Shown one piece after another: positions 1 to 64,000 of a stretch of DNA of 64,000 nt. A model generated the notes under the pieces. The model searched no databases. It had not been told where the DNA came from and worked only from the letters and a program-made list of their open reading frames with translations. Position 1 is the first letter of the stretch. Each line of letters starts with the position of its first letter. Both the position numbers and the translations under genes were made by a program. The stretch lies in contig NZ_JAMFTH010000003.1 of assembly GCF_024195295.1 (NCBI RefSeq), forward strand, positions 7,501-71,500. Reading direction: 5' to 3'. This DNA is from Gilvimarinus xylanilyticus. GTDB taxonomy: Bacteria; Pseudomonadota; Gammaproteobacteria; Pseudomonadales; Cellvibrionaceae.

Positions 1-956
1 AAGCCTTGCTCGCCGTGAATCAGCGCAGTCATTTCGCGGGCCAATACGCCCTGAGCCTGGGGGCGGCCTTCGGCGGCCTTATCCTCTTGCTCGATGGCGG
101 CAATATCCGCCAGCGGCAAAAAGGTGAAATAGCGCAAGAACTTGTAGACATCCGCATCCGCGGTCCCCAACCAGAACTGGTAAAAGGCATAGGGCGAGGT
201 TTTGGCCGGATCCAACCACACGGTGCCGGTCTCGGTTTTGCCAAATTTAGTGCCATCGGATTTGGTTACTAACGGCAGGGTCAGGCCATAGGTCTCACCA
301 CTATACATACGGCGCGCCAGATCGATACCGCCGGTAATATTGCCCCACTGGTCGGAGCCACCGATCTGTAAGGTACAGTTGTAGCGCTTGTACAACTCGG
401 CGAAGTCGTAAGACTGCAGCAACATATAGGTAAACTCGGTAAACGAGATGCCCGCGCCCTCACGATCAATACGCTGCTTTACAGACTCCTTATTGATCAT
501 GTTGTTAACGGAGAAGTGCTTGCCTACATCGCGCAGAAAGTCGAGCACATTCATCTGCCCCACCCAATCGAGGTTATTAACCACCTCGGCAGAATTTTCA
601 CCGCAATCAAAATCGATAAAGCGACTGACCTGCGCCTTTAGCTTGTCGGTCCAACCGGCAACGATATCGGGGGTGTTGAGCTTGCGCTCGGCCGCTTTAA
701 AACTGGGATCACCCACCAGGCCTGTGGCACCACCCACCAGGGCAATAGGCTTATGGCCGGCTTTTTGAAAGCGTTTTAATGCCAACAAGGGCACCAGATG
801 ACCAATATGCAGGCTGTCAGCCGTGGGATCGAAGCCACTGTAAAGGGCACGACTACCACCGGCCAGATACTCGGCCAGCACATCGCCACCGGTCGTCTGC
901 GCCACGAGTCCGCGCGCCTGAAGGTCTTCTAATAGTGATGCATCGATAGTCGTCAT
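1..956 (-). CDS. tyrS: Tyrosyl-tRNA synthetase, partial (3' end cut off by the window edge)
   Basis: Class I aminoacyl-tRNA synthetase that charges tRNA-Tyr in the cytoplasm. The first ~318 residues are present; the C-terminal S4-type RNA-binding part lies beyond position 1. The ATG at 954-956 opens with [16 protein letters not shown]. The HIGH signature is at residues 50-53, after [11 protein letters not shown], and a KMSKS-equivalent KFGKT lies near residue 237. The tyrosine-pocket segment [19 protein letters not shown] is present. It is divergent from the M23 peptidase gene, the same arrangement as around tyrZ in Pseudomonas aeruginosa, so this is probably the TyrZ-like form. Very confident of the family. 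Confidence 0.97.
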
Positions 957-1146
957 GAATTAGCCCGTCATTACCTAATCTATTGGCCGCCTGTAGGCCG
1001 CTTTGGAAGCGGGCAAAGATACCTGATACACCGACAAAAACAAGTCTCGCCCTGCAGATGAAACTTTTCCTCTGTGACGGAGACTAAATCCGCCGAATTA
1101 TTGCCCCGTCACAAGGGCTCGCACGTTCATTTTTTGATCAAAAGTG

Positions 1147-1176
1147 TTCGATCTTAGGGGCCTTTTCTGATATAAC
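1147..1176 (+). promoter_or_regulatory. Possible sigma-70 promoter of the M23 peptidase gene
   Basis: TTCGAT (1147-1152), an 18-base spacer and TATAAC (1171-1176) lie 15 bases before the ATG at 1192. The -10 is good and the -35 is poor, so this is only a likely site. Confidence 0.35.
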
Positions 1177-1191
1177 TAGCGGGAACTTAAC

Positions 1192-2667
1192 ATGTGGTAC
1201 GGGTTTAAAAACTTCATGCAACCCCCTGAAAACAAAGACACTAATGCCGGAACCAATAAGGTACCGAGCTTTCCCCGCGGTCATCTGATAATCGCCGCGG
1301 CCCTATCTTTCGGGCTAATCGGCTGGGCGGCTATGCCCAGCGAGACGACGAACGCGCCCAATTCGCAGACGATTAAACTGGATGCGCAGCCCCAAGAGAA
1401 TACGCCACCGGCAAGCCTTGCCATCCCCGCGGAGCAGAATGCTCCCGCAACCATGGATGCGGTAGAGATTTCAGTCGCCGACACGTTCGGGGGCCCCACA
1501 CCTGAGCCCCAAGTCTCCACCGCGCAAGCCGAACCCGCGCCCGCACTGGAACAAAAAAGCTTTACTGTGCGCTCGGGAGATAGCCTGTCGACTCTGTTTA
1601 AGCGCGCGGGCCTGAGTGATCGCGAGGTCTACACCCTCACCCACACCTGCGATGAAGCTAAATCCCTAACCCGAATCATGCCCGGGCACGAGGTAGTGTT
1701 CTACCTCAACCCCGAGGGCGAACTGGAAAAGCTCTCGCACATTCCCGATCGTCTGAACAGCACCCACTTTGAAAAAGATGGCGATGGCTTTAAAGCGGTT
1801 CAGGAAATTAAAGAGCCGGAATTGCGCCCGGTCTATAAAGAAGCGGTGATCGCCAGCTCGCTGTATATGGCAGGACAGAGCGTAGGCATTGACGATGCCA
1901 TGATTATGGAACTGGCCAACATCTTTGGCTGGGATGTGGACTTCGCCCTGGATATTCGCAAGGGCGACCATTTCAGTGTGCTTTATGAAGAAAAGTACCT
2001 GGACGGAGAAAAGATTGGTAACGGGGCCATTTTAGCGGCGGAATTTACCAACCAGGGCCACAAATTCAAGGCCGTGCGTTACACCCACGCCAATGGTGAA
2101 AGCCACTACTACACCCCCGATGGCGACAGCATGCGCAAAGCCTTTTTGCTGGCGCCCGTTGATTTCCGCCGTATCAGCGGCAACTTTAACCCCAAGCGTC
2201 TGCACCCTATTTTCAAAACCGTGCGCCCCCACCGCGGCACCGACTACGCCGCCGATACCGGCACCCCGGTATGGGCTTCAGGGGACGGTAAGGTGATTGC
2301 CGCCGGCTACACTAAGCCCAACGGCAACTATGTGTTTATTCAACACGGCAACAACATTGTCACCAAGTATATTCACCTGAATAAACGCAAGGTTAAAACC
2401 GGCCAGCGCGTCAAACAAAAGCAGGTCATCGGCACCGTCGGCTCTACTGGCTATGCCACGGGCCCACACCTGCACTACGAATTTTTGCTGGATGGCGTAC
2501 ATCGCAACCCCCGCACTATTGTGCAGAAGCTGCCTAAAGCAAAATCCATTGCGGGCGCCGAGAAGCAGGACTTTTTGGCCCAAACCAAGCCATGGGTAGC
2601 ACAGCTGCAACGGCATACTTCGGCCAGCCAACTTGCCATGGGCGATACCGATCGGACCATAAACTAA
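1192..2667 (+). CDS. M23 family murein DD-endopeptidase (MepM-like) with OapA/LysM-like domain
   Basis: Periplasmic peptidoglycan hydrolase, 491 residues, expected to cut cross-links so that new murein can be inserted. A cytoplasmic N-terminus is followed by one hydrophobic segment (about residues 30-48), a proline/alanine-rich linker, an OapA/LysM-like domain starting around residue 122 (SFTVRSGDSLSTLF), and a C-terminal M23 domain at about 330-440. The zinc ligands are visible as HRGTDYAA near 347 and HLHYEF near 425, so the enzyme looks active. The stop overlaps the anmK start by one base (TAATG), which implies translational coupling. The pairing with anmK links murein cutting to recycling of the fragments. 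The specific substrate bond is inferred from the family. Confidence 0.93.
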   Translation: MWYGFKNFMQPPENKDTNAGTNKVPSFPRGHLIIAAALSFGLIGWAAMPSETTNAPNSQTIKLDAQPQENTPPASLAIPAEQNAPATMDAVEISVADTFGGPTPEPQVSTAQAEPAPALEQKSFTVRSGDSLSTLFKRAGLSDREVYTLTHTCDEAKSLTRIMPGHEVVFYLNPEGELEKLSHIPDRLNSTHFEKDGDGFKAVQEIKEPELRPVYKEAVIASSLYMAGQSVGIDDAMIMELANIFGWDVDFALDIRKGDHFSVLYEEKYLDGEKIGNGAILAAEFTNQGHKFKAVRYTHANGESHYYTPDGDSMRKAFLLAPVDFRRISGNFNPKRLHPIFKTVRPHRGTDYAADTGTPVWASGDGKVIAAGYTKPNGNYVFIQHGNNIVTKYIHLNKRKVKTGQRVKQKQVIGTVGSTGYATGPHLHYEFLLDGVHRNPRTIVQKLPKAKSIAGAEKQDFLAQTKPWVAQLQRHTSASQLAMGDTDRTIN

Positions 2668-3779
2668 TGCCTTTGTATCTTGGCCTTATCTCGGGCACCA
2701 GCGCCGATGGCATTGACGCGGCGCTGGTCGATATTGATGGCCAAGCATGTCAGCTGATCGGGCACTATTTCTCACCCTTTACCCCCCAGCTGCAGCAACG
2801 CATTCATCAACTATGCACCCCGGGCGATGATGAAATAGAGCGTGCCGGCGCCCTGGATCGAGAGCTGGGGGAAAAGTTCGCCGAAGCGGCCAAGGCTCTG
2901 CTGTCGCAAGAAAACCTTGGTCCTAAGTCCATTGCCGCCATCGGCAGCCACGGCCAAACCATTCGCCACCGCCCGCCGGGACAGTCAGCGACACCTTTTA
3001 GCTGGCAAATTGGCGACCCCAATATCATTGCCGAACGCACCGGCATCACTACCGTTGCAGACTTGCGACGGCGCGACATGGCCGCGGGGGGACAGGGGGC
3101 ACCCTTGGTGCCTGCATTTCACAAAGCGGTATTTGCATCTCCCACCACCGCGCGGGCGGTGATCAATATCGGCGGCATTGGCAATATCAGCTGGCTGGCG
3201 CCGGGGCGGGAACCTCTGGGTTTTGACACCGGGCCCGGCAACACGCTATTGGACAGCTGGGTGCAAAAACATCTCGACCAATGCTACGACGAAAACGGGG
3301 CCTGGGGCCAACAAGGGCAGCTGCAGCCGACTCTTTTAGAGGTGCTTCTCGAGCATCCTTATTTGGCACGGCCCACCCCCAAAAGCTCGGGACGCGAAGA
3401 GTTCAACCTTCCCTGGCTGGAAACTGTGTTGGCCGAAATGCCCGTTTTAGACCCTCAGGATGTGCAGGCAACCCTGGTTGAGTTTAGTGCGCAAACCATT
3501 GCCCAACATTTGCTCGCCTGTCCGGGTGCGGACCAAGGTGGGGAAATGTACATTTGCGGTGGCGGCACGCACAACCCGCACTTGCTGCAAAGGCTACAGG
3601 CGCAAGCCCCAGGCTTTAGCCTGCACACTACAAGCGCGCTGGGGATTGATCCGGACTGGGTGGAGGCGGCGGCCTTCGCCTGGCTGGCCGGACAAACCAT
3701 GTCACGGCTTGCCGGCAATGTTCCCGCCGTGACCGGGGCGCAGCGAGAGGTGATATTGGGAGGGGTTTACCCCGCGTAA
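2667..3779 (+). CDS. anmK: Anhydro-N-acetylmuramic acid kinase
   Basis: Converts 1,6-anhydro-MurNAc from recycled cell wall to MurNAc-6-phosphate with ATP, in the cytoplasm. The 370-residue protein has the family length. It starts MPLYLGLISGTSADGIDAAL, the glycine-rich phosphate-binding strand of the ASKHA fold, and also shows GFDTGPGNTLLD and ICGGGTHN. The start is the ATG overlapping the stop of the upstream peptidase; an in-frame upstream extension would only read through the end of that gene. Order M23 peptidase-anmK, followed by convergent erpA, matches Pseudomonas. Confidence 0.96.
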   Translation: MPLYLGLISGTSADGIDAALVDIDGQACQLIGHYFSPFTPQLQQRIHQLCTPGDDEIERAGALDRELGEKFAEAAKALLSQENLGPKSIAAIGSHGQTIRHRPPGQSATPFSWQIGDPNIIAERTGITTVADLRRRDMAAGGQGAPLVPAFHKAVFASPTTARAVINIGGIGNISWLAPGREPLGFDTGPGNTLLDSWVQKHLDQCYDENGAWGQQGQLQPTLLEVLLEHPYLARPTPKSSGREEFNLPWLETVLAEMPVLDPQDVQATLVEFSAQTIAQHLLACPGADQGGEMYICGGGTHNPHLLQRLQAQAPGFSLHTTSALGIDPDWVEAAAFAWLAGQTMSRLAGNVPAVTGAQREVILGGVYPA

Positions 3780-3789
3780 ACGGAGTGAG

Positions 3790-4143
3790 CTACACCGAAA
3801 AAGAAGCGCCACAGCCACAGGTAGTGGCGGCATTGGGGTTGGTCACGGTAAAGCGCGAGCCCTGCAAACCCTCGCTATAGTCCACATTGGCACCCGCCAA
3901 GTAGGGAAAGCTGAGGGCATCAACCACAACCTTGACACCCTCTTTATCCACAATGGTGTCGTCTTCGGCGGTCACCTCATCAAAAGTAAAGCCGTACTGA
4001 AACCCCGAACAGCCGCCGCCTGTCACGTACACGCGCAGCTTGAGGTCGGGGTTGCCCTCCTCTTCAATCAGGCTTTTCACTTTCGCCACCGCACCCGGGC
4101 TTACGTACAAAGGTTCGGGGGTGAAAACTTCAGGGGTAGACAT
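3790..4143 (-). CDS. erpA: Iron-sulfur cluster insertion protein ErpA
   Basis: A-type carrier that passes Fe-S clusters to apo-proteins, including isoprenoid enzymes such as IspG/IspH in E. coli. The protein has 117 residues with the three conserved cysteines: C45 in [10 protein letters not shown], and C109 and C111 in [11 protein letters not shown] at the C-terminus. The start chosen is [11 protein letters not shown] at 4143; a longer reading adds 11 residues unlike the family. It is convergent with anmK (10 bases between stops) and is the last gene of the argC-DUF6776-bactofilin-erpA run on this strand. Confidence 0.96.
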
Positions 4144-4207
4144 ACTATGCGACTCCGGTACAACGTAGCGGGGCATTATCCCAATACCAGAGTAAAATAG
4201 TCAACTA

Positions 4208-4606
4208 TTACGAATTGGACGTATCGGTGGCTTTTTCACTCTGAACCTTACCCTTGGCAGGCTTTTCTGACTCGCCGTAAACCAGCGATCCATTCACCTG
4301 GGCCCCTTTTACCATCTCGATAAGATTGTAGTGCACATTACCCTCCACCACGGCTTTTGCAGCCAGCTCGACATGCTTGGTGGAATAGACATTACCCACC
4401 ACCTTGCCATTGACCACCACCATGGGCACTCTAATTTCTCCTTCCACGACACCGTTGTTGGCGACCACTAATTTAGCATCGCCGCCGCCTTCAACCAGAA
4501 TATTACCCGTCACCCGCCCTTCAATTTGCAGATCACCAGTGAAATGAATATCCCCGCTGATGCGAGTGCCTTTCGAGATAAGAGTATGGTTATTGCTGAA
4601 CGCCAT
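4208..4606 (-). CDS. Bactofilin (polymer-forming cytoskeletal protein)
   Basis: 132-residue bactofilin. These proteins polymerise without nucleotide into beta-helical filaments that organise cell-shape or wall enzymes. The core (about residues 12-110) is a run of short strands with regularly spaced G/V/I residues, e.g. GDIHFTGDLQIEGRVTGNI and VVVNGKVVGNVYS, flanked by short polar tails (a lysine/glutamate-rich C-terminus). The ATG at 4606 is preferred over an in-frame TTG 12 bases upstream because GGGGA sits about 7 bases before the ATG. It lies between a DUF6776 membrane protein and erpA, an order also seen in pseudomonads. Its partner in the cell is not known. Confidence 0.9.
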   Translation of the reverse strand: MAFSNNHTLISKGTRISGDIHFTGDLQIEGRVTGNILVEGGGDAKLVVANNGVVEGEIRVPMVVVNGKVVGNVYSTKHVELAAKAVVEGNVHYNLIEMVKGAQVNGSLVYGESEKPAKGKVQSEKATDTSNS

Positions 4607-4623
4607 AAAGGTCCCCAAGCGTG

Positions 4624-5370
4624 TTATTGCGACTGGTCTGTTAGCCAGCCGTAGGTTCGTTCTACCGAATCGGCGCCACTGCCCGACTCACTCGCCACCA
4701 ACTCCAACTGCTGAGGCTCAAAGCCCGGCGGCAGGGTCAGTTCGCCTTCGATATTTTGAAAATACTTAAAGCGCAATTTGATATTGTTTTCGCTGTAATC
4801 CGGCGATATCTGTTGCAGCGGCAGCCGCTCTACCTCTCCGGAGGCGTTGGTGCCGAGGATGTCCACACTTAGCGAGCCGTTTAACACCTGATGGTCGGTG
4901 GCAATTTGCTGCACCACAAATTTAAAACGGTAGTGCCGCTCGGCGCCCAGCGCCTGCAGGGTAATATCCCCCAAAGCCAGACCACCGCCGCTTTCGCCCG
5001 GCGCCATTAAACCTCGGTAAAACGAAATATCGGCTTCCAGGCTGGCGATCTGGCGGCGCAATTCGATGACCTCGCCACGCACATCTTCACTGGCCTGGCG
5101 GTCTACTTCTGAGGCCATACGCAGGTTGGCCACCTGCTGACGCAAACGTTCGGATTCGCTTTGAGCTTCATTTAATTGAACTTGCAGTTGCTCGCGTGAC
5201 TGACCGGTGGGTACATTGCCGCCGCTCGCTTGCCAGTACCCCCACACATACGCGCCCGCCGCCAGTAGCGCCAGAACCAGCAAGAGCAAAACAAACCTTA
5301 GCAAGCGTAACGCGGGGCGGTGGGGTACCACCCGCATGGAATACTGTTTACTGCCTTTGACACTGCTCAT
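4624..5370 (-). CDS. DUF6776-type single-pass membrane protein with coiled coil
   Basis: 248-residue protein of unknown function. A basic N-terminus (about 1-25) is followed by one strongly hydrophobic helix (about 26-46), a coiled coil rich in Q/E/R/L (about 60-120), and a periplasmic C-terminal domain with beta character (about 125-248). Type II topology (N-in) is inferred from the positive residues before the helix. The gene starts 15 bases after the argC stop and ends 17 bases before the bactofilin ATG, so the three are probably co-transcribed. A role as the membrane partner of the bactofilin is an attractive guess from adjacency only. Confidence 0.75.
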   Translation of the reverse strand: MSSVKGSKQYSMRVVPHRPALRLLRFVLLLLVLALLAAGAYVWGYWQASGGNVPTGQSREQLQVQLNEAQSESERLRQQVANLRMASEVDRQASEDVRGEVIELRRQIASLEADISFYRGLMAPGESGGGLALGDITLQALGAERHYRFKFVVQQIATDHQVLNGSLSVDILGTNASGEVERLPLQQISPDYSENNIKLRFKYFQNIEGELTLPPGFEPQQLELVASESGSGADSVERTYGWLTDQSQ

Positions 5371-5385
5371 TATTATTGCGCCCCT

Positions 5386-6432
5386 TTACGGCAGCAGTGC
5401 CACCACATCCAGACCCTCAGTCTCATCGAAGCCGAACATAATGTTCATATTCTGTACCGCTTGCCCGGAGGCGCCGCGGGTTAAGTTATCGATCACCGCC
5501 AAGACGACTATGGTATCGCGGCCCTGAGGCTGACACACGGAAATGCGGCACATATTCGAGCCTTTTACCGAGCGGGTTTCGGGGTGCGAACCGGCGGGCA
5601 TCACATCCACAAACGGCTCATCCAGAAAGCGCTCTTCAAACAGCGCCTGCAGATCCGGCAAACTCGCCGCATCCTTAGCACGTGCATAACAGGTCGCGTG
5701 AATACCGCGCACCATAGGCAACAAATGGGGCACGAAAGTGACCTGTGCCGGATCGCTGCCAGCGGGCTGCATGTCGTGTAGGGCCTGCTCGATTTCGGGC
5801 AGGTGGCGATGACCACCGGCGCCATAAGCTTTGAAGCTATCGCTGATTTCAGTCAGCAGCATACCCACCTTAGCCTGGCGTCCGGCGCCCGTGGCGCCAC
5901 TGGCGGCGCTAACAATCAAGTTGTCGGTGGCGACCAAATCCTGCTGCAACAACGGCAAAAGCGCCAGCTGCGCCGCCGTGGGGTAACAGCCGGGGCAGGC
6001 CACCAGGCGCGCGGTTTTGATTGCCTCGCGGTTGAGTTCGGGCAAGCCGTAAACGGCTTGGTCAATCAGTTCGGGACAGCCGTGGGGCTGGTTGTACCAG
6101 CGCGCCCAAAGCTCGGCATCGCGAATTCTAAAGTCGGCCGACAAATCAACGACCCGAGTGCCGGTCGCGATCAAGGCGGGCATCAGGTTTTGCGCGACGC
6201 CATGGGGCGTGGCGAAAAACACCACATCACACTGGCCCAGGCTATCTACATCCGGCTCGGTAAAGGCCAAATCCACATGGCCGCGCAGATTGGGGTATAG
6301 ATCGCTGACCGGGATACCGGCCTCGGCGCGGGAGGTAATCACTGAGACCCGGGCGTTAGGGTGTTTTGCCAACAAGCGCAACAACTCGACCCCGGTATAG
6401 CCGGTACCGCCTACAATTCCCACTTTAATCAC
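5386..6432 (-). CDS. argC: N-acetyl-gamma-glutamyl-phosphate reductase
   Basis: Third step of arginine synthesis: NADPH-dependent reduction of N-acetyl-glutamyl-phosphate to the semialdehyde. About 348 residues. The NADP-binding loop is [11 protein letters not shown] at residues 4-14, and the catalytic cysteine is in CPGCYPT (about C149). Two in-frame GTG starts exist, 9 bases apart (6441 and 6432). The second gives the family N-terminus MIKVGIVGG and sits about 8 bases after GAGG, so it is preferred. First gene of the argC-DUF6776-bactofilin-erpA cluster. Confidence 0.96.
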
Positions 6433-6571
6433 GAATGTCACCTCACATTACTCTGCGCCCAGCGGGCAAAGGGCTCTATCATAAGAGCCCAGGGGGTAAA
6501 TTTCCAGCAACACACCGACTGCTGGCATAATGGCGTCAGGGCCTGTTGAATCTAACCACCGCGAGGTTGCC

Positions 6572-6994
6572 ATGCTTTGGATTAAAGCCTTCCATATTAT
6601 TTCCGTTATTTGCTGGTTTGCCGCCCTATTCTATTTGCCGCGCCTGTTTGTCTATCACGCCCAGTGCGACGACAGCGCCGGTCGCGAACGCTTTAAAATT
6701 ATGGAGCGCAAACTCTATCGCGGCATTGCCACCCCTTCGATGATTGCCACTCTGGTATTCGGCCTGGGGCTGGTTCATTTTCAGTGGGATTACCTAAAAG
6801 TTACCTATTGGTTTTGGATAAAGCTGGCGCTGGTGATCGCCCTGATTGGCTATCATCACATCTGCGGCGCCCACCTCAAACGTTTTGCTCGCGACGCCAA
6901 TCAGCGCAGCCACATCTACTTTCGGGTTTTTAACGAGCTGCCGGTTTTGGCGCTACTGGCCATTGTGATTCTGGCTGTCGTCAAACCCTTCTAG
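6572..6994 (+). CDS. hemJ: Protoporphyrinogen IX oxidase HemJ
   Basis: Membrane enzyme that oxidises protoporphyrinogen IX to protoporphyrin IX, the penultimate step of haem synthesis, in bacteria without HemG or HemY. 140 residues with four hydrophobic segments. The opening MLWIKAFHIISVICWFAALF carries the conserved histidine (H8), and a conserved lysine lies in FWIKLAL (K84); these correspond to the residues shown to be essential in cyanobacterial HemJ. The ATG at 6572 fits the family; a longer in-frame reading adds 14 polar residues without support. Divergent from argC, as in Pseudomonas. Confidence 0.92.
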   Translation: MLWIKAFHIISVICWFAALFYLPRLFVYHAQCDDSAGRERFKIMERKLYRGIATPSMIATLVFGLGLVHFQWDYLKVTYWFWIKLALVIALIGYHHICGAHLKRFARDANQRSHIYFRVFNELPVLALLAIVILAVVKPF

Positions 6995-7104
6995 AGGCCT
7001 CAATAAGAGCTATCAATGGCGATTGAGCAATCCCCTTCGCCCCCAATTAAAGGGAAGCCATTCCGATTTAGGAGCTGCTAAACTCCAGGTGGAGGTAAAA
7101 AGCC

Positions 7105-7923
7105 ATGCGCGAACTTATCGACACCAAACCCGCCGTTTTAAGCCTATCCAGTCACGACCCCAGCGGTTGCACGGGTATTCAGGCGGATATCGAAACCTCT
7201 CTCAGCCTGGGCGTACACTGTTGCGCTCTCGCAACCGTTTGGTGTGCCCGTGATACTCGCCGCCTGCTGGCCATGCAACCTTGTGACACTGGCTTTTTCA
7301 TTGAACAAGCGCGCTCCATCTTAGAAGACATACCCGTAGCCGCCATCAAGCTGGGGCATTTCAGCCAGGTGGCACAAATCGAGGCGGTGCACAGCATTTT
7401 GCAAGACTACCCGCAAATCCCCGTGGTGCTCGACCCGGTGCTGCAGCTGTCCATCCAGTCCGGAGAAGAACTGGCTCCCACAGCCAGCGAACCCTTGATC
7501 CAAGCGCTACTTGAGCTGCTGCTTCCCCTGGCCACCATTGTAACCCCCGATAGCGACGAGGCGGCCCAACTGGCGCATCAAGCCGACTGCGTCGATGCCT
7601 GTGGCCGCGAGCTATTGAACCGGGGCGCCGAGGCCGTGTTAATCACCGGTGCCAAGCGCACCCCCAAAACCCTGGAAAACCGGCTGTATCAACTGGGCCA
7701 CCCGGCGCGTCTTTTTTCCTGGGAGCGCTTAAACATCAGCAGCTGTGGAGCGGGTGCCACCCTATCGGCCAGCGTGTGCGCCTATCTGGCACACGGCCTT
7801 TTGCTGAGTGAGGCCGTGCAGCAGGCCCAGCGCTTTACCTGGAATAGCTTGCAGCATAGCTACCGCGTGGGCATGGGACACAGCGCCCCCGATAGACTGT
7901 TCTGGGCGTCAAAGAAGCAGTGA
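7105..7923 (+). CDS. thiD: Hydroxymethylpyrimidine/phosphomethylpyrimidine kinase
   Basis: Phosphorylates HMP to HMP-PP for thiamine synthesis (ribokinase-like fold). 272 residues. The N-terminal substrate motif is HDPSGCTGIQAD (about 17-28) and the C-terminal anion-hole motif is SSCGAGATLSASV (about 213-225), where most ThiD proteins have GTGCT/S. The ATG is preceded by GGAGG. Followed by thiE and hemL on the same strand, the order also found in Pseudomonas. No TPP riboswitch is recognisable upstream. Confidence 0.9.
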   Translation: MRELIDTKPAVLSLSSHDPSGCTGIQADIETSLSLGVHCCALATVWCARDTRRLLAMQPCDTGFFIEQARSILEDIPVAAIKLGHFSQVAQIEAVHSILQDYPQIPVVLDPVLQLSIQSGEELAPTASEPLIQALLELLLPLATIVTPDSDEAAQLAHQADCVDACGRELLNRGAEAVLITGAKRTPKTLENRLYQLGHPARLFSWERLNISSCGAGATLSASVCAYLAHGLLLSEAVQQAQRFTWNSLQHSYRVGMGHSAPDRLFWASKKQ

Positions 7924-7965
7924 GAGCGCTTTGCACTGCCTCAGCGGTGCCGGTAAACTTGCGCC

Positions 7966-8625
7966 ATGCTAAAACGTCCCCCGCACAATCATTTGTACGC
8001 TATTACCGAGTGCCAAGAGCTCAGCGAGCCTACACTGCTTAGCGTTAGCGAAAGCATACTCGCGGGGGGCTGCCAACTACTGCAATACCGCGACAAGTCT
8101 GATGACTCACCCAAACGTCAGGCTCAGGCCTCACACCTACAAACCCTATGCCGCGCGGTCGGCGCACAGTTAATTATTAACGACGATATCGCCCTGGCCT
8201 GCGAGGTGGGTGCCGCCGGAGTTCACTTGGGGCAATCGGACGCAAGCCCCGCCCAGGCGCGAGAGATGTTGGGGCCGGATGCCATCATCGGAGTAACCTG
8301 TCATGACGACCTGAACCTGGCGCAGGAGGCGCTTACCCAAGGGGCAAACTACATTGCCTTCGGGCGTTTTTACGCCTCTAGCACCAAACCCGGCGCTCCG
8401 CCTGCCCCTTTAAAATTACTTCAAGAAGCGCGCAGCCGCTGGCCGCAAGCCGTTATTGTGGCCATAGGTGGACTTAACCTTGATAACGCCCCAGAGGTTA
8501 TATCCCAGGGCGCCGATTACACCGCCATGTGCCACAGTGTTTACCACCACCCCCAACCGCAGCAGTATGCCGAACAGTTTGACCACCGTTATTTTCATTC
8601 GCCAGACGCGAGGAGCGTTTCATGA
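7966..8625 (+). CDS. thiE: Thiamine-phosphate synthase
   Basis: Joins HMP-PP and thiazole phosphate to give thiamine phosphate (TIM barrel). 219 residues. Visible are LLQYRDKS near the N-terminus, [20 protein letters not shown] (pyrimidine/Mg site), [23 protein letters not shown] and the phosphate loop [10 protein letters not shown]. It starts 42 bases after thiD and its last codons overlap the hemL start by four bases (ATGA). Confidence 0.94.
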
Positions 8626-9911
8626 GTCAGTCCGACACGTTATTTGCCCAGGCCGGGCAGTACATCCCCGGGGGTGTGAACTCACCGGTGCGCGCTTTTA
8701 AAGCGGTAGGAGGGACCCCAGTGTTTCTCAAAAGCGCCTCGGGCGCCTATGTCACCGATGTGGACGAAAAACGTTACATCGATTATGTGCAATCCTGGGG
8801 CCCTATGGTGCTAGGTCACAATCACCCCAAGGTTATCGCCGCAGTGATCGAGGCGGTGGAATCGGGCCTGACCTTTGGCGCCCCCACCGAACGCGAAACA
8901 GTGCTGGCTAAAATGGTATGCGAATGTCTACCCGGCATGGATTTAGTGCGCTTTGTAAATTCCGGCACCGAAGCCACCATGAGCGCCATTCGCCTGGCAC
9001 GTGCCTATACCGAGCGCGATACCATCGTAAAATTTGAAGGCTGCTACCACGGCCACTCGGACTCGCTGTTAATTAAAGCCGGCTCGGGCGCCTTAACCCT
9101 GGGAGTCCCCAGCTCGCCCGGCGTGCCGGCGGTTCTGGCCGAACACACCGTGACCTTAAATTACAACGACCCGCAGCAGGTTGAGACATTTTTTGCCCAG
9201 CAGGGAGACCGAGTCGCCTGCGTAATTGTCGAGCCGGTCGCTGGCAACATGAACTGCATTCCACCTGAGCCCGGTTTTTTACAAACCCTGCGCGAGGTCT
9301 GCGACAAGCACGGCAGTGTGCTGATTTTTGATGAGGTGATGTCGGGTTTTCGCGTCAGCGCTACCGGTGCGCAGGGCTACTACGGCGTGCAGCCCGATCT
9401 AACCACCTTGGGTAAGGTTATTGGCGGCGGCATGCCGGTGGGCGCCTTCGGCGGGCGCGCGGATATTATGAACCACCTGGCCCCCAAAGGCCCCGTCTAT
9501 CAGGCGGGCACCCTGTCGGGTAATCCAGTGGCCATGGCGGCGGGCATTGCTACCCTTGAGCTCATCAGCGAACCGGGCTTTTACGCCCAGCTGGAAACCA
9601 AAACCCAACGTCTGGTTCAGGGCCTTGAGGCCGAAGCTCGCAAAGCCGACATTCCGTTTACCACCAACAGCGTGGGCAGTATGTTTGGCGGCTTTTTTAC
9701 CGACGAGAAAAAAGTGGTGAATTACCAACAGGTAATGGCGTGCGATACCGAACGCTTTAATCGCTTTTTTCACGGTATGCTCGAGCGCGGTGTGTACCTT
9801 GCCCCGGCCTCCTATGAGGCGGGTTTTATGTCCCAAGCTCACAGCAACGAGGATATCGACACCAGTATCGCCAAAGCAGGCGAGGTCTTTACCCTGTTAC
9901 GTAATAAATAA
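8622..9911 (+). CDS. hemL: Glutamate-1-semialdehyde 2,1-aminomutase
   Basis: PLP enzyme making 5-aminolevulinate from glutamate-1-semialdehyde in the C5 haem pathway. 429 residues, the family length. The PLP lysine is K265 in [17 protein letters not shown], the same residue number as in E. coli; [19 protein letters not shown] and DEVMSGFR are also present. The ATG lies inside the thiE stop overlap, so the two are translationally coupled. hemL is not dedicated to thiamine; the grouping is a known gammaproteobacterial gene order. Confidence 0.97.
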
Positions 9912-9939
9912 ACGGGACCGGTTTCGGTAAGGCGCTCGC

Positions 9940-10299
9940 TCAGGATTCACTCTGAGCGAGGGTCTCAATATCCTCCAGAGCCTGAGGCGATGCGTCGATA
10001 ATACTAAAGCCCGCCCAATGCTTACCGTTGTCGTCGGCGTTGCGCACCCACAGACAATCGACTCCCAAGTGAATGCTGTTGCGCTCGTTTACCGGGTGAG
10101 ACAAATGCAAATCCAGTCGATATAGTCGATCTTCTTCAAAAGGCTGATCTCCGATAACCATTAACCCCTGGGTATGAATATTCACCAGGCGGCCTACGTA
10201 AGCATCCAGAGTATTATCGTACACGTCCACCGTTTGCCCGGTCGCTTGTCGCGCTTGGCAACGACTGTTTTTTGACGGAAACTCGGTCATACCGATCAC
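9940..10299 (-). CDS. PilZ-domain protein (candidate c-di-GMP receptor)
   Basis: 119 residues made almost entirely of one PilZ-like beta-barrel. The c-di-GMP motif RxxxR can be read as RCQAR (about residues 13-17). The second motif, usually (D/N)xSxxG, appears as NIHTQG, with H in place of S, so ligand binding is likely but not certain. The GTG at 10299 overlaps the stop of the DUF1631 gene (GTGA); an ATG three codons in (10290) is the alternative start. The overlap suggests that the PilZ protein works with the large DUF1631 protein. Confidence 0.82.
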   Translation of the reverse strand: MIGMTEFPSKNSRCQARQATGQTVDVYDNTLDAYVGRLVNIHTQGLMVIGDQPFEEDRLYRLDLHLSHPVNERNSIHLGVDCLWVRNADDNGKHWAGFSIIDASPQALEDIETLAQSES

Positions 10300-12653
10300 T
10301 CTTGCTGCAACAACTCGGCCGAAGCGCGAGCGTTCAAACTGTGGTAGATATTCTCTAAAGCGCGCTCAAAGAAGGGTTTAGCACTACCGGCAATAACCCG
10401 CAAATTACCCGCAATCATCGCGCGCGCCATTTGCAGTGCCGAGGTCATCGAGACCTTGCGACCCTGCTGATCAACCAACATATAATTCATGGTCTTGTGG
10501 TTATACCAAGCCACTTTAAGTCGCTTGCCTTTATCATCTTCCAGCCAGGTCCCAAACTCTATCAGTTTTAGCTTTTCAATCAGTTCAGATTCCTCGGCGC
10601 TCGCCTGGGTAATTTGCTGATTTAAGGTGCCGGCCTTTTCCGCTGCCATAGACTCAAGCTTGTTGCGCATGGGTTCGGGCGCAGGTTCGGCCTGCTGACT
10701 TTTAAGGGCCAGGGTTTGCAATGACTTAATCGCGTCAAGCAGTTTACGGGACTTGCTCTGCTCATAGCCAATGGTATCAAAGCCTTTTTGCAATTCGGCC
10801 ATGAGCTTATCCTGAACATCCAGCTGACGAACCTTATCGGCCTCCAGCAGCTTGGGCTCAATGGTCCAGATAAGGTGCTGCCCGACGGACAGGGCGCGCT
10901 CAAACTCTTCCGAATCCTGGCCATAACGCAAAATAATAAAAGACAAATAATCCGACCAGGGCAGCAACAAGAGCAAAAGCACCGGCGATGGCAAATCCCT
11001 GCCGTCAATCAAGCGCGAGATTTGTGTGTTGACGAGAATTTTTGCCTCGCGCAACTTTTCTTCGCCGCGGGCTTTTTCTAGGGCGCGCTTTTCCATCAAC
11101 TCTTGACGGCGCGACACATTGCGAATAAACGCACTAAAATCTAATGAGGTTTCGGCAAACACTTTTACGTCGTTGCCAAAATTCTCCAGTACCTGAAAGA
11201 CACAGGTGCGGATTTTCTCGTAAATATTGTACTGACTGGTGCCGTCGTTACTGACCCAGCGTGACCCTGCTTCGGCCATTTGATTGAGCAGAATACGAGC
11301 CGGATGATCGACATTTTCAAAGAAATCTTTATCGATAAATGCCAACTTGAGTACCGGCGTATGCAAATAACTTAACAGCGCTTTAACCGAATCGGGCAAC
11401 TGCTCGTCCGATAAAATATATTCAAATAACAGTCCCACTAGCTCAATGGTATGCAACTCATCGGAGCGAGTGTTTGACTCACCCGCCTGCTTTAATTCTG
11501 ATACCAGACGAGCCGACACCTCACTGACCGACTGAGGCTGTACCTGAGTCATGGGGATATCAGCCAAAGCCTGAGACTGCCCCGCCAACTGCTGTTGCAA
11601 TACGCTGACCGCCCCCACCAGCGGAGCAGCAGCCACCGCCGGATTACCATCCTGGGCGCGACGCCCGCCGGACGGCGGGGCTGTCCCAGCCTGTGCGGCC
11701 AAGCTTCCGCCCAGGTGGGTCTGCAGCAATTTAATCGCACTGACCAATCCCTGCTGATATTCCGCCGGGTCGCTATGAGGCGAATCGGCAAATATCCGGT
11801 CGGTCGCCCGGCGGCGCGGTAGCTGCCCGGCTCCTTGCGCTGAGTCGGGCGCAGAGGTCTCGTCAGATGCATCGGCAGTTGATTTTTCGGCCGTTTTCCC
11901 AGGGTTGGCCTCCGCAGAGCGCTGCGCCGTAAAACGCAGATTAGGCAGAATATTTTCATCCGCCAAATAGCGATTTAGCTCATCGTAAAATTCCGCCAAT
12001 GGCTTTATTAAAGCGGCTTCAAAATGCTTGTACCCCAAAACCTTAATCCGGGTGTCCAAAGCCAGCTCGGCCATGGCTCGGCGCAGTGCATCGCACAACT
12101 GTACCGGGCTTACCGGGTTGCCTTTTTCATCAATTTTTTTACCGCCATTCATGAGCGACAAACGCTGCTGTAGTGCCCAAAGCACATCCGCTAGTTGGGT
12201 ATCAGCGCGGTGACAAATGGAAGTAATGGCTATGGTCTCTTCCAGCTCGGAGTTATCAACCAGCGATAGCCCTTCATTGCGACTGAAACGTTCCTGGCCC
12301 GCGGGCTTGGTTAACTCTTGGCGGGAAAAATCGGTAAAGTTCTGTTCGATCAGACTGACATATTGGCGCTGTATGTAGGTCGCGCGCTGCTGCAGAAGCT
12401 TCACCACCTCGGCAAGTGCGAGCTGTTCTTTATTGGATCGGGCATTTTCCTCGCGCTTTTGCACCGAGGTTATCCACTCATCCCAAAAGCGCGGGAAATT
12501 GTGGGTTATGTACTCGACAGCGGTGGCGACACTGGCATCGATACAACGCGCGATTTGAGCCGCAGACAATGGGGAGTGTGCCTCTCCCATTGACCTGCGA
12601 GCCGAATCGGCCAAATTGTCGCTATCAGATTTATCCATGCTACTTAAATTCAT
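10296..12653 (-). CDS. DUF1631 family large cytoplasmic protein
   Basis: 785-residue protein of the DUF1631 family, function unknown; such proteins have been mislabelled thymidine phosphorylase, for which nothing here speaks. No signal peptide or clear membrane helix. Mostly helical, with a low-complexity Ala/Ser/Gln-rich middle (about 240-370) separating an N-terminal and a C-terminal half. The start is uncertain: GGAGG directly abuts the ATG at 12653 (spacing zero) and is 15 bases from the next in-frame ATG (12638). Overlaps a PilZ gene downstream, which hints at c-di-GMP-linked control; that is inference from position. Confidence 0.8.
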   Translation of the reverse strand: MNLSSMDKSDSDNLADSARRSMGEAHSPLSAAQIARCIDASVATAVEYITHNFPRFWDEWITSVQKREENARSNKEQLALAEVVKLLQQRATYIQRQYVSLIEQNFTDFSRQELTKPAGQERFSRNEGLSLVDNSELEETIAITSICHRADTQLADVLWALQQRLSLMNGGKKIDEKGNPVSPVQLCDALRRAMAELALDTRIKVLGYKHFEAALIKPLAEFYDELNRYLADENILPNLRFTAQRSAEANPGKTAEKSTADASDETSAPDSAQGAGQLPRRRATDRIFADSPHSDPAEYQQGLVSAIKLLQTHLGGSLAAQAGTAPPSGGRRAQDGNPAVAAAPLVGAVSVLQQQLAGQSQALADIPMTQVQPQSVSEVSARLVSELKQAGESNTRSDELHTIELVGLLFEYILSDEQLPDSVKALLSYLHTPVLKLAFIDKDFFENVDHPARILLNQMAEAGSRWVSNDGTSQYNIYEKIRTCVFQVLENFGNDVKVFAETSLDFSAFIRNVSRRQELMEKRALEKARGEEKLREAKILVNTQISRLIDGRDLPSPVLLLLLLPWSDYLSFIILRYGQDSEEFERALSVGQHLIWTIEPKLLEADKVRQLDVQDKLMAELQKGFDTIGYEQSKSRKLLDAIKSLQTLALKSQQAEPAPEPMRNKLESMAAEKAGTLNQQITQASAEESELIEKLKLIEFGTWLEDDKGKRLKVAWYNHKTMNYMLVDQQGRKVSMTSALQMARAMIAGNLRVIAGSAKPFFERALENIYHSLNARASAELLQQE

Positions 12654-12943
12654 CCTCCCACCTCATGTGAGACTTATTGAGTCGAACCACCCAATGTTTA
12701 CTAACGCAAACTTTCGTAAGTATATGCCACAATGTGCGCCATCGCACATAACCTGGAAAGGATACCGAAAAACCACCCCTGGACAAATAACAGTCAATTA
12801 CACCTAAAAATGCACCACAAGAAGGCCCCCTAACCTTAACGTGCACCATAACATCTCACCCGCCCAGCCAGAGACGATCGCAAAATTGCTGGGACACCCC
12901 CAAATACCGCTCACCAAGGCCTGCCGCCGGTACATTTCACCGG

Positions 12944-12960
12944 TTGGTATTTAATTTGCA
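12944..12960 (+). promoter_or_regulatory. Candidate sigma-54 (RpoN) promoter of the guanidine operon
   Basis: The sequence TTGGTATTTAATTTGCA matches the fixed positions of the RpoN consensus (TTGG, A, then TTGCA) with exactly the required -24/-12 spacing; the bases between are less conserved. Transcription would start near 12971, about 55 bases before the riboswitch. TGCACCA heptamers at 12811-12817 and 12842-12848 are each one half of an NtrC site. Nitrogen control would suit a pathway that releases ammonia. Confidence 0.5.
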
Positions 12961-13024
12961 AAACATGCGTTGAATGTGTCCGCACTGCTTTGGCAAGTAG
13001 GGCCAATCGACAATTTGCACCAAT

Positions 13025-13122
13025 AGAAGGCTAGGGTTCCGGCGGTATTTCACCGTGACTGGTCCGAGAGCTTTCGACCTTCGCAAGGAGGTTACACGGC
13101 GGGATAAAAGCCCGGGAGACTT
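13025..13122 (+). ncRNA. Guanidine-I riboswitch (ykkC class)
   Basis: The conserved blocks of the ykkC/guanidine-I aptamer appear in order: CTAGGGTTCCG (13031-13041), ACTGGTCCGAGAG (13058-13070), then ACGGCGGGATAAAAGCCCGG (13096-13115) followed by GAGAC. These are the hallmark nucleotides that form the guanidinium pocket. The genes downstream (ABC importer, DUF1989 pair, carboxylase) are the standard ykkC-controlled set. It senses free guanidine and is expected to turn the operon on. Confidence 0.95.
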
Positions 13123-13203
13123 AAGGAATCTTTATGGATTCCCGAATTGGCCTGATTGCCAACAGTGCTCCCGGAACCCAAGTGCAACCCTCGGAGGTTT
13201 GTC

Positions 13204-14244
13204 ATGAAACAACTGTCAATTGCAGCGTTAGCGCTACTTTTATCCTTCCAGGTCCAAGCGGCCGATTCCTTTAAAGTGTGCTGGTCAATCTATGTCGGCT
13301 GGATGCCCTGGGGCTACGGCGCCGAGCAAAAGATCGTCGACAAATGGGCCGATAAGTACGGCATTGATATCGAAGTCGTGCAAATTAACGACTACATCGA
13401 ATCCATTAACCAGTACACCACTGGCGAGTTCGATGCCTGCACCATGACCAACATGGATGCGCTGACCATCCCCGCCGCCAGTGGCGTGGACAGCACAGCG
13501 CTGATTGTGGGCGATTTCTCTAACGGTAACGACGGCGTAGTGCTTCGCGATAAAGACAGTCTCGCTGACATTAAAGGCCAGCGTATTAACCTGGTGGAGC
13601 TGTCGGTTTCTCACTACCTGCTGGCCCGTGCGCTGGAAACCGTGGACATGACCGAAGCGGACGTGCAAGTCGTTAATACCGCCGATGCCGATTTGGTTGC
13701 TCTGTACAACTCCGGCTCAGTCAGTGCAGTCACCACCTGGAACCCTCTGTTAAACGCCATTATCGCCGAAGACGACGCCAACCTGGTGTTCGATTCTTCG
13801 CAAATCCCCGGCGAGATTATGGACTTGCTGGTGGTGAAAACCGACACCCTTGAAGCCAACCCCGAACTGGGTAAAGCCTTGGTGGGCGCCTGGTACGAAA
13901 TTATGGGCCTGATGAGTGGTGACGACGAAGCCGGTATTGCCGCGCGCGAAGCCATGGGTAACGCCTCGGGTACCGACCGCGCGGGCTACGAGGCGCAGCT
14001 GGCCAAAACCAGAATGTTCTACCAACCTGCCGACGCTCTGGCGCTGGTTAACAGCGACGAACTGCTAGACACCATGCAAAAAGTGGCCGAGTTCTCATTT
14101 GACCATGGTCTGCTGGGCGAAGGCGCGCCAGATGCCGGCTTTATCGGCGTAGAGGGCCCTCAGGGCACCTATGGCAACAGTGCCAACACCCAACTGCGTT
14201 TTGACACCACTTATATGCAAATGGCTGCCGACGGCAAGCTGTAA
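13204..14244 (+). CDS. Guanidine/urea-carboxylase-linked ABC transporter, substrate-binding protein
   Basis: Periplasmic binding protein of the NitT/TauT-like family found beside urea or guanidine carboxylases. 346 residues with a cleavable signal peptide (MKQLSIAALALLLSFQVQAA; cleavage near residue 19-20). The mature part begins DSFKVCWSIYVGWMPWGYG, with aromatic residues of the type that could stack on a flat cation. The ATG at 13204 has GGAGG about 8 bases before it; an in-frame reading from 13156 would put 16 extra residues in front of the signal peptide. First gene after the riboswitch. Guanidine as substrate is inferred from riboswitch and neighbours. Confidence 0.88.
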   Translation: MKQLSIAALALLLSFQVQAADSFKVCWSIYVGWMPWGYGAEQKIVDKWADKYGIDIEVVQINDYIESINQYTTGEFDACTMTNMDALTIPAASGVDSTALIVGDFSNGNDGVVLRDKDSLADIKGQRINLVELSVSHYLLARALETVDMTEADVQVVNTADADLVALYNSGSVSAVTTWNPLLNAIIAEDDANLVFDSSQIPGEIMDLLVVKTDTLEANPELGKALVGAWYEIMGLMSGDDEAGIAAREAMGNASGTDRAGYEAQLAKTRMFYQPADALALVNSDELLDTMQKVAEFSFDHGLLGEGAPDAGFIGVEGPQGTYGNSANTQLRFDTTYMQMAADGKL

Positions 14245-14255
14245 TACCTCCGACT

Positions 14256-14272
14256 CGGGGGCTTTGCCCCCG
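14256..14272 (+). other. Intercistronic hairpin between binding-protein and permease genes
   Basis: CGGGGGC-TTT-GCCCCCG gives a perfect 7-bp stem with no U-run. Hairpins after a binding-protein gene commonly protect that part of the mRNA and raise the binding protein over the membrane parts; that role is inferred. Confidence 0.6.
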
Positions 14273-14286
14273 TCTGAGAGCCAAGA

Positions 14287-15108
14287 ATGAAAAGACTGGT
14301 TAACTTAACCCCATCGAAGCCCGCCCGCATCCTGTTAGGGTTACTGCCTTTCGCGCTGATCCTGCTGATTTACGTTATCGCCTCGGATGCGCGGCTGGAG
14401 GCCAACCCCAGCGATAAGCTGCTACCCAGCTTTGAACAAATGGGCGATGCCATATCGCGCCTGGCCTTTGAACCCAGCAAACGCACCGGCGAATACCTGT
14501 TCTGGCAGGACACCCTATCCAGCTTGACCCGTCTGGGCCTGGGTATTGGCATTGCCGCGTTTATCGGTTTTACCCTGGGGCTGCTCACCGGCGCCCTGCC
14601 TACGGCCTATGCCCCTCTGGCGCCATTGATTACGGTAATCTCGCTGATTCCCCCCATGGCGCTGCTGCCCATCTTATTTATTGTGTTTGGCTTGGGCGAG
14701 TTGTCGAAAATCGCGCTGATTATCTTTGGCGTCGCGCCTTTTATTGCCCGGGACATTCAGCGCTGCACCCTGGAGATTCCCCGCGAACAATTAATCAAGG
14801 CGCAAACTCTGGGCGCCAGCAGCTGGCATATTGTCTGGCGCGTGCTGGTACCGCAGCTCATGCCTCGCCTGATCAACGCCATGCGTTTATCCCTGGGCGC
14901 AGGCTGGCTGTTTTTAATTGCCGCCGAGGGTATCGCCTCGACCGATGGTTTGGGTTACCGAATCTTTTTGGTGCGCCGCTATTTATCCATGGATGTGATT
15001 CTGCCCTATGTGGCCTGGATTACCTTGCTGGCCTTTATTATCGATTGGCTGCTCGCCAAAACCAGCCAGCTCGCTTTCCCCTGGCACCACCAAGGAGGTA
15101 AAGCATGA
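14287..15108 (+). CDS. ABC transporter permease (guanidine/urea-type, NitT/TauT family)
   Basis: 273-residue inner-membrane permease. Hydrophobic segments lie near residues 15-30, 80-100, 112-150 and 210-260. The ABC-coupling loop is recognisable around residues 175-195 (LIKAQTLGASSWHIVWRVL, the EAA-like motif with G at the expected place). The N-terminal ~75 residues include a periplasmic stretch. It follows the binding protein after 42 bases containing a hairpin and overlaps the ATPase gene by four bases (ATGA). Confidence 0.9.
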   Translation: MKRLVNLTPSKPARILLGLLPFALILLIYVIASDARLEANPSDKLLPSFEQMGDAISRLAFEPSKRTGEYLFWQDTLSSLTRLGLGIGIAAFIGFTLGLLTGALPTAYAPLAPLITVISLIPPMALLPILFIVFGLGELSKIALIIFGVAPFIARDIQRCTLEIPREQLIKAQTLGASSWHIVWRVLVPQLMPRLINAMRLSLGAGWLFLIAAEGIASTDGLGYRIFLVRRYLSMDVILPYVAWITLLAFIIDWLLAKTSQLAFPWHHQGGKA

Positions 15109-15896
15109 TTGAAATTAAAAACCTGTGGAAGGAGTACGGCGATAACGTCGTTCTGGAAGACATCAGTAAAACCGTTAACGACGGCGAGTTTGTCACCTTG
15201 GTGGGCACCTCGGGCTGCGGCAAAAGCACCTTCTTAAAAATGCTGCTGGGCATGGAATCCCCCACCCGCGGCCAGCTGTTAATTGACGGCCAACCGATAC
15301 CGGATGAACCGGATCAAAGTCGCGGCATTGTGTTCCAGCAGTACTCGGTATTCCCACACCTAAGCGTGCTGGAAAACGTGATGATCGCGCGGGAATTTGA
15401 GCGCGCGCCACTGCTGGGCAAACTCTTCGGCGGTCGCAAAAAACAAGTGCGCGAAGAGGCCCGCGCCCTCCTGGAAAAAGTGGGCCTGACCCCAGCGGCC
15501 GACAAATACCCCCACGAACTATCCGGCGGTATGCGCCAACGCCTCGCCATTGCCCAGGCCCTGATCCGCAAACCCAAGGTGCTGCTTTTAGATGAACCCT
15601 TTGGCGCACTCGATCCGGGTATTCGCGCGGATATGCACCAGCTTATTCTGGAGCTGTGGCGCGAGCACAACCTTACCGTGTTTATGGTAACCCACGATCT
15701 CTCCGAAGGGTTTTACCTGGGCACCCGCCTGTGGGTGTTCGACAAGGTCCGCCACGATCCGCAAGCGCCGGGCGCCTGGGGCGCACAAATCACCTACGAC
15801 TTACCGGTGGGCGAAATTCCCGCCGACACCCTGGCCAAAATGCAACAACAAATTAACGAGCCTGAAGACAAAAAAATCACTGGAGAATCAGCGTGA
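15105..15896 (+). CDS. ABC transporter ATP-binding protein (guanidine/urea-type)
   Basis: 263-residue cytoplasmic ATPase that powers the importer. Walker A GTSGCGKST at residues 34-42, Q-loop in GIVFQQYSVF, signature LSGGMRQR, Walker B VLLLDEPFGALD and the switch histidine in VTHDLSEG are all intact. The last ~45 residues form a family-specific tail. Overlaps the permease (ATGA) and the next gene (GTGA), showing tight coupling through the operon. Confidence 0.95.
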   Translation: MIEIKNLWKEYGDNVVLEDISKTVNDGEFVTLVGTSGCGKSTFLKMLLGMESPTRGQLLIDGQPIPDEPDQSRGIVFQQYSVFPHLSVLENVMIAREFERAPLLGKLFGGRKKQVREEARALLEKVGLTPAADKYPHELSGGMRQRLAIAQALIRKPKVLLLDEPFGALDPGIRADMHQLILELWREHNLTVFMVTHDLSEGFYLGTRLWVFDKVRHDPQAPGAWGAQITYDLPVGEIPADTLAKMQQQINEPEDKKITGESA

Positions 15897-16609
15897 AAAA
15901 CATTGATTACACCACCACCCTACCCGGCGCCAGCCACTGGTCATTTGAAGCGCGCCGCGGCAGTGCCATGCGCCTGACCGACCCGAGTGGCGCAGGCAAT
16001 GTGGGTATGTTGTTCTATAACCCTCGCAACTTATTAGAGCGCTACAACGCCCCCGACTCACTCAAGTGCCAACACACTTTCAAGCTGACCGCAGGACACT
16101 GCCTGTACTCGGACATGGGGCGTATTTTCGCCTCTATTACCGACGACACTTTCGGCTGGCACGACACCGTCAGCGGTACCAGCCACAAGGCCATGGTGGA
16201 AAAAAACTGGGGCCAGCGGGATTACCAAACCCAAAGTAATGACTGGCTGCAAAATGGCTTTGATGCCTTTTTGGTCGAACTTGCCAAGTACGGTTTAGGG
16301 CGCGCCGATTTAGCAGCCAACGTCAACTGGTTCAGTAAAGTCGCCACCGACGATGCCGGCGCCATGGCACTGGATTCCAGCGCCAACCAAGCCGGTGCAA
16401 GCGTCGAGCTGCGTTTCGAAATGGATACTCTCGTCATACTGCACACTTGCCCTCATCCGTTAGAGGCCAGTGCCGAATATCCACGCGGAGACATTCGCAT
16501 CGATCTGGGCGAAGCCGCACCGATCAACGAAGATGACCTGTGCCTGAATTCACGCCCGGAAAACGCCCGGGGCTTTGCCAATAACGCGCTCTACCACATT
16601 GGAATATAA
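15893..16609 (+). CDS. DUF1989 protein, carboxyguanidine deiminase subunit (first copy)
   Basis: 238 residues, one of two adjacent DUF1989 proteins (urea carboxylase-associated proteins, now known as the CgdA/CgdB carboxyguanidine deiminase in guanidine users). The enzyme converts carboxyguanidine to allophanate and ammonia. Visible: [20 protein letters not shown], the core [14 protein letters not shown], and a C-terminal [10 protein letters not shown]. Compared with the second copy, the residue after the HD core that is cysteine there (GGACATES) is serine here (SGTSHKAM), so the two subunits are not equivalent. GTG start overlapping the ATPase stop; a longer reading is excluded by that overlap. 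Which copy is CgdA and which CgdB was not decided. Confidence 0.88.
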
Positions 16610-16619
16610 CGAGGCTGAC

Positions 16620-17270
16620 ATGACCATTTTAGAAAGCCAATTGTTACCGGAAAACGCCGCTGAGCGCCACACCATAGGCGCGGGCGATTACTACTTTGCA
16701 CCGCTAAAAAAAGGCCAGACGTTACGCATTCTTGACCTGGAAGGTAATCAGGCAGCAGACACGTTATTTTTTAATGCCGCCGATGTTTCCGAGCGCTACA
16801 GCGCCACCGATACCATTCGCGAACAGGGCAATGTGTACTTAACCGCGGGCAGCGTACTGCGCAGCAACTTAAACAACCCGATGTTGGAAATTACCGCCGA
16901 TACCTGTGGCCGCCACGACACCTTGGGCGGCGCCTGCGCGACCGAAAGCAACACCGTGCGCTACGATTTGGAAAAACGCTGCATGCACGCCTGCCGCGAC
17001 AGCTGGATGCTGGCGGTTGCCGAGCACCCTGAGTTCGGCGTTAGCAAGCGGGATATTACCCACAACATTAACTTTTTTATGAATGTGCCCGTCACCGCCG
17101 AGGGCGGCTTAACGTTTGCCGACGGCATTTCCGGAGCGGGAAAGTACGTGGAAATGACCGCATTAATGGACGTACTGGTGCTTATGTCTAACTGCCCACA
17201 ACTGAACAACCCGTGCAACGGCTACAACCCCACGCCGGTCGAGATGATTGTTTGGGACGCGCGGGCTTAA
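16620..17270 (+). CDS. DUF1989 protein, carboxyguanidine deiminase subunit (second copy)
   Basis: 216 residues, the partner of the preceding gene. Shows [19 protein letters not shown], the core [16 protein letters not shown] and a second conserved cysteine cluster [17 protein letters not shown], consistent with the metal/catalytic half of the pair. The ATG at 16620 begins [17 protein letters not shown], 10 bases after the first copy; a reading from 16575 would overlap the upstream gene out of frame. With the carboxylase it should turn guanidine plus bicarbonate into allophanate. Confidence 0.9.
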
Positions 17271-17302
17271 GTCCACACACAAAAAACTGAATCGAATTGC
17301 CG

Positions 17303-17351
17303 CAGAGGACGACCTCTGACGCACAAGGCATAGCCGGGACGACCCGCGGAG
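17303..17351 (+). ncRNA. Guanidine-II riboswitch (mini-ykkC) in front of the carboxylase
   Basis: Two hairpins, each closed by the diagnostic ACGA (ACGR) tetraloop: CAGAGG-ACGA-CCTCTG at 17303-17318 (6 bp) and CGGG-ACGA-CCCG at 17335-17346 (4 bp), joined by a 16-base linker. The second stem is followed at once by the ribosome site CGGAG (17347-17351), seven bases before the ATG. The 3' arm of hairpin 1 (CTCTG, 17314-17318) can pair with CGGAG, so guanidine binding, which holds the hairpins together, would free the ribosome site. The class is clear from sequence; the switching model is inference. Confidence 0.9.
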
Positions 17352-17357
17352 ACAGTT

Positions 17358-20300
17358 ATGTTTACCAAAGTTTTAATTGCCAACCGAGGCGCCATTGCCG
17401 CCCGTATTATTCGCACCCTGCGCCAAATGGGCATCCAATCGGTAGCCGTGTACGCCGAAGCCGACGCCGCCAGCCTGCACGTTCGCCAAGCGGACGAAGC
17501 CTATAGCTTAGGCGAAGGCGCCGCTGCCGACACCTATCTTGCGCAAGAAAAAATTCTAGCAATTGCCAAGAAAACCGGCGCCCAAGCCATTCACCCGGGC
17601 TACGGCTTTCTCAGTGAAAATCCCACGTTCGTGCAGCGCTGTGAAAGCGCGGGCATTGCCTTTGTTGGCCCAACCCCCGAGCAAATGAATGTGTTCGGCT
17701 TAAAGCATACGGCGCGCGAGGTTGCCGAAGAAAATGCTGTGCCTTTGGTGCCTGGCACCGACTTGCTCGACTCTTTAAAGGACGCACTGAAAGCTGCCGC
17801 CGAGATCGGCTACCCCATCATGCTAAAAAGCAGCGCCGGGGGCGGCGGTATTGGCATGAAGCTGTGCGAAAGCGAGCAAGACCTTAAAGACAGTTTTGAT
17901 TCTGTGCGCAAGTTAGGCGCCAATAACTTTTCCGACGACCGCGTCTTTTTAGAAAAGTTTATCGGCCAGGCTCGCCATATTGAAGTACAGGTTTTTGGTG
18001 ACGGCAAAGGCAAAGCGGTTGCCATTGGCGAGCGCGATTGCTCCAGCCAAAGACGCAACCAAAAAGTGATTGAGGAATGCCCGGCACCCAACCTGCCCGA
18101 ACCACTGCGCCACGCCATGCACGACACAGCGGCGCGACTTTTGGCGGCGGTTAACTATCGCGGCGCTGGTACCGTGGAGTATATTTACGACGCCAAAGAC
18201 GAAAAGTTTTATTTTCTTGAGGTCAACACTCGCCTGCAAGTTGAGCATGGGGTTACCGAGGAAGTTTGGGGGCTGGACTTAGTCGCCTGGATGATTCGCC
18301 TGGCCGCCGAAGAAGCACTGGATATTGAGCAGGAGTTTGCCCAATTAACGCCCACCGGCCACGCCATTCAAGTGCGTGTTTACGCCGAAGACTCGGTAAA
18401 AAATTTCCAGCCCAGCGCCGGTTTGTTAAGTGAGGTTAGCTTTCCGAGTAACGAGCGCAGCGACGATAAAGTCGTTCGTATCGATCACTGGATTGAATCC
18501 GGTCTGGAAGTATCCCCCTATTTTGACCCCATGCTGGCAAAGGTGATTACCAAGAGTAAAAACCGCACATCAGCTATTGAGCTGTTAAAAGCTACTTTAA
18601 TAAGCTCCAAGCTGTACGGCATTGAAACCAATAAAGCGTATGTCACCGAGCTTTTGGACGAGCCGGTTTTTATCGACGGTGAAATTACCACTCGTTACCT
18701 TAACGAACGCGGCTTTGCCGAGGCGCGTATCGATGTATTATCCGGCGGCACACAAACCACGATTCAGGATTTTCCTGGTCGCAGCGGTTACTGGCACATT
18801 GGTGTACCTCCATCTGGGCCTTTTGATAACTACTCGTTCCGTCTCGCCAATCAGCTGCTGGGCAACGACGCCGAAGCGGCCGCATTGGAAATTACCGTAG
18901 CGGGCCCCAGCTTACAATTTGGCTTTGACACCCAGTGTGCGTTAACCGGCGCCGCCATTGATGCAAAACTGGATGGCACACCTGTATCCAGCTGGGAAAT
19001 TTTTACGGTAAAAGCCGGGCAAACCTTAACCCTGGGCCGCGTTAGTGAACAAGGCGCTCGCGCGTATCTTGCGGTAGCAGGCGGCATTCAATGCCCCAGC
19101 TATTTGGGTTCGCGTTCTACCTTTACCCTGGGTCAGTTCGGTGGGCACAATGGCCGCGCGCTGCTGGCGGGCGATGTCCTTCACTGCCGTAAAACCTCGC
19201 CAGTAAAAGAAGCGCACATTCCTCAACAGCTGAAGCCCAGCATCAGCAATCAGTGGGAATTACGCGTAGTCTATGGGCCCCACGGCGCGCCGGACTTTTT
19301 TACCGATGGTGATATCGACACCTTTTTTACCACCGACTGGGAAGTTCACTACAACTCAAGTCGCACCGGCGTACGACTGAATGGCCCCAAACCCGAATGG
19401 GCTCGCACTACCGGCGGCGAGGCCGGCATGCACCCGTCCAACATTCACGATAATGCCTACGCCTTTGGCACCGTGGACTTCACCGGTGATATGCCGGTTA
19501 TTTTGGGCCCCGATGGTCCATCGCTAGGCGGTTTTGTCTGTCCTGCCACCGTGATTACCGCAGATTTGTGGAAGCTGGGCCAGGTGCGCGCCGGCGACAC
19601 CATTCGCTTTGTTCCCGTTACCGTAGAAACTGCGGTGGCGATTGAAAAGACGCAGCGCAATTCTATCGCCCAGTTATCCGCCAGCACCGCGCCAGTCGCG
19701 ACCCTTACAGCCGATAACCTGCCGTCACCAATTGTCGCCCACCTACCGGCTAGCGAAGTCGGTGAAGACGTCAATTACCGAGTCGCGGGCGATCACTTTT
19801 TGCTGGTCGAGTACGGACCACTGCAGCTGGATATTAAGCTGCGTTTTCGCGCTCACGCCTTAATGCAATGGCTGGAGAAAAATCCCCTGCCGGGCATGCG
19901 CGAACTCACCCCCGGGATTCGCTCGCTGCAAATTCATTACAATAGCCAACAGGTGTCTTTGGATGAGCTCATCGCCCACCTGCAAAAAGGCGAAAAGTAT
20001 CTCGCCACGCAAATTGCCGAACTGAGCGTTCCCTCGCGGATTGTGCATCTGCCACTGTCGTGGGACGACGAAGCCTGCCGCGAGGCCATCGCCAAATACG
20101 AACAGAGTGTGCGCCCGGGCGCGCCCTGGTGTCCTTCCAACCTGGAGTTTATCCGCCGTATTAACGGCCTGGACAGTATCGATCAGGTAAAAGATATCGT
20201 CTTCGATGCCTCTTACTTGGTGATGGGACTGGGAGATGTGTATCTGGGTGCACCGGTGGCAACCCCCATGGACCCGCGTCACCGTTTAGTAACCACCAAA

Positions 20301-20975
20301 TACAATCCCGCGCGAACTTGGACGGCAGAAAACTCCGTGGGTATTGGCGGCGCTTACATGTGCGTTTACGGCATGGAAGGTCCGGGTGGTTATCAGTTTG
20401 TGGGGCGTACCATTCAAATGTGGAACCGCTACCGTAAAACGCCCGAGTTTGATCAGCGCTGGCTATTGCGCTTTTTTGACCAAATACGTTTTTACGAGGT
20501 GAGCGCCGATGAACTAAAACAAATGCGTCGCGACTTTCCCCGTGGGCAATACCCCATCAAAATCGAGCAAACCGAATTCAGTTTATCGGATTACGAACAG
20601 TTTATTAGCGATCATGACTCGGACATTCAAGCGTTTCAGTCTCATCGACAGAATGCTTTTGATGAAGAGCTGGAGCGCTGGCACGCCGACGGCCAGTTTA
20701 ACTTTACCCCGGTTGAACAAACCGAATCGGACAACGAACTGGATCTGGACGAAGGCGACACTCTGGTGGACAGCTCAGTCTCCGGCAGCGTTTGGCAGGT
20801 GTTGGTCAACGAAGGCGACGAGGTAGAAGCCGGTCAAACCTTGCTGATTCTCGAGTCCATGAAAATGGAAATTAATATACCCGCGCCCGCCGCCGGGAAG
20901 GTCAAGCAGGTATTAAAGGCCTCCGGGAATGGCGTTAAGCCTGGGGATTCCCTGGCGGTGCTGTCTCACGACTAA
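17358..20975 (+). CDS. Biotin-dependent guanidine (urea-type) carboxylase
   Basis: 1205 residues. ATP- and biotin-dependent carboxylation, here most likely of guanidine to carboxyguanidine because the gene sits behind two guanidine riboswitches and next to the deiminase pair. Domains: biotin carboxylase (about 1-450; FTKVLIANRGAIAARII, glycine-rich loop SSAGGGGIGMKL near 155-166, EVNTRLQVEH), AHS2/KipA-like (about 455-760; GGTQTTIQDFPGRSGYWHIG), AHS1/KipI-like (about 810-1040; LVMGLGDVYLGAPVATPMDP) and a C-terminal biotinyl domain (about 1130-1205) with the biotin lysine K1169 in ESMKMEI. No allophanate hydrolase domain is fused and no separate one follows. Urea carboxylase is the alternative; the few residues that separate the two activities could not be placed without an alignment. 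Confidence 0.93.
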   Translation: MFTKVLIANRGAIAARIIRTLRQMGIQSVAVYAEADAASLHVRQADEAYSLGEGAAADTYLAQEKILAIAKKTGAQAIHPGYGFLSENPTFVQRCESAGIAFVGPTPEQMNVFGLKHTAREVAEENAVPLVPGTDLLDSLKDALKAAAEIGYPIMLKSSAGGGGIGMKLCESEQDLKDSFDSVRKLGANNFSDDRVFLEKFIGQARHIEVQVFGDGKGKAVAIGERDCSSQRRNQKVIEECPAPNLPEPLRHAMHDTAARLLAAVNYRGAGTVEYIYDAKDEKFYFLEVNTRLQVEHGVTEEVWGLDLVAWMIRLAAEEALDIEQEFAQLTPTGHAIQVRVYAEDSVKNFQPSAGLLSEVSFPSNERSDDKVVRIDHWIESGLEVSPYFDPMLAKVITKSKNRTSAIELLKATLISSKLYGIETNKAYVTELLDEPVFIDGEITTRYLNERGFAEARIDVLSGGTQTTIQDFPGRSGYWHIGVPPSGPFDNYSFRLANQLLGNDAEAAALEITVAGPSLQFGFDTQCALTGAAIDAKLDGTPVSSWEIFTVKAGQTLTLGRVSEQGARAYLAVAGGIQCPSYLGSRSTFTLGQFGGHNGRALLAGDVLHCRKTSPVKEAHIPQQLKPSISNQWELRVVYGPHGAPDFFTDGDIDTFFTTDWEVHYNSSRTGVRLNGPKPEWARTTGGEAGMHPSNIHDNAYAFGTVDFTGDMPVILGPDGPSLGGFVCPATVITADLWKLGQVRAGDTIRFVPVTVETAVAIEKTQRNSIAQLSASTAPVATLTADNLPSPIVAHLPASEVGEDVNYRVAGDHFLLVEYGPLQLDIKLRFRAHALMQWLEKNPLPGMRELTPGIRSLQIHYNSQQVSLDELIAHLQKGEKYLATQIAELSVPSRIVHLPLSWDDEACREAIAKYEQSVRPGAPWCPSNLEFIRRINGLDSIDQVKDIVFDASYLVMGLGDVYLGAPVATPMDPRHRLVTTKYNPARTWTAENSVGIGGAYMCVYGMEGPGGYQFVGRTIQMWNRYRKTPEFDQRWLLRFFDQIRFYEVSADELKQMRRDFPRGQYPIKIEQTEFSLSDYEQFISDHDSDIQAFQSHRQNAFDEELERWHADGQFNFTPVEQTESDNELDLDEGDTLVDSSVSGSVWQVLVNEGDEVEAGQTLLILESMKMEINIPAPAAGKVKQVLKASGNGVKPGDSLAVLSHD

Positions 20976-20988
20976 CGGAAGAGAAAGC

Positions 20989-21015
20989 TTTCCCCTTATT
21001 TCAGCTAAGGGGAAA
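20989..21015 (+). terminator. Terminator-like hairpin ending the guanidine operon
   Basis: TTTCCCCTTA and TAAGGGGAAA form a perfect 10-bp stem around a 7-base loop, 13 bases after the carboxylase stop. The trailing U-run is short (TTCTT), so efficiency may be moderate. Confidence 0.7.
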
Positions 21016-21211
21016 TTCTTGCGACGGACTATTGTTTGTTGTCGTCCTTGAAATTCCGACGCATGCGGGCGACGGTGCTGATGCCTCCAGGGCTCTCGCG
21101 GGCCTTCGGCCCGCTGCGGCACCACCCATGCACCGCACTATTAACTCAACAATACTAATTGCCGGGCTAATAGCATATAGCAAATATGCATAAAAAGGCC
21201 CAGCCAACAAC

Positions 21212-21239
21212 TTGACTCGGTTCTCAAATCGGCAATAAT
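21212..21239 (+). promoter_or_regulatory. Sigma-70 promoter of the LuxR-type gene
   Basis: TTGACT (21212-21217), a 16-base spacer and AATAAT (21234-21239): five of six consensus bases in each box. The start codon lies about 42 bases further on. Confidence 0.55.
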
Positions 21240-21281
21240 CCGTCCATACCCCCAACCCAGCCAGCTTGACAGGATAAAATA

Positions 21282-22448
21282 ATGAAACCCCACAAGGACT
21301 ACACACAAACCAGTTACCTTCCCAGTATTGCCCCCCAGGATGCCTTTTTACTTGGCCTACTCGTTCAGGCCAATGCCAATGAAAGTGGCTGGTATCAGTT
21401 TTTAGATGCTTTTTGCCAGCACTTTAACTTACACAGCGCGCACATTTATATAGCCATACCCTCACAACGCGCGCCCATATTTCAAGAAACCGCCGGGGCG
21501 CAGCCCTCAGAAATGGAGCTGATGGCTTATCTGGAGCATTACTTTCAGTATGATATGGCGCACCTGGCCATACTTCATGCAGCCCCCCATCAATGGATTG
21601 CCAGTAACCTGATGCCCAACCGCGAAGTGGTGGAATCCACCCCTGCCTATACCTGGGCCCATCGCAATAATATTCACTATGTCGCCGGCGCCACCTTGTT
21701 TCGCGACGCCCAACACACCTGCGTTTTGGTACACAACCGATCACAAAGCCACGGAGAGTACCAGCCCGAAGAGATGCAGCGTATGGAAGCGCTATCGCCT
21801 TTTATTGAAAATGCCATGAAACTGCGTTTGGAGCTATCCGGCAGCGGCGATGACAATATCTACATTCGCACCGCACTCAACAAAATGCGTATTCCGGTGG
21901 CAATAATCAACGAATTTAGCGAGTTAATGGCGCAAAACCGGCAAATGGAAACTTTTTTGCAAGACCAGTCAGAACTATCATTAACCGGCGGTACCCATTT
22001 CCGCCTAAACCAAGAGCATACGAATAAGGCTCTACAATTTGCCATTGCCCAGACCATATCAGAAACCAAAGCAATGGATCTGACCTACAGTACGGACTTA
22101 GTACCCGTTAGTCTGGAAGGTCAACACCAAGCATTTATTGGGGTGGACGCCATTATGGAAGATCGCGAAGGCCAGCCTACATTTCGCGGCGCCATGGTGT
22201 ATGTAGTGTCACCCGATCTGATAACCCCCTTACCGGAACACACCCTTGGCAAAATGTTTAACCTGACAGCCGCAGAAGCACGGGTATGTCAGAGATTTTC
22301 TCAACTTCAATCGGCCAAGCAAATTGCGCAACAAGAAAACAAATCTGTTTATACAGTTCGAGAACAATTAAGATCTATTTTTGAAAAAACCGGCGTAGCA
22401 AACCAAATGCAACTGATCAATTTACTCTCTGCGTTACCGGCATCTTAG
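21282..22448 (+). CDS. LuxR-family transcriptional regulator with long N-terminal sensor region
   Basis: 388-residue DNA-binding regulator. The C-terminal ~60 residues are a LuxR/GerE helix-turn-helix: LTAAEARVCQRFSQ, then AKQIAQQENKSVYTVREQL (recognition helix) and IFEKTGVANQMQLI. The N-terminal ~320 residues have no signal peptide or membrane helix and look like GAF/PAS-type sensing modules; no cofactor motif is recognisable. AGGA precedes the ATG. It has its own promoter and stands behind the guanidine operon's terminator, so a link to guanidine is only positional. Confidence 0.85.
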   Translation: MKPHKDYTQTSYLPSIAPQDAFLLGLLVQANANESGWYQFLDAFCQHFNLHSAHIYIAIPSQRAPIFQETAGAQPSEMELMAYLEHYFQYDMAHLAILHAAPHQWIASNLMPNREVVESTPAYTWAHRNNIHYVAGATLFRDAQHTCVLVHNRSQSHGEYQPEEMQRMEALSPFIENAMKLRLELSGSGDDNIYIRTALNKMRIPVAIINEFSELMAQNRQMETFLQDQSELSLTGGTHFRLNQEHTNKALQFAIAQTISETKAMDLTYSTDLVPVSLEGQHQAFIGVDAIMEDREGQPTFRGAMVYVVSPDLITPLPEHTLGKMFNLTAAEARVCQRFSQLQSAKQIAQQENKSVYTVREQLRSIFEKTGVANQMQLINLLSALPAS

Positions 22449-22564
22449 CCTTACACCTATCCGCACTTACAGCGAACACTTTAGGCCCTAGCCCAACAAC
22501 ATACAAATTCTGGTACGCTAGGGCCAACGAACTATCTACACTTGACAGGGATAGCTGGCTTTCT

Positions 22565-24058
22565 CTATGGGCGTTGAAAATTGAAACGCTCATTATCGTC
22601 CACAAGGCCATTTCTGTTTGAATCGACATGGAGTAACATACCGTCTTCAGTAAAGATTACATAGTGATCCATTTCATTTAAATCCTGATCACTCAAACCA
22701 GCATCATCGTTGTAATCATTAAAGACATCAATCACAAGAGCACCTGTCTCAGAATTCAGATTATAGCTACCCCACTCCATGCCTGAATCTTCCCCATAAA
22801 CATCAAAAGGCTCTTCTTCATCCACCTCCATGTGAATATAGGTATTATCTTCAAAAAAAACAAAGGCCAAAAACTCATTTTCTGATGACTCATTCACCCA
22901 CGGACCGTACAAGCCAGAGGAAGCACTCTGGCGGGAAAACACTAGCGTTTCACCCTCGGTGTCAATCACGCCGTTGGCATTTTCGTCAAACTCCAATGTA
23001 AGAATATCCCCTGACACATGAAAGAAGAGGTCCCGATCCTCATCGGTAAAACTAGTCAATCCGGCGCCGCCATTTTCATCAAATATTTGTGAAACAGCGA
23101 CAAGGCCGGTTTCTTGATTCACCGCGTAAGTTCCCCACTCCATACCTGAATCTTGGTCTTCATACTCGTAAGGCCCCTTCTCGTCAATTTCTACATGGGC
23201 ATAAGTACCATCAGCAAAAAACACAAACGCTAACAAATCGTTCTCGGTTTGTGATGTTCTCCAAACACCTACAACACTGGAATTGTTCGTGAACTCAATT
23301 CCCTCAGCTGTCAACGTCTGCTCAAAATGAGATATAGCGGCACTTTGAGATACTAGTCGCGTAATCACAGAACCCGAATTAGCCACTAGATTGACAACAG
23401 CCGCGTTAGCTTCAAAGTCGTTGATTGGCGCCGAAAAATCGACCGGGACCGATACAGTCTTAGCAGTCTTAGCTATTTCAAGTCCATTCTCTGGATTTCC
23501 ATCGACATCCAGCGACTGAAGTAATCGAATAATATTCACAACCATGGGGTTGGACGAATCGTCGGTTCCCGCAAGATCCAAAGGTGTGATCTTACTGACA
23601 GCGGCCACAGCGGGGAACTCGAGATTGCCAATAAAAAAGGTAACCGTCTCTCCTTCTAGATATTGGAACTCACCGCCACCATTTGTCTGACCATCCAAAG
23701 TCTCAGTGCGATAGCCGATATTGACAACTGGACTATCTAAAAATACGCCCGTTTTCGCTGCCGCCGCACTGCTGACGCTTGAGGACGAGCTATTGGGCTC
23801 TGACGATGCACTACTGTTTGAGCCATCAGAAGAGGCCGAGCTAGCAACCTGCGAACTTGATGAGCCAATTGAAGAAGTAGAACTCGATATTTGCGAATTT
23901 GAAGATTCAACTGAAGAGCTCGAACTGCTCATTTGCACGCTTGAGGAGCTGCTAAAGCTTGTGTCATCGTCATCATTCGATGACGATCCTCCACAGCCGG
24001 TCACCAAACTTACTGCCATTGCAGCCAATAACCCATTAATTCTTTTCACTGACTTCAC
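22565..24058 (-). CDS. Surface/outer-membrane lipoprotein with poly-serine linker and tandem repeats
   Basis: 497 residues, function unknown. Lipoprotein signal peptide ending VTGC (C22), then an acidic run and a serine-rich linker of about 65 residues, typical of Saccharophagus/Cellvibrio secreted proteins. Next comes a domain common in gammaproteobacterial adhesin-like lipoproteins (residues ~100-210: FLDSPVVNIGYRTETLDG, GGEFQYLEGETVTFFIGNL, NIIRLLQSLDVDGNPENGL). Two tandem ~110-residue repeats follow, each with LAFVFF..(T)Y.H.E(V/I)DE and DSGMEWG(T/S)Y, from about 265 and about 385. No catalytic motif was recognised. The gene and its neighbour are AT-richer than the rest of the window. Confidence 0.8.
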   Translation of the reverse strand: MKSVKRINGLLAAMAVSLVTGCGGSSSNDDDDTSFSSSSSVQMSSSSSSVESSNSQISSSTSSIGSSSSQVASSASSDGSNSSASSEPNSSSSSVSSAAAAKTGVFLDSPVVNIGYRTETLDGQTNGGGEFQYLEGETVTFFIGNLEFPAVAAVSKITPLDLAGTDDSSNPMVVNIIRLLQSLDVDGNPENGLEIAKTAKTVSVPVDFSAPINDFEANAAVVNLVANSGSVITRLVSQSAAISHFEQTLTAEGIEFTNNSSVVGVWRTSQTENDLLAFVFFADGTYAHVEIDEKGPYEYEDQDSGMEWGTYAVNQETGLVAVSQIFDENGGAGLTSFTDEDRDLFFHVSGDILTLEFDENANGVIDTEGETLVFSRQSASSGLYGPWVNESSENEFLAFVFFEDNTYIHMEVDEEEPFDVYGEDSGMEWGSYNLNSETGALVIDVFNDYNDDAGLSDQDLNEMDHYVIFTEDGMLLHVDSNRNGLVDDNERFNFQRP

Positions 24059-24205
24059 CTGCTCTTTGCTCTTTTCGAAAGGACTAGACGCTTGTTTGTG
24101 CGCTTAGCATGGAATCCAATAACCATTAAAAGTAACTTGATATACTTGAAATCTCTAGGGGGTTTCCGATCCAGTAGAGTTTATCCAATACCATACCAAA
24201 ACACA

Positions 24206-26536
24206 TTATCGAAGAATTCTAAACTCACCCTCTACCCGCTTCTCATCATAAAAATCAACATATTGCCAACCTTCACTATCCTCATAAGGATCACTATGTG
24301 CCGCCGCCGTAAAGCTAAACCTTCCCGCCATTAAATTATTGGAGTATTCGGTAATTGTAACTGAACCACCGTAGTTTTTATCAATGCCCCGATATACCGA
24401 AAGATTACCGGTATGATAATAGCTCGGACCTTCACTATAACTATGAATTACGGCCAAGTGGGAAGAGCTTGTCGTCTCGGTGATAGGCCAATCATTCAAC
24501 GTGTATGAACCACTTCCTATAAAGTTGGGCCCAACAGAAACTGATAAACTGTAAGAACTCCCACTGAAGAATAGGGTCCAATGATCACTTGTTTCATAGA
24601 TAACCCCACAGCCAAAGCCAAATAGCTCAAGCGAGTCCATATAAATTAATGTCGAACACCCAGTCTCCAATGAGAACGTAAAACTCACATCATCATTATC
24701 AACCTCTCCAAAATAAAGGTCGACACTACGATTATCAATAGAAGCTTCCCCAACATAAGTAAGGACAAACTGCTCACTTTCCATGGGCCGTAGAACGCTA
24801 ACTTCCCCGGAACTATTCTCAATGACATAATTATCGTTATTTAAGAACACATCGCTGAGTTCAATTGTCCCCCGACCTACGTTTTTAACGTTAATCGTAG
24901 CTGAGTCGGACTCCATCGACTGTACTGATCCATCGACCACCTCTACACCTTCAAAAAAAACGCTCAACTTAGGCTGATCAACTGCGATCAGAGTAGCCGA
25001 CTTAACAACCTCATACCCACTTTCCTCATCTGACAACATGAAGCTAAAATCTACAACTCCATTTTCTGGAATGAGATCTATATCGTTAAATTTGAACTCA
25101 AGCCTCATGACTGAATTCTCGGTTGAGACAACCCGCCCATGAACATTAGAGTTTGACACATTGGTCAAACTAAAATCACTCGCATTCGCAGGCTTTATAG
25201 TATCGGAATACATTGGTAGGCTAATATTAAAATTGAAAGCCGATCTCACCATCTGCAATACAGCCCTAACGTTGTTTAATCGGCTTACAAATTTTGACTT
25301 TTGACCTTCATTCTCGAAACCATACTCAATATTAATGGCGACATTTCCGAACTCCCCCTCCCAAAATTCCAGAATGCCTTTATCATCTATAGTAGTCTTT
25401 AACGAATTTTTCGAAATATCACTCTCAGGACTAGATATATATACTCCAACCGGCACGACACATTGTTCATACACCTCATTCATGGAGTATTTTAGGCGCC
25501 GCGCATTTTTGTATGTTGCCCAGGCTCCAAGGGAGGTGACTAAAGCCCCCGGCAATGATCCAGCACCCGATGACATCATCCCGAGACCAACCACTGTTGT
25601 GTAGAGACTTGCTGTCGAGAAAGCGGAGTCTCTTAGGAAACTCTTAAGCGAACTCTCACAGGAAGAATCTTTCTGCAACACGCCCCTATCGTTTTTTATT
25701 GAAGGTGGGGCGTAAGAAGAGCCGCCAGAGAAAAACTCATAATCTCTATCGAGCTGATAAACTATATGAGCCAATAGCATTAAATCATTTTCAGAAAGGC
25801 TAGAAATAGACTCTTGGGCCAACAGGAGGTCTTCATACATCTCATCCGTCACGACATTTTGTTCACGTAATCCAGATAAAGATATACCCACGGAATCCAA
25901 TACGACTTTTAATGGATCTTCAATGACAACCTCTGGGTTTACATTAATTTTCGATGAGTATTTAACTTTATTTATTAAAACGTTAACGTCAGAAAGTCCT
26001 TCTACACCTAAAGGAACAATGAAAGAAATCACATTATCCGAAATGCCTACGTGAGATATAGAGACTCCACCCAGGGTCACTTCAACAGAAGCCCCAGAAA
26101 GCTCTGGCCCCTCATAGCTGTATACAACCGTGCTGCCGGGAAAAAACTCTAAATCAGAATCTATTAGCGTTATGGCTGTCGGTGTTATTTCGATGACTAC
26201 GTCATCAGTAGCGCTATTGCCACCGGCGTCTTCGGCAACGGCGATACATTTAACGCTTCTAACTGCAGGATCTACTGGAAGATTTAAAATTTTCCCTTCA
26301 AGGCTTCCTCGGTCACATGAAACTGAAACCTCAGGAGGCAAGCCGGAATTATCTGAGGCATTAGTACTTAACATAACTGTGCTACCCGGCCATTGGCTCT
26401 CAACATTGCTGTCAATAGAAATTTGGGGAGCTGTCGAATCCTCTAAGGAAGGTGGTGGTGCTGGAGGGTTTTCCGTCGATGCTCCTCCACAACCAAACAA
26501 TATAAGTGTACATGCCGTCAATAATGCCAAACGCAT
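24206..26536 (-). CDS. Large lipoprotein with Ig-like segments, function unknown
   Basis: 776 residues from the ATG at 26536 (MRLALLTACTLILFGC, lipobox cysteine C16). A start 48 bases further upstream is possible but places 16 polar residues before the signal peptide. After a proline-rich linker come beta-rich stretches resembling bacterial Ig/cadherin-like domains (about 35-200; APQISIDSNVESQWPGSTVM), a helical middle part (about 200-370) with a short hydrophobic glycine-rich stretch (GLGMMSSGAGSLPGALVTSL), and a further beta-rich C-terminus with FGCGVIYETSDHWTLFFSG. No enzyme motif seen. The base composition is clearly more AT-rich than that of the housekeeping genes, suggesting transfer or fast evolution. 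Confidence 0.72.
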   Translation of the reverse strand: MRLALLTACTLILFGCGGASTENPPAPPPSLEDSTAPQISIDSNVESQWPGSTVMLSTNASDNSGLPPEVSVSCDRGSLEGKILNLPVDPAVRSVKCIAVAEDAGGNSATDDVVIEITPTAITLIDSDLEFFPGSTVVYSYEGPELSGASVEVTLGGVSISHVGISDNVISFIVPLGVEGLSDVNVLINKVKYSSKINVNPEVVIEDPLKVVLDSVGISLSGLREQNVVTDEMYEDLLLAQESISSLSENDLMLLAHIVYQLDRDYEFFSGGSSYAPPSIKNDRGVLQKDSSCESSLKSFLRDSAFSTASLYTTVVGLGMMSSGAGSLPGALVTSLGAWATYKNARRLKYSMNEVYEQCVVPVGVYISSPESDISKNSLKTTIDDKGILEFWEGEFGNVAINIEYGFENEGQKSKFVSRLNNVRAVLQMVRSAFNFNISLPMYSDTIKPANASDFSLTNVSNSNVHGRVVSTENSVMRLEFKFNDIDLIPENGVVDFSFMLSDEESGYEVVKSATLIAVDQPKLSVFFEGVEVVDGSVQSMESDSATINVKNVGRGTIELSDVFLNNDNYVIENSSGEVSVLRPMESEQFVLTYVGEASIDNRSVDLYFGEVDNDDVSFTFSLETGCSTLIYMDSLELFGFGCGVIYETSDHWTLFFSGSSYSLSVSVGPNFIGSGSYTLNDWPITETTSSSHLAVIHSYSEGPSYYHTGNLSVYRGIDKNYGGSVTITEYSNNLMAGRFSFTAAAHSDPYEDSEGWQYVDFYDEKRVEGEFRILR

Positions 26537-26945
26537 AAGATTTCTCTCGTTTAACGCGCCTAAAACAGCACTAGTTATGCTCATCTAAACTAGCCCGTGC
26601 TCAACGGCGACAGTTTGCCGGAGCACTCATTATACTCCGAAGGATCTATGATAATGCGGATTCGCCAATGCCCATAACCCCTAACATTGGGGGTATGCAT
26701 GGGAGCAATTCTTAGCACTTAGATCAAAGAAGAGGCCTCATCTAGCTCAAGAGCCGGACCTAGGACCTGAGATTTGAAAGGACGAGCATTATCTATGGGG
26801 TATAGTCGAAGGGAAGCTACAAACATTAAAGCATACTGAGCCAATTCAGCACATTTACGCCTTAAATATAACCAGCAAGCTCGCAGCACTAGCTCAAGAG
26901 CTTGCCAACCCAGCCCAAGCATGGACCGGGTCTCAGGGCATCATT
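26537..26945 (-). other. Gap without a supported gene
   Basis: Between the two lipoprotein genes there is no convincing coding region. One 67-codon frame (26719-26922, minus) has no ribosome site, no family resemblance and unusual composition, and was not accepted. No clear terminator, tRNA or repeat is visible. Confidence 0.5.
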
Positions 26946-28778
26946 TTACAAGGTTTCTGTAATCACCGTATCGATGACGTGTATGACCCCATTACTGGTA
27001 TAGATGTCATACATGATGACATTGCTTCCCTGCACCTGCAGCATTCCGTCAACAATTTCGATACTTACGTCTTCATCGGCGGCAGTGTCGATACTGGTAC
27101 CATTTAAAGTGAAGGCAGTGACGGAATCTACGGCCATCTCAGCAATAACGTGCTGAAGCAGCACTTGAGTTAAGGCGGGGGTATCCATAATCAAGGCATC
27201 CAAGGTGGCGCTATCAATTTTATCGAAAGCGGCATCGGTGGGTGCAAAGACGGTGAAGGTTTCACTCTCGTCCGCCAGTGTAGCGTCCAGGCCCGCCGCC
27301 TGAAGGGCGCTCACTAAAGTCGTGAAGTTACCCGCATCGACAGCCGTCTCTACGATGTTGCTGTCAGAAGCCATCATATCCGCAGGCGGCATGATTACCT
27401 GATCAATCGCGTGAATGACACCGTTTTCTGCCATCACATTCGCACTGGTGACCATGGCAGTATTAATGTAGAGCGACTCACCACTTAAAGACAGGGCCGC
27501 CATATCGTCGTTAGCCATGGAGATTTTTGACATTTCGTCGTTGGCAATTGCGATAGCACCATCGGCCAGCACTGCATTACCGGGAATGACATGATAGAGC
27601 AGAATGTCGCTTAGCGTCTCGGTGTCGGCCAGCAACTCATTAATGGTGTCTTCACCCAGTCCCGCAAAGGCCTCATCAGTGGGGGCAAACACAGTAAAAT
27701 CTGTGTCCAGGTCAGCCAGGGTCGCATCCAAGCCAGTAGCCTGCAATGCAGCGACCAAAGTGTTGAAATTACCCGCCTCCACAGCAACATCAACGATCGA
27801 TTGGGGCGGCTCGGGCAGCTCCAAATCACCAACAATTACCGTATCAATCACATGGATAATACCGTTGGTGGTGTAGATGTCTTTCATTACCACATTGGCG
27901 CCGCCCACAGTGAGTTTGCGGTCCACAATATCCACTAACACATCGGTACCCGCAGAGGTTTCCACAGCGGAGCCGTTGGCCGCATAGGCTGCGCTGGAGT
28001 TAATTTCACCGGAAACCACGTGCTGCAAAAGAACAGCTTCAAGCGCTTCCGGGTCATTCAGCAAGGCCGTAATGTTTTCCTCGCCCACCATGTCGAAAGC
28101 ATCATCGGTAGGGGCAAAAACCGTAAAGCTGCCGCTTTCGTCGGCCAGCACCGTATCCAGGTCAGCAGCCTGTAGCGCCGCAATCAGGGTGGTGAAATTA
28201 CCATTGTCCACCGCCGTTTCCACGATATTCATACTCGGCTCGCCGCGCTCGGCGGGCGGCATGAGCACAGCATCAATAACGTGAATAATGCCGTTGTCTG
28301 TTTGAATATCGGTTGTGGTGACCATCGACAGGTTAACCAGCAGCGACTCGCCTTCGAGAGACAGGCCCACACGCTGGCCATTAGCCACCTCTACAGTATT
28401 GCCAGCACTGGCAATCGCGGCTTCAGCGTCGATTTCGGCATCGGCGATTACGTGGTAAAGAAGAATGTCCGAGAGTTGGTCGGTGTCGTTTAAAAGAGCG
28501 TCGATGGTGTCTTGCCCCAACAAAGCGAAGGCGTCATCCGTGGGCGCGAATACGGTGAAAGTTGCATCCTCATCGTCCAGAGTTTCATCCAGGCCCGTGG
28601 CCTCCAGCGCTGCCACCAAAGTGGTGAAATCACCACTGTCTGATGCTACGTCAACAATCGTTTGCGCGGGTTCCGGTTCAGGCATCGGTGAATCATTGTC
28701 GTCATCATCGCTACCGCAGGCCGTTAACCCCAATGCCATCGCGGCGACTAGCAAGTACCTCAGAGTGAGCTTATTCAT
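26946..28778 (-). CDS. Lipoprotein with four fasciclin (FAS1) domains
   Basis: 610 residues. Signal peptide with lipobox LTAC (C21) and an acidic linker (GSDDDDNDSPMPEPEP). Four FAS1 domains of about 130-140 residues follow (roughly 38-172, 180-320, 325-468, 474-610). Each has the H1 box around TVFAPTDDAF or a close variant and the H2 box NGIIHVID or NGVIHVID. FAS1 proteins mediate adhesion or matrix contacts. The gene is transcribed away from an ECF sigma/ChrR pair and has its own ECF11-type promoter, so it is probably a stress-induced envelope protein; in Rhodobacter a fasciclin gene is likewise reported in the RpoE/ChrR singlet-oxygen regulon. Ribosome site AGGAGA precedes the ATG. Confidence 0.93.
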   Translation of the reverse strand: MNKLTLRYLLVAAMALGLTACGSDDDDNDSPMPEPEPAQTIVDVASDSGDFTTLVAALEATGLDETLDDEDATFTVFAPTDDAFALLGQDTIDALLNDTDQLSDILLYHVIADAEIDAEAAIASAGNTVEVANGQRVGLSLEGESLLVNLSMVTTTDIQTDNGIIHVIDAVLMPPAERGEPSMNIVETAVDNGNFTTLIAALQAADLDTVLADESGSFTVFAPTDDAFDMVGEENITALLNDPEALEAVLLQHVVSGEINSSAAYAANGSAVETSAGTDVLVDIVDRKLTVGGANVVMKDIYTTNGIIHVIDTVIVGDLELPEPPQSIVDVAVEAGNFNTLVAALQATGLDATLADLDTDFTVFAPTDEAFAGLGEDTINELLADTETLSDILLYHVIPGNAVLADGAIAIANDEMSKISMANDDMAALSLSGESLYINTAMVTSANVMAENGVIHAIDQVIMPPADMMASDSNIVETAVDAGNFTTLVSALQAAGLDATLADESETFTVFAPTDAAFDKIDSATLDALIMDTPALTQVLLQHVIAEMAVDSVTAFTLNGTSIDTAADEDVSIEIVDGMLQVQGSNVIMYDIYTSNGVIHVIDTVITETL

Positions 28779-28823
28779 TTTGCATCTCCTGCAATTAGTA
28801 AGAAGTCTTACGTGCAGTGGCAG

Positions 28824-28850
28824 TTACGCCGTTACAAAATTTCAGGATCA
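28824..28850 (-). promoter_or_regulatory. ECF11-type (RpoE/ChrR) promoter for the fasciclin gene
   Basis: On the minus strand: TGATCC (28850-28845), 16-base spacer, CGTAA (28828-28824). Same boxes and same spacing as the promoter found 140 bases away in front of the sigma gene. Transcription would start about 39 bases before the fasciclin ATG. Confidence 0.8.
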
Positions 28851-28987
28851 AAAAAGTTTCTTTGATTTGAAAAAATGCGGCTTACGCATCGATTAAATTG
28901 ATCATTATTAACATTATGGCCGTACCACTGAATTGGCTCATTCTGACTTATGGTTCTGCCGCAGACCCTTTGTCCATGCTATGCTGG

Positions 28988-29014
28988 TGATCCAACCTGG
29001 GCCTGCCTGCGTAA
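28988..29014 (+). promoter_or_regulatory. ECF11-type (RpoE/ChrR) promoter for the sigma factor operon
   Basis: TGATCC (28988-28993), 16-base spacer, CGTAA (29010-29014), matching the TGATCC/CGTA-type promoters of the ChrR-linked sigma group. It lies about 30 bases before the sigma-factor ATG, as expected for autoregulation. Confidence 0.8.
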
Positions 29015-29044
29015 ACAAAGAAAACGAAGCGAGGACAGGCACCC

Positions 29045-29665
29045 ATGGCACAGACATCCGTTATACGATCTAAGGTCAGGCACATGAGCGCCCCCGGAAC
29101 CAGAGACCAAGACACGCAAAAGTGGGTCGATTTACTGCATCAGGTAGCACACCACCGCGACCGGGAGGCCTTTCGGCAGATTTACGATCACTTCGCGCCT
29201 CGTATTAAGGCCTATGCGATGAATCAGGGTGTCAGCCAGCAGGCCGACGAGTTGGTCCAAGAGGTCATGACCAGCGTGTGGCGCAGCGCTGATAAATACG
29301 CCGACTCACTGGCGTCAGTTTCTACCTGGATTTTTACCATCACGCGAAACCAGCGAATTGATCTATTGCGCAAAGCCGGACGTATGCAGGCGGAAATTAA
29401 AGTCGAGACCGAAGAGTTGTGGCAGATTCCTTCTGAAGATAACACCGTCAGTTCGATTCAACAGCTATCTGCTCAGCGTCATCTAAGCAAATCGATCTCC
29501 GAGCTACCCGAAGAGCAGATGATTGCGGTGAAAAAAGTTTACTACGAAGGCAAAACCCACCAGGAGGTGGCCGCCGAATTGAATATTCCCCTGGGCACGC
29601 TCAAGGGAAGATTACGTTTATCGATGCAAAAACTTCGAGTGATGTTAGAGGCAAAAGAGCTATGA
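29045..29665 (+). CDS. rpoE: ECF sigma factor, RpoE/ChrR-linked group (ECF11-like)
   Basis: 206 residues. Sigma-2 region about 35-105 (IYDHFAPRIKAYAMNQG; ADELVQEVMTSVWRSADKYA; STWIFTITRNQRIDLLRKAG) and sigma-4 region about 140-200 (ISELPEEQMIAVKKVYYEGK, then the helix-turn-helix HQEVAAELNIPLGTLKGRL). No anti-sigma-like extension. The start at 29045 follows GAGGA; a second ATG 13 codons on (29084) is possible. Overlaps the ChrR gene by four bases, the classic sigma/anti-sigma arrangement. Known members respond to singlet oxygen or organic peroxide stress. Confidence 0.93.
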   Translation: MAQTSVIRSKVRHMSAPGTRDQDTQKWVDLLHQVAHHRDREAFRQIYDHFAPRIKAYAMNQGVSQQADELVQEVMTSVWRSADKYADSLASVSTWIFTITRNQRIDLLRKAGRMQAEIKVETEELWQIPSEDNTVSSIQQLSAQRHLSKSISELPEEQMIAVKKVYYEGKTHQEVAAELNIPLGTLKGRLRLSMQKLRVMLEAKEL

Positions 29666-30306
29666 GTGGTTACCATCCCGATGAAATCACCCTCATGGAT
29701 TACTCAGCAGGGTCGCTTTCACTGGCGCAGTCACTGGCTGTGGCGGTACACCTATTTATGTGTGGCCAGTGCCGCGGGCAGCTTGAGCAACTGAACGCTC
29801 TAGGCGGAACCCTATTGGCGCAAAGCGATCCCCAGGCTGTAGAGGTACAGGGTTTCGACGATTTTATGGATACCCTAGACGCAAAACCCGAGCCGCAGAT
29901 AACGACAAAAGTTCAATCGAGGCTCTACAACCCTCTGCAGAACCTGCTGCCCGATAGTTTTGATGCGATACCCTGGCGCAAGCAAACGAAAGATATTGCC
30001 GAGTATGATCTGACCAAGCAGCTGGCGGGACAGGGGGTACGCGTCGCGCTGCAAAAAATACGCGCCGGTGCAAAAGTACCGCCACACTCCCATCGCGGCC
30101 AAGAAACTACAGTCATCCTGAGCGGCGGATTTTCCGACGAGCTGGGGGTTTACCATAAAGGCGACTTTGTTACCCGCGACGCCAGTCACCGACACACGCC
30201 CACGGCGCTGCAAAATGAGGACTGCATTTGTCTGACGGTTTTAGATGCGCCAATTTATTTTGTCAGCGGCTTTTATCGCCTACTCAACCCTTTTATGCGC
30301 TGGTAG
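29662..30306 (+). CDS. chrR: ChrR-type zinc anti-sigma factor with cupin domain
   Basis: 214 residues. The N-terminal zinc-binding anti-sigma module (about 1-80) has H5 in GYHPDE and the HxxxCxxC motif as HLFMCGQC (about 32-39). The C-terminal cupin (about 110-205) has the metal-ligand motif HSHRGQE and a downstream HRH pair (DASHRHTP), the metal site of ChrR. It should hold the sigma factor inactive until a stress signal reaches the cupin. Cytoplasmic, no membrane helix, as in Rhodobacter ChrR. Confidence 0.93.
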   Translation: MSGYHPDEITLMDYSAGSLSLAQSLAVAVHLFMCGQCRGQLEQLNALGGTLLAQSDPQAVEVQGFDDFMDTLDAKPEPQITTKVQSRLYNPLQNLLPDSFDAIPWRKQTKDIAEYDLTKQLAGQGVRVALQKIRAGAKVPPHSHRGQETTVILSGGFSDELGVYHKGDFVTRDASHRHTPTALQNEDCICLTVLDAPIYFVSGFYRLLNPFMRW

Positions 30307-30331
30307 CCAAATGGCGCTAAACATCAGGCAT

Positions 30332-30362
30332 AAAAAAACCGCGTCAATGACGCGGTTTTTTT
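30332..30362. terminator. Bidirectional terminator between chrR and pnp
   Basis: AAAAAAACCGCGTC-AAT-GACGCGGTTTTTTT: a 14-bp stem with A-run and T-run on its two sides, placed between two convergent genes, so it can end both transcripts. Confidence 0.92.
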
Positions 30363-30377
30363 GATCCCGACAAAAGC

Positions 30378-32522
30378 TTATTCGCTTTTATTGGGTTCTT
30401 CTGCAGCAGGGGCTTCGGCCGGCGCTTGCTCGGCTTCTTCCGCTTTTGCTTCTTTAATCGACAGCTTAATACGACCGCGCTGATCGACGTCCAGGCACTT
30501 CACCTTCACCACTTCACCTTCTTTGAGGTAGTCGCTAACACTGTTAACGCGCTCTTCGGCGATTTGCGAGATGTGTACCAGACCGTCTTTGCCCGGCAGG
30601 AAGTTTACAAACGCACCAAAGTCGACAATGCGAACCACAGTACCTTCGTAAATTTCACCAATTTCAGCTTCGGCGGTAATACCCAGGATGCGATCTACAG
30701 CCGCTTGCAGAGCGGCGTTGTCATCGGCGTAAACCTTCACGCTGCCGTCGTCTTCAATATCCACTGAAGCGCCAGTCTCTTCGGTAATTGAACGGATAGT
30801 TGCACCGCCTTTACCGATGATGTCGCGGATCTTGTCCGGATGCACCTTCATGGTTTCGAAGCGCGGCGCGTTTTCGCTAACGGTTTCGCGCGACTCGGCA
30901 ATGACCTTGTTCATCTCGGCGAGAATGTGCAGACGAGCTTGCAGAGCTTGCTCCAGGGCAATCTCCATAATCTGCTCGGTAATGCCTTCAATTTTAATGT
31001 CCATCTGCAGCGCGGTAATACCCGAGGTGGTACCGGCCACTTTAAAGTCCATATCGCCTAGGTGGTCTTCGTCGCCCAGAATATCGGTCAAAACGGCAAA
31101 CTTTTCATCGTCTTTAACCAAGCCCATAGCGATACCGGCTACCGGCGCTTTCAAAGGCACACCGGCGTCCATCAGCGCCAGAGACGAACCACACACAGAG
31201 GCCATAGAGCTGGAACCGTTGGATTCGGTAATCTCGCTCACCACGCGCATGGTGTAGGGGAAGGATTCCTGATCGGGCAGCACCGCACCAATACCGCGAC
31301 GGGCCAGACGACCGTGACCAATCTCGCGACGGCCGGTTGCGCCCATACGACCACACTCACCCACCGAGTAGGGAGGGAAGTTGTAGTGCAGCATGAAAGG
31401 ATCTTTGCGCTCGCCTTCCAGGGCATCGATGATTTGTGCATCGCGCGCATTACCCAAAGTGGCCACAACCAGCGCCTGAGTCTCGCCGCGGGTAAAGAGC
31501 GCCGAGCCGTGGGCTTTACCCAATACACCGACTTCGACTTCGATACCGCGCACAGTCTTGGCGTCGCGGCCATCAATGCGGGGCTCACCGGCGACAATGC
31601 GGTCGCGGACAATGGCTTTTTCGACTTTGCCGAAGACTTTTTTCACTTCATCGGCTGAAACATCGCCGTCTTCTTTGGCCAGCTCTTCAACGGCCTGGTT
31701 ACGCAGCTCAGACAGACGATCGTAGCGCTTGGCCTTGTCGGTAATGCGGTAGGCAACACCGATAGACTCGGAAAAACCGTGCTTGATGGCATCGGTCAGA
31801 GCGGTGTTTTCGGGCTCTGGCTGCCACTCCCACTTGGGCTTACCGGCGTCGCGCGCCAGTTCGGCACAGGCCTGAACCACGGCTTGCATTTCCTGGTGAG
31901 CAAACAAAACCGCGCCCAGCATAATGTCTTCGGGCAGCTCATTGGCTTCTGACTCAACCATCAGTACCGCTTCAGAGGTACCGGCTACAACCATGTCCAG
32001 CTCAGAGCCTTTCAGCTGTTCGTAGCTGGGGTTCAGCAGGTAACCGGCGTCCTGGGTGTAACCCACACGCGCGGCGCCGATGGGGCCCGCGAACGGAATA
32101 CCAGAAACGGCCAGGGCCGCTGACGTACCGATCATGGCCGGAATGTCCGGATCTACGGTTTTACAGGTAGACATGACCGTACACACCACCTGAACTTCGT
32201 TCATGTAGCCGTTGGGGAACAGCGGGCGGATGGGACGGTCGATCAGACGCGAGGTGAGGGTTTCTTTTTCGGAAGGACGGCCTTCGCGCTTAAAAAAGCC
32301 GCCGGGGATTTTACCGGCTGAGTAGGCACGTTCCTGATAGTGGACCGACAGCGGGAAAAACGCTTGATCCGGCTTGGCTTCTTTGGCGCCTACCACAGTA
32401 CATAAAACGGCTGTCTCGCCCATGGTGACCATCACCGCCCCAGTTGCCTGACGCGCGATGCGGCCGGTTTCCAGAGTTACGGTTTGATCACCATACTGAA
32501 ATTTCTTAATAATCGGATTCAC
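30378..32522 (-). CDS. pnp: Polynucleotide phosphorylase
   Basis: 3'-5' phosphorolytic exoribonuclease of the RNA degradosome, 714 residues. Two RNase PH domains (about 1-230 and 310-540), a KH domain (about 552-615; [20 protein letters not shown]) and an S1 domain (about 620-690; [20 protein letters not shown]), ending in an acidic alanine-rich tail. The ATG at 32522 gives [11 protein letters not shown]. Follows rpsO across a strong terminator, so it needs read-through or its own promoter. Confidence 0.98.
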
Positions 32523-32597
32523 TCTTCTATCCTTTACTTACCAATAATGCGTTTCTTTATACGCAAGCTTTCTGTCAGCTAAATACCGATATCCAAC

Positions 32598-32626
32598 AAA
32601 AAAGTGCCCGCAAATGCGGGCACTTT
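32598..32626 (-). terminator. Terminator between rpsO and pnp
   Basis: On the minus strand AAAGTGCCCGCA and TGCGGGCACTTT form a 12-bp stem around a very short loop, followed by a T-run, five bases after the rpsO stop. Confidence 0.9.
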
Positions 32627-32630
32627 GCAA

Positions 32631-32900
32631 TTAGCGGCGCAGACCCAGTTTTTGGATCAGGGCAGCGTAACGGCTGGTATCTTTACCTTTTAGGTAATCC
32701 AGCAGCTTGCGACGCTGGTTTACCATGCGGATCAAACCGCGACGCGAATGGTGATCTTGCTTGTGGCCCGCGAAGTGGTTTTGCAGTTTGTTGATGTTAA
32801 AGGTCAACAGTGCAACCTGAACTTCCGGTGAGCCAGTATCACCTTCGGCTTGTTGATACTCTTTTACGATTTCAGCTTTCTCTTGTGCACTTAGTGCCAT
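32631..32900 (-). CDS. rpsO: Ribosomal protein S15
   Basis: 89 residues, the exact family length, 30S subunit, binds the central domain of 16S rRNA. Contains [39 protein letters not shown] and KLGLRR at the end. The ATG at 32900 ([15 protein letters not shown]) follows GAGGAAATGACA; an upstream in-frame extension is not S15-like. Confidence 0.98.
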
Positions 32901-33019
32901 TGTCATTTCCTCTTTCAATATGCGTTGATTACAGCCGTACCCGTGCATATTTACAGGCAGGCCAGAGAGAACACCCGCGCGAGGCAGGTGGTTTGCCAAC
33001 CGAAGCCGGCAAATTGGTT

Positions 33020-33967
33020 TTATGCGCCAGTTGCAGCGCTGGCGACCAGGCGCTTGGGCGCTACCCGCCCCTCGTCAATGACCGCAACGCCTAAAAATTG
33101 GCCACTTTCACAAAAGACACGCACCATATCACCTTCTTCGCCGGCGCGATAGACCTGGGCATCCATTACCGGATTGCCCTGGCGAAAATAATAGGCGCTG
33201 TCACGGTTTAGCGCCACCTTGGCCAAGTGATCGGCCGGGGTGTCGGTGGGCAGCAGGTGGTGATCCAGGGTTTCGGCGCGCCCCTCGCCACGCTCTTCGC
33301 TGAGCGCCTCAAGCGTAATACACTGGTCGATCTCAAAACCGCCGGTAAAAGTCCGGCGCAGGGCGCTGACATGCCCACCCACCTGCAGCACTTCACCCAG
33401 GTCCTCGGCGAGTGAGCGGATGTAGGTGCCTTTACTGCAGTGAACTTCCACATCCACCTCGGCGCGGATACCGGGACGAAAGGCGAGCAGACGATAATCC
33501 AAAATCTCGACCCGGCGCGCGTCCCGCTCAACTTCTATACCTTGGCGGGCGAGCTTGTACAGGGGCTGGCCATTTTGTTTAAGTGCCGAGTACATAGGCG
33601 GCACTTGTCCAATTTCGCCCAGAAAACCCTGGATGGCATCGGCGACTTGGGCTTCTGTCACAGCCTCGGCACTGAGGGCCTCAAGCACCTCGCCCTCGGC
33701 ATCGCCGGTGGCAGTCTTCTCACCCAGAACAAAAGTGGCCAGATAGGTCTTATCCGCATCCAGTAAAAACTGCGAAAACTTGGTCGCCTCACCCAGACAG
33801 ATCGGTAAAACGCCCGTGGCCAAAGGGTCTAAGCTACCGGTGTGACCGGCTTTGGCGGCAAAAAATAAACGCTTCACCCGCTGCAGGGCGTGATTTGAGC
33901 TGAGCCCCAGAGGCTTGTCCAATAACAAGACGCCATCAATCGCACGCCCTTTACGCTTGCGCCCCAT
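33020..33967 (-). CDS. truB: tRNA pseudouridine-55 synthase
   Basis: Makes pseudouridine 55 in the T-loop of tRNAs. 315 residues. The catalytic aspartate is in [21 protein letters not shown] cut here to [11 protein letters not shown]; also DKPLGLSSN near the start and a C-terminal PUA-like part (about 250-315). The ATG overlaps the rbfA stop by one base (TAATG). Confidence 0.97.
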
Positions 33968-34350
33968 TATTCGTCCTCGTCAGCCGATTTGGCTTTATCG
34001 GCCGCAACGGCGCGATCGATCAGCGAAGACAGCTCTTGGCCACGCACTGAAGTGTGGTCATAGTTGAAATTAAGCTTGGGCACGGTGCGCATGTCCAGCT
34101 CTTTGGCGAGCAGAGTGCGCAAAAAGCCCGAGGCTTTATTCAGTACTTCGGCGCTGGTGCGCCCCTCTTGTTCATCGCCGCCCACCACAGTAATGTAAAC
34201 CTTGGCATAGGCCATATCCCGGCTGATGGTGACGCTGTTGATGTTCACCATTCCCACGCGTGGGTCGCGTATTTCCTGTTGAATCATATTGGCCAGATAA
34301 CGCTGAATGGCATCGGCCACTCGGTCGGCACGGGCAAATTCTCTAGGCAT
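33967..34350 (-). CDS. rbfA: 30S ribosome-binding factor A
   Basis: 127 residues; KH-type factor needed for 30S maturation and cold adaptation. Shows RVADAIQRYLANMIQQEIRD near the start, MAYAKVYITVVGG in the middle and PKLNFNYDHT near the end, followed by a charged tail. Lies between infB and truB as in most gammaproteobacteria. Confidence 0.96.
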   Translation of the reverse strand: MPREFARADRVADAIQRYLANMIQQEIRDPRVGMVNINSVTISRDMAYAKVYITVVGGDEQEGRTSAEVLNKASGFLRTLLAKELDMRTVPKLNFNYDHTSVRGQELSSLIDRAVAADKAKSADEDE

Positions 34351-34378
34351 TTTTTTACCTGTCTGTTAAAGACGACAA

Positions 34379-34404
34379 AGCCCCGACGCAAAAAACGCCG
34401 GGGC
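34379..34404 (-). other. Intercistronic hairpin between infB and rbfA
   Basis: On the minus strand GCCCCGGCG and CGTCGGGGC pair around a T-rich loop (9 bp with one wobble). No long T-run follows, so it looks like an attenuator or mRNA-stability element rather than a full terminator. Confidence 0.45.
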
Positions 34405-34427
34405 ATTAAGCAATACACGCCGCTTTT

Positions 34428-37130
34428 TTAAAGTTCGCGCGCCACTTCTTTCACTTCAAAGACTTCAATCTGGTCGCCGACCTTAACGTCGTAGTTCTTC
34501 ACGCCGATACCACACTCCATACCGTTACGCACTTCGTTAACGTCATCTTTAAAGCGACGCAGCGATTCCAGCTCACCTTCAAAGATCACCACGTTATCGC
34601 GCAGTACCCGGATAGGCTTGTTGCGGTAAACATTGCCCTCGGTCACCATACAGCCGGCCACCTGACCAAACTTGGGTGAGCTGAACACTTCGCGAACATC
34701 GGCAATACCCACAATCTCTTCCACTCGCTCGGGGTCGAGCATGCCGGACAGAGCACTTTTCACATCATCCAACAGCTGATAAATAATGCTGTAGTAGCGG
34801 ATTTCAATGCTCTCTTGCTCGGCCAAGCGACGAGTGCTACCCGGCGCACGAACGTTAAAGCCGATAACGATGGCGTTCGCCGTCAGAGCCAGGTTGACGT
34901 CATTGTCGGTAATGCCACCCACACCGGAAGACACCACCTGCACTTCAACTTCGTCGTTACCAATCTCACCCAGCGAGGCCAGGATGGCTTCCAGTGAGCC
35001 GCGCACATCGGCCTTAACCACAACCGAAAGCACTTTCTTCTCACCGCCGTCCATACCGGCGAACATGTTTTCCAGTTTGGCGGCCTGTTGACGCTGCAAG
35101 CGCTCTTTGCGTTCTTTATCGGCGCGGAATTCGGCCACTTCGCGAGCTTTGCGCTCATCGTCCAGCACCACAAACTCATCACCAGCACTGGGCGCGGAAT
35201 CCAAGCCTAAAATTTCCACAGGCGATGAAGGCCCGACGTTTTTAACCTGCTGTCCCAGCTCGTTCATCGCGGCGCGAACACGCCCCACGCTCTGGCCGGC
35301 CAGCACCAGATCGCCGTGCTTTAGGGTACCTTGCTGCACCAGCAAAGTCGCCACTACACCACGGCCTTTGTCCACCCGGGACTCAACCACAACACCCTGG
35401 GCGGGCGCGTCTTCTACGGCGGTCAGCTCCAGCAGCTCGGCTTGCAGAGACACGGCTTCTAACAACTCATCAATACCGTCGCCAGTGTGCGCCGACACTT
35501 CGATAAACTGAGTATCACCGCCCCAATCCTCGGGGATGACTTCTTTGGCGGCCAGTTCGTTTTTCACGCGATCCGGATCAGCGGCTTCTTTATCGCACTT
35601 ATTAATCGCGACAACCAAAGGCACACCGGCAGCCTTAGCATGGTTTACGGCCTCTTCGGTCTGGGGCATTACACCATCGTCGGCAGCCACCACCAGAATA
35701 ACCACGTCGGTACACTGGGCGCCGCGCGCGCGCATCGCGGTAAAAGCGGCGTGGCCCGGAGTATCCAAAAAGGCGATTTCGCCCTGGCTGGTTTTAACCC
35801 GGTAGGCACCAATGTGCTGGGTAATACCACCGGCTTCGCCGGCTGCCACCTTGGCTTTACGAATATAGTCGAGCAGCGAGGTTTTACCGTGGTCAACGTG
35901 ACCCATAACGGTCACCACAGGCGCGCGGTGCTTCTCTTCACCATCGACTTTAACCTGAGCTTCCAGATCATTTTCAATATCATCTTCGCTGACCAGCTTC
36001 GCCTGGTGGCCCATTTCTTCAACCACAAGCTGCGCGGTTTCCTGATCCAACGGCTGATTGATGGTGGCCATAACGCCCAGCTTCATCAGCTGCTTAATCA
36101 CTTCACCGGCTTTAACGGTCATACGCTGCGCCAAATCTGACACAGTAATGGTTTCGGGAACTTCTACTTCGTGCACAATCTTCTGCGTAGGCTTTTTAAA
36201 GCCGTGTTTGTTTGAGGCTTTGTGCGCGGCACGCGCGGCGCGGCGACGCTGCATAAACGCTGAATCATCATCGTCTTCTGCCAGTTCATACAAATCGGCT
36301 TTGGATGATTTTTTGGGGCCCATGCCTTTTTTACCGGCTTTGCCAGCTCGCTTGGCGCGCGGCGTGCCGTCGTCATCGTCAAAGTTACCGCGGCGCTCTT
36401 TCTTGCGACCGTGCTTGGTGTCCGGTTTAGCCGGACCAGGCGCATCTTCTGCAGCAGGTGCTGCGGGTTTGGGCGCCGCTTTTTGCTCGGCGGCTTTCTG
36501 CTCAGCCACTTTTTTCTCGGCCGCTTTTTTCTCTTCGGCCGCTTTTAATTCCGCTTCGCGCGCGGCCTCTTCGGCCTTGCGACGCTCCATCGCAGCCTGA
36601 CGCTTTTCTTCAATATCATCGACAAACGATTTACGCGCAGGTGCCGGGGCGGGCTCGGCGACGGGCTCAGGCTCGGCCACTTCGGGCTCGGGCTCCGGTT
36701 CCGGCTCGGGTTCTGGTTCAGGCTCTGGAGCCGGTTGCGGCTCGGGCACCGGCGTGGGCTCTACCTCAACCTCGGGCTCGGGAGCGGCCTGGGCGGCTAC
36801 CTGAGTTTCCTCGGCTTCCGGCGCCTCTTCTTCCTGCTTGCGTTTTACGTAGGTGCGCTTTTTGCGCACCTCTACATTGACCGTTTTACGGCCGCCCGCT
36901 TTCAGGGTAGTAGTGGTTTTACGCTTCAGAGTAATTTTGCGCGGCTCGGCATCGGGCGCCGACTCGCCGTGGCTGCTTTTCAAATAAGCCAACAACTGTT
37001 GCTTCTCTTCATCAGAGACCAACGCATCCTCAGTGGTATGCTTCAGCCCAGCTTCCTGCATTTGTTTAAGCAGTCGCTCAACGGGAGTTCCCACTGACTT
37101 GGCGAGTTCGCTTACTTTTACTTCTGCCAT
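34428..37130 (-). CDS. infB: Translation initiation factor IF-2
   Basis: 900-residue GTPase that brings fMet-tRNA to the 30S subunit. An IF2-N domain (about 1-50) is followed by a long charged linker with a Pro-Glu dipeptide run (about 115-160) and Lys/Ala/Glu-rich helix (about 170-235), a second IF2-N domain (about 325-375), the G domain (GHVDHGKTS near residue 410, [13 protein letters not shown]) and domains II-IV. The N-terminal linker is highly repetitive, as usual for proteobacterial IF-2. Follows nusA by 57 bases. Confidence 0.98.
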
Positions 37131-37187
37131 TACATATCCTCAGTTTTAAATTTTGCCTTACCTACCGCTAGTCACACTACGGATCGA

Positions 37188-38669
37188 TCAGGCAAACCAG
37201 GGCTCGCGGGCTTTCATAATCAGGGCGGCAGCTCGCTCTTCATCCACGCCTTCGATATCCAGTAACTCATCAATGGCCTGTTCGGCCAGATCTTCCATGG
37301 TTACGATACCGCGGCTGGCCAAAATGACCGCCAGCTCTTTTTCCATACCTTCCATATTCAGAAGGTCGTCGGCCGGGGCGGCGCCCTCCAGCTGCTCTTC
37401 AGACGCCAAAGCTTGAGTCAACAAAGCGTCTTTCGCACGAGCGCGCAATTCTTCGGCCACGTCTTCATCAAAGCCTTCAATGGAGGCGATTTCATCGAGC
37501 GGCACATAAGCCACTTCTTCAATGCTGGTAAAGCCCTCTTCCACCAGCACCTGGGCAACGTCTTCATCCACATCCAGAGCGTTCATAAACACTTGAATAT
37601 AGCCGCCGGTTTCCGCTTCTTGCTTCTCTTCCCACTCGGCGTTACTCATGACGTTGATGTTCCACTGGGTCAAGTCACAAGCCAGGCGCACATTCTGCCC
37701 GCCGCGGCCAATGGCCATCGCCAGGTTTTCTTCGCCAACGGCCAGATCCATTGAGTTGGTATCTTCATCCACCACAATCGACTCGATTTCGGCGGGCGAC
37801 ATCGCATTAATAACGAACTGCGCGGGGTTATCATCCCACAGCACAATATCAACTCGCTCGTTACCTAACTCGTTAGACACTGCCTGGACGCGCGAACCAC
37901 GCATACCGACACACGCGCCTACGGGATCAATACGACCGTCATTAGTGTTAACCGCAATTTTGGCGCGCAGGCCCGGGTCGCGGGCCGCGCCTTTAATCTC
38001 AATAATACCTTCGGAGATTTCCGGCACTTCAATTTTGAACAGCTCGATCAGCATTTCCGGGCAAGAACGGCTCAGAAACAGTTGCGGACCGCGAGCTTCA
38101 GAACGAACCTCTTGTAAGTAGGCACGTACCCGATCACCCATGCGGAAAATTTCACGCCCCACTAATTGATCGCGCGGCAACAGCGCTTCGGCATTGTTGC
38201 CCAAATCGACAATAATGCTGTCGCGAGTCACTTTTTTAACCGTACCGTTAATCAGCTCGCCCACGCGGTCGCGGTATTCGTCGACCATCTGAGCACGTTC
38301 GGCTTCGCGAACTTTCTGCACAATAACCTGTTTGGCGGTTTGCGCCGCGATGCGACCAAAGTCGACATTTTCAATTTTTTCGCGGTGAATGTCCCCCACC
38401 TGCAAAGCGGGATCTACTTCGGCGGCTTCTTCGGTGGTCAACTGGGTGCCCAGCTCGGCCAGCACATCATCGGCCACGACTTCCCAACTGCGGAAAGTTT
38501 CATAGTCCCCCGAGGCACGATCAATATTCACCTCGATGGTAGAATCCTCATCGAAGCGTTTTTTGGTGGCCATAGCCAGCGCACTTTCAATCGCCTCAAA
38601 GATCACATCCTTGTCAACGCCTTTCTCGTTCGAAACGGCATCGGCGACCAGCAAAATTTCTTTGTTCAT
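37188..38669 (-). CDS. nusA: Transcription elongation/termination factor NusA
   Basis: 493 residues. N-terminal RNA-polymerase-binding domain (about 1-130), S1 (about 135-200; [20 protein letters not shown]), two KH domains (about 205-345; [20 protein letters not shown]) and two C-terminal acidic helix-hairpin-helix repeats (about 365-490), the gammaproteobacterial architecture that contacts the alpha subunit. Follows rimP by 40 bases. Confidence 0.98.
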
Positions 38670-38709
38670 GAGCTTGCCTCGTTAACTCCTGTTTCCAATC
38701 GCGCGGCGA

Positions 38710-39165
38710 TCAGAACTGGGGGACTATGTTTGCTTTTTCAATCGATTCAATGGGCAGGAGATACTCTTCGTTATCCACCTGCATCACGACATCCTGATCC
38801 TCAATGCCGCTTAATAAGCCCTTAAATTTGCGCCGTCCATCAAACGGAACCCGCAATTTAACAGCAATAATCTGCCCCTGGTATTGCGCAAACTGCTCCA
38901 GAGTGTAAAGCGGTCGATCCATACCTGGGGATGACACCTCCAGGGTGTACTCGCCCGCAATCGGATCTTCCACATCCATCAAACTGCTTAACTGACGGCT
39001 GACCTGGGCGCAATCTTCAACCTGTACGCCGTCCGCCTTATCGATATACACCCGCAGTACTTTGGTGCGGCCACCGGTGAGATATTCAACCCCCCACAAC
39101 TGGCAGCCCAGCGCATCCACAGCCGGCGCAAACATCGTCGTCAAACGCTCTTCTACAGACGCCAT
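38710..39165 (-). CDS. rimP: Ribosome maturation factor RimP
   Basis: 151 residues, needed for 30S assembly. [28 protein letters not shown]-like segment ([15 protein letters not shown]) and the C-terminal Sm-like domain with [14 protein letters not shown]. The ATG at 39165 ([12 protein letters not shown]) is chosen over an in-frame reading ten residues longer, which lacks family support. First protein gene after the initiator tRNA and its terminators. Confidence 0.96.
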
Positions 39166-39206
39166 AATGAATCTCCACTGATTGTGCGCCGACACTGCGC
39201 CAGAAA

Positions 39207-39229
39207 CAAAAAATGGGCCATAGGCCCAC
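39207..39229 (-). terminator. Terminator/attenuator just upstream of rimP
   Basis: Minus strand: TGGGCC-TAT-GGCCCA followed by TTTTTTG. It lies about 40 bases before the rimP start and so may act as an attenuator of the rimP-nusA-infB operon, in addition to the tRNA terminator further upstream. Confidence 0.75.
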
Positions 39230-39300
39230 CTTTTAAAACAGTACTACAGTCGCTTCTGCGTACTATCTGCGGCAGTGGCAGACCACTGACTTTCAGATAC

Positions 39301-39321
39301 AAAAAAGCCCCTAGCAGGGGC
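39301..39321 (-). terminator. Terminator of the initiator tRNA transcript
   Basis: Minus strand: GCCCCT-GCT-AGGGGC followed by TTTTTT, about 130 bases after the tRNA 3' end. A good intrinsic terminator. Confidence 0.85.
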
Positions 39322-39451
39322 CCCGAATACGCCATACATCACTGCGGCGCCTGGCTGATAAATCATCAGCCTGTATGGCCAGCTGCTCGCTTGGCCGACC
39401 ACCTGCTGTGGTCACGCGTCAGTGCTTAGCTTAAACCCTAACGCTTAAATT

Positions 39452-39528
<77 letters not shown>

Positions 39529-39570
39529 TCATCAACTCAGTTCTGGGCTTTCCCCTAACCGAGGCCGCGC

Positions 39571-39599
39571 ATTATAGGGAGGCATTTGGGTGTGGTCAA
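39571..39599 (-). promoter_or_regulatory. Sigma-70 promoter of the initiator tRNA
   Basis: Minus strand: TTGACC (39599-39594), 17-base spacer, TATAAT (39576-39571), followed by a GC-rich discriminator (GCGCGG) typical of stringently controlled stable-RNA promoters. About 36 bases before the mature tRNA 5' end. Confidence 0.85.
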
Positions 39600-39702
39600 G
39601 GGTGAATTCACTTTTCTTTTTATAAAGACAGTGGGCTGGATATTTTGCAGACAACCAGAAGAGAATTTAGACAATCGCCGGTTAATTTCCGAAACCGCCC
39701 AG

Positions 39703-39882
39703 CTATACCACCCCATACTGCCAGGCGATCCAATAGCTGACTCCGCTCATCAGGGTTAGCACCAACAGTAAAACCGCGAACAGAGTCCACACCTTAAACG
39801 GCTTGCGCTCTACACGATTCGCTCCCTGGCGCAGGACTTTATCCACTCTCGCCTGATCTTCCGGATTCAACTTACTGGGCAT
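39703..39882 (-). CDS. DUF3094 family small membrane protein
   Basis: 59 residues from the ATG at 39882 (MPSKLNPEDQARVDKVL); five more codons upstream are open. A soluble N-terminus with the family signature PEDQARVDKVL and VERKPFKVW is followed by one membrane helix (about residues 32-52). Function unknown. Probably the last gene of the minus-strand run from the biotin operon. Confidence 0.8.
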   Translation of the reverse strand: MPSKLNPEDQARVDKVLRQGANRVERKPFKVWTLFAVLLLVLTLMSGVSYWIAWQYGVV

Positions 39883-39984
39883 GGCTCGACCTCTCACATT
39901 ATTCTTAAACGTGAGAGTAACAACAAAACAAAATGGGGGGAATAAGGGAAGTAATGCGAGGGCGCAAACAAACGAGCAAAAATT

Positions 39985-40854
39985 TTAGGCGCGTTGATCC
40001 AGTAGCGCACCGCTATTAATCGGCGGCTCCACCACCCCGATATCGATAAGCTGGCGGTTAATATCGATATTGCGATTGACAATGTCGGCGGTAACGCGGG
40101 CCGCCTCTGCAAGCCGCTCGCGCTCATCGTCTTTATCGCTGTCGCCCGACTCGGCCCGAACGGGCTGCGTGCTCTCATCCGGACTGTTTTCAGCTTGGCG
40201 CCGCTCGCGCGACTGTTCGGATTCGGCCTGCTCCGCGCGGCGCTCTTCCCGAGCCTGTTCGGCTATTTCGACGCGCGCTTGCGCCTCAAGCTGAGCGGCC
40301 TGAGCCGCCACTTGGCGATCCTGCCCCGAGGGCTCGGCGGGCGCCATGGCGGCACGACGTATCTGCTGAGCTTTTTCCAGGGTTGCCTGAGGATCTCCGG
40401 GCACCGGGCTGGTATCGACATTAACTTCGCCCGAGGTGGCGTAATTAATGCCATCGGGGCCGCGGGTGTATTCATAGGTAGGCGCGCCGGCATGCACACC
40501 ACCCACAGCTGCATGGGCGCGCTCGTGGGCGCGAACCTCGCGGTCGCGGGCGGCCAATTCGCGCACCTGCTCGCGCTCTAGCTCTTGCTGTTTTTGTTCA
40601 GCCGCTTCGGCATTTTTACCCGATACCGCCCCTGGCGCGCGATCTTCGCCGCGGGTGCGCTCGCGCTCTTCCACTTCACCTGGGCGATCATCCGGCGAGC
40701 GACGATTTTCCCCTCGGGCTCCGGCAGCGCCCTCTTCCAAGGCTTTGAAGCTCGAGCTTTTTAATTCGGTATTTTCCTCTCCCACGGCCTGACGGCCAAG
40801 CGGTGCAAAAGGCACCACGGCATTGGCAAAGTTCGAGGGAAAGGAGTTAATCAC
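39985..40854 (-). CDS. SprA-related putative metalloprotease
   Basis: 289 residues. The central part (about 105-190) carries the SprA-family core: RDREVRAHERAHAAVGG (an HExxH-like zinc motif, HERAH), then YEYTRGPDGINYATSGEVNV and DPQATLEKAQQIRRAAMAP. The N-terminal 100 residues are disordered and charged, and the C-terminal part is an Ala/Glu/Gln/Arg-rich helix. No signal peptide. Activity has not been established for the family, so protease is a motif-based name. Starts nine bases after the flagellar-rod-like gene. Confidence 0.82.
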   Translation of the reverse strand: MINSFPSNFANAVVPFAPLGRQAVGEENTELKSSSFKALEEGAAGARGENRRSPDDRPGEVEERERTRGEDRAPGAVSGKNAEAAEQKQQELEREQVRELAARDREVRAHERAHAAVGGVHAGAPTYEYTRGPDGINYATSGEVNVDTSPVPGDPQATLEKAQQIRRAAMAPAEPSGQDRQVAAQAAQLEAQARVEIAEQAREERRAEQAESEQSRERRQAENSPDESTQPVRAESGDSDKDDERERLAEAARVTADIVNRNIDINRQLIDIGVVEPPINSGALLDQRA

Positions 40855-40862
40855 GGCAGACC

Positions 40863-41093
40863 TCAGGCCTTAATATCCAACAGGGTCCCCATAGTCTCGT
40901 TAGCGGTTTCTAACACCCGCGCCGAGCTATCAAACACCTGCTGCTGAACCTGCATATTGACCAGAGGCTCGGCCAGGCTTTGCGAGGTATCGCCGGCCGC
41001 CGCCTGATTGATTTGCTGCGCCGACTGGGTGATTTCGGCCCGCGAACTCTGCATACCAATAAGGCTCTGGTTTACCACTGAACCTACATCCAC
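40863..41093 (-). CDS. Short flagellar-rod/hook-like protein of unknown function
   Basis: 76 residues. The C-terminus EPLVNMQVQQQVFDSSARVL...MGTLLDI resembles the C-terminal helix of FlgF/FlgG-type axial proteins, and the N-terminal part (NQSLIGMQSSRAEITQSAQQ) resembles their N-terminal helix, but the whole beta domain between is absent. The start chosen is GTG at 41093, since GGAGG (41103-41099) lies five bases before it; a TTG at 41153 would give 20 extra residues without a ribosome site. No flagellar operon is nearby. Related short proteins stand beside SprA-like genes in pseudomonads. Confidence 0.72.
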   Translation of the reverse strand: MDVGSVVNQSLIGMQSSRAEITQSAQQINQAAAGDTSQSLAEPLVNMQVQQQVFDSSARVLETANETMGTLLDIKA

Positions 41094-41200
41094 AATAACC
41101 TCCACGGCTAAAATAGCGACACTGATCTTTATTTTAGCGCCAAAGGCGTACAAAAAACAATCAAAGTATCCGCCTGCTAAGACTGTCTTGGCACTAAAAC

Positions 41201-41896
41201 TTAGGGCTTATAGCCAGCGGGCACTAACGAAGACAGATCCAGGTAGCGAGCAAGCTCGGGGGCTTCGCCGCCGTCACAGAAAGGCACCACCCCCAAACAG
41301 GGGGCCTGCAACCAGTGGCGCAGGGTATCGATGTTCTCTTCGGCGCGCGCAGCCTGGGGGTCTATCCCATTGGCGACCCAGCCTGCCAGAGGCAAGCCAT
41401 CGGCGCGAATTGCCTCGGCGCTGAGCAGGGCGTGATTAATACACCCCAACCTCACCCCCACCACTAAGATCACCGGCAGCTTAAGCGCCACGGCCAAATC
41501 AGCCAGGGTTTCGCGTTCATTTAACGGCACCCGCCAACCACCGGCCCCCTCGACCAGCGCAAACTCGGCGCCCGCCGATAAGGTGTCGCGCACCGGTGGC
41601 AAAAGTTCTGCCACACTCAGGCTTACCCCTTTCTCGGCGGCGGCAATGTGGGGCGCGATGGGCGGTGCCAGGGCTACCGGATTCACCTGGGAATAGTCGA
41701 GCGGCGGTTCGCACTGCGCCTGCAAGCGCAGTGCATCGTCGTTGCGTAGCCCCTCGGCGCTTTCCTCACAACCGGCCGCCACAGGCTTGACCCCGGCAGT
41801 GGTCAAACCCCGCTGCCTCGCGGCGTACAAAAGCGCGGCGGCTATGCGAGTTTTGCCCACATCGGTATCGGTTCCGGCAATAAAGTAATGATTCAT
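41201..41896 (-). CDS. bioD: Dethiobiotin synthetase
   Basis: 231 residues. ATP-dependent ring closure of DAPA with CO2 to dethiobiotin. N-terminal P-loop YFIAGTDTDVGKTRIAAALL, KPVAAGCEE, VEGAGGWRVPLNE and GWVANGIDP are all present. Overlaps the end of bioHC by four bases (ATGA); last gene of bioB-bioF-bioHC-bioD. Confidence 0.97.
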   Translation of the reverse strand: MNHYFIAGTDTDVGKTRIAAALLYAARQRGLTTAGVKPVAAGCEESAEGLRNDDALRLQAQCEPPLDYSQVNPVALAPPIAPHIAAAEKGVSLSVAELLPPVRDTLSAGAEFALVEGAGGWRVPLNERETLADLAVALKLPVILVVGVRLGCINHALLSAEAIRADGLPLAGWVANGIDPQAARAEENIDTLRHWLQAPCLGVVPFCDGGEAPELARYLDLSSLVPAGYKP

Positions 41897-43443
41897 GGCA
41901 CGGTTTTACTCGCTTGCAGATAGGTCACTTGATAGCTGGCGGGCAACCCCTCGGGAACCCGAAAAGCCTCGTAGGCGGACTCGAGCGCCCGCAGACGCTG
42001 GCGACCGGTTAAACCGCGCGGCGCCCCCGCGTTAAGATTGTGCGCCCCCAAGTCTTTGAGCTCGCGGGCAATGTGACGAAAACTGGGGGCATAGATAACT
42101 TCTGTTTCGGTGTGCCAGCGAATATTGGTAAAGCCTGCAGCCTCTAGCGCCTGCGCCAAAAGGCCGACAGGATAGAAGCGGTTGACGTGGACATAGCCAT
42201 CCGCCCGCTGCCAGGCCTGGCGCAACTCTGCCAGAGTACCTTCATCCAAGGTGGCCAGGTATAAACGACCATTGCCATCCAATACGCGATACAACTCACA
42301 GGCCAGGGCCATCAGGTCCTCACACCACTGCACCGCCAAGCTGGAATAGATCAAATCGACCGAATTCGAAGGCAGGGGCATTGCTTCCAGATCGGCGCAC
42401 ACCCAATGATCGACATCGCGGTGATGCTGGCGCGCGTAGCTCAACATCCCTTGGGCCAAATCCAGCGCGGTTAGCTCTTGCGCCTGGGTTCTATCTTTTA
42501 GGTGGGGCAGAAAATAGCCCGTGCCACAGCCCGCATCCAATACCCGGCAGGCGCGCGAATCAATTGCGGATAGTAAGCGCTCACCCACTCGCTTCTGTAG
42601 GCGTGCCGCCGATTCATAACTGGGGGCGGCCTTACTGAACGACCGCGCAATACGCGCTTTGTCCAATTGTTTACCCGCCGGGCGAACAAAATCACTGATC
42701 AGTTTTACGACCGCACTAGGCTGATCCCAATGGAGGCAATGGCTGGCCTCCGCGACCAAACGGCTCTGCTGATCGGGCTTATTATTCCAAAACTCACCGC
42801 AAGCGGCGGGGACCAGCCCATCGTTGGCGGCGTAAATGTGCAGGCCCGGCACTTTCAGGCTCTCGGCTCGGGCGCGAAAATCCGTCGCCGCCAGATACGC
42901 CAAGGCCTCGCTCCACTCAGTTTGTCTGCCAGCAGCATCTGCGGCCACACGCTGGCGCATAGTGCGAACCAGCGGCCTCTCGGCCCGGCTACCCTGAGCC
43001 ACCAGCGCGCAAAACTGCTTGAGCGTTGCCTCTGGCTGTTGGGCAAATCCACGATTAAAGCCACGGTTCACCCGCGAGTCCATCGCCTGCGGCCAATCGC
43101 CGTCGGCGACAAACTTAGGGTTGGTGGCCAGGGTCACCAAAGAGGCCACTCGCTCGGGGTGACTGAGCGCAAAATCCAGCGCGAGCGCCCCGCCCAGGGA
43201 CCAGCCGATTAGATAGACTTGTGCGGGTAACTCCCGAGCCAAAACAGCGATAAATGCGTCGGCGTCGAAATCGGCATCGACCTCGCCAAACCCCGGAATA
43301 TCGACACTCCAAACCTCGCCCAGCTCACGCAGAGGCTGCACAAAAGGCTCCATTGAGCGATGGTCAAAACCCCACCCGTGCAATAACACCAAAGGAATAT
43401 CACCGGCGGAGCCTAGCGGCGAATAGCGCTGATACTGGAGCAT
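41893..43443 (-). CDS. bioHC: Bifunctional BioH-BioC: pimeloyl-ACP methyl esterase fused to malonyl-ACP methyltransferase
   Basis: 516 residues joining the two ends of the pimelate-making detour. The N-terminal half (about 1-255) is an alpha/beta hydrolase with LHGWGF, nucleophile S82 in GWSLGG and the catalytic histidine in ASHCLHWDQ. The C-terminal half (about 262-516) is a SAM methyltransferase with ARSFSKAAPSYE, VLDAGCGTGYF near 303 and the DLIYSSLAVQWCEDL motif. BioC methylates malonyl-ACP to start, BioH removes the methyl at the end. Such a fusion is known in Saccharophagus and relatives. Overlaps bioF by one base. Confidence 0.95.
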   Translation of the reverse strand: MLQYQRYSPLGSAGDIPLVLLHGWGFDHRSMEPFVQPLRELGEVWSVDIPGFGEVDADFDADAFIAVLARELPAQVYLIGWSLGGALALDFALSHPERVASLVTLATNPKFVADGDWPQAMDSRVNRGFNRGFAQQPEATLKQFCALVAQGSRAERPLVRTMRQRVAADAAGRQTEWSEALAYLAATDFRARAESLKVPGLHIYAANDGLVPAACGEFWNNKPDQQSRLVAEASHCLHWDQPSAVVKLISDFVRPAGKQLDKARIARSFSKAAPSYESAARLQKRVGERLLSAIDSRACRVLDAGCGTGYFLPHLKDRTQAQELTALDLAQGMLSYARQHHRDVDHWVCADLEAMPLPSNSVDLIYSSLAVQWCEDLMALACELYRVLDGNGRLYLATLDEGTLAELRQAWQRADGYVHVNRFYPVGLLAQALEAAGFTNIRWHTETEVIYAPSFRHIARELKDLGAHNLNAGAPRGLTGRQRLRALESAYEAFRVPEGLPASYQVTYLQASKTVP

Positions 43444-44621
43444 TAGTCGCCCACCTCGGACTGCCCCCGAGCAAGGGCGACCAGCAGGCCATCCACCTGA
43501 GCCTCGCTGTGGGCCGCACTTAGCGTTACTCGCAAGCGAGCACTGCCCTCGGGCACGGTGGGCGGGCGAATGGCGCTCACCCAGTAACCCTGCTCGCGCA
43601 GCGCCTGCGACAAGGCCAGGGCCTTGGCATCGTCACCCACCAAAATTGGCTGAATGGCGGTGGGCGAGTCCATCAACGTCAGCCCTGCCGCTTGGGCGCC
43701 GCGGCGAAAACGCGCAATAAGTGCCTGTAAATGAGTGCGTCGCCAGCTCTCGCGGCAAATCAGCTGCAGGCTTTTGCGACTGGCGGCCGCGACCGCCGGT
43801 GGCAAAGCGGTGGTGTAAATATAGCTGCGGGAAAGCTGAATCAGGGTTTCGATAAGCGCCTCGGAACCGGCGACAAAGGCGCCAAAGCTGCCCACCGCCT
43901 TGCCCAAAGTGCCCATTAATACCGGCACCTCGTTCTGGCCGAGACCGTAATGCTGCAAGACACCGCCGCCGGTTTCACCCAGACAGCCAAAGCCGTGAGC
44001 GTCATCCACCATCAGCCAGGCGTTGTGTTCGGCGGCCAGCGCCGCCTGTTGGGGTAAAGGCGCCAAATCGCCATCCATACTGAAAACCCCATCCACCACC
44101 ACCAGAGATTTAACGGCCTGAGCACTCAGACTTAACTGGCGCTGAAGCGAGTCGAGGTCATTGTGCTGAAAGCGCCGCAAGCGGGCGCCGCTTTGCAAGC
44201 CGGCATCCAGCAAGGAGGCGTGATTGAGACGATCTTCAATCACCGCATCACCCTTGCCCACCAAAGCGGTAATCGCCCCCAGATTCGCCATAAACCCGGT
44301 AGAGAACACCAGCGCGCGCTCGCGGCCGCAAAAAGCCGCCAGCTCTTGCTCTAATTTATGGTGCTCGTCACTGTGGCCGCACACCAGATGTGAGGCGCCG
44401 CTGCCGACGCCCCAGTGTTGCGCGGCATCGGCCATGGCCTCGCGCATATCGGGATGATTGGCGAGCCCCAAATAATCATTGCTGCAAAACGCGGTGTAGG
44501 GGCGCCCGTCTACCACCAACTCTGGCCCCTGGGGGGCGCCAATCTCGGGGCGGGAGCGATAGCGGTGCTGTTGGCGGCGCTCGGAAAGCACCGCCTGCAG
44601 GTGTTGCTGGAAGGGGTTCAT
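43443..44621 (-). CDS. bioF: 8-amino-7-oxononanoate synthase
   Basis: 392 residues. PLP enzyme that condenses pimeloyl-ACP with L-alanine. [46 protein letters not shown] and the PLP lysine in [14 protein letters not shown] (about residue 240) are present. Six bases after bioB. Confidence 0.97.
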
Positions 44622-44627
44622 GGGCCG

Positions 44628-45689
44628 TTAGTTAGCCGCGTTGTAAAAGAACTTGTCGTTGTGCGCCGCTTCCAGATTGGCGGCGATGTCAGCTTCTACC
44701 GCCTCGTCATCGCCGTGTACGTGACGCTCTTCGGGTTTGATCCCCAGGCGGGCGAACAGCTGCATATCCTTGTTCGCTTCGGGGTTGGCGGTGGTAAGCA
44801 ATTTTTCGCCGTAGAAAATAGAGTTGGCCCCGGCAAAGAATGCCATGGCCTGCATTTCATCGCTCATCTCTTCGCGCCCGGCGGACAGACGCACATGGGA
44901 CTGCGGCATGAGAATACGAGCGGCGGCAATGGTGCGAATAAAGTCGATGGGGTCCAAATCCGCTTCTGTTTCCAGCGGCGTTCCCTCAACTTTAACCAGC
45001 ATATTAATCGGCACCGATTCCGGGTGATCGGGCATATTGGCCAACTGCTGCAGTAATCCCGCGCGGTCACCGGCCTCTTCGCCCATACCCACGATGCCAC
45101 CACAGCAGACTTTCATGCCCGCCGAGCGCACATTGGCCAGGGTGTCTAAACGATCTTGATAAGTGCGGGTGGTGATAATTTCGCCGTAGAACTCGGGCGA
45201 GGTATCCAGATTGTGGTTGTAGTAATCAAGGCCAGCATCGGCCAGCTCACGGGCCTGGGTTTCGTCTAGCATGCCTAAGGTCATGCAAGTTTCCAGGCCC
45301 ATGGATTTAACTTCGCTCACCATTTTGGTGACATAGGGCATGTCCTTACCCCGGGGCGAGCGCCAGGCGGCGCCCATACAAAAACGGGTGGCGCCATTGG
45401 CTTTGGCGGCGCGGGCCTCTTCCACCACTTTTTCTACCGCCATCAGCTTTTCTTTTTCCAGCCCGGTATCGTAGCGCGCGCTCTGCGGGCAGTAGGCACA
45501 GTCTTCGGGGCAGGCGCCGGTTTTAATCGAGCACAGTGTGCTGACCTGTACTTCATTAGCGTTAAAGTGGGCGCGGTGTACGGTTTGCGCCTGAAACAAT
45601 AAATCGTTAAACGGCAGGGCCAGCAAATTCAAAATTTCCTGACGCGACCAATCGTGGCGCAGAGCGGGGGCAGATACAGATGCGTTCAT
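44628..45689 (-). CDS. bioB: Biotin synthase
   Basis: 353 residues. Radical-SAM enzyme that inserts sulfur into dethiobiotin. The radical-SAM cysteines are C60, C64 and C67 in [14 protein letters not shown]; the auxiliary 2Fe-2S ligands are in the usual places ([20 protein letters not shown]). First gene of the operon, behind a promoter that overlaps a BirA-type operator. Confidence 0.98.
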
Positions 45690-45757
45690 AATAATTCCAT
45701 CGGTTGGTGCGCTCGCCCTGGCAACAGGCCGCGCAACTGCTAATCTCGGTGGGGACT

Positions 45758-45785
45758 ATCATAAAGGCGGCGGCGGCGCTGTCAA
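45758..45785 (-). promoter_or_regulatory. Sigma-70 promoter of the biotin operon
   Basis: Minus strand: TTGACA (45785-45780, perfect -35), 16-base spacer, TATGAT (45763-45758). The -35 lies inside one half of the BirA-type operator. Transcription would start about 60 bases before bioB. Confidence 0.7.
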
Positions 45786-45811
45786 CCTGGAAAAGGATTT
45801 TTGGTTAACAA
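45779..45811. promoter_or_regulatory. BirA-type biotin operator between bioB and comF
   Basis: CTGTCAACC (45779-45787), 15-base spacer, GGTTAACAA (45803-45811): an inverted repeat with seven of nine positions symmetric, matching the BirA operator form TTGTAAACC-N15/16-GGTTTACAA. It covers the bioB -35 box on one side and abuts the comF GTG on the other. Confidence 0.75.
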
Positions 45812-46483
45812 GTGTTTTTGCAGCAATTTTGCCTACTCTGTCATCAGCCCAGCAAGCGGCGCTTGTGCCCGCACTGTGAGACGATGCTGGCGCAGTTACA
45901 AGCCCAACCGCAATTTAGCTGTCAGCTGTGCGCTCTACCTCTGACAAGCAACAGCGACTACTGCGGTCAGTGCCTCGCGCACCCGCCGGATTTTACGCAC
46001 ACCCTGGCCTGCTTTTACTACCAATTCCCCCTCGACTACCTGATCGGCCGATTTAAGTTTGAGCGCTGTCTGGCCAGCGCCTACTGGTTGGGCAAGGCTT
46101 TTGAGGACCACTTGCGCCAGCATCACGCCCGCGCCGACCTTATAGTCCCCGTGCCCATGCACTGGCGGGGTTTAGTCAGACGCGGCCTGGATCAAACCCT
46201 GTGGCTGGGCCGGGCCGCATCGCGGGCCAGCGGCGCACCCTTGGCGCCCAAGCTGTTGCAAAAAACCCGGCACTCAACGCCCCTGCACGGCCTAAGCCGC
46301 CAAGAGCGGGCCCGGACTATTCGCGGCATTTACCGCGCCCGGCCCCTGCAAGGGCAGCATGTGGCTTTGGTGGATGATATTGTCACCACCACAACCACCG
46401 CCCGCACCCTGAGTCGGCTGCTGCGCAAAGCCGGCGCCGCCTCGGTACAAATTTGGGCGCTGGCGCGCACGCCAGAGCACTAA
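45812..46483 (+). CDS. ComF-family phosphoribosyltransferase-like protein
   Basis: 223 residues. The N-terminal zinc-ribbon has two CxxC pairs (FCLLCHQPS; LCPHC; CQLCALPL; YCGQC). The C-terminal phosphoribosyltransferase-type domain has the PRPP-loop motif VALVDDIVTTTTTART. ComF proteins help take up or process DNA in competent bacteria (GntX in E. coli is a relative). GTG at 45812 is the first start after an in-frame stop (45806-45808) and sits directly against the BirA operator; AAGGA lies about 15 bases before it. Divergent from bioB. Confidence 0.9.
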   Translation: MFLQQFCLLCHQPSKRRLCPHCETMLAQLQAQPQFSCQLCALPLTSNSDYCGQCLAHPPDFTHTLACFYYQFPLDYLIGRFKFERCLASAYWLGKAFEDHLRQHHARADLIVPVPMHWRGLVRRGLDQTLWLGRAASRASGAPLAPKLLQKTRHSTPLHGLSRQERARTIRGIYRARPLQGQHVALVDDIVTTTTTARTLSRLLRKAGAASVQIWALARTPEH

Positions 46484-46526
46484 ACCCGTACAATGTCGCT
46501 TTCACTCAGCGGATAGCGATGGTTTT

Positions 46527-47525
46527 ATGAGCGACAGCCCTAACGACATTCAGCCCCACGCCTATCAGGCCCTGACCCCCGACCTGGTCATGGATGCCGT
46601 GGAAAGCTTGGATTACTGGTGCGATGCGCGGGTATTTGCTCTCAACAGTTACGAAAATCGCGTCTACCAAGTGGGCATTGAAGGGCAAAGCCCGCTGATT
46701 GCAAAGTTTTACCGCCCCGAGCGCTGGAGCGATGCGCAGATACTGGAAGAGCACCAATTCTCGCAGCAGCTGTTTGATCTGGGGGTTTCGGTAGTACCAC
46801 CCTTGGCGCAAAACGGGCGCACGCTGTTTGAGTATCAGGGGTTTCGCTTTACGCTCTACCCGCGCCAGGGCGGCCACGCCCCCACCCTGGATAACTTTGA
46901 CCATTTGCTGAGTCTGGGCCGCGCGCTGGGGCGGATTCACGCCCTGGGCAAATCCAAACCCTTTACCCACCGGCCCGAACTGAACACCGAGACTTTTGCG
47001 GTAAACAGTTACGACTTTCTGCGCGCCAATGCGTTTATTCCCGACTCCTTGCGCGCCGCCTACGACAGCCTGGGACAGGACTTAATTAGCCGCTGCCGGG
47101 AAATCCTGGAGCAAGTACCCTACCAGCGCATCCGCCTGCACGGCGACTGTCACCCGGGTAACATTCTCTGGCGCGACGATGTGCCGCATTTTGTGGACTT
47201 TGACGACGCCCGCTCGGGCCCCGCGATTCAGGATTTGTGGATGCTGCTGTCGGGCGATCGCGCCCAGCAAACCGCGCAGATTTCGGAAATCCTGGAAGGC
47301 TACCGGGAGTTCTGTGACTTTAACCCCGCCGAGCTGCTGTTAATTGAGGCCCTGCGAACCCTGCGCATTATGCATTACGCCGGCTGGCTGGCGAAGCGCT
47401 GGTCCGACCCAGCCTTTCCCCACAGCTTTCCCTGGTTTAATACCGAACGCTACTGGGCCGAGCATATTCTGGAGTTGCGCGAGCAATTGGCGGCTTTGAA
47501 CGAGCCGGCGCTGGAAGTTTATTAG
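46527..47525 (+). CDS. srkA: Stress response kinase A (RdoA/YihE family)
   Basis: 332 residues. Eukaryotic-like Ser/Thr kinase fold that in E. coli protects against envelope and MazF-type stress. The catalytic loop HGDCHPGNILW and the metal motif VDFDDARSGP are intact (near 205-240), with an N-lobe containing ALNSYENRVYQVG and LIAKFYRPERW. Follows comF by 43 bases on the same strand. Confidence 0.93.
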   Translation: MSDSPNDIQPHAYQALTPDLVMDAVESLDYWCDARVFALNSYENRVYQVGIEGQSPLIAKFYRPERWSDAQILEEHQFSQQLFDLGVSVVPPLAQNGRTLFEYQGFRFTLYPRQGGHAPTLDNFDHLLSLGRALGRIHALGKSKPFTHRPELNTETFAVNSYDFLRANAFIPDSLRAAYDSLGQDLISRCREILEQVPYQRIRLHGDCHPGNILWRDDVPHFVDFDDARSGPAIQDLWMLLSGDRAQQTAQISEILEGYREFCDFNPAELLLIEALRTLRIMHYAGWLAKRWSDPAFPHSFPWFNTERYWAEHILELREQLAALNEPALEVY

Positions 47526-47586
47526 CCGGGCTCTGGAAATCTGAAACCTAAGCCTCATAATGGCATAAGCATTTAAAGGAGCCACT

Positions 47587-48387
47587 ATGACTATTCAGCA
47601 AGCCGCTGCCAGCGCCGACCCGGTATGGGAACAAATTCGCCTGAGCGCCACCGAGCAGGCGGCTAAAGAGCCTATGCTGGCAAGCTTTTTATACGCCACC
47701 ATTCTCAATCACACTAGCCTGGAAGATGCCCTCAGCTTTCATCTGGCCAACAAACTCGAAAGCCCCGCGCTACCGGCCATTTCGGTGCGCGAGGTGATCG
47801 ACGAAGCCCTGGCCGACGACCCGGCCATAGGCACTGCCATGCGCGCGGACATTCAGGCGATTAACGAGCGCGACTCAGCCTGCTGCTCGCTGACCACCCC
47901 GTTTTTATTTTTTAAAGGCTTTCACGCCCTGCAGGCCTACCGCATCGCCCACTGGCTTTGGGGCAAAGAACGCCGCGCCATGGCGCTGTTTCTGCAAAAC
48001 CGTATATCGGTGGTTTTCTCCGTGGACATCCACCCGGCCGCCCGCATCGGCCGGGGCATTATGCTCGACCACGGCACCGGTATCGTTATTGGCGAAACCG
48101 CGGTAGTGGAAGATGAAGTGTCGATTATGCAAGCGGTCACCTTAGGCGGCACCGGCAAGGAGAGCGGCGACCGCCACCCCAAAGTGCGCAGCGGCGTGCT
48201 GATCAGCGCCGGCGCCAAGATTTTGGGCAACATTGAAATCGGCCACTGCGCCAAAGTAGGCGCAGGCAGCGTCGTGCTTAAAAGTGTGCCCCCGCGTACC
48301 ACCGTCGCCGGCGTCCCCGCCAAGATAGTGGGCAGTGCCGATTGCGCCCACCCCTCGCGGGCGATGAATCACACCATTGGGGAGTGA
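47587..48387 (+). CDS. cysE: Serine O-acetyltransferase
   Basis: 266 residues, the CysE length. First committed step of cysteine synthesis, feedback-inhibited by cysteine in the family. The N-terminal helical region (WEQIRLSATEQAAKEPMLAS) is followed by a left-handed beta-helix of hexapeptide repeats with DIHPAARIGRGIMLDHGTG and AVTLGGTGK. A ribosome site (AAAGGAG) precedes the ATG. Confidence 0.96.
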   Translation: MTIQQAAASADPVWEQIRLSATEQAAKEPMLASFLYATILNHTSLEDALSFHLANKLESPALPAISVREVIDEALADDPAIGTAMRADIQAINERDSACCSLTTPFLFFKGFHALQAYRIAHWLWGKERRAMALFLQNRISVVFSVDIHPAARIGRGIMLDHGTGIVIGETAVVEDEVSIMQAVTLGGTGKESGDRHPKVRSGVLISAGAKILGNIEIGHCAKVGAGSVVLKSVPPRTTVAGVPAKIVGSADCAHPSRAMNHTIGE

Positions 48388-48461
48388 GCGACAAACTCCC
48401 CAACCGGCTCGCCCTCGTGTATATTTGGCAACAATTTCACCAATAAAATAATGGAGCCGCC

Positions 48462-49277
48462 ATGTCGCCACTCAAACCTCTCGCCCTTGCTCTCGCCCTT
48501 AGTCCCGTCGCCGCTCTTGCTGCCCCAGCCGAGAGCGATTGGCAAGCCCTGTTTAACGGCGAGGATTTAGACAATTGGGCGATTAAAATTCGCCACTCGG
48601 AGTTGGGTGAAAATACCCACAACACTTTCCGCGCCGAAGACGGTTTGCTAAAGGTGCGCTACGACCAATACCCGGATTTTAACGACGATTTCGGCCATAT
48701 TTTTTATAAAGTACGGCCCTTTTCCTACTATCGGCTGCAAGTGGAGTACCGCTTTACCGGACCCCAGGTGGATGGCGGGCCCGAGTGGGCCTGGCGCAAT
48801 AACGGCATTATGTACCACGCCCAGGCGCCCGAAACCATGGCGCTAGGGCAAGACTTTCCGCTCAGTATCGAGTACCAACTACTGGGCGGTAAGGACTCGG
48901 GCGAGCGCAGTACCGCCAACCTGTGTACACCCGGCACGCATGTGGTGATGGCGCCGGTACTGCGCAAAGACCACTGCATCAACTCCAGCAGTAACACCTA
49001 CCCGGGCGACCAATGGGTCACGGTAGAGCTGGAAGTACACGGCCGCGAATTGGCGGTGCACAAGGTCAACGGCGAAGAGGTGATGCGCTATACGGACTTG
49101 CAAAAAGACGATGGTACCGCGCTAGAGGGGGGGTATATTGCCCTGCAGGCGGAGTCGGCCCCCATTGATTTTCGCAGCGTTAAGCTACTGAACCTGGAAG
49201 GCTGTATGGACACGGACGCCAGCAACTACAAAGACTATTTGGTAAAACACAGCGCCGAGGCCTGTGATTACGAGTAA
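48462..49277 (+). CDS. Secreted DUF1080 protein (putative 3-keto-glycoside hydrolase)
   Basis: 271 residues with a signal peptide (cleavage after ALAA, about residue 21). The DUF1080 jelly-roll (about 25-245) starts DWQALFNGEDLDNW and includes YKVRPFSYYRLQVEYRF and GGPEWAWRNNGIMYHAQAP. DUF1080 proteins include periplasmic enzymes that split 3-keto-glycosides. The C-terminal ~25 residues (GCMDTDASNYKDYL, ending ACDYE) look like the thrombospondin-type-3-like GCMD/ASNY calcium tail seen in marine bacteria. Stands 430 bases from a giant haem protein gene on the opposite strand. Confidence 0.85.
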   Translation: MSPLKPLALALALSPVAALAAPAESDWQALFNGEDLDNWAIKIRHSELGENTHNTFRAEDGLLKVRYDQYPDFNDDFGHIFYKVRPFSYYRLQVEYRFTGPQVDGGPEWAWRNNGIMYHAQAPETMALGQDFPLSIEYQLLGGKDSGERSTANLCTPGTHVVMAPVLRKDHCINSSSNTYPGDQWVTVELEVHGRELAVHKVNGEEVMRYTDLQKDDGTALEGGYIALQAESAPIDFRSVKLLNLEGCMDTDASNYKDYLVKHSAEACDYE

Positions 49278-49302
49278 TTCCCGCCTCAAGTAAGTAGCAA
49301 CC

Positions 49303-49332
49303 AAGCCCTCGCCGCTCGGCGGGGGCTTTTTC
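49303..49332 (+). terminator. Terminator after the DUF1080 gene
   Basis: AAGCCCTCGCCG-CTC-GGCGGGGGCTTTTT: GC-rich stem with one wobble followed by a T-run, 25 bases after the stop codon. Confidence 0.85.
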
Positions 49333-49365
49333 GTGGTGGATAGGCCCCTGCCCCATAAGACATAG

Positions 49366-49631
49366 GGAGCCTCTGATCAAGTCCCCAGCGGTCTCTGCGC
49401 GAGTCAAAACGTTCACTCCGCAAGGCGCGCTTCGCAGGCAATGGCCATAGTCCTTGGCAAGAAGTGCAACACAGCGGATGAACGTTTTGGCCGCGCCCTT
49501 CGGGGCTTACAGAGCTTTCCGATCTCTGTGTTAGCTCACCTCACCGGGCCGTCAGCCCGCTTTCAGTTCGCCGCCTTGATCTCGAAAAGCTCTGTAAGCC
49601 AGAGGCCACTGGGGACTTGATCAGAGGCTCC
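49366..49631. repeat. MITE-like element with nested inverted repeats
   Basis: The outer arms 49366-49388 and 49609-49631 are perfect 23-base inverted repeats (GGAGCCTCTGATCAAGTCCC and three more), extending with mismatches inward. Inside are two further inverted repeats: AAAACGTTCACTCCGC (49406-49421) with GCGGATGAACGTTTT (49474-49488), and GCTTACAGAGCTTTCC (49505-49520) with GAAAAGCTCTGTAAGC (49584-49599). The whole could fold as a three-way junction. No transposase is encoded, so it resembles a non-autonomous element or REP-like cluster. Confidence 0.7.
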
Positions 49632-49644
49632 GCGGAGCCCATAC

Positions 49645-49673
49645 AAAAATACCGGCACGAGGCCGGTATTTTT
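49645..49673 (-). terminator. Terminator of the giant haem protein gene
   Basis: AAAAATACCGGC-ACGAG-GCCGGTATTTTT, a perfect 12-bp stem with T-run on both strands; 38 bases after the minus-strand stop at 49711. Confidence 0.9.
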
Positions 49674-49710
49674 GCTTGGGCGGCGCTAAGGCCGCCCCGC
49701 GCAGCGGGCT

Positions 49711-52700
49711 TTAGTGTGAAACCGCCTTACTTTGGCCGCGCTGCAGGTGCAAATACTCCACCAGATCGCGCAGCTGACCTTTATCCAGCATCAGCCCCAT
49801 GGGTGGCATACCCGAGGGGGAATAAGTCTGCTCGGCGATATCCCCGAGCGCAATCGTGTGCTCGGTGCCGTCGCTGGCCTGGACGGTAATGCTGTCCTCG
49901 GCCTCGGCGGCAAACAGCCCCTCAACCACGGTACCGTCTTGCAAGGTTACGGTAGTATTGCCAAACCCGGGGGCGATACGAACGCCGGGCGCCACCATGG
50001 CTTCCAGCAATTGCTCGCGGGTCAAACGGCTGCCAATGTCGGTCAGCTCGGGGCCCACATGGCTGCCGCGAGGGCCGATCACATGGCAGCGCACACACTG
50101 GGCGGTACTGCTGTAACTGAAAATGGCAAAACCCGATTCGGCATCGCCGCCTTTTAACGCCTCAGCGTATTTCTCCAGCGGATTGGTTTGATCTTTAGCC
50201 GCCTCGTAGGCAGCCAGCTTTTGCGTCAGCCCGTCGCTGCCGGCCGCTTCGGCGGCGTTAACCAGCTCCAGCTGCACTTCGGGCACAACCTCACCGGCGA
50301 TCAGCTTGTCCATCTGTTGTGACAGTACGCTATACGCTTCGGGAGCCTTGATATTGGCCAGCGACTGATAGGCCGCCTGCTGCTCACCCACGGTGCCCTC
50401 AGCGAGCAAAATGGTGTGCATATCCACTTTGGTTTCCACCGGAATATCCAAATCGGGAACAATGGCCAAGGCACTCATACGCACACTTTCGTCCTGATCT
50501 TTGAGCGCGTCATACACCACTTTTTGCATATCGGCATAACCCAACTTGTGCAGATTATTGAGCGCGGTTAGACGCACCTCGGCGGCGCTGTCGTTGTGCA
50601 CCGAGTTCACTAAGCGCTCGGAAGCATCGGCAAAGGCCAGGTTGCCCAGGGCGTTAACCGCAGCCTCGCGCACGACAGAAGAGTCATCGGCGAGCAGCGC
50701 AGGATAGACATCCGCCAGCACCTCGCGCGCCACGGCGGCATTGCCGGTACGCTCACCACGGTAGCGACCACTCACACGGTCAAACACCGAAGGGCTTTCC
50801 CAATAGGTGAGCGCCTCTAACGCTTCGGCGCGCAGCGCGGCAGCGGCGCCGGCATCGGCGGCATAGTCGGCCAGGCGCTGAGCCGCCGCTTTATCGGCGA
50901 CAAAGGCATTGGCGTTAATCGCGCGGCGCAGTAACTCTTCGTTTGTAAACGGCGTTGCACCCAGCAGCTCGGCCAGTCTCGGCAGGGCCCCTTCAACAAA
51001 CAAATCGTCGTTGATCACGCGCGCGGCGCTGGTAACCACGAACTGGCTTTGATCGTCCAGGAAGTCCGCCAGGGCATCGCTTTGTAAACGGCCCAAAGCC
51101 ACCACAGCGGCAATACGCACCGCCTCGGACTCGTGTTCGGCGAGGGCCGCCAATGCTTGCTCATCGCCAATACGGGCCAGAGCAACCGCACCGCCCTGGC
51201 GCAGATAAACGTCCGCGTCGTTATTGGCCTCAAGCATGGCAATGATTGGCTGCGTCGCCTGCTCGGCACCGATCCGGCCGAGCGCCTGGGTGGCGAAGAA
51301 ACGCACCCGGGCATTGTCGTGCTCCAAGTTACTTAACAGCGCATCGGTCGCCGCCGCGTACTCCGCGTCGCCGATCACCTTGGCAATCTGTGCACGAACT
51401 TCTGGGTCACTATCGTCGCGCAGGTAGCTCAGCAGAGGCTCAGCGGCAGCCGCCTCCTGGCGCGCGAACTGACCGATACCCCAAATGGCGTGAATGCGCG
51501 CCAATTGAGCGTCGGCATCCAACACCCCCACCAACGGCGCTGCGTCGCCGCGCGAGACCAGCTCAAACTGGGCCCGCTGACGCACACGCATATCGTCGTG
51601 GGCCAAGAGTGCGACCAGCGATTCAGCATCGCGCTCGCTTAAGTTTTCCTGTAACAGCGCCTTGGTCTCGGCGCGCTGTTCCGCATCGGCCTCGGCCGGG
51701 GTATCCAGCTTCCAGATACGGCCCTTGCCATTGCGGTGCCACCCCTCGATCCAGTCGCTAGTATAAAGAGCGCCGTCGGGGCCCATATCCAGGCCGGTGG
51801 CTTGAATACCGCGCATCATTTGTTGATCGGTATCCAGGGTAAAGCCCGCCCCCTCGGGTTTGAGGGTAAAGGCATTAACGCCAGAGCGCGGCCCATTGCC
51901 GGTGTATTCGACGATAAAGAAGTGGTCTTTCCAGCGCTCGCTCAAACCCGTGCCCGGATGGTAGACCATGCCAGTAGGCCCGGCGTGGTATGGAGCCACC
52001 GGTGGCAAAATGTGCGCCGCTTGGGATTCAAAGCGCGGCTTGTAGAACTCCTCGTCCATCCACACTTTGTAGTTGTTATTTTTGGGGTCTGTGTATTTGC
52101 CGAACTGCCAGTTGCTGCGCCAGCCGCTGTCCGAACCATCCACCAGATAAACCACACGTTCAAACTCGCCCGGATGGTCGCCGTCATTATCTACGCTGAC
52201 CAGATTGCCGTATTTATCGAACACAAATTCGTGAGTGTTGCGCACCCCGTGGGCAAACACTTCAAAGTTACTGCCATCCAACTCGCTGCGCACCACCACA
52301 CCGCGATTGGGGTAGGCGTGCTGGTTACCGTCGTTGTCGGTGATATTGGCGCCAATGTCGCCGATACCGTAGTAGATTCGGCCATCGGGCCCCAAAGTGA
52401 CCCCTGACATCCCGTGGCCACTAAAGCCGATATGTACGCCAAAGCCGTCGGCCAGCTGCTGCTTATCATCAGCGATGCCATCGCCATCGGCGTCTTTTAC
52501 CCGCCAGGCGTGAGGCGCCACTGCCAAAAACAGCTCGTTCAATTCATTGTGATAGTAAATGCCGCCCAGCACATCGGTGACTTCGGTATTAAAATCTTCC
52601 AAAAAGGTCTGGGCGCGATCAGCGCGGCCATCGCCGCTGGTATCGGACACTTGCAGCACTTCTTCTTTGACCACTGCCAGGTCTTGCCAGTCGTGTACCC

Positions 52701-53220
52701 CGTCTTTATTGCGGTCGGGAATATCATCGGCGGTCAGGTTTTTATCGGCGCTGAAATAATCTTTAAGAAACGCGCGACGATCTTCAACGTCTTGCATCGC
52801 CTGGGCCGGCGTCAGCCAGTGCGGGTAGGGACGAATATCAAACTCTGAGTTATTGCTGCGATGGGTAATGGCCACCCAGGCGTTACCGTCGTAGTCCATG
52901 CTCAGGGCCACCGGGTCGGCGAGCAGCTTCTCCGAGGCCCAGAGCTCCATCTGCAAGCCGTCGGCGAGCTCCATATTGGTTTGCGACTCGATGCTCTGGG
53001 CGCGGGTGCTGGCGGCGGCATCGGTGATCTCCACAATACGTTCTGGCGCCAGGGGCGAACCTTTGTCGGTTTGATTAGCCGGGGCTGGTGCGGGGTCTTT
53101 GCCGGCCGTTTCCGAGGTTTGCTCCGGTGGCGAGCAGGCCGTCAGGGCGACTGCCAGGGCCAGGATAGAAAGACGAAGTGAGCGGGGCAGCAATAAAGCG
53201 CCTGAAATTTGGTTGGACAT
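49711..53220 (-). CDS. Giant membrane-anchored dehydrogenase-like protein with HEAT repeats and cytochrome c domain
   Basis: About 1169 residues, the PVC-type haem-binding architecture. Lipoprotein signal (lipobox LTAC near residue 29), then a sorbosone/glucose-dehydrogenase-like beta-propeller (about 80-520; DGLQMELWASEKLLADPVAL, GRIYYGIGDIG, ALYTSDWIEGW), HEAT-like repeats (about 545-1010) and a C-terminal cytochrome c with CVRCH near residue 1042 and a distal methionine in PPMGLMLDK. It should oxidise a sugar-type substrate in the periplasm and pass electrons to the respiratory chain; the substrate is unknown. Three clustered starts (GTG 53229, ATG 53226, ATG 53220); the last is given. Confidence 0.87.
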   Translation of the reverse strand: MSNQISGALLLPRSLRLSILALAVALTACSPPEQTSETAGKDPAPAPANQTDKGSPLAPERIVEITDAAASTRAQSIESQTNMELADGLQMELWASEKLLADPVALSMDYDGNAWVAITHRSNNSEFDIRPYPHWLTPAQAMQDVEDRRAFLKDYFSADKNLTADDIPDRNKDGVHDWQDLAVVKEEVLQVSDTSGDGRADRAQTFLEDFNTEVTDVLGGIYYHNELNELFLAVAPHAWRVKDADGDGIADDKQQLADGFGVHIGFSGHGMSGVTLGPDGRIYYGIGDIGANITDNDGNQHAYPNRGVVVRSELDGSNFEVFAHGVRNTHEFVFDKYGNLVSVDNDGDHPGEFERVVYLVDGSDSGWRSNWQFGKYTDPKNNNYKVWMDEEFYKPRFESQAAHILPPVAPYHAGPTGMVYHPGTGLSERWKDHFFIVEYTGNGPRSGVNAFTLKPEGAGFTLDTDQQMMRGIQATGLDMGPDGALYTSDWIEGWHRNGKGRIWKLDTPAEADAEQRAETKALLQENLSERDAESLVALLAHDDMRVRQRAQFELVSRGDAAPLVGVLDADAQLARIHAIWGIGQFARQEAAAAEPLLSYLRDDSDPEVRAQIAKVIGDAEYAAATDALLSNLEHDNARVRFFATQALGRIGAEQATQPIIAMLEANNDADVYLRQGGAVALARIGDEQALAALAEHESEAVRIAAVVALGRLQSDALADFLDDQSQFVVTSAARVINDDLFVEGALPRLAELLGATPFTNEELLRRAINANAFVADKAAAQRLADYAADAGAAAALRAEALEALTYWESPSVFDRVSGRYRGERTGNAAVAREVLADVYPALLADDSSVVREAAVNALGNLAFADASERLVNSVHNDSAAEVRLTALNNLHKLGYADMQKVVYDALKDQDESVRMSALAIVPDLDIPVETKVDMHTILLAEGTVGEQQAAYQSLANIKAPEAYSVLSQQMDKLIAGEVVPEVQLELVNAAEAAGSDGLTQKLAAYEAAKDQTNPLEKYAEALKGGDAESGFAIFSYSSTAQCVRCHVIGPRGSHVGPELTDIGSRLTREQLLEAMVAPGVRIAPGFGNTTVTLQDGTVVEGLFAAEAEDSITVQASDGTEHTIALGDIAEQTYSPSGMPPMGLMLDKGQLRDLVEYLHLQRGQSKAVSH

Positions 53221-53548
53221 AATCATCACAGTTATCGTTATGAGTATCGGTTACAGCACGTCATTCGTGCCTGAACGGGTAAAATTAGAGCTACGAACAG
53301 ATTATAAGCCCGCGCCATAAAGGCACAAGTTAAGTAGTGTTTGCAGACCTTTAAGAGGTTCCTCCGCGCCTCATGTTGGACACAGTGCACGCCCTATAGC
53401 CCCAAAACAAAGCACCTTGCTTTCCCCCAAGCCCGCTCCAGCGACCATATGGCGCCTAAATGGTGAAATAGTCAGCTTGGCGAACATTTTGCAGACACCC
53501 TGTCTCTGGGGGAGACCCCTTTCAATCTAACGGGACAGGTAGCAGTTT
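53221..53548. other. Gap between divergent genes, nothing recognised
   Basis: This stretch must hold the promoters of the haem protein gene (minus) and the small YRGQ protein gene (plus), but no confident box, repeat, RNA or coding region is visible. Confidence 0.5.
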
Positions 53549-53896
53549 ATGCAGTACAGCAAACCCATGATTGACCTGGTGCTCGAGTTGCGTCGCCGAG
53601 CCCCCTCTGAACTTAAGCCTGGCATTAAGTTGGCCAACCCCGATTTATTCTACGAGCTGGCGGATTATTATCACCAAACCCGCGACGCGGTGACCCGGGC
53701 GCTGATCAAAGAGCTGTTTCAACTCGCCGCTGGCGATTGGCCCGCGCGCCTGGAAAAACCCGAAGAAAAGGTCGCTCAGCAAGTGAAGGTTTATCGCGGC
53801 CAAGTGAGCCTGAGCGAGTCTCGCAAACCGGCACAAGAACCCCAGCCCAGCGATCGCCCCCACCGCGTCTATCGCGGCCAGGTGGTCTACCGCTAA
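53549..53896 (+). CDS. Small protein with repeated VYRGQV motif (DUF4278-like), function unknown
   Basis: 115 residues. The N-terminal ~70 residues are predicted helical (MIDLVLELRRRAPSELKPGI; YYHQTRDAVTRALIKELFQL). The C-terminal part carries the motif twice: KVYRGQVSLSE (about 80) and RVYRGQVVYR (the C-terminus), separated by a disordered, charged linker. The motif resembles DUF4278. No signal peptide or membrane helix. Convergent with the TIM-barrel gene (10 bases between the stops). Codon use and the in-frame ribosome site (GGGACAGGTAGC) look genuine. Confidence 0.65.
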   Translation: MQYSKPMIDLVLELRRRAPSELKPGIKLANPDLFYELADYYHQTRDAVTRALIKELFQLAAGDWPARLEKPEEKVAQQVKVYRGQVSLSESRKPAQEPQPSDRPHRVYRGQVVYR

Positions 53897-53906
53897 GGCT
53901 GACGCC

Positions 53907-54857
53907 TCAAGCGAGCTCTTTTCGCACCCGCTCAAGCAAACGCTTGGTCGCGAGAATGCCCTGGTCGGCGGGCAGCTCGCTACCCTCGTACTCGATGCCC
54001 ACATAGCCGTTGTAACCCGCGTTTTTAATAATTTCAAACAGTCGGCGATAATCCATATCCGGCTCATTGCCCTGCTCATCAAAACGAAAGGTTTTCGCAC
54101 TCACCGCGCCTGCATAGGGCATTAAGTCGGCCACGCCCTGGTAGATATCATACTGTTTGATGCACGGCGAATCCCACAAGCCACCGTCCGCGCGCTGATA
54201 GCAAAAGTTGCCAAAATCCGGCATCGAACCGCAGTAGGGCGAATCGGCCTCTTTTAAAACCTCGGCAAGCTTGGCGCCGTGAGAAGAATAACCACCGTGA
54301 TTTTCCACCAGTATCTTAATCCCCAAAGGCTCGGAGAACGCGGCCAGTTCAACCAGGCTGGCCACCGAAGCATTGTGCCAGTCTTCGGCGCTGCCGGCGC
54401 CGTGTAAGTTAACCCGAATACTGTGACAGCCGATGGTGTTGGCCGCCTCTATCCAGGGGTAATGATTCTCTACGGCCTGCTTACGGCGCCCTTCGTCGGC
54501 AGTAGACAGGTCGCCCTCGCCATCAATCATAATCAGCAGGTTGCGGACATTGTGATCGTCCGCGCGCCGTTTTAACTCCCGCAAAAAAGTTTGATCCTGC
54601 GCCTTGTCCATAAAGAATTGATTCACATACTCCACCGCGCCAATATCGAAATTGGTGCGTGCCACCGAGGGAAAATCCAGGGTGCTGAGCGACTGATCAA
54701 AAAAAGCCTTGTGCAGTGACCACTGCGCCAGTGAGATATCAAAATAAAACGCGTCGCTTTGCGCTCGGGTTAAGCCGGGAAAGGCCCCACAAACAGAAGT
54801 CGCCGCGAGTGCGTGCAAAAAAGAGCGTCGGGAGAGAGAAGCCATAGAAAACCTCAA
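53907..54857 (-). CDS. Tat-exported sugar isomerase/epimerase-like TIM barrel
   Basis: 316 residues. A twin-arginine signal peptide (SRRSFLHALAATSVCG) shows export of the folded protein to the periplasm. The rest is an AP-endonuclease-2/xylose-isomerase-like TIM barrel as in hydroxypyruvate isomerase and sugar phosphate epimerases, with conserved metal-site glutamate/histidine segments (ILVENHGGYSSHG; GSMPDFGNF; YVGIEYEGSEL). ATG at 54857 or, four codons on, 54845. Together with the DUF1080 protein and the haem dehydrogenase it fits keto-sugar processing. Confidence 0.87.
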   Translation of the reverse strand: MRFSMASLSRRSFLHALAATSVCGAFPGLTRAQSDAFYFDISLAQWSLHKAFFDQSLSTLDFPSVARTNFDIGAVEYVNQFFMDKAQDQTFLRELKRRADDHNVRNLLIMIDGEGDLSTADEGRRKQAVENHYPWIEAANTIGCHSIRVNLHGAGSAEDWHNASVASLVELAAFSEPLGIKILVENHGGYSSHGAKLAEVLKEADSPYCGSMPDFGNFCYQRADGGLWDSPCIKQYDIYQGVADLMPYAGAVSAKTFRFDEQGNEPDMDYRRLFEIIKNAGYNGYVGIEYEGSELPADQGILATKRLLERVRKELA

Positions 54858-54911
54858 CGAGGATGTCGTCTTGTTATTGGATGGAGGGCTATTCTAGCGA
54901 CAAAGCCAAAC

Positions 54912-55472
54912 TCAGTGCCAGGCGCGGTTTTCCGAAAACTGCGGGCGCAGGAACTCCATCTGATCACCGCGAATTCGATCGGAGTTAATCAGCGCAAGAT
55001 ACTCGGCGATATTGGGGCGAAACGGCAGAGCCAAAAGCTCCATATCGATATCTTGTAACAGATGATTGCTTTTGCGTTGATTGCAGCGCTTGCAGGCGGT
55101 GACCACATTTTGCCACACATCCCGACCGCCGCGACTGACCGGGTGCACATGGTCGCGGGACAACTGAGCGGTAATAAATTTTTTGCCGCAGTAAAGGCAC
55201 AAATGGTCGTCTCGGGCAAACAGAGCGCGGTTGGTAAGCGGGGGGATAAGACGGTAGCGGGCGATTCGACTGCCGCCACAGGCGATAATGGCGGGAAGGG
55301 TTATCTGCGAGCGCACGCTGCTACATCGGGCGTAACCGCCCACCACTTTGCGCACCGAGCCGCCCAGGCTCCAAACCACCAAATCCCTGGCATAAAGACA
55401 GACGGCGTCCTGCCAGGGTAACCACTCAATAGGCTGCCCGGCGATATTGAGCCGCAGTATCCTCTCTTCCAT
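54912..55472 (-). CDS. HNH endonuclease family protein
   Basis: 186 residues from the ATG at 55472 (MEERILRLNIAGQPIEWLPW); 33 more upstream codons are open but unlike the family. The C-terminal half has a zinc-supported HNH motif: CLYCGKKF, SRDHVHPVSRGGRD, NVVTACKRCNQRKSN. This is the common chromosomal HNH protein of Pseudomonas/Cellvibrio-type bacteria, not part of a recognisable mobile or restriction system. Role unknown. Confidence 0.88.
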   Translation of the reverse strand: MEERILRLNIAGQPIEWLPWQDAVCLYARDLVVWSLGGSVRKVVGGYARCSSVRSQITLPAIIACGGSRIARYRLIPPLTNRALFARDDHLCLYCGKKFITAQLSRDHVHPVSRGGRDVWQNVVTACKRCNQRKSNHLLQDIDMELLALPFRPNIAEYLALINSDRIRGDQMEFLRPQFSENRAWH

Positions 55473-55679
55473 CGACACCTCCCGTAGTGACAGGCTCGGG
55501 GCACCTCTATTCGTACAGGTGGCCCAACCTATTACTGGTAAAGCGTGGCATCGCTCGGGATTGTCAACCAAGCCCTCAATGCGATGATCGTCGGAGCGAC
55601 AAATGTTTCGATTTGTCCCTACTTTGTCGGTTAACTGTGACGATAATATGTCAAATGTACCGCTTTTTACGCACCTCGC

Positions 55680-56303
55680 CTACTCTTTTTTCTCCTCGGG
55701 CAAAACTCTGGCAGCGCCAGAACTTAACTGCGCCACTTGGCGGCGCAATGACGAGACCTGCCCTTGAGCCAACTCAAAGCACAGACTGACCGACTCGCGA
55801 TACTCGGCCTCGATATCCTGAACCGAGTATTCACCGAGCAGATGTCGCATTTTTTGCTCGAGGGGAAAAGGCACCTCAATAATCACGGCCTGCTTAGGCA
55901 CCACCGAACGCCAGGCCGCGCCGTCCAGCGCACCCGAAACCGAGGCGCTGTAGGCCCGCACTAAACCGCCCGCGCCCAACTTCACGCCGCCAAAAAAACG
56001 GACGACGACGGCCAGACAATCCCCTGCGTCCCGATGCTGCAGCACATGCAACATAGGCTTGCCCGCCGTGCCGGAGGGTTCACCATCGTCGCTAAACGCC
56101 GCTGTTTTAGGCTGGTCGGCGGCGCCGACAATATACGCCCAACAATAATGATTGGCACCGGGACGTTCAGCCTTGATACGCACCAGCGCATCCATGGCCT
56201 GCTCACGCGAGCAAACCGGCACTAACACCGTAATAAATTGGCTGCGTTTTTCTTCGTACTCGTTTACATGCTCGGCCGCCAGCGCCCGATAACCCGTCCC
56301 CAT
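55680..56303 (-). CDS. YigZ/IMPACT family protein (UPF0029)
   Basis: 207 residues from ATG 56303 (MGTGYRALAAEHVNEYEEKR); an ATG eight codons upstream is possible. The IMPACT core (about 18-125) has RSQFITVLVPV, AYIVG, DDGEPSGTAGKPMLHVL and VVRFFGGVKLGAGGLVRAY; a ferredoxin-like C-terminal domain follows. Function in bacteria is not settled (suggested translation-linked role). Confidence 0.92.
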   Translation of the reverse strand: MGTGYRALAAEHVNEYEEKRSQFITVLVPVCSREQAMDALVRIKAERPGANHYCWAYIVGAADQPKTAAFSDDGEPSGTAGKPMLHVLQHRDAGDCLAVVVRFFGGVKLGAGGLVRAYSASVSGALDGAAWRSVVPKQAVIIEVPFPLEQKMRHLLGEYSVQDIEAEYRESVSLCFELAQGQVSSLRRQVAQLSSGAARVLPEEKKE

Positions 56304-56440
56304 ATTTGCCCCCACTAGTGCCAACAAACCAGTGTAACAAAGCGCGCAAATTCGTGTTTAAGCGCGGCTCTTGCTATGATGAATGCACTGTTTGTAAACG
56401 ACCGGAGTTAAAATTAGTAGCAGCCCCCGCCTCCAGAAAC

Positions 56441-56505
56441 GTCCAGCCGGACTGAGCCGCATACTGGGTCACCGCGTATCAGTGACTCGACCGGCACAAG
56501 GGTCG
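56441..56505 (+). other. Possible structured leader of ectB
   Basis: Three small stem-loops in a row: GTCC-AGCC-GGAC (56441-56452), GTCAC..GTGAC (56468-56486) and CGACC..GGTCG (56488-56505), within the long gap before ectB. They match no riboswitch class known to me and may be chance folding in GC-rich DNA. Confidence 0.3.
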
Positions 56506-56573
56506 GGCCAGTAAAACGATTATTTACCCCGCGTACCACGCAGGATTTAACCATCATCGGGAGAAAGACAAGC

Positions 56574-57842
56574 ATGAGAATTTTTGAAGAAATGGAATCG
56601 GAAGTTCGCGGCTACGTTCGCTCATTTCCAACCGTATTTGATGTCGCCAAAGGCTCCGAGCTGTTTGACGAAAACGGCACGCGCTACATTGACTTCTTTG
56701 CCGGTGCCGGGGTTCTCAACTACGGCCACAACCACCCGATGGTCACCAAGGCGCTGATTGAACACCTGGAACGCGATGGCATTGTCCACGGCCTGGATAA
56801 GGCCACTATCGCCAAGCGCGCCTTTTTGCAGAAGTTCCGCGACACTATTCTGGCACCACGCAACCTGCAGTATAAAGTTCAGTTTACCGGCCCTACCGGC
56901 ACCAACGCGGTAGAAACCGCCATGAAACTGGCGCGCATGGTAAAACAGCGCTCCAACATTATTGCCTTTACCAACGGCTACCACGGTTTGACTATGGGCG
57001 CCCTGGCCGCCACTGGCAACTACTTTTACAAAGACGAATCCTACGGCAGCCGCAGCAACACCGCGTTTATGCCCTACGACGGCTTTTTGGGTGAAGACGT
57101 CGACACCATTGATTACTTGCGCAAATTCCTCAACGACGGCAGCAGCGGCATCGACTTGCCCGCCGCCATTATCGTGGAAACCGTGCAGGGCGAAGGCGGT
57201 ATTAATGTCGCGCGCATCGAATGGCTGAAAAAGCTGGAACAACTGTGCCGCGAGTTCGATATTCTGCTGATTATCGACGACATTCAGGTGGGCAATGGTC
57301 GCACCGGCACCTTCTTTAGCTTTGAGCGCGCGGGAATCCACCCAGACATGGTCACCTTGTCCAAGTCAATTGGCGGCGGCCTGCCCATGGCATTACTGTT
57401 AATGCGTCCCGAGCTTGACCAGTGGCAACCCGGCGAACACACCGGCACCTTCCGCGGTAATAACCTGGCTTTTGTCGCCGCCACCGAAGCGCTGAGCTTT
57501 TGGGATAACGACGACCTGGCCACCGCGGTGGTTCATAAAGGCAAATTTATCGAGCAAGAGCTGCAGAAAATTGCCGATGAATTCCCACAGTTCAACCCCA
57601 AAGTGCGTGGTCTGGGCATGATTTGGGGGCTGGAAATGACCCCGGGCGTTGCCTCCGAGACCTCGGCCGAAGCCTTTGAGCGCGGGTTGATTATCGAAAC
57701 CTCGGGCGCCGACGATCAGGTGCTTAAATTCCTGCCGTCACTGTTGATTGAAGAAGAGCTTCTCACCGAGGGGCTGGGGATTATTCGCGACTCGCTGCAA
57801 GCTCTGGCGCAAAAACGCGACGACATGATGACCGGCCGTTAA
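56574..57842 (+). CDS. ectB: Diaminobutyrate--2-oxoglutarate transaminase (EctB-type)
   Basis: 422 residues. PLP enzyme that makes L-2,4-diaminobutyrate from aspartate semialdehyde and glutamate. The opening (RIFEEMESEVRGYVRSFPTV) and FFAGAGVLNYGHNHP are characteristic of EctB; the PLP lysine is K264 in TLSKSIGGGLPMA. GGGAGAAAG precedes the ATG. EctA and EctC, which would turn the product into ectoine, are not adjacent; an aspartate kinase follows after a terminator. The end product is therefore open: ectoine with genes elsewhere, diaminopropane, or a diaminobutyrate-containing siderophore. Confidence 0.93.
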   Translation: MRIFEEMESEVRGYVRSFPTVFDVAKGSELFDENGTRYIDFFAGAGVLNYGHNHPMVTKALIEHLERDGIVHGLDKATIAKRAFLQKFRDTILAPRNLQYKVQFTGPTGTNAVETAMKLARMVKQRSNIIAFTNGYHGLTMGALAATGNYFYKDESYGSRSNTAFMPYDGFLGEDVDTIDYLRKFLNDGSSGIDLPAAIIVETVQGEGGINVARIEWLKKLEQLCREFDILLIIDDIQVGNGRTGTFFSFERAGIHPDMVTLSKSIGGGLPMALLLMRPELDQWQPGEHTGTFRGNNLAFVAATEALSFWDNDDLATAVVHKGKFIEQELQKIADEFPQFNPKVRGLGMIWGLEMTPGVASETSAEAFERGLIIETSGADDQVLKFLPSLLIEEELLTEGLGIIRDSLQALAQKRDDMMTGR

Positions 57843-57852
57843 TAAGGCCCCC

Positions 57853-57884
57853 ACGCAAGCCGCCCCACGCGGCTTGCGTTTTTC
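57853..57884 (+). terminator. Terminator between ectB and the aspartate kinase gene
   Basis: ACGCAAGCCGC-CCCAC-GCGGCTTGCGT followed by TTTTTC: a perfect 11-bp stem with T-run, 11 bases after the ectB stop. The kinase gene begins 38 bases later, so it would be reached only by read-through or from its own promoter. Confidence 0.88.
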
Positions 57885-57921
57885 ACTCCCTTTTTTTCAC
57901 TCATACGGACAGCCAGCAGCC

Positions 57922-59292
57922 ATGTCAGATATTATTATCAGTAAGTTCGGCGGAAGCTCAGTGGCCGATGCCAAGCAAATTGTCAAAGTCACCGACATTG
58001 TAAAAAGCGATAAAAAGCGTCGCGTGATTGTGGTTTCAGGCCCGGGCCGCAGCCACAAAAACGAAGAGAAGGTGACCGATCACCTGATCAACATCGCCAC
58101 CAAGGGCATCCACTTTTATAACCAGCGCCAAAACATCACCGCCGACGACAGTCGCCAGGCGGTTATCGACAAGTTCACCGCCATTATGCGGGACTTAAAA
58201 ATCGACGCCCCGGACATTCTTAAAGCACTTAAGCAGGATTTAAATACCGACTTGGGTGGCGACAAGCGCGTGGCGTTTTTGGCCTCGCGGGGCGAGCACT
58301 ACAACGCCCGAATTATTGCCGCCTATTTGGAAAAATGCGGTTTAAAAGCCAAGGCCCAGCTCCCCGAAGAAATCGGCTTTTTGGTCAGCGACAACTACCT
58401 AGCCGCGCGCACTCTGGATCAGGCCTACGAAAACGTCCAGTTTATGGAAGCGTTTGACGGCATCTCGGTTATGCCGGGCTTTTACGGGGTGACCGAAGAC
58501 GGCCACATTGCGGTTTTCTCCCGCGGCGGTTCGGATTTAACCGGCGGCGAAATCGCCTACGCGCTGGACGCCGATACTTACGAAAATTGGACCGACGTCA
58601 ACGGCGTGTACGAGGCCGACCCGCGTATTATTAAAGAAGCCCGGGCCATTCCACGGCTTACTTTTAAAGAAATCCGTTTGCTTTCCAGCAAAGGCTTTAA
58701 CGTCTTTCACTTGGACGCCATGCTCAAGTGCCGCGACCGCAAAATTCCCATTAATATTCGCAACACCAACTCGCCTCACGAGCCGGGCACGTTGATTCTT
58801 AACGAGCGGGTTCCCGAAGAGGGCGTGGTGGGCATAGCGCGGCTGGACAATATGTCTTACATCCACATTGAAAAAGACATGCTGGGTGAAGAGGTCGGCT
58901 TTACCGCCTCACTGCTACAGATATTCCACGACTTCGGTATTAATACCTACCATTACCCCACCGACAAAGACGATATTGCGGTGCTGGTGAGCAAAGAAGA
59001 TTTACTGGGCAGTATTAATGACCTGCGCCGGGTGATTGAAAAACGCTTAAAGCCCGACAATATGCGCGTAGAATACAATTTATCGATCATCACCCCGGTG
59101 GGCCAGGGCTTAAACCGCAACAACTACCCGATTATCGAAGCCTTAAGTGCGCTGGGCGATGCTCATATCCCCATCGATTTAATCGACCAGAGCCCGTCGC
59201 AAATTTGCTTCCATGTGGGGGTTTCGCAAACCGTTGCCGACGAAGCGACGCGAGTCCTCTATGACGTCCTTATCGGGCAGGCCTCGTCCTAG
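57922..59292 (+). CDS. Aspartate kinase
   Basis: 456 residues. Phosphorylates aspartate, the first step toward aspartate semialdehyde, which EctB uses. N-terminal kinase domain with SKFGGSSVADAKQIVKV and VIVVSGPGRSHKNEEKVTD, FSRGGSDLTGGEIAYALDAD, and C-terminal ACT domains (from about 320; IHIEKDMLGEEVG). The ATG at 57922 is used because the longer reading starts inside the upstream terminator. Its position beside ectB recalls the specialised Ask of ectoine operons, though its sequence is not obviously of that subclass. The stop (TAG 59290-59292) shares the palindrome CTAG with the stop of the convergent MFS gene. Confidence 0.92.
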   Translation: MSDIIISKFGGSSVADAKQIVKVTDIVKSDKKRRVIVVSGPGRSHKNEEKVTDHLINIATKGIHFYNQRQNITADDSRQAVIDKFTAIMRDLKIDAPDILKALKQDLNTDLGGDKRVAFLASRGEHYNARIIAAYLEKCGLKAKAQLPEEIGFLVSDNYLAARTLDQAYENVQFMEAFDGISVMPGFYGVTEDGHIAVFSRGGSDLTGGEIAYALDADTYENWTDVNGVYEADPRIIKEARAIPRLTFKEIRLLSSKGFNVFHLDAMLKCRDRKIPINIRNTNSPHEPGTLILNERVPEEGVVGIARLDNMSYIHIEKDMLGEEVGFTASLLQIFHDFGINTYHYPTDKDDIAVLVSKEDLLGSINDLRRVIEKRLKPDNMRVEYNLSIITPVGQGLNRNNYPIIEALSALGDAHIPIDLIDQSPSQICFHVGVSQTVADEATRVLYDVLIGQASS

Positions 59293-60689
59293 CCGGACGC
59301 GGTCGCTGTTGCGCGGCCGCGCAACAGCGACACCAGCGTCGCCACCGTCAACAGCCCCAGGGCCAACTGCAGCGCATTGTGGAAGGTAGCCAGCAGGGGC
59401 TGGGCGACGGCGGCGCTCATAGCGCTGTCCCCTAAATGCCAATAAACCAACAAATTGACTAAGCTCATCCCCACCAGGTTGCCCGTAACCCGCGCAAGGT
59501 TCAGGGTTGCCGACGCCACCCCCACCTCACTGGCACGCGCCGAATGCATCACCACATGGTTGTTAGGGCTGGAGAAAAAGCCAAAGCCTATTCCGATAAG
59601 CACCAGCGCCATGCGGATATCGCCTTCCGGGGTCTGGGCATCGAGCTGATTGAGCCAGTAAAACCCCAACAGGGTGCAAATACACCCGACACTGGCCAGC
59701 CAACGCGCCGAAAAGATATCCGACAGCTTACCCGACAGTGGCGCCACACAGGCCATGGCCAGGGCCTGGCTGAGTAATACCTGCCCCGCCTCTAACGCGC
59801 TAAAGCCGCGTACATACTGTAAATACAAACTCAGCATAAAGCCCAGCGGGTAGTTGGCGCCATACATTAATGCGGCAGCCAACAAAGACATGGAAAATAC
59901 TCGCGACTCGCGAAACATCTGCACGCGAATCAAAGGCGAGCGGGCACCTGCCTGCAGGCGAATAAACAAGCCCAGCAATACCAACGACAGCACCAGTGCA
60001 ACGACAGACAGGGGTTCGGGCAAACCGGTAAGCCCCAACACCAAAAACGCCGCCCACAACGCGAACAACAGTGCCCCGCGCCAGTCAAAGCGCGACGGCT
60101 CGCTCTGGCGCCACTCGCCCTTAATGCCCCACTGCAACAACACCGACACCACCATCACCAGCGGCAGGGGCAAGAGAAATACCGCGCGCCAGCCAAAAGT
60201 CTCGGTGGCCCAACCACCCAGCGCCGGCGCCAGGGTTAAACCCAAATACACACTGGCGGCGTTCAACCCCAACGGCAAACCCCGCTTGTGGGCGGGGAAC
60301 ACCGAAATCAGCAGAGCCATACTGGTAGCAAACATCATTGCCGAGCCCACCCCCTGAACAAAGCGCATCGCCAGCACCCAGTGCACCGAGGTGGCAAAGA
60401 ATGCGCCGATACAGGCCAGGGCATTTAACCCGATTCCCAGCTGGAAAACCCGTTTGCGCCCCATCAGGTCGGCCAATTTACCCGCGGGCAGCATAAACAT
60501 AATGTTCGCCACCAAAACCGTGGTGGGAATCCAGCTGACTAACACCGCGTTGGCGTGCAGCTCGTGCGCGAGCGCCGGGATGGCCACATTGACCGAGGCC
60601 ATTCCCAGAGGCGCAATAAACGCTCCCAGGCAGACCACGCACAACAGCAACCAGGCGTCAGGGGAAATCTTATCGACACGTACCGTCAT
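59289..60689 (-). CDS. MFS multidrug-efflux type transporter (DHA2-like, 14 helices)
   Basis: 466 residues from the ATG at 60689 (MTVRVDKISPDAWLLLCVVC). A reading 12 codons longer would run into a terminator hairpin. About 14 hydrophobic helices. Motif A appears as GKLADLMGRKRVFQLG and motif C-like region as GLTLAPALGGWATETFGWRAVF, placing it in the drug:H+ antiporter-2 group. Substrate unknown. Ends in a 28-bp perfect palindrome encoded in its last residues. Confidence 0.9.
   Translation of the reverse strand: MTVRVDKISPDAWLLLCVVCLGAFIAPLGMASVNVAIPALAHELHANAVLVSWIPTTVLVANIMFMLPAGKLADLMGRKRVFQLGIGLNALACIGAFFATSVHWVLAMRFVQGVGSAMMFATSMALLISVFPAHKRGLPLGLNAASVYLGLTLAPALGGWATETFGWRAVFLLPLPLVMVVSVLLQWGIKGEWRQSEPSRFDWRGALLFALWAAFLVLGLTGLPEPLSVVALVLSLVLLGLFIRLQAGARSPLIRVQMFRESRVFSMSLLAAALMYGANYPLGFMLSLYLQYVRGFSALEAGQVLLSQALAMACVAPLSGKLSDIFSARWLASVGCICTLLGFYWLNQLDAQTPEGDIRMALVLIGIGFGFFSSPNNHVVMHSARASEVGVASATLNLARVTGNLVGMSLVNLLVYWHLGDSAMSAAVAQPLLATFHNALQLALGLLTVATLVSLLRGRATATASG
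59303..59330. repeat. 28-bp perfect palindrome at the convergent gene ends
   Basis: TCGCTGTTGCGCGG followed by its exact complement CCGCGCAACAGCGA, 14 bp per arm with no spacer, starting 11 bases after the aspartate kinase stop and lying within the 3' end of the MFS gene. Probably a shared transcript-end hairpin. Confidence 0.85.
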
Positions 60690-60703
60690 CAAATATGTCC
60701 AGG

Positions 60704-60745
60704 CAAAAAAAACCGGGGCCAGCAAGCGCTGGCCCCGGTTTTTAT
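60704..60745. terminator. Strong bidirectional terminator upstream of the MFS gene
   Basis: AACCGGGGCCAGC-AAGC-GCTGGCCCCGGTT, 13 bp flanked by A- and T-runs on both strands, only 15 bases before the MFS start codon. Confidence 0.9.
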
Positions 60746-60856
60746 TATGAATCTGGCACTATTAAACCACACAAGAGACTGTGGCGCAGCGCTGTGTGGC
60801 GAGTCACTCACGGCGATCGCACCCGAATCTTGCAGCGCGAGGGGTGTAAAAATAGA

Positions 60857-60888
60857 AACCCCGCGGCAAGGGGGCCTGCTGCGGGGTT
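60857..60888 (-). terminator. Terminator of the motAB transcript
   Basis: AACCCCGC...GCGGGGTT, a 12-bp stem with one wobble, followed on the minus strand by TTTCTATTTTTA; about 170 bases after the motB stop. Confidence 0.75.
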
Positions 60889-61057
60889 GTACAGGATGGA
60901 GTCGAACCGTGACTCAAAGCGGCGAGGTCCCTCTGTTCCGTGCCTCAATTCCCTCTGCTTACATTCCTTAACGTATATTATGAGCCGAGTCTTTCGAGAA
61001 AAACAACGGCTAATATCACCTTTACTTGTGAGACATCTCTTACAAGCCCGAATATCG

Positions 61058-62044
61058 TCAGAACACCTCTTCGGGCTCCAGATCGAACAAATACTCGGGC
61101 TCAATATCCATTTGGCGGATAATATCTTCACCCTCGTTTTTCAGCAGCTCAATATCCTCGGCCTGCAGGTCGTTGCCGAGCCCCTGCCTAATCACAATTT
61201 CGACCCGCCGGTTGCGGGCCCGGTTGGCCGCCGAATCATTCGACGCCAGAGGGCGGGTGGCGGCAAAACCCGAGACTTCAAAGCGCTCGGGCGCCAAATA
61301 ACCACCGCGCATTAGCTGGGTGGCCACCGAGGAGGCGCGCATGGCCGACAAATCCCAGTTGGAACGGAACCGTTCGGAGCGGATAGGGATGTTATCCGTG
61401 TGCCCCTGCACCTCAATCAAACCCGGCTTGAGCATAAGTACGGCTCGTATTTCGTCGATAACATCGTAATAATCCGCCGCCAACGTGGCCGAACCGGATT
61501 CAAACGAGCCCCTCTCGCGGATGCGGATAATAATCTGCCGACCCTCGGTTTCAATTTCGATTTCACCGTTGGCTATCCGATCCTCCAGCTTGCCCGCCAG
61601 CTCGCGGGCGTCTTCGCGGGTCTGCTCGACCAGCTCCTCGAGAATACTCTGCAGACGTTGCTTCGCGCTTTCCTCCATATCCGGCTCGCCGCGCTCAATG
61701 TCATACTCCTGCGAATCGCGCACCTCCAGGCTCATTTGAGTAATGTCCTGAGTGCGCTGAAAGATCTCGTTAATCGGGGTGGGCTCGGGTTTGCCGGGGC
61801 TGAACTCCTGCGCAATGATGCTGGTGCCTTTGGGGATTTCGTTAACATTGACTTTGGCCTGCACCCCAAACGCCTGGGCCAGCGACCCCGCCAGGCGGCG
61901 GAACTTCATCGCGTCCATTTCCGAAAAGGACAGCAACAGCACAAAGAAACACATCAGCAGCGCCATCAAATCCGCAAAGGTCGCCATCCACGCGGGTAAA
62001 CCCGGCGGGCATTCGCATTCATTTTCTTCTTCATCGGCACTCAT
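61058..62044 (-). CDS. motB: Flagellar motor stator protein MotB/PomB-type
   Basis: 328 residues. A short cytoplasmic start, one membrane helix (WMATFADLMALLMCFFVLLL) carrying the ion-binding aspartate D25, a plug/linker, and a C-terminal OmpA-like peptidoglycan-binding domain (about 180-300; GHTDNIPIRSERFRSNWDLS). With MotA it forms the stator that drives flagellar rotation. The gene order xseB-ispA next to the stator pair resembles pomAB of Vibrio, so sodium coupling is possible; the sequence alone does not settle it. Starts 15 bases after motA. Confidence 0.92.
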   Translation of the reverse strand: MSADEEENECECPPGLPAWMATFADLMALLMCFFVLLLSFSEMDAMKFRRLAGSLAQAFGVQAKVNVNEIPKGTSIIAQEFSPGKPEPTPINEIFQRTQDITQMSLEVRDSQEYDIERGEPDMEESAKQRLQSILEELVEQTREDARELAGKLEDRIANGEIEIETEGRQIIIRIRERGSFESGSATLAADYYDVIDEIRAVLMLKPGLIEVQGHTDNIPIRSERFRSNWDLSAMRASSVATQLMRGGYLAPERFEVSGFAATRPLASNDSAANRARNRRVEIVIRQGLGNDLQAEDIELLKNEGEDIIRQMDIEPEYLFDLEPEEVF

Positions 62045-62059
62045 GCAATCGCCCTTGAA

Positions 62060-62824
62060 TTAGCTCGCGGCATCGGCGGCATCGCGTTTACCTTCGGGCA
62101 GGTAGGTGCGTAAAATCGTGTCAATCACCCGGGGGTTCTGGCCGTTTTGAATCGCCAGCAAGCCATCGATGATCATGCTTTTGATCATATATTCCTCGGC
62201 CGCGCGCAATCTCAGTTTATCGGCAATCGGCAAAAACACCGCATTAGCCAACATAGCGCCGTACAGGGTGGTCAAAAGGGCTACTGCCATGGCCGGGCCA
62301 ATCGCCTTGGGATCGTCCATATTGGCGAGCATGGCGACCAGGCCGATTAGGGTACCGATCATCCCCATGGCCGGGGCGACATCCCCCAGCGAGGCAAAAA
62401 TAGAAGAGCCACCGCGGTGGCGGCGCTCGGCCAGCGAGCGATCTTTAGAGAGCATGGTGCGCACCACATCCGGGTCGTGGCCGTCTACCAGCAACTGAAT
62501 GCCCTTTTGCAAAAAGCCATTGCTGACGTCCTTACCCTCCAGAGATAACAATCCACCTTTGCGTGCGGCATCGGCCAAGTCGACAATTTCATCGATCATA
62601 TCCAGCGGGTCATCGAGCTTATTCACAAAACTTTTCCCGGCCACTTTAAACGCACTCAGGAACTGTCCCAGACCAAATTTGGCCATGACCGCAAAAACGC
62701 TGCCCCCCACCACAATGACCAGCGAGGGCGCATTGACGAACATGCCAATTTCGCCGGACATAAACATCGAGGCCACAATCAGGGCCAAAGCCCCCAGTAA
62801 GCCTATCAGCGTTGCTAAATCCAC
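62060..62824 (-). CDS. motA: Flagellar motor stator protein MotA/PomA-type
   Basis: 254 residues, four membrane helices (about 1-20, 32-50, 150-170, 182-205). The cytoplasmic loop and later helices show GDVAPAMGMIGTLIGLVAML and the proline-containing segment AVALLTTLYGAMLANAVFLP. GTG start (MDLATLIGLLGALALIVASM) with AAGGAG seven bases before it. Co-transcribed with motB. Confidence 0.93.
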   Translation of the reverse strand: MDLATLIGLLGALALIVASMFMSGEIGMFVNAPSLVIVVGGSVFAVMAKFGLGQFLSAFKVAGKSFVNKLDDPLDMIDEIVDLADAARKGGLLSLEGKDVSNGFLQKGIQLLVDGHDPDVVRTMLSKDRSLAERRHRGGSSIFASLGDVAPAMGMIGTLIGLVAMLANMDDPKAIGPAMAVALLTTLYGAMLANAVFLPIADKLRLRAAEEYMIKSMIIDGLLAIQNGQNPRVIDTILRTYLPEGKRDAADAAS

Positions 62825-63009
62825 CCGTTACTCCTTCGCTGGGGCGCCTGTGGTGCCCGGTAAGTTTGCCCTATTCTAGTCGTATTCTGACGGGGACTGT
62901 AAATATGCCAGCCGCAAACCGTATAATGGCGCCGTTAAATCCGGCATTCGTTTCAGCTTATCGGCGGCCGGAAGAAAAACTCAAGCAACCAAACTAAGTG
63001 ATGGCCCTC

Positions 63010-63255
63010 ATGCCCGCGAAAAAGAAAAGTCCGGATCTGGAATCCGCTCTGACAGAGCTGGAAACCCTGGTAACCCGTATGGAGAGCGGCGAACTGACGC
63101 TGGAAGAATCTCTGCAAGCGTTTGAACAGGGCATTAAGCTGACCCGCGAGTGCCAGCAAAAGCTGACCCAGGCCGAGCAGCATGTGCAGACCCTGATAGA
63201 GCAAAACGGTGAACCCAGCTTTACCGACTTTGAGGCACCCGACGAAGCGCAATGA
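63010..63255 (+). CDS. xseB: Exodeoxyribonuclease VII small subunit
   Basis: 81 residues. Small helical subunit that pairs with XseA. Core LESALTELETLVTRMESGEL, TLEESLQAFEQGI and LTRECQQKLTQAE. The start MPAKKKSPDLE at 63010 matches the family; GTG 62998 and ATG 63001 are in-frame alternatives. Overlaps ispA by four bases (ATGA). Confidence 0.95.
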   Translation: MPAKKKSPDLESALTELETLVTRMESGELTLEESLQAFEQGIKLTRECQQKLTQAEQHVQTLIEQNGEPSFTDFEAPDEAQ

Positions 63256-64000
63256 CAGGGTTTTCAGATTACGCCCAAACGCTGCGCCCGCGTATTGAGC
63301 AAGCGCTGGCAAACGCGGTCCCAACCACCGTCGACAGTCGCCTGGCCGAGGCCATGGGTTATGCCCTGTCCGGCGGCGGGAAGCGTATTCGCCCCCTGTT
63401 GGTTCTGGCCAGTTACCGCGCACTAACCGGCAACCACGACCACCCGGCGCTGGACAATATTGTCTGTGCGGTGGAAGCCATCCACGCCTACAGCCTGGTG
63501 CACGATGACCTGCCGGCCATGGACGACGACGAACTGCGCCGCGGCCAACCCACCTGCCATATTGCCTTCGACGAGGCGCTGGCCATTCTCGCGGGCGATG
63601 CCCTACAGACACTGGCCTTTGAAACCCTTAGCCAAGCCGATTCTCTAACGGCCGAAGCGAAGCTGGCGCTGATTCAAACCCTGGCCCAAGCCGCGGGCGC
63701 CCAAGGCATGGTCCTGGGCCAGGCCATTGACTTGGCCGCCGTGGACGGCACCCTGACACTCACGCAGCTTGAGCGCATGCACCGCTGTAAAACCGGCGCC
63801 TTAATTGATGCCAGCGTGGCCATGGGCGCGATCGCCGCCGACGCCGACGCTCCGTCGCGTCGCGCGCTGGAAAACTACAGCCGCGCTATTGGCCTGGCCT
63901 TTCAAGTACAAGATGACATTCTGGATGTGACCGCCGACACCGCCACCCTGGGCAAAACCCAGGGCGCCGATGCCGCGCGTAACAAACCCACCTATGTGTC
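63252..64000 (+). CDS. ispA: Farnesyl diphosphate synthase (geranyltranstransferase), partial
   Basis: First ~249 residues; the gene runs off the window. Makes farnesyl diphosphate from IPP and DMAPP/GPP for quinones and undecaprenyl carriers. First aspartate-rich motif in LVHDDLPAMDDDELRRG (DDxxxxD type typical of FPP synthases), second DDILDVTAD, plus GGGKRIRPLLVLA. ATG overlaps the xseB stop. Confidence 0.97.
   Translation, partial: MTGFSDYAQTLRPRIEQALANAVPTTVDSRLAEAMGYALSGGGKRIRPLLVLASYRALTGNHDHPALDNIVCAVEAIHAYSLVHDDLPAMDDDELRRGQPTCHIAFDEALAILAGDALQTLAFETLSQADSLTAEAKLALIQTLAQAAGAQGMVLGQAIDLAAVDGTLTLTQLERMHRCKTGALIDASVAMGAIAADADAPSRRALENYSRAIGLAFQVQDDILDVTADTATLGKTQGADAARNKPTYV

Follow-up and report, generated by a model that had tools for sequence, protein, structure and literature searches.

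Two guanidine riboswitch classes in one guanidine degradation operon of Gilvimarinus and its relatives

Judged by its genes, the operon described here from a Gilvimarinus species is one for guanidine import and degradation, and it carries riboswitches of two guanidine classes: a Guanidine-I (Gd-I, ykkC) aptamer in the leader and a Guanidine-II (Gd-II, mini-ykkC) aptamer further downstream, directly before the guanidine carboxylase gene gca (Table 1). This operon adds a further example to an arrangement that has already been published, and we find that the two-riboswitch layout is the rule in its order. Both elements are probably guanidine ON switches, with Gd-I serving the first block of genes and Gd-II acting as gca's own translational switch.

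Results

Genes and riboswitches of the operon

The window is a stretch of 64,000 nucleotides from Gilvimarinus xylanilyticus. A covariance-model scan of the whole window (Rfam 15, gathering thresholds) found both riboswitches above their cut-offs, in agreement with the first-pass annotation, which had placed them at 13025-13122 and 17303-17351, off by 2 to 5 bases. The two lie on the + strand, separated by 4,180 nt and five genes; the genome as a whole has one Gd-I and two Gd-II matches by Rfam. The importer and deiminase genes overlap or nearly abut, except that 42 nt separate the first gene from the second; the ATPase and UAAP1 genes share 4 nt, and gca starts 87 nt past the last deiminase stop. 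Both deiminase subunits (UAAP1/UAAP2, cgdAB) score above curated cut-offs. No additional gene lies within 13204-20975, so that mgdH and mgdL are absent between the operon genes, and the allophanate hydrolase is encoded on another contig, where no guanidine riboswitch match was found.

Table 1. Coordinates of genes and RNA elements of the operon (positions in the window)
Feature	Position	Strand	Basis
Guanidine-I (ykkC) riboswitch aptamer	13020..13120	+	RF00442, 90.1 bits, cut-off 63, E 6.9e-15, model 1-107 of 107
Candidate Gd-I expression platform	13112..13174	+	CCGGGAG 13112-13118 complementary to CTCCCGG 13168-13174
Shine-Dalgarno GGAGG for substrate-binding protein gene (ATG 13204)	13193..13197	+	sequence
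Importer substrate-binding protein	13204..14244	+	TIGR03427, 539.8 bits, cut-off 333.9
ABC permease, TauC/SaoP-like	14287..15108	+	best NCBIfam 115.1 bits, under cut-off of 342
ABC ATPase	15105..15896	+	best NCBIfam 186.4 bits, under cut-off; 4 nt overlap with permease
UAAP1, DUF1989, carboxyguanidine deiminase subunit	15893..16609	+	TIGR03425, 309.9 bits, cut-off 205.95; PF09347
UAAP2, carboxyguanidine deiminase subunit	16620..17270	+	TIGR03424, 326.8 bits, cut-off 284.7
Guanidine-II (mini-ykkC) riboswitch aptamer	17301..17346	+	RF01068, 34.7 bits, cut-off 32, E 0.0033
Shine-Dalgarno GGAG of gca	17348..17351	+	sequence; 6 nt before ATG 17358
Guanidine carboxylase gca, 1,205 aa (annotated type: urea carboxylase)	17358..20975	+	TIGR02712, 1852.8 bits, cut-off 1303.85

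Guanidine carboxylases are told from urea carboxylases by Asp at the positions of K. lactis 1330 and 1584, according to the available part of PMC11410670. In our alignment Asp707 faces Asn1330 of K. lactis urea amidolyase (5i8i), and Asp960 corresponds to K. lactis 1584 by count along the alignment, where the match line shows an identical residue. With both guanidine-type signature residues present, we rejected a urea carboxylase identity. Among the carboxylases of 32 riboswitch-type loci, each of the 31 rows with a residue at position 707 has D there; among 18 TIGR02712 copies lacking these elements, 16 have N. The 32 linked carboxylases comprise those of the window, of L220 and of 30 of the 80 nearest loci; row L075 is a fragment of 175 aa, and "linked" is used loosely, as a few of the 30 (L032, L054) have no Gd-II by gca. 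The closest carboxylase is that of G. chinensis DSM 19667 (96% over the carboxylase). Together, the aptamers and the signature residues uphold the guanidine role that the first-pass annotation had assigned to the operon.

The two-riboswitch layout is the rule in the order

We searched 293 genomes from the same order with the Rfam models and TIGR02712, which gave Gd-II in 73 genomes, Gd-I in 77, and the carboxylase at 100 places in 85. For 96 of these places we scanned 6.5 kb upstream, leaving out four that are partial and under the cut-off (G059 twice, G088, G120); two of the 96 regions span only 60-61 bases and one (L182) only 590, where absence is meaningless. Because an Rfam-only count, with its strict filters, missed clear elements visible by eye, internal Gd-II elements were counted with a model of our own, R1, built from 49 Rfam matches, omitting sense matches weaker than E 1e-4 (e.g. 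L123, E 0.0034).

A sense-strand Gd-II stands between Gd-I and gca at 60 of the 71 Gd-I-led gca loci (45 of 71 by Rfam only), so that the internal element proposed for the window is conserved in relatives; the loci are related, and the counts are thus not independent. Where Gd-I lies 2.8-5.7 kb from gca, the internal Gd-II is found in 60 of 62 loci, the two others being L123, which keeps one hairpin, and L191; where the distance is 1.4-1.7 kb, it occurs in none of nine. Of the 60 elements, 54 are placed 14-48 nt before the gca match, five at 1.4-2.6 kb, and the remaining one lies 656 nt upstream of a gca match that is truncated. At five of the 60 loci (L142, L150, L170, L172, L187) Gd-II precedes the deiminase genes instead. 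By eye, the importer in these five also looks different. We inspected which genes lie between Gd-I and gca in the window and 13 other loci.

The 80 nearest carboxylase loci, which partly overlap the 293-genome sample, agree: 72 have a Gd-II match at most 200 nt from the start (four of them weak, E 0.0056-0.0093, including one single hairpin), and two more have one at 1.5-1.6 kb. A Gd-I motif lies upstream in 48 of the 80. In three of these loci (L015, L066, L069) Gd-I is about 1.6 kb away yet Gd-II is present, which makes the distance rule a tendency.

The length of the gap between the deiminase genes and gca follows the position of Gd-II. With Gd-II directly before gca, the gap is at least 71 nt in 53 of 54 loci (all 53 measurable), partly a trivial result since the element itself has to fit in. 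The five loci with Gd-II before the deiminase genes all have gaps of 5-46 nt, and the gap is at most 57 nt in 9 of the 11 loci without Gd-II. This pattern suggests that gca has a switch of its own unless it is coupled to the deiminase genes.

The Gd-II element before gca

The internal element consists of twin hairpins (17303-17318 and 17335-17346) with ACGA in both loops. It exceeds the Rfam cut-off by only 2.7 bits; R1 gives it 45 bits (E 1.1e-9), with the window sequence part of the R1 training set. Conservation in relatives removes the doubt left by the low margin and rules out a chance match. Among 49 relatives, which make up 47 distinct rows, pairing holds in 97.2% of the hairpin cells, and cells changed on both sides number 101 versus 28.0 in shuffles, a count biased towards structure by the choice of rows with the Rfam model.

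These compensatory changes also bear on whether Gd-II is a leftover from a once separate gca unit that joined the importer operon and has little present function. Such an origin would agree with the presence of Gd-II before gca in more of the nearest loci than have the Gd-I motif (72 versus 48 of 80), and with the single-hairpin remnants in Marinimicrobium (L026, L123). The compensatory changes over 49 sequences, however, imply selection on both hairpins, and we consider a relic very improbable.

Our folding calculations did not reveal how Gd-II might act on the ribosome site of gca. Over 58 loci, accessibility was unchanged between hairpins held and forbidden (0.41 versus 0.38 unpaired, P 0.38), with 28 of the 58 in the expected direction. 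A hairpin over the gca ribosome site was found in 11 of 27 cases versus 7.9 expected, in a count where the script sometimes mispicked the start codon.

The Gd-I leader

The leader of the window operon has no intrinsic terminator: a scan of 12945-14814 on the + strand returned no terminator-like site, and within the candidate platform a nested hairpin (arms 13147-13151 and 13158-13162) is followed by no T-run. Instead of attenuating the whole mRNA, Gd-I may therefore control how the first gene is translated, or work through Rho. A promoter scan gave two sites versus 5.7 expected, none of them upstream of 13020, and control of the whole transcript by Gd-I, as the first-pass annotation had it, is an assumption.

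In relatives, 49 of 62 comparable leaders have a hairpin 3' of the aptamer with CUCC, CUCU or CCUC after it, versus 18.95 expected from shuffles. The aptamer tail GGGAG is invariant across 30 aligned leaders, in which the downstream hairpin, by eye, keeps its shape and varies in sequence. The CUCC/CUCU-type element can pair with the GGGAG tail and also with the Shine-Dalgarno sequence. This shared pairing element suggests that Gd-I is a translation-level switch, although direct masking tests were null: the ribosome site of the first gene is covered by a hairpin in 31 of the 62 leaders versus 29.8 expected, no excess, and in one of nine short operons versus 3.1 expected, the start codon again being sometimes mispicked by the script in both counts.

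Terminators are central to serial control of the operon, in which Gd-I would stop or allow whole-operon transcription and Gd-II would be a second, translational check on gca that sharpens or delays carboxylase production. The first-pass annotation had supposed that the response might be delayed or graded. The division into transcription by Gd-I and translation by Gd-II is what PMC12508155 proposes in its available part, and terminator-like stems with a T-run do follow Gd-I in four relatives (L131, L135, L137, L165). No such terminator exists in the window, nor in 61 of the 62 comparable leaders when examined at the GGGAG tail; the tail enters a stem with a T-run in one of these 62 (L165) versus three of nine short operons, with five further leaders flagged elsewhere. 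Moreover, three of the four relatives with terminator-like stems have short operons that lack Gd-II. Serial control is thus rather unlikely in our estimate.

Discussion

In the reading we prefer, with one ON switch for the first gene block and another for gca, guanidine binding by Gd-I in the leader would most likely raise the importer and, through the overlapping genes, both deiminase subunits. The start of gca lies 87 nt after the previous stop, so gca would not be translationally coupled to the preceding gene; it would instead have Gd-II, with its hairpins just before the Shine-Dalgarno sequence, as its own translational switch. Carboxylase synthesis would then require both guanidine and transcription of the operon. 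Because two tests of ribosome-site masking were null, the mechanism is one that we infer, and, for this species, so are the ON direction and the action of Gd-I at translation initiation; the gap and Gd-II likewise would belong together because gca is switched separately.

We tentatively suggest a broader design rule, in which each translationally separate guanidine block has its own switch: gca would be either coupled or led by Gd-II, and Gd-I in this order would work without a terminator at the level of translation, the ribosome site and the invariant GGGAG competing for a CUCC/CUCU element downstream, behind the conserved hairpin. One switch per uncoupled cistron would be an alternative to the two readings of one ligand by which the arrangement was first explained. 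The terminator-free leaders also bear on how the Gd-I class works in Gram-negative bacteria. Our survey extends a description from 2025 to a whole order, where the layout is normal and no curiosity.

Among the papers listed by our literature searches, none links Gilvimarinus with guanidine and none combines guanidine, riboswitch, operon and translational coupling. A 2021 study reportedly lies behind a review's statement on enterobacteria and may have surveyed such operons. The first-pass annotation knew of no operon arranged in this way; two publications from 2025 already contain the arrangement (PMC12508155, PMC12186494; each available in part).

The closest precedent is Vreelandella boliviensis, whose operon likewise has importer and deiminase genes; Gd-I occupies its 5' UTR, Gd-II lies in the cgdB-gca interval, and both were studied by in-line probing (PMC12508155). 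The operon proteins of V. boliviensis rise on guanidine or methylguanidine as nitrogen source, and the authors propose transcription control by Gd-I, presumed to be of the terminator type, and translation control by Gd-II (PMC12508155). Guanidine binding has been demonstrated for other Gd-I members too (available part of PMC7266159, besides PMC12508155). Unlike the window operon, that of V. boliviensis adds mgdH and mgdL, and an allophanate hydrolase is counted with it (PMC12508155). These two mgd genes are an extra of halophiles and do not define the two-riboswitch layout.

The V. boliviensis aptamers also differ in specificity: Gd-I binds only guanidine (apparent KD 44 uM), whereas Gd-II binds guanidine (93 uM) and methylguanidine (83 uM) alike (PMC12508155). 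This raises the thought that the two elements answer separate ligands, with gca responding to the precursor methylguanidine as well. The genes of the window operon include no mgdH or mgdL, so that the operon itself does not encode a conversion of methylguanidine, and we regard separate ligands as improbable, if less so than a relic.

Within the Gilvimarinus genome itself, a second Gd-II precedes a SugE/Gdx exporter gene (G000:C1:158918-158967); it is of the same class and scores 41.9 bits versus 34.7 for the gca element. By eye, GAGAGGTG, which lies ahead of the start codon, is complementary to the linker of this element, CACCTCTC; no such complementarity was found for gca. Tandem riboswitches resemble the Gilvimarinus pair in placing two switches for one ligand on one mRNA, but have adjacent aptamers in one leader (PMC9481103); at 4,180 nt apart, the Gilvimarinus pair is not tandem, and the survey, in its available part, reports no guanidine class in tandem (PMC9481103). 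The same layout as in Gilvimarinus is described for three enterobacteria, Raoultella terrigena, Erwinia rhapontici and Klebsiella michiganensis, where Gd-I stands over the importer and deiminase genes and the carboxylase comes next under Gd-II; there the allophanate hydrolase follows under Gd-II (PMC12186494), whereas in Gilvimarinus it is on a separate contig.

Guanidine riboswitches and pathway genes elsewhere in the genome

The host genome carries a second guanidine-II riboswitch on another contig, and the gene that follows it encodes a SugE/Gdx-type SMR exporter (134.5 bits; cut-off 126). Its linker, CACCTCTC, shows, as read by eye, 8 nt of complementarity to GAGAGGTG upstream of the start codon. 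The gene for the last step of the pathway, allophanate hydrolase, also lies outside the window's operon on another contig, where it adjoins a GntR-type regulator and the urea ABC protein UrtA, with no guanidine riboswitch match nearby. Among near relatives, gca (guanidine carboxylase) is followed by allophanate hydrolase in 61 of 80; the latter gene was not found flanking the gca loci of Gilvimarinus, Cellvibrio and Marinimicrobium, nor at 20976-31000 of the window. Downstream of gca, the window contains a 388-aa ORF that has no Pfam match and whose C-terminal part weakly matches response-regulator DNA-binding models (E 1e-4).

Features in the window, elsewhere in the genome (G000) and in extracted loci (L numbers)
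Feature	Location	Strand	Score	Following ORF or remark
Guanidine-II riboswitch	G000:C1:158918-158967 (L001:1501-1550)		41.9 bits	SugE/Gdx exporter
Allophanate hydrolase gene	G000:C1:188404-190050 (L084; L221:2390-4198)	- in L221		
388-aa ORF	window 21282-22448			
Guanidine-II-like element	L161:3636-3681	+	E 1.6e-6	3695-4714
Guanidine-II-like element	L160:2640-2697	+	E 0.0024	2710-3684
Guanidine-II-like element	L127:4962-5012	+ (opposite to gca)	E 2.9e-5	5044-6069
Guanidine-II-like element	L197:3206-3246	+ (opposite to gca)	E 0.0043	3275-4300
Ribosomal S15 leader	window 32844-32964	-	60.6 bits	ordinary
tRNA gene	window 39455-39528	-		ordinary

Riboswitch variants at gca loci

Three short operons (L131, L135 and L137, from genomes G093, G146 and G060) contain a stem formed from the guanidine-I tail GGGAG and followed by a T-run. 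Each of these genomes has a second guanidine-I riboswitch several kb further on, which perhaps serves the importer. Upstream of gca in Marinimicrobium alkaliphilum (L026) and in locus L123, the first guanidine-II hairpin is gone and the second alone is kept, within an unusually long gap (>360 nt).

Guanidine-II-like elements before other genes

Upstream of the gca loci in L160 and L161, guanidine-II-like elements precede, by 12-13 nt, ORFs for FA_desaturase-family membrane proteins, which share 38% identity and come from two genomes of different families. These proteins could be oxygenases acting on alkylguanidines. In the papers checked, part of those containing both "guanidine riboswitch" and "desaturase", the enzyme meant was the arginine desaturase NapI. 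In L127 and L197 the elements are followed by genes for 2OG-Fe(II) oxygenases (PF14226, PF03171), which perhaps resemble MgdH, encoded alongside mgdL in the two-riboswitch operon of Vreelandella boliviensis (PMC12508155).
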